DNA from: Membranipora membranacea
Taxonomy: Eukaryota > Bryozoa > Gymnolaemata > Cheilostomatida > Membraniporidae
Reading direction: 5' to 3'
Length of the DNA: 64,000 nt
Assembly (NCBI GenBank): GCA_914767715.1
Contig: OU612071.1
Coordinates: forward strand, 24,115,681-24,179,680
The notes below the pieces were generated by a model. It was not told the origin of the DNA and made no database searches. It worked only from the letters and a program-made list of their open reading frames with translations. Of the stretch, positions 1 through 64,000 are shown piece by piece (position 1 is the first letter of the stretch; each line of letters opens with the position of its first letter). A program made the position numbers and the translations under genes.

Positions 1-716
1 TGATATATCTTGAAAATAGACTGTCATAAATCAACTACCAACATTGTTATCATAATAATAGATGTGAATGACAAGGTTGAGGTATTTCTCACATTTAATA
101 ATTACTATTAGTACTATTATACTTGGTCAAGGATTGATAGGGGGATGGGAAAGTGGTATATATTAAGCCTAAATTCATTTGACTGAATGAAGTTTTCTGC
201 ATGGGTGTGTAAAATAGACTCTCCCAACTCACCCAAGAGCCACTCACAATATTGAACCACATTTATATACTTTTCCTGTGGATTCAAACTCATATCCAAA
301 ACAATGGGCTTTATAAATTTGGAGATATCTGCTCTCATTTTGCTAAAATGATTCATTTGACGTTTTACCTGCACGCAATTATTTGGGACTATAATCAACA
401 ATGGAGAAGTTAAGAAATGCAGAAATTCACAAGTACATAGGAAAATAATTTTAGTCTTGACATTGCTTAATTGCTTAATTTTGACCATCAATCATTGTCA
501 TCACTCTTATTCAATGCCGAGATTATTCAAGATTGACAAATAATAGATGTTACAAGTGTTATCAGCACGGAATTTATTGTTTGATTCTTGTTATGTGTAA
601 TATAATATTTATTGTAAATGAATTTTGTGTTGAATTAATGGGACTGTAATTTTGGAGTTGTTCACTCCTTGGCTCAAATCCCAAATAATAAAATATCCTC
701 TAATTTTCTGTTTTAG

Positions 717-849
717 AATCCGTGATATGTATGGTTCAAAAAGTGCAAATACAATGGTAGCAGATCTGGACTTATTATTGCTGATAATTCGGTTATTAAA
801 GAGAGACTTCAAAAGCACAACTGAACTGTTGATCAACAATACCTCAGCG
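717..849 (+). CDS. Orphan exon-like block, unidentified gene
   Basis: Seen: a pyrimidine-rich tract ending in TTTTAG at 711-716, a 133-nt open block, then the strong donor GTAAGT at 850-855. Read from the second base, the block gives about 44 residues beginning IRDMYGSKSANTMVADLDLL and then a leucine-rich, Lys/Arg-containing segment, with no stop. Good splice signals at both ends and a low-repeat composition favour a real internal exon. I do not recognise the protein, and no partner exon could be joined to it with confidence on either side. It may be a host gene whose other exons lie left of the window, or a relic. The open frame runs on past the donor to position 978, which weakens the case. 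Confidence 0.3.
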
Positions 850-1130
850 GTAAGTAGAGCTACTATCATACAATGTGCCCTAACCTCAACTACTGAGCAC
901 TGGTTTAGTTTTGTGTTTGGTGCAATTCTCGGTGGAATTGCTCAAGGATTTATTTTAAACAATAATTACAAACTATAAATATGGTTCTATTCGTCAGGCA
1001 ATAAATCAATCAATAATTTGACAATATCTTGGCATTTAGTCATAAAATACATAAACATTCAAAATCTTTATAATAAGATCTTACCCTTGGTGCAGATGAC
1101 CTTGAATTCTGTGTGATATTCGGTGTGATA

Positions 1131-1253
1131 TCTCTGTGTATCTAAACTATCTTAGACTTGGTTCCTCGCTGTGAGTCGCGGTATTTGGATCTCTGTGTGT
1201 CTAACTATCTTAGACTAGGTTCCTAGCTGTGAATCACTGTATTTGTATCTCTC
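1131..1253. repeat. Two-unit tandem duplication, about 60 bp
   Basis: Two adjacent units, each starting CTCTGTGT and containing CTAACTATCTTAGACT followed by GGTTCCT and a GTGA(G/A)TC segment. No coding content is seen. The stretch between 850 and 1130 has no recognisable gene. Confidence 0.6.
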
Positions 1254-1335
1254 TGTGTACGTCAAAGCTCTGTTATAGCTGAATGTGTCTAAACGATTTT
1301 AGACAATTTTTCTCTCTGTTGATGTGCATCCTTGG

Positions 1336-1479
1336 GCTGACTGAATCAGATATTTCTCTGATTATATGTATACTCTTATATTTCGTGAACCCGCTCCCTG
1401 GCGCTGACTGAATCAGATAACTCTCTGATTAAGTGTGTAATGCTGCACGTCGTGAACCCGCCTCCTGGCGCTGACTGGA
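1336..1479. repeat. Tandem repeat, 67-bp period
   Basis: Units start at 1336, 1403 and 1470 (the last partial), each opening GCTGACTGAATCAGATA or close to it and closing CGTGAACCCGC(T/C)(C)CTGGC. It lies just beyond the unrelated 60-bp duplication, so this short stretch holds two different small arrays. Confidence 0.65.
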
Positions 1480-1714
1480 TTTTACAAGTGTCAATCAGGC
1501 TATTATAGTGCTGGTTTGCTGTCCTGTTATTGTGCAACGTTTGCATTTACAGGCGTAAAGGTGTTAACCTTGTTATTGGTTTTTTCCTCAATTTCGTCAT
1601 TAATCTGTTTTGATTTGCGTGTTTTGTCAGTTTTAATTAGCTGTCAAAACATGGTTAGTCTGTCCTTTGCTTGACCTTCCCTCATTTTTGTTTTGGTCAT
1701 TTTTAGATAATTTA

Positions 1715-1985
1715 TGGTGTCAAGTGCACCCGTTTACCCGTGGTGCAATCTGTTGGTTTTGTGGTACTGCAATCTTTCCAGAGTTGTTTTGAAGATCTTT
1801 TGTGACTTCTATTGCTCGTTATTTTCAAAGAGCTTATGGTGTCAACTGCACTTGTTTTCTATGGTGCAATATATTGGTTTTCAGATTTTGCAATCTTTCC
1901 AGGGTTGTTTTGAAGATCTTTTGTGACTTCTATTGCTCGTTATTTTCAAATAGCTTATGGCGTCAAGTGCACTTGTTTTCTATGT
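1715..1985. repeat. Minisatellite, 121-122 bp period
   Basis: Two full units and the start of a third begin at 1715, 1837 and 1958. The first two share GTTGTTTTGAAGATCTTTTG and CTATTGCTCGTTATTTTCAA; the third decays after about 30 bp. The overlapping open frames across this array are by-products of the repeat. From about 2000 to 3215 I see only AT-rich sequence with no gene. Confidence 0.75.
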
Positions 1986-3215
1986 TGTTACATTGCCCAG
2001 GTTTCTTGTGGCTATGTAATAATAATTTTAAAATATGTTGTCATGTGCACCTATTTCTATGGTTCGATCTGTTCGGTTTTCCATTTGTGTAGTTCTTGTC
2101 AGGTTGTCACACGTGCCCAGCTGTCTCATGACTTTGAAACAATGGTTGGCTATGTTTCAATAATAATTTGGTGTATCGTTCACTCTACTTTGTCCTGTAT
2201 TACTATTTCCAATCACCATGTAGCTTGTGTCTAGATAAATTCTAATGATGGTTACCTATGATGATTAAGCCTCAACCTAAACTACCCGTCACCATGCACT
2301 GAATGCCCAAGTATGTATCTGTTTGGTCTCAGTTTACCCTATAAGTGAAAGTTGGTTTTAAACTAATTTTGATTTACTCTGTTTGTTTGTATGTTTACAG
2401 GTTGTATGTGGGTTAATGGTGATTTCCTGTCTTCACAGTACAGTGTGCAAGCTCAATTCTCTAAAGAATACTTTACCACACTACTGCTAGAACTTGATCT
2501 CATATCTATAACTTTAAAGTCCTTGATTTTTGTTTAATTTTGTATCATTTGGTTAAAGGTAATGTTCTGATGTCTGGTGACCTGAGATGAACCCTTATAT
2601 TATTGAAAACAATAACAGACAATAATGGATACTTAATTGACAGCTTATTATGTCAATTTGACAATTGACAAATATGTTTAACCCTTGAATTTTGCACTCA
2701 AGATCCATCAATCATAGTTAGTTGATACAAGCTCAGTACAGTTCACTTATTAATAATAAATCATTTGAGAATAAGGATACTTCAATACCGTGTTGTGTAA
2801 GTGATCGTTGCACCTTCGCAAAAAAATATGGCTGCTCTTATACCTTAAGGTAATTACAAAACATGATGTTCTTTATGACGATTACATAAGAAAATGTCAT
2901 CTGACAATGTGAGTAGTACAGATCATGAATAAATTAGAAGTTGCCTTCCCCCGGTTAACTCTTGATGGATTATAGTAATATAACGGCTACAATGGCTTCT
3001 CCAACTTCCAATTTTGTTCAAGGTTTTCTGACCTCAATCTGATGTTGGCCCGAAACAAACACAACACAAATCAATCCAACAGCCAAGCGAATTGAGACAA
3101 AGAACCAATTACCTAACTAGAACAGTGACAAACACATGTCATGCACAGTTCATGCAGCATTACACTTAAAAGCTGGGACATGGAGTTGATAACAGTGTAC
3201 AAGCAAGTGGAAGTC

Positions 3216-3609
3216 CCATAGATTTAAAAACAGTATAGATAGGTCATTGTGTACTCCTGTCTATCCAATAATATGATAGCTACTTTAGCCTCAGATCTTG
3301 GAATTTTAGCAATCTAGACCATAAGGCTGGGTGTCACATGACTGTTGGTAAAACGACCTTCCAGCAAATCATGTTCTTACAACATTGTGATTGGCTCAGA
3401 AGTCGTTTTACTCAGTATAGCCTTCTCTCATTGGACACTTTCTGATAAGGTTAACATCATGAAAGACAAAAGGTGCTGACTATAAACCAACTGGCAGTTA
3501 TGCTATGCATGACGCGACACTGCGGGTGGCACAATGACGATACGGGTGGGGACATAATGCAAAGTTACTGAAGCCCAATGTCCTTTCTATACTGTTTTTA
3601 AATCTATGG
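3216..3609. mobile_element. 394-bp MITE with CCATAG ends
   Basis: Perfect terminal inverted repeats of about 24 bp: the left end reads CCATAGATTTAAAAACAGTA and the right end is its reverse complement, finishing in ATCTATGG. A 6-bp direct repeat GAAGTC flanks the element at 3210-3215 and 3610-3615, the expected target duplication. There is no coding capacity, so it must be moved in trans. The ends resemble those of the 16-kb element at 34,696-51,005: CCATAGAyTTAA, then TAGAyAGG about 12 bp further in. It may be a deletion derivative of the same or a related family. From 3610 to 4700 I see no gene. Confidence 0.75.
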
Positions 3610-4699
3610 GAAGTCCTCACATTAAAATATTGAGGTGGAAATTAATCTGGTAAATAATTGATGACTGGATTTTGATGCCAAATGCTCAACTCCCATCTGT
3701 GACTTGTGGATTTGCAATAAAAACATTTTTTATAGGTCAACGCACAAAAGTGTGTTTAAGTATTTTTTGCGTTTCGCATATATTTTATGTTGAAATGATA
3801 TACATATTCGCTGAGTTTAGTTATTTATCTGAATAGTTCAAAGTTCATATAACACATCATCATTGCGTGTTGATCCGCCATAAACACTTGTTGCCTTCAC
3901 AATACATTCCAGCAGAGCATCCGCCTGGACATGCTGCAGTGCTCATTCCTGATAGCATCAGTAGCGCAGTGAGGCAGTATAGTAGCTTCATTTTCTGTTA
4001 AATACAAAATTGAAGAACATCAGTTGTAATGCTGCTAGACCTATATAATATACTGCGTAAGACTCTTGAAAATTGGTAGAAATCAGTAAAGAATCCTATC
4101 AACATATTTTCCAAATTATGCAAAATAGTTTCTCCACGATTTGGAGAATGAAGTATAATCATACCAATTCCATCAAGGTTAATCGAAAAATTTGGATTAG
4201 ACCATTGCATAACGAAAGGTTAAATTGGTCAATCGGAAGTGGTAACCGATCCTACAGTTCAGCAATGGTCTTATTCAATGTTTATTTTAACCTTGATTTA
4301 CACAAAAGTGGACTGCAATTTGAAAATAGGTAAACAGTGTGGGTTCTCGACAATAATTATGTGGGTTTTTGAAAAATTAATATATACACAATAATGTTGA
4401 TCTGAATTAGCACAAATTTAAGCTATGAAATAATCTAGTTTTCAGTGATTTGCAATGGTTGAAAATATCAACTCACCGAGCCTAGTAGTGTCTTCTGTCG
4501 ATTAACGGGCGTAGGAGTCTTTCAGATAATGATTCATTCAGCTGAGGACAATGTCTTTATATATACAAAATGTTTAACACATTACTAGTAGGTTTCTGGA
4601 ATTAATTGATGGTTATAAATGATGGAAGTCATCAGATTTAGTGCTGGCACTACCTCAATCGTTGTTGATGATCATTTGATTTCATTTCAGAAGCTATCA

Positions 4700-4930
4700 A
4701 TTTGAATCATGTTTATTCTTCATTGAATATTCTAGATATTACGGCTGCGATGGAATTTAAGAAAGCCATAGAAAAAACTTGAAGACGTCATTTATGAAAC
4801 TAGAATATAGGCCTCAATTGGGATGATGATTATGCCAAACTAACAATGACTTCTGCCTCATTAATTTGACATATTGTGACAAATAGTTATTTAGTCAAAT
4901 TGTCTTGTTTTATTTTGCCTGGCAACGATG
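4700..4930 (-). repeat. Diverged inverted copy of the 7.8-kb repeat
   Basis: Read on the minus strand, this stretch matches 7,790-7,940 and its duplicate at about 8,690-8,840. Shared blocks include GAAAGCCATA, ACTTGAAGA(T/C)GTCAT, AGAATATAGGC and GGGATGATGATTATGC. It is clearly more diverged than the two tandem copies are from each other, so it is an older member of the same dispersed family. Confidence 0.6.
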
Positions 4931-6339
4931 ACGTTCAAGCTATGTAAGCCGAAATGGAGGTAAATCTCATATGGCAACTAATAATAGACTGATTAAAAAA
5001 TGATTGATAATAATATGGCCTCCATTGGTTGGTAGTTTGTATATTTTGAGGTAGAAAAACAACGCGTTTTTGAAGGTGGTGAGATTGCAGCCATTCAATT
5101 AAGAAATTAAGAAACTTGCACAATATGCCCATCTCGAAGCTTCATGTGTCCTTTTTGAAAAAAATTATAATAACTTATCAAGGTGCTATTTTCCAACTCG
5201 CATCACATAGCTGACCTTATATTTCTGGATGGATTTAAACCATTTGAAATTTAAAAAATGTCAATAAAACCATAGCCTACTATTTTCACTGGGGGTTGAT
5301 TGCAATGTCATGGTGTTGTCCCGGATACTGCTAACAGATTAGATAAAAATCCAAGCATTCAAGGATTATCTAGATGTCTTGAGGACATGAGCATGGTTAA
5401 GTCAACAATCAAATGTGCTACACAAGCTAAGTCAAACCTTGTGCTGATATTGCTAGACTGAGCCAAGTAGCATAATTAACCTTGTGCTATCCCACTCACT
5501 GGATGGCTGACAGGCTATGTGTTGTGGTGGAACCCTATTATAGAAATTTGATTCACTACTTAAAACTATGTCAAGAGTTGGCAAGAGTTGGCAAGAGTTG
5601 GCAGTATGGGGTGTGCTGTATCATAGTTGCTATCGGTTATCGTCATGCGGGTTGTGATACAAAGTTCAAAAGGTGATGAAGGCCTTTATGGATGATATTA
5701 CTATGAAATTCCAGATAACGCTCAAGCAGTAGCCTACATCTGTTAGTAGTGTACAGGCACAACTGCAAATTGCAGTACAATGCTTCATCTGCAGTCAACT
5801 CTCAACAACCAATCAGGCTGCAGGATATTGCAACGTGTTATTATTGCTTATTATTTATGTTCTTGGCTTTGATGTACAAGACAAGATAAAATAAGTACAT
5901 ATAGTTAACACATCATGGTCTGACGGTTATACAATGGATTTAAGGACGGCTGCATGCTGTACTCATGCTGATGAAGAAGAAGATAAAAGTCTTCATTCAC
6001 CTTGACCAAGGAACAAGGGGAACTCCTTGGTTGGACTAAAAAAACGAGTAATTCAATGGCATTTTTATCGAGACCCTGGCCAGTGCTAACATTGCATTGT
6101 TTAGAACCATTTGTTGCTCACTTTCTACTTTCTACAGGATGGCGTGTGAAAATGGACCAGCTGAGGATTGCCCTGCTGGCAATGTAAGTGTGGGCTCTTC
6201 AAGTTGAACAACCTGGTTGGAAGAGTTTGAGGCATTTGCCGATCCAAATGTATTTTAAACTTGCCAGGGAAGAAAGAAAAGACATGCATGGTGATTATCA
6301 CCTCTACTAACAAAATGGATGTTAACGATTGAGGTATAC
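4931..6339. other. Non-coding interval
   Basis: No convincing gene. The only structure noted is a triplicated 11-bp motif AGAGTTGGCAA around 5,572-5,602. Open frames here are short and lack splice or family support. Confidence 0.5.
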
Positions 6340-6900
6340 AGTACTCAGTATACATTATACAGTACACAGTACTCAGTACTCAGCACGCAGTATGCAGTAA
6401 ACAGTACTCAGTACTCAGTGTAAAGTATACAGTATACAGTAATCATCAGTACTCAGTACACAGTACTCAGTACTCAGTACTCAGTACTCAGTACTCAGTA
6501 CTCAGTACTCAGTACTCAGTACACATTACACATTACACATCACACAGTACACATTAAACAGTATGCAGTATACAGTACACAGTACTCAGTACTCAGTACT
6601 CAGTACTCAGTACTCAGTACTCAGTACTCAGTACTCAGTACACATTACACATTACACATTACACATTACACATCACACATCACACATTAAACAGTATACA
6701 GTATACAGTATACAGTACTCAGTACACAGTACTCAGTACACAGTACACAGTACACAGTACACAGTACACAGTACACAGTACACAGTACACATTACACATT
6801 ACACATCACACAGTACACATTAAACAGTACACAGTAGACAGTATACAATATTCAGTATTCAGTACTCAGTACTCAGTACTCAGTACTGATTATTCAGTAT
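6340..6900. repeat. Heptanucleotide satellite (CAGTACT)n with variants
   Basis: About 560 bp built almost wholly of 7-bp units. Three main unit types occur in blocks: CAGTACT, CAGTACA and CATTACA/CATCACA, with interspersed CAGTATA. The block order (CAGTACT run, CATTACA run, CAGTACT run, CATTACA run, CAGTACA run, CATTACA run) indicates higher-order duplication of a composite of blocks as well as simple slippage. Because 7 is not a multiple of 3, each frame gives a seven-residue peptide repeat; this produces a spurious ORF. Confidence 0.95.
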
Positions 6901-6999
6901 ACAGTCAATAAAATCACTGTCACTGTCATTCTCACTGTCAAATACCAGTATGTTGGTTAAAATCACAAGGGTCAGTCACTCACCACATCTTGACAGCGA

Positions 7000-7187
7000 A
7001 ATAGTGTGTGCCTTAAGGGCGAGGCTGCAATGACTTCGCCAATTCACTCTCAGTTTGTAGGTAGGTAGGAGCACACCTGGGACTCCAATAACTCCCAGTA
7101 GTCAGTGGACTGCAGTGGGATTCGAACCAACAACCTTCAACACTTGCATGCTAAAGGACCGGCGCTCTAACCACCAAGGCACCTCCT
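7000..7187 (-). repeat. tRNA-derived SINE-like element
   Basis: On the minus strand the first about 75 bases (7,187 down to about 7,112) look like a tRNA. They hold an A-box-like GGTGGTTAGAGCGC and a B-box GGTTCGAATCCCAC, with spacing and an anticodon-loop region containing AGC. A body without tRNA character follows to about 7,000. No CCA-side acceptor pairing is evident, so it reads as a SINE head and not a working tRNA gene. A truncated copy of the tRNA-like part recurs at about 8,025-8,085 as part of the tandem duplication. Confidence 0.5.
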
Positions 7188-8024
7188 ACTCTTATACAAT
7201 GCTTGTATGCATACATTAAAAACAATAAGAAAAAATTTCCAGGAAATCAAAGCCCTAATTACAAAACACACATGCCGTTGTAGAGTGTATCCCCCGGGAA
7301 AGGCTTCACTGACTAAACAGAATTCAAGGAGCCGGTGGGCAACAGTGGGAATGCACACTTAGACCTTCTACTCATCAGTTATTACACCAACCATGCTATA
7401 AGCTTCAGACCTTTTATTTATGAGTAGCATAACATTGTTGCTTACAACCATCACAAGTGACCTGGAGGCTGCCATACAACCAGACTTAGACTCAAACTCG
7501 AAGAAGTTATCACAGAAAACAAAATGCAACAGATGTATGGCTTATTGATTTTTGAAATTTGCAAGTCACAACTGAGTCACACACAGATTCCTCATTTTTT
7601 GCAACATTCACACAAAGTATTAGGAAATTTTTGTCAGATTTCAACACTTGGTTAGCCTCATACCAATAACAACAACGATAACTAGTTAAACACCTGATAC
7701 AAATTATAGATATTTTATTTGACACTTCAGATGCCAGGCACATTAAAGCAGGACAATTTGAAAGACAATTTGCCACAACATGTCAAATCAATATGGCAGA
7801 AGTTGTTGTAGTTTCGCATAATCATCATCCCAAATGACGCCTATATTCTATTTTCATAATAATGACATCTTCAAGTTTGTTTTATGGCTTTCTCAAATTC
7901 CAGCAGTAGTATGTGAATTATTCAATGTTGAATAAACAGGATGCCAATTAATGAGCGCTGATATATTGGCCAATAAAGTGCCAATACACTTTAAAATCTT
8001 ATTTTGGATTTATTATAATAAACC
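7129..8024. repeat. 896-bp tandem duplication, copy 1
   Basis: First of two head-to-tail copies. It begins ACAACCTTCAACACTTGCAT inside the tRNA-like sequence and ends at ATTTATTATAATAAACC. No gene is recognised inside. Two minus-strand open frames (63 and 88 residues) occur in both copies only because the copies are nearly identical. Confidence 0.9.
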
Positions 8025-8920
8025 GACAACCTTCAACACTTGCATGCTGAAGGACCGGCGCTCTAACCACTAAGGCACCTACTACTCATATACAGTGCTT
8101 GTATGCATGCATTAAAAACAATAAGAAAAAATTTCCAGGAAATCAAAGCCCTTATTACAAAACACACATGCCGTTGTAGAGTGTATCCCCCGGGAAAGGC
8201 TTCACTGACTAAACAGAATTCAAGAAGCCAGTGGGCAACAGTGGGAATGCACACTTAGACCTTCTATCCATCAGTTATTACACCAACCATGCTATAAGCT
8301 TCAGACCTTTTATTTATGAGTAGCATAACATTGTTGCTTACAACCATCACGAGTGACCTGGAGGCTGCCACACAACCAGACTTAGACTCAAACTCGAAGA
8401 AGTTATCACAGAAAACAAAATGCAACAGATATATGGCTTATTGATTTTTGAAATTTGCAAGTCACAACTGAGTCACACACAGATGCCTCATTTTTTGCAA
8501 CATTCACACAAAGTATTAGGAAATTTGTGTCAGATTTCAACACTTGGTTAGCCTCATACCAATAACAACAACGATAAATAGTTAAACACCTGATACGAAT
8601 TATAGATATTTTATTTGACACTTCAGATGCCAGGCACATTAAAGCAGGACAATTTGAAAAACAATTTGCCACAACATGTCAAATCAATATGGCAGAAGTT
8701 GTTGTAGTTTCGCATAATCATCATCCCAAATGACGCCTATATTCTATTTTCATAATAATGACATCTTCAAGTTTATTTTATGGCTTTCTCAAATTCCAGC
8801 AGTAGTATGTGAATTATTCAATGTTGAATAAACAGGATGCCAATTAATGAGCGCTGATATATTGGCCAATAAAGTGCCAAAACACTTTAAAATCTTATTT
8901 TGGATTTATTATATTAAATC
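8025..8920. repeat. 896-bp tandem duplication, copy 2
   Basis: Second copy, offset from the first by 896 bp throughout, with only scattered substitutions by eye (a few per 100 bp or fewer) and no large indels. The low divergence implies a recent duplication or an assembly-level doubling of one locus. Confidence 0.9.
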
Positions 8921-11900
8921 ACTTAGTGATCACTATATTATTTATTTTTATCTAAATAAATCATGCAACCTTGCTTTCAGCGAGAGGCTCAACTACATCT
9001 TAATTGAAACAAATGGCTATTCAGTTATTCAGAATCAGGATCCGGACACTAAATAGGATATTTCTAGGCAAAATTGTGTATAGGAAATTTAGAATAGAGA
9101 ATTGCGGCATAATCGTAAGTAGACATCATAAGTATCATCTCCGTCAGTATATCTAGCAAATCTATAAGTACAGAAATGTAAATAATTTTTACCAGTAATC
9201 AGTGACAGTATTCATTGATTCAAACCCTGCATCGGAGACAAGCGTGATTAAAAATAAATCCAAGCAAAGATGCAAATTATTTATGGATTAACTTTGTACG
9301 CTGGTGTCAAGTACTCCATGGTATCACAGAGTAAGGACATATCCTTACACTGTGATGGTATACAGAATCTGTACACCATTGTACTGATAATTAAACCATG
9401 ATTTGTGGGCTTTGTAACTCACGCTATGTTATTTTCTATATTACAGGTTCACAACCAGCTGGATTATTAATTGCATAAAAATTATCTTCCTCTTATCACA
9501 AGAAAACCACAGTAAGTCATGGAACCATGTCATTTAAATTAGGGGTAAGAGTTGCAGTTCGAGGGTGTACCTAGGAAATTTTCAAATCAAATTCGCATGT
9601 GAGTAGGAGGAAAGTTAGTAGACTTTGATGCAAGAAAATTGATTTTAAATCTTGAAATTATTGAAGAAAAATTTATTTTTTTTTGTTATTACTTGGAATT
9701 CTCATAATCGCTTGCACCAAACATCAGAGTAAGGCTTATGTGAAATTAGATCCAAAATTAAGACTTAGTTGAAATAGTTCAAATCTCATCTTGCTGGGAT
9801 CACCACCAACGGAGATAACTGGCAAAAGAAAGTTCAGTGACTTACCGGCAATTGGTAATCAGTATGAGGTAGCATCATAATGTCAAGGCTTTATTTATTT
9901 TCCATAGAGATTTCACTGCTTGTTCATATCTGAGGGCCTCAGGATCTCATGGCTACAAATAAAAAAGGTTTCAACATTTTCAAGGGCTTGAGTTGGTACA
10001 TCCTTGAGCTACATATTTAGAGATGGTTTCGGACTTTCTGTGCTTATAATGAACAAATTAATAATGTAAGGTATATATTAAAAGGGAAGTCAATTGGTTG
10101 TTTACGACGTCCCTGAGTAATGATGTCTGCTAGTTGATAGCCTGTGGCTCCACTTTTTGGTTAAACAGAACTTGGTTTTACTAGTTTTATTCACTTTGAT
10201 ATGTAAGTTAGTCTGAGGATTGAAGTCCTTGTCATGTTGTGACTACCACGACAGCCATGGATTGCAACAAAGGACTCACAAAAGAAAGGTATTTTAAATT
10301 GAACAACTCTACTAAAACATAAGACAATTCAAAATTGCCCAATTTCCTTTTAAGATAATTAATTGATAATAGAGCTGAAGCTGTAGGCAAGTGATGGAAT
10401 CCCAGTTTTGATGAAGGTTTATGAACAGGATTAGTGGTGATCCCCAAAATGCTTGGATTCTTACCAACGCGGTCCTAGACCTCACCATGAAAAACTTAAG
10501 CCAGTTGATCAGTTTTATAGAATAAGACAAGAAACCATCTTTTACTGCTAGCCAGAGATGGGTTTCTCAGCCCATAGTTGTAATTTGTGATCGTATTGAA
10601 GTAGATGACAGCAGTTTTAATAATAGGATAAGGACAGGACAATTGAAATGGTCATTATTAACTTACCTTGGGTTTCTGTAGTTGTAGTAGTGAGGCATTA
10701 ACTGACCACTCACCGGGATGCAGGGTGTTTTGACGGCCTAAAACAAGATTGGTTTATAGTGATTTGAATGAATTGTACAGAAATGTGGGTGCCTCAGAAT
10801 GCCTAATCACCCTCATACTGGGAAATCTAGTATGATGGATAGGGTTTCCCATTCACTATATGATTGGGCCTAAGTCACAAGCGACTATGGTATATCATAG
10901 TGCATTATAAAAGTGAGCCTATCTAACTCAATCAGGGGATAAGGAAAATGGGAGGGGACACCTGCCTTGGTTGGTTATTGAATCCAATCCATACTTTAAT
11001 ATCAATTGACATGATTAACATCATTAACATAAAGTACACCTATGCTGTAGTATGTTGGATAGGCCCTGGGGGCCGATGTCAGGGAGACATGCCCCAATGC
11101 ACCTATGAGAGGTGTGTAACAAAAGGCCTTTTGTTTGGTGAACAAAGGAGTACAATGGCAGGCAAAGTGTGCTTGTCTGAATGCATGTTGGGTTCATGTG
11201 ATTGCATGCTGGGGCGTGTGTATGCTAGGCTCAGCTCTCTACTTTTGCTACACTCATTTGTGGGTATACACAATCCACCCGCTGCTACGATATGTAGGAA
11301 CTACTGGTATAGGGTATTTCACAACTGTAATTTATTTTGTAATGTGATTTTGTGAAGGCCGGATTAACATGTGCTGCAATCATGGGGTTGGTCCTATCTG
11401 CTTCTCCACTGTAAGTACAATGTCACCATGGGAAGGTTTCTAATTATCAGACTGCCCTTGATCTTAACAACATGATTGGAAATGATTTGAATGCTGGCAA
11501 CAACTTTAGTGCTAACTGTAACTAACTATATTCACCACTATATGCTCTGCTAGTACTTGCTGTCACCTCTTTGGGATGATCTAGTATGTGTTAACTTTAA
11601 ACTTACTCATTATGGATGGGGAGGCTCAATCAGAATATCCAACTCCAAAACCAGTGTCTGGACTGGGAATAACTACTCCTTGTCAGTTTCAGCTCCAAAG
11701 AAAAAGAGTTTGCAGTCTTGCTGTTGTGTTGGCAAACACCCACTTCCTATTTAACTTTTAGAGATTCCATTTTTTTACGGATTCATTTGAATTGAGAGTT
11801 GTCTTGTGTTTAAATAAGAGGACACAATATGTAAATTTTTGAAAGGTGGTAAGTAAATTTTATATTGTATTACAAGGAGTTTTACTCCTTGGTGCGTATA

Positions 11901-12485
11901 TCTACAGATAAATGATTAAATTGAATACAGTTATAATATTATGAAGTGAGTGTAAGGTAATTTATCATTGAGAGAAACAGAACTTGGTGAAATTTTTGAG
12001 AAAAATCTGACCCCTGCATTGTAACCCGTGTGTCTTTTCTGGCGTCACTTTTTGCAATGACTTGCATCGGGTGACACAATTATAGTTTCAGGTGACAAAA
12101 TGCTGACAAAAGCAGGTCAATTTAGACTTGCAACAGGGCAGAGATTGAGCAGGAAGTGAGCAGGACAATACTTGACGAGGCTTATGGTTAGAGCCAGTGA
12201 GGGGATTTTGTAGGAGCTGCTAGCACGCCTAAAGCTGTACTGTACAACCTAGAGATATGGGATTCAATGATTAGGATGGACAACCAGGAACACAAGGTGG
12301 ACAAGATGACCTGGAGCAGCTGGAGACTAACAATGAGGGAGCGGAGTCAGTTGAGCGTCAGATGCAGCAGACCAATTTGGAGCGTCAGGACAAGCAGAAA
12401 CAAAGGATAATGAACACTGGGAGAGGTTGGCGACCTCCAGTACCCAGGCTAGCCATAATTTTACGGACTACAGGAACAAGGCGAC
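8921..12485. other. Non-coding interval
   Basis: No gene supported. A small hairpin ACAAGGAGTtttACTCCTTGG occurs at about 11,874; similar ACTCCTTGGT hairpins recur near 38.7 and 39.2 kb. The 135-residue open frame at 10,948-11,355 is cysteine-rich but has no recognisable domain. Confidence 0.4.
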
Positions 12486-12620
12486 ATGCCAGATCATGTG
12501 ACATGTCATTGCAATCGAGGACGATTGCAACCAAGGGGTGCAGATGTTGCATCTAGATGCCAGATCATGTGACATGTCATAGCAATCGAGGACGATTGCA
12601 ACTAAGGGAGTGCAGCCGGT
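12486..12620. repeat. 71-bp tandem duplication with internal dyads
   Basis: Units begin at 12,486 and 12,557. Each contains ATGCCAGATCATGTGACATG and the dyad GCAATCgaggaCGATTGC. A second small duplication follows at about 12,790-12,845, where TTGCGGCCGATCAACCCT occurs twice. Confidence 0.7.
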
Positions 12621-12859
12621 GCATATCACCTCGAATCGGGGATATGCAAATATATTCAAATCTAAATTCTATTCTTAATACCGGTGCCACCCTAACGCCA
12701 AAACCGTGACAACCATGAAAATGCAGTGAAGGTGGCGCCAACAGAGACAATTCAGAATTAGCATGATGTCTAACTTACACCAACCAACACTTGCGGCCGA
12801 TCAACCCTGGATCAACCCACTCTTGCGGCCGATCAACCCTCTTTTTGCGGTAGTTGAAA

Positions 12860-15800
12860 ATTGTGTTTTAATCTTGTTTTTTTGCTTATTGACTTTAGCA
12901 GTGTTTTAATGTGTCTGGAACCATGCTATATAAGAGCATGGTTCACCAATGGAAAGCAATGATCTGTTTGGCGACCCTCTGGTCGACAAGCAGCGCTCTT
13001 TTGTTTGCAACTTCATTTGGAGACAGGTCAGTTTTTTGTAAACATGAAAGTTTTACAAGTTTTTATCATAATATTTTCATTTACTGTACGTTCGTGATAT
13101 TTATAGGGAAATAGAACTTGCCTTATTATTTGATAATGGCACAGTATAACATTTGGATGGCATCATTAACTAGAAAGTATAACTCGTTGAAATAAGGCAT
13201 GCATTGTTTAAGGTGAGCTGCGTTTGATGTCAAATTTGATAAGAATTGAAAGGCATGCTCCTGAGTCAAGTGTTTGATCGAATCAAATGAGATCGCCTGT
13301 AAATAAGTCAGTGTCACATAGTGAGAATCATCATACCGAGCTCATGAGCACAGATCTCAGTAGCGGAGAGTGAATGTGGTGACTCCATAACCTGGAATCC
13401 CACAATTGCATATTGACATTGGAACATGAGATGGGAGGGATGCATTCAAATGAAATTGCATTTATCCTGTATTTTAGCGGCATGAATAACCTTCATAATT
13501 AAATGATCTATAAAGTGTTAATATCTTGATAACAGATACAAACAATGCGTAACATAATATTCTTTACATCAGCAATTACATGTAGATTAGCTGATTAATA
13601 TTTTTAATGAACACATTTTATTACTTTCAGAGACAGAATAGTCCTTTCATGAGTAAAGCCATACTAGTGCGTCTGATCCCTATGCTGGTACCCAAAAGTA
13701 ATCCAGTATACACAGCGGAAGTGTTGAACTCCGAGTTGAAAAGGCAGTACAATTTTAGTGAAGTATGGCACAAACAATGAAGACTACCCAACCTAATGAC
13801 CTTCATGATACAACTAAGACAAGTCATGTTCTCCTACAGTAAAAGAGGACAACTGCTGATACATCAACAGAATGCACCAGAGATGAACACTGACTGATCT
13901 AGAACCAACAACACTACATCAACAGACACCAGCCGCCATCAACAACCAATATAACCAAGAAATCCCCAACAACACCAAACAACAACAAAGAACAACCTAA
14001 GCTGAGAGATAACCATGCAAGAATAAACCACCCCCCCCCCCCCCTTACCAGACCACAATAGATCAACTACATCATCGACTATTAACACATCAACAATTCC
14101 AGAAACTAACATTACCCCAAGTTACAACAAACGCTATCGGCTTCGCCTGTGAGGGGAGGTGTAAGGATGACATCAGATGTGAATAGACAGATTCATATCA
14201 TCATAATTGATATGTCATCGTGTTTAAGAATGTGCCAAGATTCATGACTGATTGTGCTGTCATCGAAATTAATTGATTGAATATTCATTTGCTCGCTGGA
14301 TCCTGACTACCTTTTGTTACCATCATATGAACTGCTGTATTACTATTGGCTTAGACATTTTATGTCTCATATATAAAAGAAGTTTTACTATCTAATAAAA
14401 TAGTTAATAAGTTACAACGAAGTAGCGTAGTACTTCTAAGTGATCACAAATACCCACAACAACTTGTAAGGACAGCGCACCTTACATCACGGTAGTATAA
14501 TAAGTCGCAAACAAATTTTCACATTCTCATTTAACAAGTTTCATAAGACAGTAAAGGAAACACAGCCTAATCGCTTGTAGAAGCGTCATCTATGCAACAA
14601 AATTTCGGCCACTTGAATAAAACAGAGAGGCAGGCATAGGGAGTGGGAGTCGTTGGAGCAGCTTCTTGAGATGAAGTCATTCACTGGGGAGAAGTGTGAA
14701 GGCTTTGTATCGGCGATAGATTAATCGATCTCGGTTCAAGCACAGTACTATTTTGTCAAAACGCAATAGGTCCAGTCAGTCTAAGACGTCCACTGAGATC
14801 ACCCATCTAAAAAAAAAAACAACACCATACAGAGAATTACCTCACCAGTTTATTCAATGGTGAACAAGAAACAGAAAATAAAAACAAATGCTGAAATCAT
14901 TCTGACGGGTATTGCCCATCAGGCAACTCTAGGAGCAATAGGATATCATACTGAAACTCAAAATGCAATTATGTGAAAAGTGATGATGAGGCCTTAGCTG
15001 AAACAGTAAAAGTGAAATTTTCAAATTAGGTTGCAGTATGTGACTGCTTCAAACAATAATACAAACAATATAAACAATACTATAAATGATGAAGCTGTTT
15101 AACTCGGGAAAATTCTCTGTTGGTAAACCATAAAAAATAGCAGAAATTTAGGTTGCAGTCGGACGTTAGCAAATCAGCAGCAAAAATGTGTACACCTTCT
15201 ATGCTTACGAAATGTAACTCATAATGATTATTCTAAGGTTTAAGTTTGAGGCAAGAACTGAGCGATATGTTTTCTCCGTCATGTTTTATTGACAGCTCTC
15301 CATTTCATAATATGTCCATCATATCTCTCTCAACACAGGCACTGTAATGCACAGTCTCAAAGCTTTATTTCCAAGTGGCTATTGCTGTTCTGTGGTAAAG
15401 TAGGCTACTATCAGAAGCTAAAGTCGCTGTATAGTTCACAAAAAAAAAACAATATTGAAGGTAAAGTGATACTTCCGATGTAATTCTCTCATCTGGCATT
15501 ATTTAGCAGAAGCGTTGAGGCTGCGTATGGCAGCCAGTTTGATTTTTGTATTTCTCAGCTGTGTACTGGCTTGAAGTTGATACAGTCATGTCCTGTAAGG
15601 TCTTGTGGGATGATTCATTGATTGAAGTGCACTTTTTGTTGTTATGAAATTGATTGAACTAACAACATACTAGGCATTATTTGAATGGCTGTGGTCAAAT
15701 ATTGGTTTAACATCAAACTGTGAAATAGGCTAATATCATAAGGTTTTGCTAGCAATCCTAGAATAATTTGAGAGTTACAAATGCATTTTTCATTTTAGCT

Positions 15801-16220
15801 TCCGAGCAACCCCTCTTTTTCGTGACAGAAATCCTTAGAGGATTGGCTACAAGTTGATCCCACCGAAAACGAAGTTTGAGTTGGTGTTATGGCAATACCC
15901 ATGAAGCAGTTCCCATAGGGGACTTCTGAAAACTTATGTGGCAGTTGAGCCCTATTTTTGCAAACAATAAACACCTACAGTTTTGCCTATCCATCCTCAA
16001 ATATTGTCAAGATAACTAGATTCATACCTGATCTTCTCTTTGGGAGTAGTATGAAAAACAGCAGGTGATGCTATGACATAGAAAACTTGCAACAGCCAGC
16101 ACAGGTTTTTTGGCTTTTTCTAGCCATTTTTATTCAATCCCATAGACATAGTTTTGTCTATGTCTATGAGGTTGCATAAAAATGTTTTGTCTATGTGCAA
16201 TCCTCAATTAATCATCAGTG
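12860..16220. other. Non-coding interval
   Basis: No gene recognised. It contains a CA/AAC-rich stretch (about 13,850-14,130) with a run of at least 12 C residues at about 14,032, and a short dyad of CATAGACATA type near 16,140. Open frames are short and unsupported. Confidence 0.4.
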
Positions 16221-16229
16221 CAACCTAAT

Positions 16230-16820
16230 AAAGCCTAAGTGCCTGGGCAAAATGTGTAAAATCTTCAATAGAAATGTTGATAGTTAAAATTTGCTCAAAT
16301 AAAAATTTCTATGGTTCAAAGGCTAATATCTAAAAGAACAGTCATACCTGAGCAAATAATTTAAGCCTTAGTGCCTGGTCAAAGCGTTTAAAATCAGCTT
16401 TAATAGTAGTATCAATGGTTCAAAGCCATCTGCTTTGATAGAAATTTCCAAGGTTTAAAGGCTAATCACTAAAGCACCCGGGCATATTAAAGCACAGTTC
16501 AGTGTGTAGAGGTCTGCCTTGAACTCACTGTTTATTAAGAATGTTGTGGGTTCGAGTCCCAACATGGTCAGATTTTTTTCCAAATGGGTGCTTTATAACT
16601 GGAGCATTTTTACCGTAATCTTCTACTGCTATTGAGTTGTTTTCTGCAAGTACCCAACAGCTCAGTGAGCTATTGAAATACCTCTCTGCTTGCACTCTTT
16701 TTCTACCGATATGCAAAAATTTCTGTGGTGGCAGGGCGCTAAAGCTAAAGCGCCCCTCCCACACCCTCCCCCCCACGCCTCCGGCGTGTGGATCGGGCTG
16801 CGCCCGATCATTATGGACAT
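16230..16820 (+). repeat. Dispersed repeat with tRNA-like B-box
   Basis: Two related segments about 140 bp apart share a core like AAGCCT(T/A)AGTGCCTGG and GGTT(C/T)AAAGGCTAAT. They are followed by a B-box-like GTGGGTTCGAGTCCCAAC (about 16,548-16,565) and a GC-rich tail with the dyads CGCCTCCGGCG and GATCGGGCTGCGCCCGATC. The B-box suggests a tRNA-derived SINE, but no clear A-box was found. Confidence 0.35.
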
Positions 16821-17410
16821 CTCTAAAATGTCAGTGAGTGAGATTTTTTAGAATATACGGCCCTGGATATACCCATTGGTAAACTCTGTGCTCCTAGGAG
16901 TTATCTTTTAAAATAATTGTCATGTAATCTGCTTCACACTTCTCCCATGTGAGTTTAAATAACAGCAGCTATCGCTATGATTTCTTAATTATTTTCATTC
17001 ATTCATGCAAACTTGTCACAGATTATACTATTATTCAGTTCTCTTATAGAAGCTGCCCATGTTCGACCTGTCATAAGTTCAGATAGCGGCAATTTCAATC
17101 TCCTTATTATGTTAATTTTTTATCTAGACCAAATTGCCTGTATAATTTGTTGTGTCGTTGTATTTGTGACGTGTAACACCAATCATAGATATTCCTATTC
17201 GTTAAAAGCTTGCTACTGTTCTCTTTTCACCAGGCAGCATATATGACATGAGATGAATTATGTCTCAGTAACAATTACCTAATGGGTTGCAAAAAAAGCT
17301 GTGGGTTTAATTCTCAGACATAGTTGTGTTTGTGAGATATTGTCGGATTTTAGATTTTTACACCGCTAATTCCTATTGGGTGGAAGTAAAAGTCCTGCAT
17401 ACCTCTAGAT

Positions 17411-18156
17411 CAGCTGTCGGCAACCTGGTCTATTTTCCAGTGCGGCCTAATGAATAATATTTTGCGGGCTGATTGTGGCCTTATGCCTGAAAAGATATAT
17501 ATTACACATTAAATTTGATCCCCATCTCGCATTTTGTAATCTTGATATTCAAGTATATAGGCACAATATATTTCAAAATAGTGGCCATTCAGCATTAAGC
17601 ATGTAGCTTCCAAAGCCGTTTCTAGACGTAATCATCTTACCTGTATTGGTGTTAACTCCTTTTTTTCAAGTGCTTTATTTTCATAATAACCCAGAACGGT
17701 GACATTTGAAAATTTGAATATAAATTTTTGTTGATATCGAAGTAATTAGTTTTTTTAGCAAATCTGTCACCTTGAACAAGAAAATATGCAGATGAGTATC
17801 AACAAGTTTTCATGTTACAAATGCTCCTGCTTTATCACTGAAATGTTCCAGATTGCATCTAATTTTACAGGCATTCGCAAAAAACTTCCCCGTTGCGGAG
17901 GGGTGTCAGCACCCCTCCCACACCCACCCTGCCCTTTTCCATACACATGCAAAACTTCACAAGATTTTTTAAATTAGTATTTCTGTTGAGCTGAAGTTCC
18001 TTGCAACGTACCACAGATTTTACAATTAAATCTGTTTTAGTTTATACATAGTTGTTACTCCGGTTCCGACTTTTTACCTGAAAGAAATGTTGCGCCTAAT
18101 TGTGTTGAGCCTGTGTAAAATGTGGAATTTTTTTAGAAAAAGGTTGCCCACCCATG
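17411..18156. mobile_element. Non-autonomous hAT-type element, 746 bp
   Basis: An 8-bp direct repeat CTCTAGAT flanks it at 17,403-17,410 and 18,157-18,164, the length typical of hAT insertions. The ends are imperfect inverted repeats of about 15 bp: the left reads CAGCTGTCGGCAACC, and the right, read inward, CATGGGTGGGCAACC (11 of 15 identical). This fits hAT ends (CAG..., short, GC-containing). No transposase is present inside; the open frame at 17,786-17,977 is not hAT-like. It would need a transposase in trans. Confidence 0.8.
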
Positions 18157-19289
18157 CTCTAGATCAATATTGATCCATTTGCCTAAATTCGGAGTTGTTT
18201 TTTCTCCAATGGACAGGGGAGCAACTTCGAATACAGACAAATGAATCGTATATATGTTCACTGTGACCAGTGAACCATGAGTGAACTAAGCTATGATCTG
18301 TCCAACTGAGCCGAATAGTTTTGCTCCTTTTCGGTGGTCTCTGATCTTATAAGTTCTAGTAATATAATCGTTTAGTTTTGTTGTCGGAGATTACTTCGGC
18401 TGTGAGATGAAAGTGAAAATGTAAGGAAAACATTCACATGATAAAAATCTCCCAAGCAGCCCGTTAAATTATTTATTATGTGAAGCACTCAAAGTTAAAT
18501 AATACCCGGCCTAGCTTCACTCATTCTTAGTAGCTGCAAATAAAAGTATTAGACAGTGTGTCTATTGACAGAGAGGTGTTACTAGGTTTTATACCCAGAA
18601 TGAAAAGAAGGTCAATCGTTGACTGTATTATCTCAGTGTGATCCCTGTTGAACACTAACATAGTGTACTGCAGTCGCCGAAATGTTATTGGAAATGATCA
18701 AAGGATGCCACCAAACTCTCCCCTAATAAACAAAAATGGACTTGCAGGCTCTTTGATTTATGTTAATTATTCATAAATAATTGTGATGTTCTCTTCTCTG
18801 AGACAGATAGAGCTACATGGCTTTTGTTCATGGTACCAATGAAACTGAACTAAACTTGTTTTGAATTCCTCGGTTTCACACATTGCTGATAAGCTGATAA
18901 GGGTGCTGTAGTCAGGATTTACAGTGGATTATCTATGTCAAGTTAGATTTTTCCCTCCCCGCAGGCAGGCGATAATCAATTCATGTTAAAGAATGCTGTC
19001 AGGGTTCCATGAAATGTTAATAAAGTTTTGTTATCGCTGATAGAAACAAAAACGAATTTGCAAAAATGGTTTCTGGAATATTCAGACGCAAAGCAAATTT
19101 TTTCACTCGAGCTAAGAACATCAATGTGCACAGCAGGGACAAAGTTGGAATCTTGACAGAACACCGCCATCTGCATCCTACAGGCGTGATTGATCACAAT
19201 AGTTATATTGGAAAGGAGTCGTCAAAAATGTACAGACAATGCCACTTTTTCTAAAATTACCTGTATTGCAATGTTCCCGTTAACCTGGT

Positions 19290-19945
19290 CACACTATGAA
19301 ATCCAGAGAACTGTGTTAAACATCAGGCCACGTGACTTTGATATAGCCTGTGATTTTTGTCAGTGGGTGGGGGTGGGCAAGAAGAGAAGAGAAGAATGAG
19401 TATAGGGGGGAACCATCAATGTAATCTCATGGTACTTTTTCGATGTGTCTTTTTTCACAGCAACTGGATTAATCACATTAAAGTAAACTGAATAATATGC
19501 CCAGCCACGGAATTGCAAAACAGTTGATGTAATATGTCAATTGAAATGTGATAATGACTAAACCTATTCTAATAGTTATTGTTACAGTTATTGGGGGTGG
19601 TGTGTGAAACTATCAAAGTCTTGAGTGAGCCGAAACGACCATTTTTGTATACTTGATTCACTTTTTGACATGAAGTTGAAAGCAAGATTGACTGAATTTT
19701 TACCACATTTGCTGGTTTAATTTCTAATGATACATTATTTTTTCCCCACATGGTCTCAGTCAGGTTACCACATAGATGTCACTATAATGCATTGTGATTT
19801 GTGTAAAAAAAACACATCGAAAGAGGATCATAAGATTAAATTGATGGTTCCCCCTATCTCTTTCACTCATCTCCCACCCCCACCCACTGACAAAAATCTC
19901 AGGCTATGTCAAAGACATGTGGCCTTATGGTGTTACAGGTTACAC
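19290..19945. mobile_element. Foldback element, about 650 bp
   Basis: Long imperfect inverted arms at about 19,290-19,460 and 19,795-19,945. They share GGCCAC(G/A)TG, TTTTGTCAGTGGGTGGGGGT, AACCATCAAT and CGATGTGT on opposite strands, with about 340 bp between. No convincing target duplication or coding sequence was found. Confidence 0.6.
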
Positions 19946-19949
19946 TAAA

Positions 19950-22900
19950 ATAGTCCTATAATAGAGACCAATTCAATATGTGAGAAGATAAGTAGCAGGA
20001 GAAAGTTCCTCTATGTAAGGCTGAGTGTTTCGTAAATCTTTAGTGATTGCAGCTGCGCCATAAGTTCTTCCAGGCCTCATGTCCTCAGCCTAGAGATATA
20101 TGAAAGACCCATCATAGCATTTAAAAATGGAAAAAAAGCGAGAAAACGTAACTAACCATGAAGAAAGTAACGATATGTTCATCATAGCATGGATGCCCGA
20201 ATGATGTCAATGTCCTTAACAAAAACATTATGGACACTACCGCTACAAGTCCATAGCCGCCATAGACAAATTGATTTGTTAAGGCTCATAAAATAGGTAA
20301 GCATCCATTCAGCAACTTTGTATTTAGAGCTATTGAGTGGCACTGTGAAAAGGGCAGGCTCCGTCCCAAGGATCAGAACCTGTTTTTGTTTGTTCTTTGT
20401 ATACATGCAGCGAAACTGCGGTCTGGCAGCAACAGCTTCACTATTCAGTTGAATACATCCTATTATATGGTGTCAATGCTCGCGTATAAAAATGATGACT
20501 TTCAATGAATGTATAAAACTGGCAACTTTTACATAGAACAACGATGTAATAGTAGGCCTGCGACTGTCATCGTACTTACCATGCAATCGGTACATCCTCC
20601 GCTGAACTGATATCATCATGAGACTCGAAATGACTGCCTAGTGGTGTATATATTAAATAAGAAGAGAACATATATAATTCCTAGCTCGTAAAAGTCAATT
20701 CGATCTATGTGTGGGTCCTAATCGTATCTGACAAGCTCCTCATTGTAAATATAAAGCTATGAACTAAACTTGTGTTTAAGTGCAAGTTTTCATTATTTGT
20801 AGTATTCTGTTAGGCTTCTCAGCTTGTTGTCTAAGATGCAGGTGTCTCTGTCAACGGACGATAAATGTTTGTTTTAAGTTCTGGCATCTCACTGCACGAA
20901 GAGTTTAGGAGGCCCTGTATCACCTCCAATATATGATACTTTCTAGTTAACAGGATGCAACATTCCCTAAGTGTGAGAATTGATGCTCCAGACGTCTCAC
21001 TTTTAGGGCAGCTTAACCTTTGTTTTTCCTATAAACAGGCGGTCATGTGATGCAACCAGGCAGGACCAACATCTGAGATATCACTCCACCATAATTAACC
21101 ATTTCTCTAAAGCAGCACACTGTCCATCGTATACAGCGAATAAATGACAATGGGCTCAGCAGCCTTGCCTCAATAAAATATTAGGTCATCCCAGACCACT
21201 GAAAATACTGCAGCCATCCAGGGAAAGGCAACCTAGCTAACTGTCTGACATCCCAAGGATGAAATCACGTCCTACAAGGTAAAAAAGACAAGTGAACCTC
21301 ATATTTTGCTGCCATCCATGGTCAGAAATTCAGTCATAGGGAAGACAACTCCTATTTGTTCTCCAAAATCCTGAACAAGCAACACAATATGTTCTATAAT
21401 AAAGATGTGTAGATGAAATCAGTTTTCAGCACACAAGTTAATCAGGATAATTGTAATTGATACAACAGTATTCAGGAAGTGTGCTACTTAGTGACTTATA
21501 CTTCTCCCCCACTTTCCATTATCTCCCCCTGCCTCTAACTTAATTTGCCATCAACTTTTCAAAAACTCACGTAGCTTCCTATAAACCTGCAACTATATTT
21601 TTTTTGGTTATATGTTGTTATATTTTAAAACATAACACAAAAGTCCATAAAATCAGAACTTTTTGAAGCATATTTTCTTAAATTTTGTCTTTCGACAAAA
21701 TTGTATATGGTCAAAAATTGGCGTGTTAACTCGAAAATTTGCAGAATTATTTGTCATTTTGATTCTGGGTGTACATTTTTCTGCCTTCTTTGAGAAGAGT
21801 TATTGCAAGAAAACTACATTTTAATAGCAATTTAGAAAATTAGAAGTTTAAATCTCAGAAGTTTAAAGTTCTAGCTGAGCCCTTGTTTAGACTGACAAAC
21901 TGACAATTCAATGAATACACATAGCATTCATCCATTGTCTTCGGCTATTGTCTATACATTTCAATGATAATAACATTATTGCCATTAGACTGGTATTTTT
22001 ATCTCACAGCACAGCTCTGACAATGTATATTTAAGATGAGCTGAGTTTTATATTGAGTTTTTTGCAACAACGCATATGGATAGAAAAATCATTGATAATG
22101 ATGACATAACATGATGCTCAAATTAATCATCGTTTTTCCAGAATAATTTGTTATCCTTGGCCAGCTTGTCCCTCCTTTTAATCAACAAATAATCACTCAT
22201 CTTACAAATATCAATCCTTCGCGTTGAACCTTATGAAATGAGAGCGCCAAGCTTTACACGACATGGCAAATTCCTGATCTTCAGTTTATTGGGTATCGGC
22301 TGAAATTAGTGATTATCACCTCCTGATCTAACTTTGTTTATTGCATCATGGTGAATCGTAAACAGACAAAATTTAACACGTTTATCCGCAGAACACATGA
22401 TTGCGCAATACATCAGAGAGCATAGCATTTGATTACTCTCTTTGTCCAAACAAGGTACCTTATACAACAAGATTTCAATCCGATCAAGATATGGAGCACA
22501 ATATTCCTATGTCCAAATTGCAACAAGTACAATTATAATCCACTTCAAGGAGCGTAATACTGTTAATACCGAAAATTACAAATTGTTAATATAAAATTTT
22601 ACAATATACTCGGATCATGATATAAATTATCAATAATGATGATTAAAATTCAGCAATTTAACATAAAATCTCAACAGGCAAAATCAAAGTCCTAGGCAGA
22701 TCTGGTCTTAGTTGGTTTCCCATCTTATTTCAATTTTCAATATTTTTACAAGTTTATTCATGTATAGAATAGTAATTTCCAAGTATTTGCCCAAGATATT
22801 GAGCTAGTCTATCGCTGTCACCTGCGGATAAAGTTTGGATCGACACCAAATCTATCTCAGGATTTTGAACTTTGTCAAATATCTGCTTGTAAGGAAAGTG

Positions 22901-23750
22901 CATTGGTTTTATAGGAAAGTTGCTCTACAACCAGTAGAGCCTTCTGAGCCCAGCTATCTAGGACCGCTTATCAACCTAGTGTAACAGAGGATCTCGCTTG
23001 ACGCTTCATGCCTCAACGATATACTGGCTACGTGGGTACTGAAAGATCTTCCTTAGATAGGGACTCTATATTGTGATGGTTTATTTAGCCAAAACAAACA
23101 TGTATACATCTTTGCTAAGAGCGCTAACAAATATAAGATGGATTTAGGAGAAGGTGGCATAGATTTAGAGTTTAAGTCACTCAGCGCTCATGCATTGACG
23201 GTCATGGGCTGGATAGCCTCAATATGTGCTCTGACCTGCCTACAAGCGGAGAGCAATCTGGCTGCAGAAATTGCAGCCTCGCCCTTGACATCCATTATAT
23301 CTCACCACTCATGCTTTGGAATGTCACACGCTATAAGACCGCTTCAGTTTAGTCAAACGTTTATGTAACCAACCATATTTTTTTAGTAGTTAACCATTTA
23401 TCTTTATTGGCTTACTGATTTAAAGTGAACTTCTAGATCCTGAAAGTATCTCAGGAATATCTAATGTGACATGATTCTTACCCTACGAGACAGGATTTAC
23501 GGACGCTTGACCATAAACAAATTGTACCTGGCGTAGTTTCACCAATTAAAAGTTGGTGAAAATTAAATATGTCTAAGATAATGGTTCTTAGGCTTCTACT
23601 AGGCTATAGACTTGTCAAATAGGCAGACATGGGTTGCCTGTTGATTACAGATTTTAGCAAAAGCCTGATCTATGAATACTGAATTATAAGGTAATTTGGT
23701 GAACCCGAGTTATGCCCACATCTCGAAAAGGCCAGAAATCATATAAATTA
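19950..23750. other. Non-coding interval
   Basis: No gene recognised. The longest plus-strand frame (23,138-23,368) has no family signature and no paired splice signals. A run of C residues lies near 23,858. Confidence 0.4.
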
Positions 23751-23754
23751 TAAA

Positions 23755-24140
23755 GCGAAAAACTTCTTTTGTGGCTGGCATAAAAAGTTATCAAGCTGCA
23801 GACCTCAGATTTTCAGGACACACTCACAAAGTGCGTATTTCTTTGCCCCCCCCCCCCCCCATGAAAGTGGAACAATTGCATACATAAGCCCGCAGCAGGG
23901 CAGCAATTTATATCATATTTTAACTGTTTTCGGTAAGGCTCTCGATATGTTGGCAGATATTTTCCTTGTTTACTAAAGAAAATAACCACTATGTTCCTCA
24001 GAAGATGAGCAATCCAATGATATAAAGATATGTGCTGTCATACCATTTGAAGCCATGCTGCCGGCTGCCGCTCAAAAGAAAATGTGCTTATACATTTTAC
24101 TGATTTGCAATGATTTAGCTGTGCACAAATAGGCTGATTG
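23755..24140. repeat. SINE-like repeat family, copy 1
   Basis: One of three copies sharing CTTCTTTTGTGGCTGGCATA, CAGACCTCAGATTTTCAGGA, CCGGCAGCAGGGCAG(C/T)(G/A)A and GAGCAATCCAATGATATAAA. It lacks the tRNA-like head seen in copy 2. Confidence 0.65.
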
Positions 24141-24229
24141 TGTGTGTATTCATTATCAGTAATGTAATGTAATTATTATAATACAGTATTCATGCTCCAC
24201 TAAAGATAATTGCTAATGTCACATGAAGT

Positions 24230-24640
24230 CTGTGTAGCTCAGTGGATTATCCTTATTTTTGTAAACGCAGAGTTCTGGGTTCGATCCCAGCCTGGTGTTG
24301 ATTTTTTATACTCTCCATAAGGCTATAAATCATAATGATTGTGAAGACAAATCTTCTTTTGTTGCTGGCAAAATAAATTATCGAGCTACAGACTCCAGCT
24401 TTTCAGATCATACTAAAAAAATGCCTGCCATGAAAATGGAATAGTTGCATACATATGCCGGCAGCAGGGCAGTGAATTATACCATTTTTTAACTGTTAAC
24501 TGCTCCTCGGGAGATGAGCAATCCAATGATATAAAGATTTGTGCTGTCAGAACTTTTGAAGCCATGCTGCTGCTCCAAAGAAAATGTGGCTACGCGTTAT
24601 TTTACTGATTTGTGATGCTTTATAGAAAGCTTCTTTTGTA
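24230..24640 (+). repeat. SINE-like repeat family, copy 2 with tRNA-like head
   Basis: The first about 70 bases carry an A-box-like TGTAGCTCAGTGGA and a B-box GGTTCGATCCCAGC with tRNA spacing. The body shared with copies 1 and 3 follows. This is the copy that identifies the family as tRNA-derived. Confidence 0.6.
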
Positions 24641-26429
24641 GCTGGCATAAGCAATTCGCTGGCTTAGAATGCAAACGTCCTAAATGATGCAATGCAAACT
24701 TTTGGTTATAGCACACTTAAAAAATGGCTGTGTATATCACAGAAATTTACAGAATTATTGTGATTCAATGATTGTACAAAGTAATTGCCTACCAAATGCT
24801 ATTGTTTTCATAGGTCTTTGAAGCTATCACACCTTTAGCAACAATAGAACCAGGAAACAATGTTATCAGTTAGGACGATTGTTCTTAAACAAGCAAGGTA
24901 TTTTGAGAATGCAAATCTCCTAAATGTCCTAATCATGAGAATATTTGACTTCTGACCTGTTTTTTTAGGTTTATAAAGGGGTGTAAAAGAAGTAAATTGT
25001 ATGATTTATTTATCAAATGATACACTATGATCAACATATCATTTTTTGACAGAAAAAGTCAATACTATCATGAATGGGAATTGCATTCTAAATCTATAAT
25101 TCAATAATCCCCTTCATGATCACGTCATCTAAATCATCCCCACAGATGAACCTTATTATTAACTTACTTTCTTAACACTTATTTACTTGTCAAGCCGATT
25201 TTCTTTGGCCTTTTCTGCGCCCCCTTTTGTTGTTGAGCATGCACCTTGAAAACTTGCTGGCTACATTCCATCTCAAGAGCAGAAACATCTTATCTATTAT
25301 ATCCTGAAAGTAGCGCAGCTGTTTGATTGGTGTTTTTAAATTTCTGGTGTTGGCGTACATCACCATATTATTTAAAATTGAAAAACTCTTTGATCTCATA
25401 ATATGGAAAAAAAATTCCATTAAAGAGTTTAATGAGCTTCAGTTCTCTGGCAGCCTTCCTTCGGTGACGCTGTGCAGGTAATCCATATCAGTGATTGAGC
25501 TTTGACTAGGCTCCCATATACGCTGTGTGATGGTCAGTATTGCAGTTTAAAAGTTGCAACGCGTAGCACATATGAGAATTGTGATTATACAAGGCGGTAG
25601 TCTCTAACTCTTTGGTGTTATACACAATTTGCTCTAAAGGATTGGTTGGGGTTAGGCGTGCAGCTGACCTGCATCAGAACTCACAACATTCTTTGTCTAG
25701 TGACTTGAGTGAGATGTTCTATCAAGTGACAGTATTTCCATCCTTTCACAATCTCATCACCTTGGTTTTCAGACACTAACCGTTTCTTGTACACATTATA
25801 AATAATTTATGAGAGATTGTGAGACCCCTTCGACATTAAATCCTACCGTTGCTTTTCCCACAGAGTCAGGCTCACAGTATGGGGAACTCCTTGTATGATT
25901 CCTAATTAGCTAAACTTCACACTCTGGTAGCTTTTATGATTAAACAGTCTGAGCAGTTCACGGTCACCATTTCGCAATAATTACTGAATGATTTTTAGAC
26001 ATTCATTTGAATAATATCTGTTTGTGAGCCGCAGAGGTTACAAATATGGTCTTCCATTCCAAAAAGAATAAAAAATAGCTAATTTTTGTACATCATGGGA
26101 AGCAAATTTACATCTAACCTCACAGCCAGGCCTTTTTCTTATTCCAATCTACTTTAAAATCTGTGCTCAATGGCTTCTCACAACCTTTTTTATTGGATCA
26201 TTGTTTACATAAGGCTTAGAGTGATTGGATAATCATTTAGGACGTTTGCATTCTAAATTTTAGTTGAGAAGGGTGATGAGATAGGATTTTTAAACATTGA
26301 TAAAAGCTAAAATATTTAAGCAAATTAACTCAAACAAAGACCAAACTGTAAAATAAGCTCCAATTTCACCAAAACTTCACAAACATGAATTTTGAAATTT
26401 TCATCATTTAGGACATTTGCATTCTAGGG

Positions 26430-26800
26430 CAGCGAATTATTGACCTCAGATTATCAGAACATACTCGAAACATGTGTATTTCTTTGCCCCCCATGAAAGT
26501 AGAATAATATGCCGGCAGCAGGGCAGCGATTTACATCTTTTTTTAACTGTTTTCACTAAAGCACTCGATATGTTGGCAGATGTTTTCCTTGTATACAAAA
26601 AAATAACCACTGTGTTCCTCAGGAGATCAGCAATCCAATGATATAAAAATTTGTGCTGTCAGACCATTTGAAGCCATGCTGCTGCTAAAAAGAAAATGTG
26701 CCTACACATTATTTGACTGATTTATGATGCTTTAGAGAAAACTTCTTTTGTGGCCTGCATAAGCTACAGACCTCAGATTTTCAGGACATACACCGCGTTT
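26430..26800. repeat. SINE-like repeat family, copy 3
   Basis: It has the same body blocks as copies 1 and 2, including TCGATATGTTGGCAGATGTT and GAAGCCATGCTGCTGCT. A separate tRNA-like B-box (GGTTCAAATCCCTGC) lies downstream at about 27,053-27,067. Confidence 0.6.
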
Positions 26801-29800
26801 CATGCCCCATATATCTTTACCCAGCCAGAAACAATTATTGTTTGATTAACCTTGCCTGCTAAATAAACTACATTCATCATTGCTATTGTATTGTTTAGTA
26901 TAAAAAGCCTTTACAGTTCTAGTCAATATTATATAATTGGATTGACATTGTATTCCATGAGTTTGTATTTAGATGACCAGGCAAGATAGCTGCTACAATG
27001 ATTAGATATTGCTGTGCAAGGTAGGTAGCATCAAAGTCTATGCGCGGGAGGCTCAGGTTCAAATCCCTGCTGGGGCAAATCTTTAGTTTTCGTTTCATCA
27101 TGATGGAACTCAAAAGCATTCCATTCGAAATGTCCTCCTCACAATTTTTGTAAGCACAGAAAACTTTTAGTATTGAGTATGATCAGGGAGAATGGTATGA
27201 TGAGCCGACAAAATACTTATGTTCAACCAGGTTCAACTCTTCTGTGTCGTACCGTACTCTACGCTATACCTTGTGCAATCTGGGGAATGTAGGCAGCAAC
27301 TTCATAATTAGAATACATCAGCTAAATTATGCTAGCAGAATTATCACAAAACTTTGTTACTAATAAAAAAGTACAACATCGCTCACCAGTTGAGCGAGGA
27401 TCTACTTTGTATTAATAGCCCTACATTCCTAATTGGAGAGAAGTGATATGCGAAAATATATATATAAATATGCTAACTGATGCTAAAAAAACACATACTT
27501 GGTGTAATATCATGTAGTATTAGTACTGATTATTGGCATAGTCTTAATCTACGCTCCTTGGGATTTTTAAAATTGAATGGCTCTGAGCATGGATTTAGCT
27601 CTGAATGTTATGGTATGTGGGTAGAGAGAGGCAAAGGTAAATCTATTGTAAGCCTGGCATATATTCATTACCTGTCTACAAAGGAGCTCTTGATGTTATA
27701 ATCTGTCATTCTTAGCCATCCCAGTTATATGGTGTACAGGAAGCAATCGTGGCATTTTTCTCTCTCACTGTTGGATGGTAGTTCCCTAGCAGGTGTTGGC
27801 ACTAGTACAGATAGTATTTAAATGTTAGACTAGTGACAACACCGTTTACAGTAATACATTTTAAGCTGTCAGCTTGAGTGTCACAAGAAGGGAGGTTAGC
27901 CCTTAAAGTGGCTTGACCGGTATATGAGGCCCAGTCAACGTAAAGCGATCACCCAGCCATATCAAATTCAAATGGGGTTAGCAGCATTCAAATTCCTCCT
28001 GCTTTTTAGGAAATAAGATGAGCAGTAGTTAATCTTTTTTAATGGGAATCGTATGTGCTAAAGGAGAATTGTGTGGTACACTTGCCCAATAAAGTGTTAT
28101 TCCAAAAATCGCATCGGAAAGTGGTGAAAATACATAAAAATTCCCCAGTCCCAATGATTTCAAATCATCTGCTTTAAACTTTATGGGCTCTTATTGGTCA
28201 ATTTTGACATTCATGATTGATGTGTTAGAGGTTGCCTAGATACCGTTGTCAAAATTGAATTGGCCGTTGTAATAAAATCCTATAATCCCAGGTGTGATGA
28301 GCCAACATAACAATAGCTATATCAAATGCTGCTATTCAACTTTATTTATAGGTGTCTACAAATCACAATTTCTTATACAACACACTTGACCACTTGAGAG
28401 CGCAACGCGGACTGGCTGTTAGAGGCGGAGACCAAGGCCATTCTCCGCCTCTAATTACACTGATCAGCCAATGGTCTTGCCTGTCACTACACATGATTAA
28501 TCCCTGTGCACCCCTCATTGCTTAGTACTTTAACAGGCATAAGTACTTAATTATCTCAGTTATAGTTGTCAAAATATTTAATTGTCGAATTAATTGTCAC
28601 TGGTAGTTAATCCTTCACACACATTCCATTGCACTTGTAACAAGTCAGCGTAACACACTTGTAGAATTAGAGAGATAGGATGTCATCGTAACCTGACCTA
28701 ACTTCCTGTCTTTTGCTGCTGATAATGAATGCGATGAGTTTTTAATTTTGCGAATGTACATGTTTATAATGATGGTTGTTTGGGCGAAAGTACAATCATG
28801 ATCATTCTTTGACATAAGAGTGTCACAAGTGAGGGGGCGGGAAGTTATAACCTTTCAAGCAAAATACTAGATAATTGACCATTTTCCATTTGGATATTTT
28901 CATCAAATTATTTCACCAAACTCTGCTTCCAAGCTCATCATGGTACAGAGTAACTATGCCAAGAATAAGATTGCTTCGCAAAAAAATCTCTGGCGCCCTT
29001 ATTCTCCAGTATTTGCAACAATGTTTCATTGATTTTCCGCTGCTACTTGGTCAACTTCAAAAGCTGAGCCAGATACAACATACAGTGGTTGTATCTGGCT
29101 CAGCTCTTGATAAACTGCTGCTAGCTCATCATGATAATATGTGTGTTTACCCAAAGGGTTGTCCATTTTTGAATCTAGTGATACCTTTTAAGTTCTGTGA
29201 AGGTTGCCTATGAATGCCAATGTAAACAAGATTAACATTCTGACTTGCTAATCTTGATTATGACTTCATGGGTAAATAACTTGGATAACAACAATACATC
29301 CAATTATGCTTGAACACAGCTGCTTGTCTAAGATGTTGATGTCAAGTAAAAGGTAAACAATTGGCAAATAGACACTGTGAGAATCTTGTTCAATTCAATA
29401 AGCTAATCTCATTGAAAGTGATCAGGCAGATTTAACTGTACGTTGTAGCCATTGAATTCATGCATTGAAAAGTTTGGTGTGTTGAAAGTTCTTTCAACCT
29501 AAATGTTTATCAATGAATATCAAGATTTCACCAACCTACTCCAGATTAATACAATTTTCAACTAAAATGGTTTAATTTTTTTAACGATTGATTTCAAACC
29601 AATTGCATGTAATTGAGTAATGTGGCTAGTTCCATGTCGTCTACCAAATACATTTTCTAGAAGGTTCGACCATTACGACAGGATTTCCATAATGCATCTA
29701 TAGTCTGGAGTTCCAATCATTTCAACAAATTCCTACCAAATGATTACCCACACTGATATTTATTCTGTTATATGAGAGCGGTAGCTTAGACAGGCGGCTG

Positions 29801-31370
29801 GGTTGCCAGAATAGGGGATTGCAGGGCCATTACAGCAGTTAGGATTTAAATGATAAATGATTGCCTGGACAGCCTTGTAGCAGATAATCTTTCAAAGCTC
29901 TCAGCTTATTATTATCGCCTGCATTGATATCTTTAGAGTTTACAGTGACCACCAGACATTCTGTACAAACGAGTTTTATTGTGTCATTGAACTACAGGTC
30001 TGTTTGAGTTACCCAAACCACATACCCACATACCATAAAATTCAGAGCTTGTACTCCACGCCCAGAGCATCTTCAGCCAACAAACAGCTAATGAAAGCCA
30101 TCCCGCTAAAAGATCCCAATGAGCGTGGATTAACCCTTTGTGTGTCAACTATACAATTAGGTATTTAATCCCTCTGGTTAGCTATTTTTGTTGAAATTCC
30201 TAAAAATGATATGGGGTTATAAAAATTGATATATCTTGAAATATAGAGGGTGTAGAAGGAAAGTTTAAATATTAACTTCTTCTAAACAAGATTCCTGATC
30301 TATCTATAAAATTTTTGACCCTCCACAACAGAAATGATTGATGAGGTATTGAAACACACAAAAAAGTGTGCAAATAAGACTTATTTTGTATATATCTGAA
30401 CACAAATACTCTCACGTTGGTCTTACATGCCATAATTTGTACCACTGTCCACTGGACAGGAAATTTTGTATAGATGAGAAATAAAAAAATAACCAACTCT
30501 TTACGAGCAATGGTATTTATGTTTATAGCAAGGAGGGTTCAATATTAGCAAAGTTTATGCAAGCAGTGCCCTTGTACTGTAATCCTCTATCAATTGGCAA
30601 GCTTCTTTGTACTAATTTCTACAATTACTAAACTGCCTTGTTCTAACTACTAACCAGTATAGTAGTCTTGGACCTCATTAACCAAAAAATGTGTACTAGC
30701 AGCACCGATTCCCATCTAACTTCAACCCTCTATGAGCCATATGAAGCTCAACATGAACCTAGTGCTCAGGCTATTTGTCGAGTGATAAACCTTTTGACCA
30801 TGTTTTGGAAACGAATAGAAAGCTGTTTATTTTCAAAAATAAGTCGTACTCATCGTCCTCTTAAATATAAATGATATACATGTTCATCTACAGTAGGAAT
30901 ACCTGCATTGAACATAAGTTCACTGATACCTGAATAGGATGCAAAGCATTGGAATGAAAAATTATGAATAATTGCCGAGGTGAGAATAAAATATGTCAAC
31001 AAAAAAATTTCAATCGGAAGAAAAGACCGAAAAGTTTATATGTCATTCTTCGCATATGTTCACCCACAAAACATTGGCATTCACAATCCTCAACCCTAGA
31101 AGGTCTACTGCGACTGTCAACAGGATAATAAAATACCAGTAGGCACAAAAAATGAGTCAATTGATATATCAATACAAATGTGAACACTGAACAGCTTGAA
31201 ACTTTGATAAAATGAGAGCATGTGCCCATCCCCATCAATTATCATATGGGAAAGTTTATGTGGCACTACTTTTTGACCTATCGATTCAACAGTTTGCGGT
31301 GACAACATAGTGCTGCGCAGATATAAGAGTGTGACTTGTGTGACAGTTCACTATTGGAGGAGGCGCTTAC
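26801..31370. other. Non-coding interval with hairpins
   Basis: No gene recognised. Two clean hairpins stand out: 28,418-28,453 (13-bp arms TTAGAGGCGGAGA, 10-nt loop) and 29,062-29,105 (18-bp perfect arms). The open frame 28,875-29,213 spans the second hairpin but has no family resemblance. Confidence 0.45.
29062..29105. repeat. Perfect 18-bp-arm hairpin
   Basis: Arms AGCTGAGCCAGATACAAC (29,062-29,079) and its exact reverse complement (29,088-29,105) with an 8-nt loop. No terminator or known RNA gene context. Confidence 0.85.
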
Positions 31371-31967
31371 GGTTCTTATTTGGTGCTTCATGACTGGTGT
31401 GCGCTTCATACCACTGTGAGTCTTAATTATAGTCTGAAAAAAAGAAAAATTTATATCAATCACCGTGTCATAATTTCAGAGCGATTGTGGTTAAATCAGG
31501 GGGAGGGTGTCAACATGTCGCTGGCTAAAGTATCCTCGATTTGATATATTTGGCATATTCAATATTTACCGCAACCCATTACCAAAAAAAAACTATATAT
31601 AATACGCGTCTAAGTGATGTAGCAACAATCATGAATCAGATGATTACATTGTTTGACATGATAATTTTGCCGGTGACTCCCAAGATATTGATAGATAAAC
31701 ATTGGTGATCATTCAAGCCCATACATACTTGGGTGGGGTGGTATTTGTCTCTGGTGTCTTTGCAACTTCAGTTCCAAGTGTAACAAAGAGAGCATCAGCA
31801 GAGTGTGCTTTTTTGAAGCTGAAGTTATTGGTGGTGAGTGACAAGGTGTGAGAAATCTGCTGAGTATGATGCTTTGTCGTATGACTTCTGAGTTGCTGTC
31901 CCCATCCTAAGTTCACTCCTCCAAATAGAAACACTGTAAAAAATAATTTTGTATGTAGAAATGTCAT
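31371..31967 (-). CDS. Possible small secreted protein, first two exons
   Basis: Candidate gene on the minus strand. Exon 1 (31,967-31,725, 81 codons) starts with ATG and opens MTFLHTKLFFTVFLFGG, a typical hydrophobic signal-peptide core, followed by a polar, His/Thr-rich stretch. It ends at a GTATGG donor. A 291-bp intron ends in an excellent polypyrimidine tract and CAG (31,434-31,436). Exon 2 (31,433-31,371, 21 codons) is Lys/Arg-rich and ends at GTAAGC. Both junctions are phase 0. A further acceptor at about 31,316 would lead to a stop after a few codons, giving a product of roughly 110 residues. I recognise no family. Secretion is inferred only from the N-terminus; the gene could equally be a chance combination of signals. 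Confidence 0.3.
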
Positions 31968-32875
31968 GATGTGAAGTCAAAACAATGGGAGATTGTTGTA
32001 GAAAAAAAATTATGTGCAGAGTTTGGGACACCATATATTAGTGTATCTGTGAGAAACGACCTCCTGACAGCTATCTATTGTATGTCGTCTATAGAATATG
32101 ATCAAGCTATGACTGTCCACTAAACTCCGAATTGAGATGTATGTAGGCCTACGCGGTCACATCAAAACAGCAGTACCATTCTATCACAAAAAGAATGCAA
32201 AGCGAAAATATTTATAATATTTAAAAGCTCAGTGTCAGGCCCGAGGTGAAGCAACATTAGCAATTGCTCACTTCAATGGTGTGTTCAAAAGCTTCAGGTG
32301 AAGGCGTCATAGGTGTCATACAATAACCCCACTCCTCCCCTCCCTTCCCTTCTAACAGTGACACTGTTGAAGTTTAGAACAGAGTACACAATATGACGCA
32401 AAATTCATGACTCAGAATAATTCATTTTACCGACAACTGAATCAGTTGAGCGGGATAGTGTGATAGACAACGCCCCAAAGATGAATAATAGTACAGCCAT
32501 CTCCAATCTTAGACTAACAAAGATCAACAAATGTAGCCTACATATTTCTTAGCCATGTGTTGCACTAACAAAAACAGGGCCATTCACAGTTAACATCCCT
32601 AGAAGGCCTCCTGTTTTTTACAACAAGATGACATAACTAGTCATCTTTTTCCACATTCACAACACCAAGTCTTTAACTCCTTGATCACACCCATCTTCTA
32701 AAATGTGACCTTAGTTAGCTTCTAGACATTTGTTCAATGACTACAGTAAGCCATGATAGTGAGTAACATACCGTATAGGAGTTTGATTTAGCTAGAGTTT
32801 AATTTCTATCTGGACCTGGTACTAAATTTCACTAGTACTAAATTTCGCTAGTAGGCTTACTTGTGAAAATAAAAT

Positions 32876-32946
32876 AAAAATGTCCATGAACCGAGGGCAT
32901 AAATCTCCATCTGATTGCAAGACAGACACTTATACCACTACACCAC
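32876..32946 (-). repeat. tRNA-like sequence (SINE head)
   Basis: Minus-strand reading gives an A-box-like TGGTGTAGTGGTATAAG and a B-box-like CTCGGTTCATGG at tRNA spacing. Stem pairing looks poor, so it is probably a SINE fragment and not a functional tRNA gene. Confidence 0.35.
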
Positions 32947-32949
32947 GCT

Positions 32950-34689
32950 AGCTAGCATGCATAATTAAGGTGTATGCCTGTATAATTGTACATTGTTTAT
33001 TAAACTATGGTGAGTGAGTTTAATTTAAGATACACTAAATTTCGCAACCTAGGCAACAACGGGCGAAAAGCGAATCCTAAATGCCCGAAAACTAAACTCC
33101 TATAGGGTAGGCCTAAGGTAGTATAGTTTAAGTAATCAGCCAAAACTGCCAATGAAGAGTTCATCTCCAACTGACTGAGTGGTGACAAAGTGAATATCAA
33201 ATTCCAGCTAGCTAGTGCTATGTTGTCACTTCACTCTGACTGATCATATCCAACCAAGTACCCATTCCCTATCCACTAAAGATAAACAACCCATTTTGAC
33301 TCTGAGAGAGATCAAGCAGGAGTGGGGAAACTTTTCAATATGGAGTAGCGTTGGTTGGGTGGTTGGCCATCAATAATGTTAAGTTGGATGGATGAAGACA
33401 TAGTTCTTCTTTCGCTTTTTGATCCAGAACCATAACAAGTTCTGTGACAAATGCCTGCATTTCAAGTTCCTCCCATTTTACTAGTGACACCAGAAGCACA
33501 TCCAAATGCAGAATTGGATAAAACTAGGGATAATTACATGACATACACTGTGACATTGCATTGACTAGATTGGAAAGCAAGCAGTATGTGCTTGACACAT
33601 ACTTGACTTACTTCTCTACCTCCAGAAAAATGTTAATATAATTTGCATATATTTGGAGTTGCTCCCCCTCCAGCCATCCACACAAGACAGCATCGTTTTA
33701 TTTGGATTTTACTAGGATTGGACCAACAGGAAATGCAGGGGTGAAAATATTTTAATTGATATACAAGTAATATTATAATCATGTGGGAATGTGCCAACAG
33801 TATTTACAGCTATGTTTTTTAATTGTTATTCAGCAGACTGTTTGTACTGCAATGGTTGTCTGCACTTAATTTTTTGTAATAGAGGAGAACTCCGAAGGCA
33901 CCTGGGTGCCTTTCTCAAGAATTGGACGTGACAACCCTGTCACAACCATCCAATGAGTTCATCAACACTCATGTATCTTAAAAATTTGAATGTGAGGTCA
34001 CCCACTGGAAGTTAATGTTAAGTGACAAAGTTGAGTAAATGTTGGCTAGCCATAATTTTGTTACTTCCAGTCATCTTCTCGAAATGCAAATTTGTCCTAT
34101 TGAATTAACATTACTCCACTACAGTAGCCCCATCATGTAATTGGGGTCCAATGGTATTGAAGTAACTCACGGTTTAATCTCCTGACATTTTCTGACGGGA
34201 AGCCATGGTTTATTAGCTACTGAGTACCATCAAATCATCTTCTGATCTAAACCCACATATTATATATATATATATATATATATAAATACAGGTGTGAATA
34301 TTAAGACATTTATATATCACTATATATACAATAGAACGATAAACTTGATAATACATAATATTCAGGATAGTTGTCTAAAGATGATTTAAAGTAAATTACA
34401 CCTTTAGCGGCGGCGGGAGTCTGGATAAAGAAAAGAGAGCAAATGTTAGCTTGCTTTAAATTTAGCAATTTGTGAATTTTACCTGCTGCAAATACTTAAC
34501 TCCCTCAGGGTATACACAGTGTTACATTGACTGCCAGCAACTCACATTTCGGCACATATTATATAATATATTGACCACGGACCAAGTTTGTTTCTCCCTG
34601 AAACAGCTGAGGTCGGCTCAACGAATATGAATGGTTGAGGATGAATTTTTTTTCGCAATTCTTAGTTTTGGATTTTTTTACCAGATGAA
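32950..34689. other. Non-coding interval
   Basis: No gene recognised. An (AT)n microsatellite sits at about 34,258-34,283, shortly before the left end of the large transposon. Confidence 0.45.
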
Positions 34690-34761
34690 TTAATACCATA
34701 GACTTAATATACTACCTAGACAGGACAATGCTTATGCTTCACTGATCATAATGTGTCCCAC

Positions 34762-34765
34762 TTAA
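34762..34765. repeat. TTAA target duplication, left copy
   Basis: TTAA immediately left of the nested element; its partner is at 37,813-37,816. The unoccupied version, CCCACTTAAAGAC with a single TTAA, is preserved in the right-hand TIR of the large transposon (reverse strand, about 50,942-50,960), which proves the duplication. Confidence 0.9.
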
Positions 34766-35703
34766 ATAGCACGACATGACGTAATTAGTTTGTGCTGTGA
34801 GGCATAGTTTACTATATACCATTCAATGAAATAATGTGAAAAATCAAGGGACGCCGCGCATGATATCAGCTCTTGTCCGGCCCCTAATTATTTAAACACA
34901 GAGAAAATTTGTGAGTTTGTGTAAAAGACCGTTCCGCACGAGATGGTATAAAAATTGACTCCTTAGGCGAATCTAGAGCGAGAACAGACCTGATAAGTTA
35001 CAATCATTAGCCAATAAATACTGAAACAAATACAGCCATCTACCACTACTATTCAAATGCACAGAATACCCACAACACAGTATCACAAATATTTTGTTGG
35101 ATGAGCCAGATCAAAGCACCACCACCATCATCATCGATTTTTGCATAAATATTCCTAGTCATGACTGAGCACAACCTGCTCAGCTTGGATTCCTTGTTAC
35201 AAGTTTTTACTGCAATTTTTTTGTCGCTTCATGAGGAAGAATAGATCTGTGCTGGAAATTGAGTATGCCAACTCCAGGTATGTATGTATGTATCATGAAG
35301 CTAGGGTACGTGGCACATATATATATATATATATTAAGTCTATGGTCATCTCTCATCAATGAAATAATATAGTAAATCAAGGCACGCAGGGTATAATACC
35401 AGCCAAATTATATTAGATCTGTTTTAATTTATGAGATACAAATTATCAAAACAAATACAGCCCTGTACTGAAACAGAAGATGAAAGATACTATGTAAACA
35501 AAGTGGTTACTGGTTTTAATATTCATACTTCGTTGAGATTATTTATTTATATAACGTGAACCTGCGTCCTGCAGCCTGCTGTCTCATCTTCACAAGAAAG
35601 CCCAGCTGCAATTTTACTATCATCAGTTGCGAGATACAAGGCAAACATAGAAGTTCTGGATATAATACCCACGCCGCTCAGTCTATAGGAAAACTATTTT
35701 TAA

Positions 35704-35835
35704 ATGAGCCTACAGCCTGCTACCTCGTCTTCACAAGATGATAATCTGGCTGCCTCATCTTCACAAGATGATAATCTTGCTGCCTCATCTTCACAAGATG
35801 AAAATCCTGCTGCTACCACTTCACAAGATGATAAA
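35704..35835 (+). CDS. Ser/Gln/Asp-rich repeat exon in nested element
   Basis: It opens with an ATG and encodes 44 residues made of a 10-residue repeat, roughly AASSSQDDNL, three to four times, and ends at a GTAAGA donor (35,836). At DNA level the repeat is 30 bp, with CATCTTCACAAGATGATAAT as core. A related but out-of-frame sequence lies upstream at about 35,560-35,620. The phase does not fit neatly onto the THAP ORF downstream, so a spliced product is unproven. It may be a linker exon of the ancestral transposase or simply a coding minisatellite. Confidence 0.35.
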
Positions 35836-36322
35836 GTAAGAAACAGCCCAGTGGTGGCTCTCATGTATGCATTGTCATATTTCCGTCTTTATTGGATTGA
35901 ATTTTTTGGCATAATTTCTGCTTGTCCCATCCATCTAAGATCTAAATCAATTAAATATTGTCATATAATAATACCCACATCCTTCTATACATGCACATAA
36001 ATTTAAGGCTATAGACATAGTAAATAATAATCGATGGGTGTGATAAAATTTGAATGTAAGAAAAAAAAGGTGGAACGATAGTGATGGGGCGGGGGGGGGG
36101 GGGCTGGAGGGAAACTATTTGAGATGACAATTCTGATTTACTCCCGAAATATCTAACTCAGAACTGGCACAGCAGTCAAAAAGTGTGAGTAGACTTAATC
36201 GGTGATCTCGCAAATCTTTCTTGGCCATGCTGATGCTCCTATGAAATTGATTTGACAATTTCTGTTTATCATATCAAAAGCTGTAGTTTAATGATAATTA
36301 TTTGTATATGTTATCATTTGTG

Positions 36323-36643
36323 ATGCTTTTAAAAAAGTCATCTAGAAACTGGTGTGCTGCCTACGGCTGTGGAAATACCCCGGCAGGAAATCCTAATTTA
36401 AGCTTCCACGCCTTCCCCAGAAATAACGAGGAGAGACTAAAGGTATGGGTTTCGGCCGTTAAACGCAAATATGCTGTTCTATGTAGCGAACATTTGAAAC
36501 GAGATACATTTAGAAGGCCTCCTGGTGTGGGTGGGAGAGCTTTGCTCAAAAAGGATGCTATCCCAACAATTTTCCAATCCTTCCAACACTATCTACAAAC
36601 CCCTAAAAGTGAAGAGATATACGCTGGTCAGAATACACCATGA
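36323..36643 (+). CDS. THAP-domain protein in nested element (THAP only)
   Basis: About 106 residues. From the chosen ATG (36,323; two earlier in-frame ATGs exist from 36,302) the protein begins MLLKKSSRNWCAAYGCGN, a canonical THAP start. Ordered hallmarks: the C-x4-C pair in CAAYGC, FHAFPRN, a Trp in KVWVSAV, the C-x2-H of LCSEHL, and the closing AIPTIF box. This is a complete zinc-coordinating, site-specific DNA-binding domain. The frame stops about 20 residues after the box. No catalytic DDE region follows in any frame up to the right arm. In a THAP transposon the domain recognises subterminal sequence; here it could act as a free DNA-binding protein that competes at, or marks, element ends. 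Such a role is inference. Confidence 0.75.
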   Translation: MLLKKSSRNWCAAYGCGNTPAGNPNLSFHAFPRNNEERLKVWVSAVKRKYAVLCSEHLKRDTFRRPPGVGGRALLKKDAIPTIFQSFQHYLQTPKSEEIYAGQNTP

Positions 36644-36689
36644 AACAACCAAACTCGCAGCAAACACTGACAATAAGCGCTCCAAACTG

Positions 36690-37030
36690 AGCAGGCTTAT
36701 TGTGTTCAGTGACTCAGTCATATCTAATTTTCAGCGATCGCTGATAGTGATAGTGTCTCGTTTGGAAATTTTGCAGCAATCACCGATAGTGGTAGTTTTC
36801 TAGTCTTTGACCCATCCGCAAAATTCAGTATAATCCCACAGTATATATTTTTTTTGATAAGTAGGTGTAAGAAGTGGTTAGCTTACATTGCTCTACTAAT
36901 TTGATTAATTTTAACGTATACTGCAACCAGTCATATCTAACTTTGCAATGCTCGCTGATAGTGGTAGTATTTTTAATTTTTGTCGTGCCCACAACAGCAA
37001 TAGTGGTAGCCGTTAGCCTTGGTCGTGCCC
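36690..37030. repeat. Imperfect internal duplication in nested element
   Basis: AGTCATATCTAA(T/C)TTT followed by GCTGATAGTG(A/G)TAGT occurs at about 36,716 and about 36,930. Related GATAGTGGTAG and AATAGTGGTAG motifs lie between and after. These may be subterminal binding-site repeats; that is inference. Confidence 0.4.
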
Positions 37031-37812
37031 TCATAAATTAGTATAATCCCGCAGTAACAGCCCTCTGTTTTGTCATGTAGTGATAAAAGTGGTTAAGTAC
37101 AGGGCTGTATTTGTTTTGATAATTTTTATCTCATAAATTAAAACAGATCTAATATAATTTGGCTGGTATTATACCCTGCGTGTCTTGATTTACTATATTA
37201 TTTCATGGATGAGAGATTACCAAAGACTTTATATATATATATATATATATGTCACTTACCCTAGCTTCATCATACATACATATCTGGAGTTGGCATACTC
37301 AATTTACAGCACAGATCTATTCTTCCTCATGAAGCGACAATAAAATTTGCAGTAAAATCTTTTAACAAGGAATCCAAGCTGAGCAGGTTGTGCTCAGTCA
37401 TGACTAGGAATATTTATGCAAAAATCTATGATGATGGTGGTGGTGCTTTGATCTGGCTCATCCAACAAAATATTTGTGATACTGTGTTGTGGGTATTCTG
37501 TGCATTTAAATAGTAGTGGTAGAAGTGTTAAGAGTAGATGGCTGTATTTGTTTCAATATTTATTGGCTAATGATTGTAACTTATCAGGTCTGTTCTCGCT
37601 TTGGATTCGCCTAAGGAGTCAATTTTTTATACCATATCGTGCGGAAAGGTCTTTTACATAAACTCACAAATTTTCTCTGTGTTTAAATAATTAGGGGCCG
37701 GACAAGAGCTGATATCATGCGCGGCGTCCCTTGATTCTTCACATTATTTCATTCAATGGTATATAGTAAACTATGGCTCACAGCACAAACTAATTACGTC
37801 ATGTCGTGCTAT

Positions 37813-38050
37813 TTAAAGACTTAGTTTGAGGGTAGGTTAATTATGTTAGGATTATGTTTCTTGACTTGATATCCCATGTGAGCAAGATACAGCAGGTGTA
37901 AACACTGATTTACAAGAGTTGTCATCTCTGGAAAAAAGTGGGTGTAACCCCCTTGGAATTATGTAACATTTGCAACATGGCCGATCACGTCACGTGATCA
38001 TATTGTGATGACATACTACGAGGGAATTAGCGAGCAAAGTTTTTTTCCAG
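37813..38050. repeat. Inner part of the left TIR of the large transposon
   Basis: Starting with the right TTAA copy, this segment matches the reverse complement of about 50,830-50,960, including TTTGAGGGTAGGTTAATTA and CATGTGAGCAAGATACAGC. Similarity fades after about 115 bp. The rest, up to the ballast-gene start, is probable promoter and leader; no TATA box was singled out. Confidence 0.75.
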
Positions 38051-38256
38051 CATCTCAGGAGTAGCCAATCAAAGTGTGTGAATTATAGCTCTATTTCCTC
38101 ATTGATTGTAAACAAGATTGGTGAGGATGAGAATACCTCAACCCGCAATTTATTCACTGATCATTTGACATTAAAATTAAAAGTCATTCATCGACAAGAA
38201 TCCAACAAAACGAGTCACACATTCCATAGAACATTTAATTTACTCCTTGCTTTATT

Positions 38257-39956
38257 ATGTCTTCATCTAGTTCCTCCAGCCTTGAGGCCCTGGACAACCC
38301 TTGGGATTTGCAGCCTAGAAGAGTTGTTGCACGAAGGCTGCAAGAGAATGTTGGGCAGCAGGAAGAGCAGCAACAAGAAGAGATGCCACAGCAGGTAGGA
38401 AATAAAAATGTCACTTGACTTGTAATTCCATTCAATAGCATACAGGGAATAAAATTTGTGGTATTGGTATGACAAAATTATTATCAACACTAAGCTTAGT
38501 AATTGGACAGGACAGAACCAATGAACTAAACCTTAGTTCATTGATTGAGGTTTAGTTCATTGACAGAACATAGACAGGGCTAGACAAAACTGTAACTTCA
38601 TTATTGTTGGAGTAAATGAGCAGAGCACAGAAGGCTTGCTGTAGACTAATAGAGAGCGATCAACTATACGAAACACTGCAAGTGTTGGATGTTTGCATAC
38701 AAGGAGTTACAGCTGCCTCCTTGGTGCATATACTACTGGCAGTCCATCGGTTCCGATGATGACTTCTGCTTCTGAATCAATTTGCGCTAACTCGCTCTGT
38801 TATTTGTCAGCTTCTGCCAACCATTTGTTGGTAATGTCGAGATATTTGAGACTCCTCTTGACTGTGCCCTTGTATCGCAGCTTTGGTGTATATAATATAT
38901 AATTATATATTATATCATATCAAGGAGTAACTCCTCTATTCCTCCTTGATTATATATTATGTATATCTGTGCTGATTTTGTAGGAGCAGATGGCTGTAGA
39001 TCTCAATCCAGAACGGTGCTTGTGTGGGAAGTGTCATATGTGGCCCGATCACCACATGAATAACTGCTGTGCTACGCACAAGATTTGGGAGCAGAAGAGA
39101 CCAGAGGAAGACATCAGGTGTATGGCTGACTCACAGGACGTACACGACCTCTTAAGACCTGCTCCACTGAGAGTTATGTACAGGAATTATGCCTGCCATC
39201 ATCGTAAGTATAGGCAAAGAGTAACAGTAAGTTACTCCTTGGTACAGGCGCTCAGTAACTATTAGCGTAGTAATGTTGTAATAAGCAATTATTTTGCTGA
39301 TCGCTCCCCAAAACAACAGTCAATTTAAATTAAACACACTAATACAGATCCAGGACTTGCCAAAACAATGCAAGTCAAAATCTGCTCATGTTTGTGTTGG
39401 GAGATAATTTTAATTGTGTGAAATCACTGGAGCACTCTTTATTGCAATGTGTGAGAGGTTTTTAAACCACTGATTACCACTCTCAATTTCCTAACTGTGT
39501 TCACTCTTCTGGCCTCTCAATCAACCAAATTATTTGCTAACAGTTGAATGAAAAGGTTTCTTGTTCGATCAATGAAGGGATTTGGAAATGAGACCGGCAA
39601 GTCTCGCCAACTCAGCAAAGAGTGATCATGTAACAGAGATTTCAGAAGTTTTCAATGGAATTCAATATGAAATGTCTGAACTTAGCTTCATAATCTCACT
39701 ACCAATATTTTTTTTTATCATAGCTGAACGATATCCTGATGCGGAGACACTGGTCCCCAGTAATGTCTGGTCTGAAGACCAGATCAACAGATTAAAGAGG
39801 AGACAGCAGCGCCTAGCTGCATATAGATCAATCATCTTTTGGACGTTTCCAGAGATAAGGAAGAAAGAGAGAAGACCTCTGCCATCATGTATATACATGA
39901 TGGTCAGAGCTTGCTATTTTGACTTGACTGTGTTTTCAAAATTGTTTTCAAAATGA
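38257..39956 (+). CDS. Ballast (P2X7 C-terminal-like) domain protein, 3 exons
   Basis: Exons 38,257-38,394, 38,984-39,203 and 39,724-39,956 total 591 nt, 196 codons plus TGA; the junctions are CAG/GTAGGA...TTGTAG and C/GTAAGT...ATCATAG, with consistent phases 0 and 1. Residues 1-48 are Ser- then Gln/Glu-rich. Residues 58-75 carry C-x-C-x2-C...CC (Cys 58, 60, 63, 74, 75) and a further Cys at 92. Exon 3 has LAAYRSIIFWTF at 150-161 and RRPLPSC at 169-175, then VRA. This order matches the zinc-binding ballast domain at the C-terminus of vertebrate P2X7, also found as stand-alone genes in invertebrates. No membrane segment is present, so it is a soluble protein and not a channel. The usual closing segment after the Arg-rich end is lost where the frame enters the minisatellite and stops. 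Candidate AATAAA signals lie at 40,043 and 40,075. Role in transposition unknown. Confidence 0.75.
38395..38983 (+). other. Intron 1 of the ballast gene with inverted repeats
   Basis: Contains a dyad CAATGAACTAAACCT / AGGTTTAGTTCATTG (about 38,518-38,561) and AAGGAGT/ACTCCTT hairpins at about 38,700 and 38,922. The first about 65 bp, including the splice donor, is copied into every unit of the downstream minisatellite. Confidence 0.6.
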
Positions 39957-40795
39957 AAATGAAAAGTCACGATGATTTCTTTGACGGGGATATGCCCTTC
40001 ATCGGTGCTTTCCCCCTGGAAATGATGCAACAGCAGGTAGAAAATAAAAATGTGTAATTATATAGCGTACATGGAATAAAAATTGACTTGACTGTGTTTT
40101 CAAAATTGTTTTCAAAATGAAAATGAAAAGTCACGATGATTTCTTTGACGGGGATTTGCCCTTCATCGGTGCTTTCCCCTTGGAAATGATGCAACAGCAG
40201 GTAGAAAATAAAAATGTGTAATTATATAGCGTACATGGAATAAAAATTGACTTGACTGTGTTTTCAAAATTATTTTCACAATGAAAATGAAAAGTCACGA
40301 TGATTTCTTTGGCGGGGATATGCCCTTCATCGGTGCTTTCCCCCTGGAAATGATGCAACAGCAGGTAGAAAATAAAAATGTGTAATTATATAGCGTACAT
40401 GGAATAAAAATTAACTTGACTGTGTTTTCAAAATGAAAATGAAAAGTCACGATGATTTCTTTGACGGGGATTTGCCCTTCATCGGTGCTTTCCCCCTGGA
40501 AATGATGCAACAGCAGGTAGAAAATAAAAATGTGTAATTATATAGCGTACATGGAATAAAAATTGACTTGACTATGTTTTCAAAATGAAAAGTCATGATA
40601 ATCTCTTTTACAGGGATTTGCCCTTCATCGGTGCTTTCCCCTTGGAAATGATGCAACAGCGGGTAGAAAATAAAAAATGTGTAATTATATAGCGTACATG
40701 GAATAAAAATTGACTTGACTATGTTTTTTAAACGAAAAGTAATGAGGATTTTTTTGACAGAGATTTGCCCTTCATCGGTGCTTTCCCCTTGGCTT
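39917..40795. repeat. Chimeric minisatellite, 146-164 bp units, about 5.3 copies
   Basis: Units begin TTGACTTGACT(G/A)TGTTTT at about 39,917, 40,083, 40,247, 40,411, 40,563 and 40,710. The first two steps are exactly 164 bp; later units carry 12- and 18-bp deletions. Each unit joins two pieces found elsewhere in this transposon. One is the antisense 3' tail of transposase exon 13 (GCCCTTCATCGGTGCTTTCC). The other is the ballast-gene exon 1/intron 1 junction (GATGCAACAGCAGGTAGAAA, compare 38,384-38,403). Both genes therefore end inside the array. Open frames on either strand here are repeat artefacts. Confidence 0.9.
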
Positions 40796-41227
40796 TGCCT
40801 TTTTTAGAGGTAACAATTACCTGGCTCAAATTGTCATCTGCTGCAGCTGAGCTGGATCTTCCTCTACCAGGCTGTTTCTTAGGCTTTGGAGTAGCTTGCT
40901 GCTCTGCTGCTTCAGCTGAGCTGGGTCTTCCTCTACCAGGCTGTTCTTTAGGCTGTGGAGTAGCTTGCTGCTCTGCTCCAGAGATATTGCCTCTGCCACG
41001 GCCGCGGCTCCGCCCTCGGCTTTCTGCATATCTTTGTGTCAGCGTAATGTGGTGAGGTTTTGCCAACCCACCTCGTCTTTTTTTTTCCATTTCAGCCTCC
41101 ACTTCTTCGATGGAATCGTATTGAGGTCCTTTAGACGCGAGTGTTGGAGGCTCAATATCATTGAGGAGAGGCCGTGTTCGGTTTTTTACATAACCATCCA
41201 GGCATTTGTACATGTCATCTATGTAAC
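40728..41227 (-). other. RG/Gln/Pro-rich repeat tail (transposase exon 13)
   Basis: After the end of the core (YIDDMYKCLDGYVKNRTRPL...) the exon encodes ESRGRSRGRGRG and then two copies of a roughly 23-residue repeat, EQQATP(Q/K)PK(E/K)QPGRGR, and a Lys-rich end. Arg-Gly and Lys runs suggest nucleic-acid binding or nuclear localisation. The DNA-level duplication (about 66 bp) is visible at 40,850-40,975. Confidence 0.75.
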
Positions 41228-41725
41228 CTGTAACAATTAGATTGAATTAATTAACTTCTTGTAAAGTTGAGCGGACTTCCAGTCAAGTGTAGTAGGTTAT
41301 CAATGTTTGCTGACTAACTACACCAGTTTGCAGTCTGAGCACTTGATGTCGGCTGGTAATGATATTTGGGTGTTTCCGGTAGTTGTGGCTCCTCAAAATG
41401 ACTAATAATACAACATTATGTTTTGGATGTTTCTGCAACTTGTTGTCTGGGGAAACTTTTTCAATTTACCATTATTTCATCATGATAATGAATTTTGACT
41501 CACTGTATGTGGCATCCTCTCTTACAAACTGAACTGTCGGGGTTTGTTTGGTGGCTTTCGAGCGGTGTATTACTTTCCTCGGTTTGGTAGGATCACTTGC
41601 CATCATCTTTACCGACCGTTGGCAATTTTCGTTGTGTTGTAAAATGGTCAGCTGTGTTCTAAAAATAAGTAGAGATTTATCAGATTATATTTATGAAACA
41701 ACCAAGCGTGTGAATTTCGCAGTAA

Positions 41726-41841
41726 TTTATTACTATTTTTCATGCTATAGACTACTAAGCACTTGTACAGACAGGTTTCATAAATAAAACCTGTCTGGTT
41801 CAAGTGCTTCGTTGGTGTTTAACATGAAAAATAATAAGATA
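41726..41841. repeat. Foldback in transposase intron 11
   Basis: Imperfect arms of about 50 bp around the core AACCTGTCTG / CAGACAGGTT, with AAGCACTTG / CAAGTGCTT further out and TTTTTCATG / CATGAAAAA at the edge. It lies between exons 11 and 12. A 22-bp direct repeat GCAATTTCAGTGTGATTCCC follows at about 41,850-41,900. Confidence 0.65.
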
Positions 41842-44800
41842 TTTCCGGAAATTTCAGTGTGATTCCCACGGCAATTTCAGTGTGATTCCCACGCTTGGAT
41901 GTTGCAAAATCAATCACAAAATTAATCCCCAATCAAAGTAAACTACCAAAAAGCTGTATGCTCGTGAGCCAATATATTGCAGTGTAGTTGGGTTATGTAA
42001 GTCACTAGTGGTCTCTAGTATATTTTTACATAATCCTTGTTGCTTTACTTTACTCATGGCAGTGGAATGGTGAACTTATGTTTGGCACTTTGGGATTAAT
42101 CATGATTGACCAGTGGGCCTACTTACTTGGTGTTCCTAAGATTTGTTACAACATATTACACAGGACCCACAACTATTATAGAAAAATTATCCCTGTTGTA
42201 ATCCACATGCAGACGGCCATGTGTGCATACCTAGTGTGTATAGTTAGCGCACCAGTCTGTGTAAAGTTCTTACCGTGAAAGCATTCCAGAGTAGGAAAAC
42301 CCCTCCATTTTGGGTGCATTACGGTTGAGTTCGCCATGAAAGCTCTCCAACTCTCCTGTCGAGGTCCCACTGGCCATGTTTATTGCCTCCATAAACCCTT
42401 TCTCCCACAGTACCTTTCTCGTTTCCAAGTCAAGCTGCGTATCTGTAATAAGGAATCACATGTGGCAACTTGATTCGTCTTTCAAAATAAATCATCGATT
42501 CAGAATTACGCATTTGTATGGCAAGTGCATAAGGAAACTTATTGCAGAATTAGCCACGTTCAAGACAGGTGTCTAAATAGCACTTATTTGCTGATCTGTG
42601 GGCCTGTTTCCTTGCAAATCTGGGTGGAAAATGCATAATCATAACAAACAGAGCAAAGGCTAATTCAAATGTCAACGAACCTGGAACAATCCACTCAACA
42701 ACAAGTTCTTCCCCTTACTCGTTGTACCGAACTTCTTCATCTGGGTGCTTACATTTTCCGATTCCGTCTCCTTCCAAGTCATGGATGTTGCAAATATGAT
42801 TTGCGCATGACTTCCACCATGCCATCCGTTGGTCACCTGGAGCAGTGTTGGTGATAACATGCCATAGGTGGGCTATAATGGCTGGTATCCAGCGGCCAAT
42901 TTGCTTGAACCCAACTTTCTTTGTGGACAACTTATTAAGTTTCTTCCGCAGTCCTACAACAGATTTGTTAACAAAAACATCAATAAGTAATCCATCAGAT
43001 GAGGATAACTGAATTCATAGTCACAATCTATCTATTTTCAAAATTCATTGTCATTTAGTGTAGGATTACTTTTCATGTCTCCTGTCTACAGCAACAGCAT
43101 TTATTTACTGCTTATTTGTGGTATTTCGACCAGGAAGAAACCACAGTGTCATGTCTTGTTTACATTGCGATAATATGATTATGCTATGAGAGTAGGGTGC
43201 ATTTATAATATTGTTATTGCGATGACTGTCTGCATGTGTGATATGGATGGATAGATTTGGGTGATAAAATATTTACGCTGAGTTCTATTAGGATAGAAGC
43301 TTCTATAAACATGATACAGTGTTACTTTTTGAGATTCTAGCATACCTTTTGTGAGATGCCAAGTATCAAAGTAGTGTTTGACAGCCTTCCAAGAATTCTT
43401 CATATACGCCTTTACACTGACGTGGCGGTCTGTTGTAAGCTGTTCGACAGCGACATTGTTTAGATCAAGATAGGCTCTACAGCGCTTTAGCCCCTCTAGT
43501 TCCATAGCTGAAGAGGAAGTTGTCTCTGTACACTGTGAGAAAAATAGATAGAAAAATGTGTTCATGCGCTAAAGTTTTGGCATCAAGTTATTCATAAAGC
43601 CAATGACGATCTTGTGTTATGTGTACACTGAAATAAATTCTTCTCATAGAACGGAATTATCAGGATAACCTTATACAGTTCGGACACTCAACACAGGGAT
43701 TGATCTGACATTGATCTGATCGGCTGTCCCTGCTAGCATGAATAATATAGCCTAGGAATTTATCTTGTTTTCAAAACTGCAAACAGTAATAAATTGCTTT
43801 CAGCGTCGATGATTTGGGCTTTTCTAGAATGCCACAGGGACTGGCTATTTTTGCAAACCCGTTGTTGGGCAAAATAAAGGTAATTACACCACTCCAGCTA
43901 TGGAGTTCAATGATTCTGTATCACACTGATGTCACCATCCACATTTATCCAAAACAATTTAATTTTCACTGTATGATGCAAGATAACTTACCTTTACCAA
44001 ACTGTTTGCAACAATTTTACTGGTTGCGGCACACATAAATGTGTAGATGCCATACATGGCACTGTGGCCAGGGGAGTCGAACCGCCCATCGCCATTCAGT
44101 TTTAGTGGCTGCTGTAGTTTGGCTCTCTCCTCCGCCATCCTCTTCTCATACACCTCCCTCACAACCTTAACAAAAGATAATTCAGACTATTAAAACCTGG
44201 AGATCCCTTAGTCAACGAAATAGCACAATGTAAATTCTGCTAAAAACCATCTCTGGCTACAGAAATCATAGATTTTTACTCTTTCAGCAATATAACATAA
44301 TTAGAACTCAGAAGGCCACATCTGCCATATGTTGTAAACACTATCACAGGTCATGGTCCATTCAGAGAACACTTAAACCAAATGAACATCGCTGACGAGT
44401 CTTCCTTGTTGAAATACATGGCTAAATATAGCTGACCTGAATTTAAAATAACTCGGACTTCTAGGCGGCCTGTCGCCAGCCTTTTATATCTTATGTCACA
44501 ACAAACAATCACTGTTATCATACACTGGTGGAGGGATATGTCAATACTTTTTGTCAATCATATGATTCCTTTTTATACATGTGCCTAATACCAATCGGTA
44601 TCTTAGCTAATATCTCCAGTCATGATTATCTAGCTCCAATATACACGCCGTAAAACCAATTCAATCTAACATTCCTGTCCTAAATGCGGTGCGTTATCTG
44701 CGTTATCGAACACAAATATTCACTTTATTTTTGACTGCTTAAATTACTCAAAATTCAGAGAGAAAACACTCAAAATAGATAGTATATCGAAACCATAAAA

Positions 44801-46526
44801 CACAACTTTGCATTAAGGTGATGGATCTGGCTGACTTTATAAAATTGTCTGATAGATTTACTACCATTATATACAAAATCAAATTTGTCCGCGGCCTTTG
44901 TAGACAATGAGTACAATACATCACCATATTCGGAATGATTTATCCCATTCCATCTCAATCCCCCTCACAAGACATAACATAATGGATCATAGCAACATGA
45001 TTTCTTGGAAACTTGACTTACCCCGTGTAGATACTCCCGTTGGTATTTGAAGAATGTACCGGGGCTCACTGTGGAGACATTCAGGAAGTTGAAGGCTCGT
45101 AAAAATTTAGTCGGAAGGCAGCCAGTGAAGAGTATGGTGTCACAGAGGAGGAGATTTAGAATGGGCACACCATTCACCTTTTCACTGTTAGCCCACTCTC
45201 TAACATGACCGCATTTGTCACTCTGGCAAGATATTTTGAAAGGCACGTAGCACCCATATGCCTGCTGCTGCTCCACCAAAGCCTCCATGCCACATCGTAT
45301 ACACGGCTTCAATAGTTGAAGGAGGTTGTCTTGGCAGACAATGAACTTCTTCTCATCATACCATGAAGTTCCCCTGTAAATATAAAAAAAAACCTGTCAA
45401 TATCCAACACAACATTGTAAGAACAATTTTCTAACCAGCTTTGTATATGTAGCTCCCTTGGAAGTGTTTACAGTTCATTTGATTTTTTTCTACAATTCAT
45501 CGTTATGTTATTTCGCGACAATAAAAAAACGCAGTGTGTTATCAAAAAACATTATTTCAAATTCCCGCTACTTTTATAATGATTTTTTATAGTAACTAGC
45601 ATATTTTAAGAATTTTCGACTTTCTTTCGATCATTGTTTATTGAAGCACAAAACCATTACTTTTATCGAGGAATTTCATTTCTTGTCTGAATATATCAAA
45701 TCAATAAAATAATTACACTCACAAAGTTTTGTACACTAATTCATTCTCCTCCATGTCATCTATGAACTGGACATTTTCTTCTGAGCTCGCCTCGTACTCA
45801 GAGCTGCCGTATTCATGAATCTGGTGAATACAAGGATATGCACTCAATACAGGTTTACATTTAAAACTTAGTAAAGGGTATATGGAATCTTCATAAAATT
45901 GACTACATCCATAACCCGTTATTGCAGCCAAGTCCAATGATCTTCACAAGGAGTCTGGAATGACGCCCTGAGTACAAACATCTGTACATGTGAGGGACTT
46001 AGACTAAACTGACATATTATGCTGATAGTTTAATCTGGATATCAGTGTGGCGTATAAAATCCATTTTTGAGGTTAAAAAAGGTGTCAATACCCTGCTGAA
46101 TTTTTCACAAAGACAAAGCCAACCTTTTTGTGAGAACTCGACTGGTACTCACAGTAGGAGCTGATGATGATGATGAAGCTTTTTCTGATGTGTCTGGGGA
46201 AGTATCTTGAGGATGATCATCAGCAGAAGGCCTAGATGGTGCAGGAACAATAACTATAGGTACTGGTTTAGCTGGCTGACTAGGAGATTTTATACTTTGT
46301 AGTCTTTTCACAGTTTTATTCTCTTCAAGTTCCTGTAGCCTTTTATCTGCTCTGGTCTCGCTGAAATTCTTTATACCAGTCCTAAAAGAAAAGTGTGGTT
46401 TCAAGTGAACCTGGTAAGTTCTTACATCCCCACTATGATGTTGGCAGACAGGATTACGTCATGTGATGTCAACTAATACAATACAAATTATATAATAATG
46501 CATCACGCAGTGAATTGAATTAGAGC

Positions 46527-46806
46527 AGGGCTGCCCAACCAGTAACCCTAGGGCTGCATGCGGCCCCATTTTTATGCGGCCCTCAACCCTTTTGATAAAA
46601 TCGCGTAGTAGCGAAAACAATTTTCACCCCTACGTTTATTACATTCGTCATTTGTACAATAATAAGGAAAGCTGTACATCTAGTCACAGTATTTTGAAAT
46701 AAATTCCCCGCTGCAGAGATGGAATACTGCACACCCATATATGTGTGTTTAATTTATGGTGAGGTTGCGGGGGGGGGGGGGCCCTCAATGAAAAGGTTGG
46801 GCACCC
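46527..46806. mobile_element. hAT-type MITE inside transposase intron 4
   Basis: Ends CAGGGCTGCCCAACC (left) and GGTTGGGCACCC (right) form short inverted repeats of hAT character. Internal GCGGCCC blocks mirror each other, and a long G run lies at about 46,768-46,782. No clean 8-bp target duplication could be read, so the right boundary is approximate. It lies between exons 4 and 5 and does not disturb splice sites. Confidence 0.55.
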
Positions 46807-47214
46807 AGAGTATCAATTTGACTTCATTAAACTGTGACAGTGCTTCATTCCAAAGGAGCGATGTGTTTAAATATGAATAATTAACTTACTGATTATATTC
46901 TGTCTGTGTGTGGATATTTGCTTGTTTGACAATATCAACCTGGCAAGCTAAAAGAGATAATAATAGAAATAATAAATATAAGAACCAAATTGAATATAGA
47001 CGCAATGGGCAGGCGTAGGTAAAAAAGTTGTGTAGATGATACAGCAGATATCAATAACAAACAGTTATCTAAATGAGAATGTAAATCAATGCATGATGGG
47101 GAAAGCAATAACATATCACTTCATGTTCCGTAGTTTTCTATCAACTGGTTGGGTTAACATTTAGTCAGCGAGTTACAGCATTGCATGATGCATGATTATT
47201 TTTATGAATTCTTT

Positions 47215-47259
47215 ACTCCTCTATGGTATTAATACCTGTTATGAATACCATAGAGGAGT
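47215..47259. repeat. Perfect 16-bp-arm hairpin in transposase intron 3
   Basis: ACTCCTCTATGGTATT (47,215-47,230) and its exact reverse complement (47,244-47,259), with a 13-nt loop. Function unknown. Confidence 0.85.
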
Positions 47260-50200
47260 ATCGTATTCGCATGATATAGATGCTTGAAATTTCTAAAATT
47301 ATTTCTATCAAAATTTTTCTCATCCTCTTTACTTTACGTAGACACCCACCCTAACTAACCAAGATCGATTGTTAGCTAACATTATGTCAAGGCAAGGCAA
47401 ACAAATAACTTGCAGCAATATTTGAAAAAAAATCCTCGTTATGTCATCCATTCAAAATTTGTAACATAACTCCTGAGCAACCGATTACCTACCCTGACTG
47501 TGCATGTGAACAGCACCATAAACTCTCAAAGGCACATCCACCATCCATCTAGGTCGAGTTTGACTGTCTGTTTGTACAAGAGATCTCAAGAAGACTGGAT
47601 TATCTGAAGATGGAGCAGGTGAGACTGAAATGGCGGGAGGCTGGTGAGTGTGAAGTAACATCTGTACTGGGTTGGTAGGGGTTGAAGACGTCGGCACTGC
47701 CTCAGACAGAGTTGGTATTGTATGAACCAATACATCATCAGGCTCAACATTGGTCGGGGAAGACGGATACAAGTCCAGATTGGGCAGACAGGGATCGGGG
47801 ACTTGTGACTGCAATGGAGAGGGAAGGTCTGAGCTCATGTCAAGTGCAGGTGCAGCTATTCCAGTCACTGGGGTTAAAAGGCTAACTTCAGACACCTCAG
47901 TTGTTTCCGAGTAAGGTACTTCTGAAGGAGAGCCCGTCTGTTCTCCAATAAATAAATAGCCTCCCGTCTGCTGGTGTACATCTGACTGGCTACTTGTTCC
48001 CTCACCAAGTGCAAGCGCTCGTCGGGATTTCTTAGCTGACCTGTGATAATTTATAAGAATTTTTCATCAGAGTAAAATCATTAAAAGCTTGGAATATATT
48101 TAGTTGTGATTAATTAGCTAGTAATCAACTAGCTTAGAGGTTTCTTAGAAGGGAACCCTGCTAATAAATAAAAATATTTGCAATAGATAAGGTGAGGGGT
48201 GGGTTTGTCTCATAATAATGGTACCGCACATTCAGCACTTTTATTAGTATTATATTAGTAAATTTTTTATATTCATATTTTTATATTTATTATTTATCCA
48301 ATCTAAAAATATCAGGCATCAGTTGGTAATAACATGTTTAGCATGTTATAAAGCTGGTATACCTCCTGATAGGCTTTGCTGTCAATGTGTTTTGATTAGC
48401 AGCTGCAGATTAATATGATTTATGTGTCAAACTTACGGCTCAGGGTCAGACAGAAGACTGCTAATGATAGACTCTCTCTCTTCCTTTGTAGGAGTAAAAA
48501 CATGCTTCTTTCTTGGTGTTGGCATATCATCAGGAACCACATATCCCGGTAACACTTCCCTATCGGTGCGCAGTTACATTCTGATGGCAACAAGAAAAAA
48601 ATTAAATGTTGTCAATGTGGCTATAAAAGTGCAGGTTATTCTAATAGGTGTAGTTTCCATATAGATCACTATTTTTATCAATCATAAAGGTCTAAACACA
48701 CTGACAGTAGCCTTGTTCACACAGCCAGTTTTGACCAAAAAAACCGAAACCCATGGCCACGTGTACAAGGCTACACTGACAGAGGATCAGCAGACGCTTT
48801 TATGTTAGTAATGTGATGTCATGTAAACTGCTCTGCACTCTGAGGTTGCAGCTGAGGATAGGCTGAGGCTGCTGACACCAAATGCGTTAACAATGGTGAC
48901 ATATAGTTGTGATAACCTCTGATGTTACAACAGGTAAGTGTGTTTTGACCATGACAGGAGTTATGTGGAGAATTTCAGTCTTTGACTGTCATAAATATCA
49001 AATCCTGATGAAACGACATTCAATTCTCTAACTATGTTTTGTCTGTTATAATAATCCTTTATCATAACAATTAAATGCAATACTGTAACTATTTTTAGAA
49101 ATCTTACACCTTTCCCTCTTACAACTTGACAATTCATGTAAGCTAGCGGACTAAACCAAACGTGCGCATACTATTTTTACGATATTAATAAAATTATATA
49201 CAGTTTCTCTGCTAGTTTTAGATAGTAAGTAAAGTACAAAAATAAAATCATAGCATAGTTGATAAACAACATATTTTTAGGCCTAGCTGGTAGCCTTGTT
49301 ATGAACAGACTTTTTGGCTGGCAGGTTGCCGTAAGGCTTTACGCGTTCATCCGTACAAGTTGGTGATTATGACTAATTAAGACAAGGCCATGCTGGCTAT
49401 CCTAACTTGAGGTAGAATTTCCCGACAGTTAGGTGTAAAGTATTTGTATATTATATCCGTATCATATCCAAACATTCAAGAAAGCATGACATTAAATGTA
49501 GTGTATGAAACAAAGGGGCAATGGTTTAACTGGATAAAAAAAAACCAAAGCATGTCACCGATGATGATCACTGTATAACAACTCACCTATTCTCGGCTCC
49601 AAGAACATATCTGGTGTAATTTCTGATGTCCTCTTTGTGAAAATGTCTCCAACATAAACGACTAGTTTGGATAAGTTTGAAGTCTCTGAATGACTCACGG
49701 ACCCAATCCACCCATTTTTGGCGAGTTATAGCATTGGATGGAAAAGTAAACAGGTGATGTATCTCCTCGCAGTTGGCAGCTGCACAAAAAAAAAACTCTT
49801 TTCTAGGCATCTGAAATAGAAAAATAATGATGGTAGTTATAACACCATAAATTTTTTATTGTTACTACTGGCATCGGGTTCCAGTGAATAATACTTGCCA
49901 AGTCTCCCTATTTAGGTGGGACCCTCCAGATTTCACTATCACTCCAGATCTCACTATTTCCTCCAGATTGACAGTAAAACCACAGTTTTTTAGTAACTAT
50001 CCAAGCACTTGTGATGTGTCCCAGGGGCCAATGTGTTGATGTAGTAAGTGCTCAGACTCGCAGGCGTAGGTTACCTGCGCAGGTTCCTGCGCCCTGGAGT
50101 ATGAGCACTTAGACTCAAGTGGGCAGCCAAACCTTGTCAGACATATTGCCAAAATCCCAGGTTTTGGAGTAGACCTGCGCTCTGTGATGGTCCCTGCTGT

Positions 50201-50285
50201 GCACACTAATTAATTCCAGAGCACAAGTACGACAAATTCATCATGATGAGCATTAATTGGTATTGTGTTGCTTTAAGACTAAGAA

Positions 50286-50328
50286 CACAGGTCTACTCCA
50301 AAATCCCAGGTTTTGGAGTAGACCTGTG
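50286..50328. repeat. Perfect 18-bp-arm hairpin near the right end
   Basis: CACAGGTCTACTCCAAAA (50,286-50,303), a 7-nt loop, then the exact reverse complement (50,311-50,328). Part of it, CCAAAATCCCAGGTTTTGGA and the following GTAGACCTG, also occurs at about 50,152-50,180. The block lies upstream of transposase exon 1, between the gene start and the right TIR. Confidence 0.85.
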
Positions 50329-50819
50329 ACTAAGAATATAATAGTATTATCCAAGTGATGCCTAGTAGTCGTCTGGTGATACTAGTATTTATTTATTTAT
50401 AGAGATTTTCTTAAAAGTGTATAGATAACAAAAGGTAACTTGTTGACCTCTGAAAACAGAAAAAAACATATCAAGCTTACTACCAAAGTTAAACACAATA
50501 TTCACAGTATAATTCACCTCTTGTCACAATGATTGTCTTTGACTTTGAGAGAGAAGAGAGTGTAATAACAGGTTATAATCCGACAGATTGTACCAACAAA
50601 CAATAAGTGAATATGTGTTAAGTGTTAGTTCAACCTTATTTTAAAACTAGTCAGCCACATCCATGTGAATTTCTCAACACTATGACAGAGAGACGACTGC
50701 TCTTTTGATTATGAACAAATCTCCTGGGGTGCGTCACATCCGGTGCTTTATCACCGTGGTTACAAGTAAACTTTTTGACGGATGACATCCGGCTGGTTCC
50801 CAAGGTGAAATGATGGCCA

Positions 50820-51005
50820 TAACTCCAAAACTTCAGGACCCCACAACTTCAGTTTGTTGTGATTTCACAGGCTGTATCTTGCTCACATGACAAATCAAGT
50901 CCTGAAAAAGAATCATAAATTAATTAACCTGCCCTCAAACAAAGTCTTTAAGTGGGACAGTATTGAATGCTATTGGCCTGTCTAGGTAGTATATTAAGTC
51001 TATGA
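50820..51005. repeat. Right TIR of the large transposon
   Basis: Reverse complement of 34,696-34,765 plus 37,817-about 37,930. It keeps the uninterrupted CTTTAAGTGGGAC, that is, the empty site into which the nested element jumped in the left copy. Confidence 0.8.
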
Positions 51006-51011
51006 TTAATA

Positions 51012-52237
51012 CTAATGAAAACCGTGTGAGCCCTCTTTCTTTCACCCTTTCTAGATATGTAGTTAGGGCACTGAGATCATTGCATTGGGAGCCGGATTCT
51101 AACATTTTGCCAAATTAAAAAATAACACATCATTTAAAAACCTGGTTTTCGCACAAAATTGCAGGTGAGTATAAACAAAAAACGGGAAGGATGGGACGTA
51201 GGCTATCAATTCTTCACTGAACAGTGTCATAGTGCTACGATTGCTCACAAGATATGGAGCAATGGCACCTTATAATCTAATCTGAAAATATACCGAAAGC
51301 GCTGCAGTTAAATCTATGATAAAAAAAGATTTGCCAGCCGTTGGTGAAGCATTTTTTTGACAGGAATATTTACTATCAAATCCCCATTTGAAGGCTATGC
51401 AAGGAAAACTTTGATGTGTTTTACTGAATTTTATAGCTGGTTTCTTGGAATGAAAACACTCGGGCTATAGGTTTGATCAGCACATAACGCCAGCAAATTT
51501 GTAACTAAAAGGATCAGTCCAGATAATGAGATGTGACAGGGAGGGTGGAATATAGGGATGAGATGACTTGATGTTGCGAGATGGAAGTTCTAGACAATTG
51601 GTTGCATGAGAGTTGCCCACCTAAACCTGCACAAATGGTTCCCATGATACACTAGTTTGAATCTTCTCTGAGAGACCAAATACAGAAAATTAATGATGAT
51701 ACTACCATGGAAAAAACTGAAACTCCCTGATATTACCACCACCAACCAACAAAAAAGAAAGGAGTAAACTGCTTGGACTTGTATGAGCGTAGTATGAGTA
51801 GTAGAGTAGTAGTGTACAAAATAAATAGCATTTTATTTTACCGGAGAGCTACAACAAATTGATTCAATCAAGTCCATTCACAGCTGTTCTAATTTCATTC
51901 TTCTTGTTGTGAAGCTGAGTTGGCTCATCATCTCTTCCTCGTGGTCTTATGTGTCTGTGAAGTTACTGATTGGGGGATTGGTGCCACTGCCTGCAGTTCA
52001 GAGAGTTGACTACTAGCAAAATCTATTACTAACTCAGTGTTCCCCAACACATATTCGTAATCAGTAGGCAGTTATTGAACAGGCCAATAAGAAAAAAGTA
52101 AGATGTAATCAAGGAGTCTGTACCTCCCTGCTGTAACGGTCAATCATAACAAAGCCTGTGAAAATGAGAGCAACTCTTCATTTTTGAAGGTTTTAACGTG
52201 AGAGTGCAATTCCGAACCGGTTACCTTATTACCCTGG
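51012..52237. other. Non-coding interval
   Basis: No gene or repeat boundary recognised; AT-rich sequence outside the large transposon. Confidence 0.4.
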
Positions 52238-52559
52238 AGTGAGAATTATGATAGCAGCTGGACAAGTCTTAAAAACGTCTCAATTTATTCTGATGGGCTC
52301 TATGGGCGATATTAATTAATATCCTGACAAAATTTAGTACACAGGTAGAGTTTATCGACTCCACTGAATTTAATGCACTAGACACATCTCAATTTTGAAT
52401 TTAGATTTAATTCAAGGCTATTATAATACACAGTCTATTTAAATCATCGTATATGTGTACTAAATCTTGTCAGGATATTAATTGATATCGCCCATACAGC
52501 CCATCAGAATAAATTGAGACATCATTAATATTTGTCCAGCTGCTATCATAATTCTCACT
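52238..52559. mobile_element. MITE with about 104-bp inverted arms
   Basis: Arms 52,238-52,345 and 52,455-52,559 start AGTGAGAATTATGATAGCAG and include CTCAATTTATTCTGATGGGC and ATATCCTGACAA, with a handful of mismatches and about 110 bp of loop. There is no coding capacity and no obvious target duplication, so the superfamily is undetermined. Confidence 0.75.
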
Positions 52560-52629
52560 TATGAATCGCTATGCTCGGTACCAAGATCTGTACATATCAA
52601 AAGTCAAAGTCAAAAGTCAAAGTCAAAAG

Positions 52630-54060
52630 TATTGATTGATTGATTGATTGTATTCTATCACTAACATAAAATAATATATTGCGAGATAAGGGTGTTCATA
52701 CTGAAAAGGAGCCAGCACATACAAGGAAAAATAAGTTTAAACACTGATGGATGATTAAAAGAGAATATCAATTAAAACAATTATCGATAACATGCCTCAA
52801 AAAACAGTCTTTACCAAGGGCACTTCTGTGTTTAATTGTTCGATACCTGCCTGAGGGGCATTTAGCAAGAAATTTGTTCATAAAGTGGACATCGTCATGG
52901 ATATATCGGAGGGCAAGTGTTTTGGTACGCTTAGTCATAAGGCTGTCGAGATCATCTACTTGGAGTTTGAGCTTTGAGGCCTGATCAAAAAACTTGCTCA
53001 AACGTTTCTTGTCTTTAGCAAAAATAGTAGTGTATAATATTGGTAAACAATAGGTGAGCAGGGAAACAATATAACTTTTAAATAACATAGTAGCAAGGGG
53101 TATGGTGCTAAGATGTACTAACTCCCTGACAAATACATACACTGCTCAGCTTTACTCATGACAGACTGAATGTGTTCTTCAACGCGCAGCTTTTGATCTA
53201 ACATAATACCAAGATAAGTGACTTTGTCACACATAATAATGCTTTCACCATTTAAAACAATAGGAGGGGTATGGGGCTTAGTTCGTTGAGTAGAAAATAA
53301 TATTTCCTGAGTTTTGCTGGCATTCAATAAAAGATTATAATCAGAGCATTGCTTAGAAATCCTGTCTATCTCGTTAAAGTATGAGTCTAGATCTTGTTGA
53401 TTGGAAATGCAGCCAATGATACAGGTGTCATCAGCATACTTGATTATGGTAACATTGCTCAATTCAGATGTAATCCGGTCCGTTTATATGGAAAACAAAA
53501 GAGGACTTAAAACGGAGCCTTGAGGTGTACCAGTGTTTGTCCTGATGGGTCGAGATAGATTGCCGTCTACCATAGTTTTTTGTTCTCTGTCACTGAGAAA
53601 GCTAGATATCCACTCAGTGACTGCAGAGTCAAGGTGCTGGAGTTGTGAAATGAGACTGGAGACATTGATTGTATTGAAGGCTGACGAAAAGTCTAGAAAT
53701 AAGCATCATGCATAATTGGTGGCTAGTTTGTCTATGAAAGTGGTTACTGTGGTAGTCAAGCAGAGAATGGCATCTTGTGTAGAACGGTCTGATCTATATG
53801 CAAATTGATGCCTGTCCAAAGGCGTATGAGAGATAACATATTGTACATATTGATCTTGCACAGGCAGCTGGTTAAAGCGATGGGTCTATATTGTTTCAGT
53901 TCTTGTGGATTTTTTACTTTAGGTAGTGGTTTTATAATAGCGGAATGGAGTTGGTGTTGGAGTTGTCTTTGCTGATATGGAGGAGTTGAATAATCTGGTG
54001 ATAGCTGGAGCGAGTTGATAGCAACATAATTTCATCACTTTTATGAATTATGCCATCGCG
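52630..54060 (-). pseudogene. LINE reverse transcriptase remnant
   Basis: 5'-truncated non-LTR reverse transcriptase on the minus strand. In order: a KPLPKVKNPQELKQYRPIAL block (about 53,950-53,890), a badly broken middle, TPQGSVLSPLLFSI then an in-frame TAA (about 53,495), the catalytic YADDTCIIG box (about 53,430), LNASKT, VTYLGIMLD and a thumb-like C-terminal region to 52,768. Frameshifts near 53,130 and stops show decay. The 3' side ends near a short (ATTG)n run at about 52,632-52,655, as in many CR1/L2/jockey-type elements. The clade is a guess. Confidence 0.75.
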
Positions 54061-54629
54061 TGAAATTTTAGACAGCCCTTGACTACACAATTGTGACTAC
54101 TGAAGAGTCAAGTGGATGTGATTACCAGTGAGCAAAATACATGTATAAAATATTTATATAATGTTGTACGATACTCCGACAATTTGTGTTGATGGCAGTT
54201 TTCCGGTTTTATTAAGACACGACTACTCCATTCAAAATGTCGCTAGCAACTGATCTTTATAAAAAATGCTACCCGCTTATAAAATTTTCACAGAACAACT
54301 TTACATTACAGAAAGATCTGGCAGGATTTAATTAATGATGCTCATTCAAGGATGGTACATGACCTAGATATGACACTCAAACAGGAGAATGAGCTTCCCA
54401 ATTAAGTGATGATAAATGATAAATGATGAATGATAAAGCGATGATAAATAACCCAATGCCGATGATAAAGATTATATTAGGAAGTTATCAAGTAGCTTAA
54501 TCTGTAATGCACAGTAACATTGAACAACCAACCACCAGTGGTGGATAATGTGGCATACAGGTACAAGGGTACCTGTATGTCACATATGCTCCCCCCTGGA
54601 GGCGATTGTCCTCAATCGCTAAATTCAAA

Positions 54630-54905
54630 GATGGTACATGATGGTGCACATAACACTCAAAACAGGATATTGAACTTCCTGATTAAACATGACAATAACT
54701 AACATAAATGATGATAATAGGCAATTAGGAAGCTATCTAGTATCACAATCCATCATACATAGCAAAGCGGAGATTTAATCAAAGCGCACTGCACAGCAAC
54801 AATGAACAACCAACCGCCAGTGGTGGATAATGTGGCATACAGGTACAGGGGTCCCTGTTTGTCACATATGCTCCCCCCTGGAGGCGATTGTCCTCAATGG
54901 CTAAA
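54630..54905 (-). repeat. Extra truncated LTR plus polypurine tract
   Basis: A third partial LTR copy: GCCACATTATCCACCACTGG and TGTGACAAACAGGGACCCC occur again on the minus strand, preceded by a second AGGGGGGAGCATA tract near 54,880. The order suggests recombination between two element copies. Confidence 0.7.
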
Positions 54906-55487
54906 TAGAAAGCAGTCACAATTTAGGATGATAACAGATCACAGCTAACAAATATAAGAAACAGAATTTATAAGAAAATGCAAAAACAGAATACGTTCTC
55001 AAAGACAAAAATTTCATATACCTGTACAAAAGCGTTTCATTCTGACATACCAAACAATTACATATTTCCCTTCCAAAGCTGAAGAGCCTCAAATTTGCTT
55101 CAGGTTCATAAAATAAAAACTAATCACTTTGTTCCTCTGTCACTCAATATCCTCAATATAGCCTAAGAACCCTAGCTTTGCTTAGGTCCTACGAACAGTT
55201 GAACGTATAAGATATAATCAGCAGCGGTTGTTGGAATGTTACTCCCATGCAGAAATATAATCGCCAGTGTCGAAGAGAGCGGATTGCGCTCGGCTTGTGT
55301 TACACTGCTGTTGTGACATATTCGTCGGCGTAGGATGTTCTTAATTGATATCTATGGTATGTGATAGTTGCTTTTCTCTCACAGCATGCATGAAAGTGAC
55401 GATGCTATGAGAATGGTTTGTGGTTTATAGATTCTACAGCATACCTTTTAGAATACACTTCAGGTCTTTTGATCACCATATACGTTG

Positions 55488-55590
55488 GTTTGGTAGTTGA
55501 ATGATCTCTCTATCGTTGGTTTGGTAGTTGAGCGATCTACTTATGCGTTGGTTTGGTAGTTGATCGATAACCTTATACTTTGGTTTGGTA
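55488..55590. repeat. Tandem repeat, about 32-bp period, 3-4 units
   Basis: CGTTGGTTTGGTAGTTGA recurs with spacers of about 14 bp. It lies in the internal region of the deleted LTR element. Confidence 0.8.
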
Positions 55591-56359
55591 GATGACTCTA
55601 GTTCAGCTGATCAATCAGAGAAGATCTTTGATTATGCCAACATGCTCATGTTTTGTGGAGTATAAGTTAAATTTTGTGTTTTTTAAGTTGTCTGCAGCAT
55701 ACACATTCTCCGTATTACTTGGACTGACTGCCAGCTTTTTTCTATTTTTTTTTAGTTGCTCCTTTTACTTTTTGATGTTTCTTCCTTTCTCCTGTCTATT
55801 TGATTACAGCAGCATCAGTCTCACTCTGAAGGCATGAGTCCGAACCATCGGGGCACCACTTGTACGATACTCCGACAATTTGTGTTGTTGGCAGTTTTCC
55901 GGTTTTATTCAGACACGACTATACATGACCCTAGCAGCAAGCTGCCAGGCAAATTCCAAATTGCGACTACTCCATTCAAAATGTCGCTAGCAACTGATCT
56001 TTATAAAAAATGCTACCAGCTTATAAAATTTACACAGTACAACTTTACATTACAGAAAGATCTGGCAGGATTTATTTAATGATGCTCATTCAAGGATGGT
56101 ACATGACCTAGACATGACACTCAAAACAGGAGATTGAGCTTCCCAATTAGTGATGATAAATGATAAATGATTAATGATAAAGCGATGATAAATAACCCAA
56201 TGACGATGGTGAAGAGTATATTAGGAAATTATCAAGTAGCTTAATCTGTAATGCACAGTAACTTTGAACAACCAACCGCCAGTGGTGGATAATGTGGCAT
56301 ACAGGTACAGGGGTACCTGTATGTCACAAGGTTAAACATATTAAAAGGTGTTCTAAACA

Positions 56360-57080
56360 ATCTGACCTGACTGTCTCTGCATCCGTATCCTGATTTTTTT
56401 TATCCTTGTTATTTCTAATGTCAGATGAGTGCTGATATAAGCACTGATAGCACAGATATAGCTGCTATCACCCAGAATTACACAGCAATACCAGTTATAT
56501 TATATTATACAATCGATGAATTCACCCAATTTGTCACTTAAAATCTAATCTCAATATACACACGTCTACACAGAATAACGTTCTGAATACTACTCTTTCA
56601 CTTGACAGTCTAAAATACTACCGAATAGGACAACGGTCCTGATGCTAATCTGTGTTAATGCTAACCTAACAGTCTAAAATACTGCTGTATAAGACAATGG
56701 TCCTTATGCTACTCCGTCTTAATGCTAACTTAACAGTCTAAAATACTACTGTATAAGACAACGGTCCTGATGCTACTGCCTGAAGCTGTGGCTGTTGCCT
56801 ATATTGGTGTGCTCAATGGTGTATGCATGATGCAGCTTTGGCAGGCAGTTTCACTTTGACGATGATATTATTGTTGTGCAAGCAGGTAGTTTCACTTTGA
56901 TGATATAAGTGTTGCGCAAGCAGGTTCAGCTGGTGCAAGTATTACTGAAGTTGGTGGTAACTTGTAGTTGTATTCTCTTTCTTCTTTTACTAGGAGCGAT
57001 GGTAGCAGTATTGTGCTGTACTGGGTTTGATAATGCTTGTGCTGTAAACAGGGTTTGATAGTGTTCGGCATTAGTTGTGT
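56360..57080. repeat. Dispersed repeat, intact copy
   Basis: It shares TGAGTGCTGAT, CACGTCT(A/G)CACAGAAT, CTTGACAGTCTAAA, GACAACGGTCCTGATGCTA and CATGATGCAGCTTT with 59,130-59,227 plus 62,958-63,390. Inside it the segment around CAGTCTAAAATACTAC is repeated about 2.7 times with a period near 70 bp (56,600-56,780). No coding content is seen. Confidence 0.7.
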
Positions 57081-57436
57081 AGTATGATATTATTTCAATT
57101 CTCTCACCTTTCATAAAGTCAGTTGCTCTGGAGTTCAGGTCATCATATATTGTGGAAGGTGGAAACGCAATAATAAGCTGATGCTAAAAATAGAAAGCTC
57201 CGCAAACCAGGGTTAATTTAAAAATGTAATAAAACACCATTAAGTGTTGTGCTCATCTAAAAATCCTATCTACTGATAGGTTGTTAATCCTGCTGTGTAT
57301 ATTAAACTCAAAGTTAGTTTCATAATAAAATCCTGACACCTTAAAATCAAAATTATAATGTAAAATCATTAATATTTGTATGGATTATAAACTGGTACAT
57401 CACCTTGTGGTTCAAAATGAGGTCATTGTTTTTAGA

Positions 57437-57590
57437 TGGTTCATGTCATATGATTTGTCCGAAATAACAATTAAAAAGCAAAAAAATTATGGAACTTTGA
57501 CCGTTTCTGGATGGTTCCTGTCATGGGATTTGTCTGTAACAATGATTATAAAAAGCAAGCATTATTGAACTTTGAATCGTTTTTAAGATG
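57437..57590. repeat. Two-unit tandem duplication, about 74 bp
   Basis: ATGGTTC(A/C)TGTCAT(A/G)(T/G)GATTTGTC begins each unit (57,437 and 57,510), each followed by AATTA(A/T)AAAGCAA-like sequence and GAACTTTGA. Confidence 0.6.
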
Positions 57591-57927
57591 GGTCCTGCCA
57601 AGATGTGGAAAGGAATTTTACAAAGTCTGCAGCTTTTGCTGCAAATTATTAGATGGTACCCTTGAGAATATATTCATGTGTGACAATGAGAGTGGCATTC
57701 TCCTTGCATACATATTTCCTCAAAATGAGCTCTGCAATCAGAGTTTCAGAGTTATCTAGCAAATGTAACTATCATTCAACAATATTATCATTTTCATTAC
57801 CTTGGTTTGAATTACCTTTTGTCTGCTGACAACACCCTAATAATGAGTAAAGTGTTTACCTTCAATGTGTGGATTGAAAATGAAAATGTCTGGAAATGTT
57901 TAGTTTACCCATTGTATATTATTATGA

Positions 57928-58860
57928 TCAACAATTCACATAAATCAATTTTGGTGGGTTGAGACTGTCAAAGTTTTGTGTTGTACTGTAGCCTATACAT
58001 GAATGTATAGCTTTAGGATTTTTGAGAGCAGATTCTAAAACATTTACATTCAAAGATTTACCATGATAACCCATCAGAGTGTTGTGTATGCATCTCATGA
58101 AGTGCAGTCTCAAGCTCACTATGATCTCTTCTTCTTTCCTTGCATTCTCATATTTATACCTGTAGCTACCCTGAAGTCTGATTAGATCTCCCCTTAGAAA
58201 CACGGAGTGGGGAATGTAGTGATGACAAATCAGGTTTTCCATCCTCACTTTTTCTAATAGAACAGGAAAGTACATGTGACTTGTTGAAAAGAGCCAATGG
58301 TTTGGAAATATTATGAGTCACCTATACCACTCTCTTTACAGCTGACGTGGTGGAATTCTGAAGCATTTCAGCATCCCTATATAAAACAGCACACCGATTG
58401 GTAATCTCAGTATGAGTCATCATAAGATCATGCTCAAAGAAAAGATTTAACATAATACATTTACCCTGTTCTCTCTTGACACAGTTGTCATACAGGGATC
58501 CTTGTGATATTTCGTATTTACATTTCCCGTAAACAGCTCAAACTCACTGGTGACATGATGGAGGCCACATGTCATGGCTATGTCTTGAGCGATTGGGATA
58601 ATTATCCCAGGTTCATAATTGTGTACTGCACTTATCTTAAACAAAAGCTTGCCAATATCGCTACACTCATCCACTGATAAAAAAAAATCTCAATTTACGG
58701 GAGTAATAGAAATAAATCTATTCGGCAGAAATTAATACAACAGGGCAATTAATGCAATGACTGTAGCTAGTAATAGCTCAAGTAGACATTCACTTGTCAA
58801 GTGGTTTCAGATTCACATGAGATGCTATAAAAGCACCAACACGGCCATCATCAAATATAT
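57928..58860 (-). pseudogene. Unidentified decayed coding block
   Basis: Four minus-strand segments look coding. About 58,851-58,783 encodes a short piece beginning IFDDGRVGAF. From 58,670 to about 58,460 a segment beginning DECSDIGKLLFKISAVHNYE is preceded by a good acceptor and followed by GTAAAT. About 58,433-58,341 contains MMTHTEITNRCAVLYRDAE. About 58,238-58,056 starts KVRMENLICHHYIPHSVFLR and ends before GTAAAT. The gaps are too short for typical introns and some phases clash, so the block is probably a frameshifted gene or transposon protein. I do not recognise the family. Amino-acid composition and conserved-looking charge patterns are the only support. Confidence 0.35.
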
Positions 58861-59054
58861 TCTGCACTTATATGTGTATGTAGGTTAATTGCTGACTACA
58901 CAATCAAGACCACCGTATTGTCAGAAGGATATAATTTTTACTATTTCGTCAACCAGACAAGCAAAAATGTTTAATATGATTTAATATAAATTTATTGAGA
59001 TACCATGACTATTTAAAATTAAATGAAAATAAAAGGAACTATTTGTATTGATTT

Positions 59055-59120
59055 TTATATATATATATATATATATATCAATACAAATAGTTTTTTTTAT
59101 TTTCATATATATATATATTG
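59055..59120. repeat. (TA)n microsatellite flanked by short inverted sequence
   Basis: An AT run of about 24 bp lies between ACTATTTGTATTGATTTTTAT and its near reverse complement, with a second short (AT)n after it. Confidence 0.8.
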
Positions 59121-59129
59121 CCCTCTAAA

Positions 59130-59227
59130 TTGTCTGACCTGAAGTTTCCTTACCCTTATCCTTGTTATATAAATGTTTGATGAGTGCTGATCTATATATT
59201 TAGCACTGATGTAGCTGATGTTACACG
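59130..59227. repeat. Dispersed repeat, left fragment interrupted by LINE
   Basis: Matches the start of the intact copy at 56,370-56,480 and stops at the LINE target duplication GATGTTACACG. Confidence 0.65.
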
Positions 59228-59871
59228 CAATATTTGAAAAATGATCGTTCAGAGAATTTTGATAATGAGACAATGTTGATGTGGTCTTCAATAGCCAATC
59301 CAGCTCATACCCATTCATGACACGTTTTAGTTGTTGTACATTACTATTACATTATTACTGTCGGGGCATCCCTGCTGGATTAATAACCCAGTGAAGGGCG
59401 GATGAGTCTCACACAGACCAACGGCCACTCCCTGCAACTGCTTACAGCTCCAGTCGTCAAGGTATCCTTGCCATTGGACCCAGTTGTCAGCAGCCAAGCC
59501 AGTGGGGCTTTGGGGTGCATCTTAGTTCCACTATAATCCAGGCACAGCTTCTGCTTGCACCGGACGACAAAAGTGCTGCGGCGACTGGGGAATGGTGACG
59601 GGAACAGGGTTGTGAAGCCTGGGAGTTCTTAGCCATGAACCGGCACGTAGGCGGTGAGGGTTTATTCAATTGCTATGCTCTTTGATTTGGGACAGAAGAG
59701 TAGTTCGGTAGTTGTTCTCATGACTTAGCAGTCCTGTCTAGTATCCACTCTGCTCACCTCAATCAGAGGAAGGGGCTAGAAAAGGTGCCCTATACATAGT
59801 CTGTTCCCATTACCGCCCGGCTGTAATACCGCATTCAGAGGGCTCACCATTCAGCGGTAGAAAACATGAAT

Positions 59872-60577
59872 TGATACTGGGAACATGGAATGTATGCACG
59901 ATGATGGACAATAAGTAAAGTGAACGCCCTGAAAGACGCACTGCATTTGTTGCCCGAGAGCTACGGCGGCTCAACATAGACATTGCTGCTCTGCAGGAGA
60001 CGAGAATCGCCGATGAAGGACAGTTGGCAGAAGTGGGAGGTGGCTATACTTTCTTCTGGAAAGGAAAGAGTGCTGCAGATCAAAGGATTCACGGAGTCGG
60101 CTTCGCCATCAAGAATGAGATACTGAGAACAATGGACCATCTGCCGATTGGTATAAACGAACGTCTGATGACTCTGCAGATTGAACTTGACAAGAACAGG
60201 AAAGCAACGCTGATTTGTGCATATGCCCGACACTTATGGCAGAGAATGAACAGAAAGAAGAGTTCTACTCAGAGCTGGACACGCTGACCAGACCAACACC
60301 AAGAAACAGTAAGCTTATACTGCTTGGAGATTTCAATGCAAGAGTTGGTAAGGATACTGACACTTGGAATGGGGTTATCGGGAAAGATGGAGTCGGAAAT
60401 GCCAACCAGAATGGCCACATGCTTCTCACCAAATGTGCAGAACATCAGCTGGTGATCACCAATACACTTTTCAGACAGAAGAACCGTAATAAGACATCAT
60501 GGCGGCACCCACGCTCTGGACACTGGCACCTAATAGATTATGTCATTACTAGAAAAGACAACCTCAGTGATGTGTAG
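59872..60577 (+). pseudogene. LINE apurinic-type endonuclease domain, broken
   Basis: It starts LGTWNVCTMMDNK followed by a stop (about 59,918). Then RELRRLNIDIAALQETRI gives the catalytic QETR/E box, HGVGFAIKN lies in the middle, LLGDFNARVGKD (60,322-60,357) is the Asn/Asp-bearing D-F-N motif, and SGHWHLIDYVITRK carries the terminal His/Asp region. Two frames are needed (60,024-60,287 and 60,215-60,577), so at least one frameshift lies near 60,230. In the live element this domain nicks target DNA. Confidence 0.85.
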
Positions 60578-61254
60578 ATGTCCAAGGCCATGGCTTGCTC
60601 AGATGCGTGTTGGACTGATCACAGGTTGATCAGGTCAATCATGTCATTCACGTTAAAGCCAAAATACAGAAAAACGAAACCAAATACCAGACCAAAGTAT
60701 AGACTTGACCGCCTCGACCAGCCTGATGTTCTTTGTGATCTCCAGGAGAAAATACGGGACTCAATCCAAGCTGCCGAAGAGACGCAAGATGTTACAACAT
60801 ACTGGAACAACCTGAAAGAAGCCATCACAACAAGCTGTGATGAAACACTCGGAAAAACGTGCTGCCTTCCAAACGTGGCAAGACGATTTTAGAAACAAGA
60901 CAAAGAAAACAGACTACCATCAAATCAGATCTACAGTTCAACGTCATGTCAGAGAGTTGAAGAACAAATGGTGGACAGACAAAGCAAGCGAACTACAGAA
61001 ACTGGCTGATCAGAATAAGAGTAGGGAGTTCTTTGCTGCGACAAGGAAACTGTATGGACCAACCACCCATGGAGTTAGACCCGTCATGGACAAGGAAGGT
61101 GTCCTGCACAAGGAAAATGACAAGATCAGTGAATGCTGGAAAGATCACTTTGATAGCCTGCTCAACCAAAACCCACATGTTGAGGATAACTTCTTCATAA
61201 TATGCAGAAATACCCCGCTACAAGGAGCTATCAGATGAACCTACCATAGACGAA
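60578..61254 (+). pseudogene. LINE linker region between endonuclease and RT, broken
   Basis: Three overlapping frames encode the lysine-rich region between the domains (DHRLIRSIMSF at the end of the endonuclease; RHVRELKNKWWTDKASELQ; FFAATRKLYGPTTHGVRPV). The overlap at 60,837-60,892 marks a frameshift, and a stop near 61,238 separates it from the RT. Confidence 0.75.
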
Positions 61255-62124
61255 GTGATTGCTGCCATCAATGCTATGAAAAATTGGAAGGCAGTAGGTC
61301 CTGATGGTATTCCTGCAGAGATATATAAGCATGCAGGCCCTGAGCTATCTGATAAGCTCCTCCAACTATTTCAGAAGATATGGCAGACCGAAACCCTTCC
61401 TGCTGACCTACGTGATGCACTTATTGTGACTATTTTCAAGAAAGGAGACAAGTCTCTCTGCGGAAACTATAGAGGAATATCTCTGCTAGCAATTGCTGGA
61501 AAGATACTGGCCAGGATTCTGTCAACGAGGCTATCGTCTGTTGCTGAAGAAGTACTACCGGAGTCTCAATGTGGTTTCCGACCGGGCAGAGGTACAGTTG
61601 ACATGATATTTGCAGCACGCCAAATACAAGAGAAGTGCCGTGAGCAATATCAAGAACTACACATGGCCTTTATAGACCTCACTAAGGCTTTCGACTCAGT
61701 GGACCGAGAGTCACTCTGGAAAGTCCTCTCGCTAATAGGATGCCCTGAGAAGTTCATCAAAATAGTCCGGCTATTACATGATGATATGTCAGCATCAGTA
61801 TTAGTTGATGGGCAAGGCTGTGTGATTGCTCCGACACTATTTTCTATATTCTTACTGGCTGTCTTGCATCTCGTGCGTCAGAGGCTACCACCCGGAGTCA
61901 GAATCCAGTACAGGATCGACGAACTATTCAATCTACGCCGCCTCAAAGCCAAGACAATGAGAACAAAGATCACCGTAACAGAGTTGCAGTATGCAGATGA
62001 TAATGCAATTGTGGCCAATACTGAACACGATCTTCAGCTGGCTATGGATGCCTTTTATTTTGCAGCCCAAACCAGGGATACCGGCAGGCCAAGTCCAGAA
62101 GCCCGAAATATTGGTGAAAGGTGA
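61255..62124 (+). pseudogene. LINE reverse transcriptase, internal deletion
   Basis: 289 codons open. Ordered RT motifs: NWKAVGPDGIPAEIYKHAGP (0), GNYRGISLLAIAGKILARIL (1-2), QCGFRPGRGTVDMIFAARQ, AFIDLTKAFDSVDRESLW (A, with catalytic Asp), then VDGQGCVIAPTLFSIFLLAV (B) and LQYADDNAIVANTEHDLQ (C, YADD). Between VDGQ and GCVIAP about a dozen residues usual in this family are missing, an in-frame deletion just before motif B. The catalytic Asp residues are all present. The frame then shifts into the segment starting at 61,991. Confidence 0.9.
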
Positions 62125-62890
62125 GCCACTGAATAATGTGGAAAACTTCACATATCTCGGAAGCTGCCTCTCAGCCAAAGCTGACATAGATAAAGACATA
62201 GAGCAGAGACTTCAAGCCGCTAGTATCGAGTTTGGACGCCTTCGAAAAAGAGTGTTTGACAACAAAGATCTCTACTCAAGAACAAAGCTGAAAGTGTACA
62301 GAGCAGTTATCATGCCTACACTCCTCTATGCCTCCGAAGCATGGGTAACCTACAGCAGAAACATAAAGAGTCTAGAAGAGTACCATCAAAGATGCCTTCG
62401 CAGAATACTAACTATAAAGTGGACAGACAAACGCACCAACAACAGTGTACATGACCAGTCAGGTATTCCAAGCGTAGAATCGTATATAATATCTAACAAG
62501 CTCCGGTAGGCTTGACATGTGGTGCGCATGGATAATGGTAGGCTGCCCAAACAGATCATGTATGGTGAACTCTGCAACGCTAAGAGGAAACAGGGAGGAC
62601 AACGCAAATGCTTCAAAGACAATCTAAAACACAATCTTAAACAATGTCATATTAACCCAGATAGATGGGAAGACAACGCTCGAAATCGCCCACTATGGCG
62701 CTCCAAAATCAAAATGGGGGTAAAGATATTTGAAGATGACAGGAAAGAGCACCGTGAGGAGCTTCGTGCTGCTCGCAAACTGAGAAAGAGCTCATCCATA
62801 GACGAGAGTGACGCCTTCAAATACACCCATTGTGGAAAACTATGTAAATCAAGGATAGGACTACACAATCACTCAAGGACCCACAAATAG
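61991..62890 (+). pseudogene. LINE C-terminal region with CCHH finger, broken
   Basis: Two frames (61,991-62,509 and 62,519-62,890) carry the thumb/connection region (NVENFTYLGSCLS, LKVYRAVIMPTLLYASEAWV, HQRCLRRILTIKW) and the tail. The tail ends in C-x2-C...H-x3-H, FKYTHCGKLCKSRIGLHNHS with RTH after it; the first Cys of the usual C-x2-C pair is replaced (THCGKLC is a C-x3-C), so finger geometry is altered. A stop at about 62,507 separates the frames. Confidence 0.8.
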
Positions 62891-62922
62891 CAAGCAGACA
62901 TCAAACTCTATACAGAGGGATT

Positions 62923-62957
<35 letters not shown>

Positions 62958-62961
<4 letters not shown>

Positions 62962-63390
62962 TTACACGGTATTACACAACGATAAAAATTGACTTAAATT
63001 CTAATATATAAGCGATAAAGTTTTACAATTTATCACTTGAAATACAACTTCAATAGAAACACGTCTGCACAGAATCATGATCAGAACACACCTGTACCAC
63101 TTGACAGTCTAAATGCTACCGTATTGGACAACGGTCCTGATGCTACTGATTGAAGCTGTAGATGCTGCATATACTTATTGATGGGCTAATGGTGTATTCA
63201 TGATGCAGCTTTTGCAGGCATTTTCACTTTGATGATGAGATTAGTGCTGTATTAATGTCATTGGCTGTTGCAGCAGGGAGTTTCAGATGGTGATAATTTG
63301 TAGTTGTCTTCTCTTGCTTGTACTATTAGCTGTGATGATAGTAGTCTTGTGCTGTACTGTGTCCGATAATGCTTGTGCTGTACATGTGAT
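62958..63390. repeat. Dispersed repeat, right fragment
   Basis: Continues the repeat that the LINE split: CACGTCTGCACAGAAT, CTTGACAGTCTAAATGCTAC, GACAACGGTCCTGATGCTAC and AATGCTTGTGCTGTA match 56,550-57,060. Confidence 0.65.
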
Positions 63391-63399
63391 ATTACAGAG

Positions 63400-63545
63400 G
63401 CATCCTTTCAGGTTTTGGGGATGGGTGTCTCCACAGGCCAGGGGGCCGCCTAGGCAGCCCTGGCGGGGTCAAGGGGCAGGGCCCCATTATGGGGTCCGGG
63501 GCTTTGCCCCGGAAGCCACAGGAAAATACAAAAATATAGGGCTTA
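63400..63545. repeat. GC-rich block with dyads
   Basis: A sharp GC-rich island in AT-rich surroundings, containing the dyads CCGGGGCTTTGCCCCGG and GGGGCCCCATTATGGGGTCC-like pairs and GGCCGCCTAGGCAGCC. It may be a terminal part of a DNA-transposon-derived repeat, since it adjoins a hAT gene fragment. Not a known RNA. Confidence 0.5.
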
Positions 63546-63748
63546 AATCATTGAAATATTGTTAATTAAGAGGCACTTTTACATCTTTTTTATCTTATAA
63601 TTGTATGTAGGAAGTAAAGAACAAGACATTATGTTCTATCAACATAGAACCCATAGACCAGACACTCTAGACGAGACTATTCTATTTTAAGATACAACTG
63701 TCACTGTCATCATAGAAACTAGAATCCAAGTGGGTTTTGAAGATACAG

Positions 63749-64000
63749 TCACTTCTTTTTCAGACTAATAAATCTGTCAACATATTTGTCAATAGGGGTT
63801 GAAAGAAGAAGACCCTTGTGCTTATAGCCTAGTACATAGGCATTTAGTGACACCTGACTCATGGTGGATCTTAGATTGGTTTTGACATATTTCAATGTCG
63901 AGTTTGCTCTCTCTGTTGATGCTGAAGTCACAGGTGTAGTGAGCAGAATCTTTAAAAGCATATATATGTTGGGGTAAAATATGGAGTTTTTGGCTAGTAG
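63749..64000 (-). CDS. hAT transposase C-terminal (dimerisation) end, partial
   Basis: An open minus-strand frame from the window edge (64,000) to TGA at 63,749-63,751. It contains the hAT C-terminal dimerisation signature: LLTTPVTSASTERANSTLKY, then KTNLRSTMSQ and LNAYVLGYK. The order I(F/Y)P, hydrophobic run, S-x-x-ERANS-x-L and LR-x-TM is diagnostic of the family used by hAT transposases and ZMYM/P52rIPK-like host genes. The Lys-rich end SLKKK follows. No stop or frameshift in the visible part, so activity cannot be judged. The rest lies right of the window. Confidence 0.85.
   Translation of the reverse strand, partial: LLAKNSIFYPNIYMLLKILLTTPVTSASTERANSTLKYVKTNLRSTMSQVSLNAYVLGYKHKGLLLSTPIDKYVDRFISLKKK

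What the first reader, a model, noticed from the sequence alone, without database searches (positions are those of the whole stretch)
34696..51005. A DNA transposon that carries a P2X7-ballast-domain gene beside a THAP-DDE transposase
Seen: one pair of matching inverted ends encloses two spliced, convergent genes. One is a THAP-DDE transposase. The other is a 196-residue protein with C-x-C-x2-C...CC, AYR...W and RRPLPSC in ballast-domain order. Known: ballast domains occur as stand-alone genes in invertebrates and were fused to a P2X receptor in early vertebrates. Inference: if the gene travels with this transposon, mobile elements could be the vehicle that spread the domain, and the protein may assist transposition or handle host defence. 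I know of no described transposon family with this pair.
Basis: partly seen in the sequence, partly recalled or inferred. Interest (0 to 1): 0.88.

Follow-up and report, generated by a model that had tools for sequence, protein, structure and literature searches.

The report
Kolobok transposon carrying KolX gene
A jumping gene in a sea-mat (bryozoan) genome carries a relative of the tail domain of the human P2X7 receptor next to its own transposase, a pairing already described for the Kolobok family of transposons.

Summary
The core observation holds: one DNA transposon carries a ballast-domain gene and, convergently, a THAP-DDE transposase gene. The boundaries and the novelty claim do not hold.

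The window is chromosome 7 of the bryozoan Membranipora membranacea. The real transposon is 37,817-50,947, with its own inverted ends (5'-AG...CT-3') and a TTAA target duplication. The transposon jumped into a TTAA in that element's right arm; the uninterrupted junction exists elsewhere (73/73 nt in 11 of 14 loci).

All 11 other copies with right ends over 99% identical carry KolX sequence. In 10 of 10 copies read at both ends the 4-bp flanks match (nine TTAA, one ATAA). Six of 12 near-identical copies encode an intact 207-aa ballast protein, which passes Pfam P2RX7_C. The window's own genes are damaged.

This pair is published: Kol0-lineage Kolobok transposons encode a DDE transposase plus KolX, which has the ballast fold; P2X7 was proposed to derive from it (PMC9587614). 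Verdict: a young bryozoan member of a known kind.

The parts
37813..37816 (.). left TTAA target-site duplication of the Kolobok-KolX element
   Evidence: TTAA|AGACTTAG; 10 of 10 copies readable at both ends have matching 4-bp flanks
37817..50947 (.). Kolobok-KolX transposon, 13,131 bp in this copy; four sister copies measured at 14,661-14,862 bp
37817..37905 (+). left terminal inverted repeat (5'-AGACTTAGTTTGAGG...)
   Evidence: (pair I6, 81% complementary)
38257..38394 (+). KolX (ballast) exon 1
38984..39203 (+). KolX exon 2, with C-x-C-x2-C, CC and the next conserved Cys
39724..39956 (+). KolX exon 3 (AYR...W, RRPLPSC); from about 39,924 the C-terminus is replaced relative to intact copies
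39919..40792 (.). tandem array (period about 150-164 nt) at the convergent 3' ends of the two genes
40728..49810 (-). THAP-DDE transposase gene, 13 exons with AG/GT borders: 49810-49587, 48559-48437, 48040-47493, 46947-46890, 46381-46153, 45820-45723, 45373-45022, 44165-43992, 43532-43346, 42953-42681, 42442-42274, 41658-41504, 41227-40728; premature stop at codon 744 in this copy; model by eye and homology, no RNA evidence
49587..49810 (-). transposase exon 1, THAP domain
   Evidence: Pfam PF05485
42274..44165 (-). DDE core: GDGRFD, TDRH, DTWH (DxxH), C/H zinc-finger residues, ELESFH
   Evidence: D570, D574, D637, D658, H661, H717, H722, H734 invariant and C732, E788 nearly invariant in 16 aligned proteins
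50859..50947 (-). right terminal inverted repeat (...CAAACAAAGTCT)
50948..50951 (.). right TTAA target-site duplication
34697..37816 (.). second element (THAP element, about 830-nt inverted repeats), left arm and body; not part of the Kolobok
50948..51004 (.). outer tip of the right arm of that second element, split off by the Kolobok insertion
34689..34696 (.). 8-bp flank repeat ATTAATAC of the second element (other copy 51005-51012)

Best explanation
It is a Kolobok-superfamily DNA transposon of the KolX-bearing (Kol0) kind in Membranipora membranacea. Shown: a family of near-identical 13-15 kb copies with short inverted ends, inserted at TTAA (once ATAA) in unrelated places, holding a THAP-DDE transposase gene and a convergent KolX gene of the P2X7-ballast family. 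Inferred: the transposase binds the ends through its THAP domain and moves the element by DDE chemistry (RNase H-like core with DxxH), duplicating TTAA. KolX is a zinc-binding accessory protein of transposition, perhaps binding a guanine nucleotide as P2X7's ballast does. The copy in the window inserted into the right arm of another THAP element and is now defective; intact sister copies exist. The confidence given is for the identity; I put the accessory role of KolX in transposition itself at about even odds.
For: Right-end search: 16 of 40 scored rows (window included; 403 candidates) share the Kolobok end, and 11 non-window copies are over 99% identical across 1.6 kb. KolX sequence is present in 11 of 11 of those. 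Matching 4-bp flanks in 10 of 10 copies read at both ends. Ends 5'-AG...CT-3', fitting the 5'-RR/YY-3' rule quoted in PMC9587614. Transposase: THAP and PF20700 above cut-off; catalytic and DxxH residues conserved in 16 aligned proteins. Intact KolX: PF20478 28.7 bits against cut-off 23.5, E 1.5e-6. Empty-site match 73/73 in 11 of 14 loci.
Against: No Repbase Kolobok sequence was available, so placement in Kol0 rests on KolX, the residue signature and the target site, not on a tree. One copy is flanked by ATAA rather than TTAA. Four older copies are decayed: KolX is only partial or frameshifted in two and was not found in the fetched stretches of the other two. Gene models have no RNA support. 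Nothing here tests what KolX does.
Confidence: 0.93

Rival explanations
1. One 16-kb element with 8-bp target duplications (P-like or hAT-like) runs from 34,697 to 51,004 and carries both genes.
For: 33-nt inverted ends (97% complementary) and a perfect 8-bp flank repeat.
Against: The right end splits into two repeats with separate genomic distributions, meeting at TTAA. Sister copies of the ballast element end at AGACTTAG/CAAAGTCT with unrelated flanks. The outer sequence occurs uninterrupted elsewhere (73/73 in 11 of 14 loci).
Confidence: 0.02
2. The ballast gene is a host gene caught between or beside transposon ends by chance, or carried as passenger cargo in this one copy.
For: Stand-alone ballast genes are common in animals (173 relatives, 120 listed; PMC7016195).
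Against: 11 of 11 near-identical copies at other sites carry KolX sequence beside the same transposase gene. KolX is a recognised second protein of Kol0 elements (PMC9587614).
Confidence: 0.03
3. KolX is not needed for movement but serves the element in another way, such as blunting host silencing or sensing cell state.
For: KolX keeps its frame in 6 of the 12 near-identical copies. In one comparison with an older copy, changes in KolX were less often amino-acid-changing than those in transposase exons 5-12 (9 synonymous/11 non-synonymous versus 8.5/42.5; Fisher p 0.014 on rounded counts).
Against: That older KolX is itself frameshifted, the counts are small and one pair of copies was used; the second old copy had only exon 1 of KolX to compare. 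No functional evidence exists.
Confidence: 0.3

Closest known systems
Kolobok superfamily, Kol0 lineage (Kolobok-1_XT; KolX protein), PMC9587614
   Same: DDE transposase with DxxH and a C/H finger before the last acidic residue; TTAA duplication; 5'-RR ends; second gene KolX with ballast fold
   Different: Found here in a bryozoan; the Kol0 hosts named in the passages read are vertebrates, annelids, cnidarians and sponges. Large (about 14.7 kb), 13-exon transposase with a basic tail and convergent genes; I saw no Kol0 gene structure to compare with. KolX is divergent (19-26% identical to the 13 other family members aligned)
P2X7 receptor cytoplasmic ballast domain (Pfam P2RX7_C, PF20478)
   Same: cysteine clusters and AYR...W, LPSC core in the same order; Pfam match above cut-off for the intact copies' protein
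   Different: stand-alone protein, no channel; encoded inside a transposon
NANOR and invertebrate 'P2X purinoceptor 7-like' proteins (PMC7016195)
   Same: same domain as a stand-alone protein of about 200 residues; nanor b is among the hits
   Different: annotated as ordinary genes; whether each is a transposon copy was not tested here
KolobokP (reported from this same species, PMC9587614)
   Same: Kolobok superfamily
   Different: KolobokP has long terminal direct repeats and a His-Me nuclease; this element has inverted ends and KolX

Membership tests
Kolobok superfamily | TTAA 4-bp target-site duplication | tested here: met
   10 of 10 copies read at both ends have matching flanks: nine TTAA, one ATAA
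Kolobok superfamily | termini 5'-RR...YY-3' | tested here: met
   AG...CT
Kolobok superfamily | DDE triad with C/DxxH between second D and E | tested here: met
   D570, D637, D658xxH661 invariant and E788 nearly invariant in 16 aligned proteins; a relative's model resembles, at low TM-score (0.28-0.33 by query), the DDE transposases ISCth4 and P element
Kolobok superfamily | zinc finger between DxxH and the last E | tested here: met
   H717, H722 and H734 invariant, C732 nearly invariant; metal binding itself not tested
Kolobok, Kol0 lineage | encodes KolX | tested here: met
Kolobok, Kol0 lineage | groups with Kol0 in a DDE-core tree | not testable with these tools
   no reference Kolobok sequences held
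P2X7 ballast domain (Pfam PF20478) | Pfam score above gathering cut-off | tested here: met
   28.7 against 23.5 bits for the protein of intact copies; the window's damaged copy alone reaches 19.5 and P0001 18.9
P2X7 ballast domain (Pfam PF20478) | seven zinc-coordinating cysteines | tested here: met
   C58, C60, C63, C74, C75, C92, C175 align with family cysteines; the eighth family cysteine (VCLN) is absent; metal not tested
KolobokP | long terminal direct repeats with their own TIRs | tested here: not met
   ends are inverted; one search listed no direct-repeat pair of the two element ends (for the inverted alignment)
P superfamily | 8-bp target-site duplication | tested here: not met
   the 8-bp repeat belongs to the second element; this transposon has a 4-bp one

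The most novel reading that the evidence does not exclude
KolX is an obligatory, zinc- and perhaps guanine-nucleotide-binding partner of Kolobok transposition, so the ballast domain of P2X7 is a tamed transposition factor. This young bryozoan family, with intact sister copies of both genes, would be a natural system in which to show that.
Probability: 0.25. Interest if true: 0.6.

Novelty: new member of a known kind. Interest (0 to 1): 0.25.

Why it matters
It independently confirms, with DNA-level evidence of mobility (many insertion sites, target duplications, an empty-site junction), that a P2X7-type ballast gene is standing cargo of a Kolobok transposon, in a phylum not listed for Kol0 in the passages I read. 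It supports the published view that P2X7 gained its tail from a transposon gene, and it points to a young family in which the unknown role of KolX could be tested.

Tried and rejected
One element from 34,697 to 51,004: rejected once the right end split into two repeat families at TTAA.

A P-superfamily home for the ballast element because of the 8-bp repeat: rejected for the same reason.

A TTAA element nested inside the left TIR (my first reading of 34,762-37,816, also in my notes): rejected; that stretch is continuous with the 34,697 tip in other loci, so it is the body of the second element. My note gives the empty-site count as 10 of 14; one search shows 11.

Ballast identity by single-sequence searches: weak. 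One search found only P0001; one search found nothing relevant in PDB sequences; the window copy alone is below the Pfam cut-off. A profile and the intact sister copies were needed.

Selection on KolX versus transposase: counts too small, and the older KolX is frameshifted; no conclusion drawn. A genome-wide count of KolX genes was not obtained (search tool unreachable).
Full report
WHERE THE WINDOW LIES. The genome search placed the window at G000:C7:24,115,681-24,179,680 in a 339,339,785-base, 18-contig assembly. The lengths of the eight contigs met here (C2 39.53, C3 35.04, C4 35.00, C5 29.96, C6 29.39, C7 28.51, C8 27.17, C10 24.42 Mb) equal the chromosome sizes in Table 2 of the Membranipora membranacea genome note (PMC10290214; passages seen). 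That note counts 21 scaffolds against 18 contigs here; the eight matching lengths and the 339.4-Mb total make the identification safe. The host is the bryozoan M. membranacea, chromosome 7.

THE BALLAST GENE IS REAL. Three exons with GT-AG borders give 196 residues. Its exons one by one had no Pfam hit, and the whole window protein reaches only 19.5 bits with Pfam P2RX7_C (cut-off 23.5, E 9.8e-4). A bait written from recall fetched 173 relatives; of the 120 listed, nearly all carry PF20478 and many are named P2X purinoceptor 7-like. A profile of 31 of them finds the window protein with hhalign probability 96.8 and E 2.5e-10, and with 44.3 bits against at most 8.1 in 500 shuffles. In a six-frame scan of the whole window, exons 3 and 2 are the two best hits (E 7.5e-8 and 2e-5; the next is 0.32). 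Seven cysteines align with the family's conserved ones; an eighth family cysteine is absent. The AlphaFold model of one relative (P0039, Mytilus) has P2X7 receptors as all 14 of its PDB hits at E 0.001 or better (TM-score 0.39-0.47 by query length); that model is of the relative, not of the window protein.

THE TRANSPOSASE. Thirteen minus-strand exons, with AG/GT borders and consistent phases, give a protein of about 1,029 residues with one internal stop (codon 744). The model was built by eye from frames and homology; no RNA data were used. It has an N-terminal THAP domain and a PF20700 'Mutator-like transposase' match, both above cut-off. Thirty-seven relatives came from the protein search, the best from the bryozoan Watersipora subatra at 38% identity; 10 of 37 have a precomputed THAP domain. 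Sixteen sequences (the window plus 15 of the 37) align with GDxRxD, TDR, DxWH and three histidines of a C/H finger invariant, and with the finger's cysteine and the final E nearly invariant. A model of the Watersipora relative resembles, at low TM-scores, ISCth4 transposase (four), the Drosophila P element (two) and foamy-virus integrase (four) among its ten PDB hits at E 0.001 or better.

Searching the genome with 50,859-51,004 gave 40 scored matches out of 403 candidates, and they split. The window matches throughout. Fifteen other rows match only query bases up to about 95, ending in ...CAAAGTCT|TTAA. Twenty-four match only from about base 86 on, TTAAGTGGGAC...GTCTATG. In the 14 of those 24 that were fetched, the sequence runs on across the TTAA into ATAGCACGACATGACG... 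or a close variant, which is the inner arm at 34,762 and 37,816 of the window. So CATAGACTTAATATA...TTAAATAGCACG... is one long inverted repeat of a separate element. Its two arms in the window, rejoined at the TTAA, align over 809 columns at 95% identity, and its flanks are the 8-bp repeat ATTAATAC (chance of two random 8-mers of the window being equal about 5e-5). Joining the two window flanks at one TTAA gives a 73-nt sequence found letter for letter in 11 of 14 loci, with one mismatch in 2 and 13 mismatches in 1. The ballast/transposase element is therefore an insertion of 13,131 bp (37,817-50,947) into the right arm of that THAP element, with TTAA on both sides.

SISTER COPIES. Eleven non-window copies have right ends over 99% identical across about 1.6 kb; four more are 84-96% identical. 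I fetched the far side of all 15 and extra pieces of 11. KolX sequence is present in all 11 young copies beside the same transposase gene; exon 3 is missing in one, and exon 1 of another lies beyond the stretch held. Of the four old copies, one retains only exon 1, one has all exons with frameshifts, and in two none was found in the fetched stretch. Both ends could be read in 10 copies, the window included. All 10 have matching 4-bp flanks, nine TTAA and one ATAA, with unrelated sequence beyond. KolX is an open 207-residue frame in 6 of the 12 near-identical copies (four identical, two with one substitution each); 4 are broken (window, C6b, C3, C7c) and 2 could not be read through by my script (C4, C7b). 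That intact protein reaches 28.7 bits with P2RX7_C, above its cut-off. In the window copy the C-terminus is replaced at about 39,924 and the copy is 1.5-1.7 kb shorter than the four sisters measured (14,661-14,862 bp). A 133-residue protein from an 846-base ENA contig carries the undamaged C-terminus. Of five transposase genes read, two are open to the end, one is open to residue 1,002 with an altered tail, and two are interrupted: the window, and one copy in which my exon-7 boundary was uncertain. Two of the five (C2, C6a) therefore encode both proteins intact, which points to recent activity.

WHAT IS KNOWN. Kojima and Bao 2022 (PMC9587614; sections 3, 9 and 10 and passages read) state that the original Kolobok families (Kol0) encode a DDE transposase and KolX, that KolX is similar to residues 476-595 of human P2X7 with the ballast fold, that Kolobok duplicates TTAA and has 5'-RR/YY-3' ends, that P2X7 originated by fusion with KolX, and that Nanor is likely a domesticated KolX. 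They also mention a few piggyBac families with a KolX-like protein. Rump et al. 2020 (PMC7016195; abstract and passages) described stand-alone ballast domains across animals; 'transpos' does not occur in its main text. Searches for KolX (1 paper), P2X7 with Kolobok (2 papers), and P2X7, transposase, THAP and transposon together (2 papers) showed me no other description; besides Kojima and Bao I saw passages of PMC9319628 (unrelated) and only the listing of PMC13093298. Kojima and Bao list M. membranacea for KolobokP, a different lineage; the hosts they name for Kol0 in the text I read are vertebrates, annelids, cnidarians and sponges.

MECHANISM. Shown: the element multiplies, inserts at TTAA, and carries both genes as a unit. 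From established knowledge of DDE/THAP elements: THAP binds the element's ends or subterminal DNA, and the RNase H-like core cuts and joins. Inferred: KolX acts as an accessory zinc protein in this. Its actual role is unknown, and a host-directed role is not excluded. A comparison of one older copy with an intact one gave fewer amino-acid-changing differences in KolX than in the transposase, but the older KolX is frameshifted and the counts are small, so I draw no conclusion.

VERDICT. Observation partly confirmed (genes yes, ends no). Interpretation partly supported (travels with the transposon: yes; undescribed family: no). Novelty: new member of a known kind.

Noticed in passing
34,697-37,816 plus 50,948-51,004: A separate element with about 830-nt inverted repeats (95% identical), CA...TG ends, 8-bp flanks ATTAATAC and a THAP open frame (36,353-36,643, Pfam E 1.1e-13); the transposase profile found no DDE core in it. 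Its tip is abundant (24 of 40 scored matches). Possibly a P-like non-autonomous family; the one other stretch with both tips in reach (L026, 662 bp) had flanks matching at 6 of 8 bases, so the 8-bp duplication rests on this copy.
   Followed up: partly
L031, L033-L035, L037-L041, L044, between KolX exon 3 and the transposase 3' end: These sister copies hold an extra 1.6-2.2 kb with repeats about 70-81% similar to the transposase's first intron (window 49,015-49,400); the window copy lacks this region.
   Followed up: partly
39,919-40,792: Tandem array of about 150-164-nt units containing a piece similar to the end of KolX exon 1 (38,377-38,411).
   Followed up: no
60,816-62,509: Non-LTR retrotransposon reverse-transcriptase fragments in overlapping frames (recognised by eye; no domain search run).
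   Followed up: no
6,334-6,886: Array of about 79 copies of GTACACA.
   Followed up: no
L013 1590-1754 and window 1-166: The flank of one older Kolobok copy is 95% identical to the first 166 bases of the window, so another repeat family lies at the window edge.
   Followed up: no
L010 / L039 / L049 (C8 copy): Flanks ATAA instead of TTAA on both sides, so the TTAA requirement is not absolute.
   Followed up: partly
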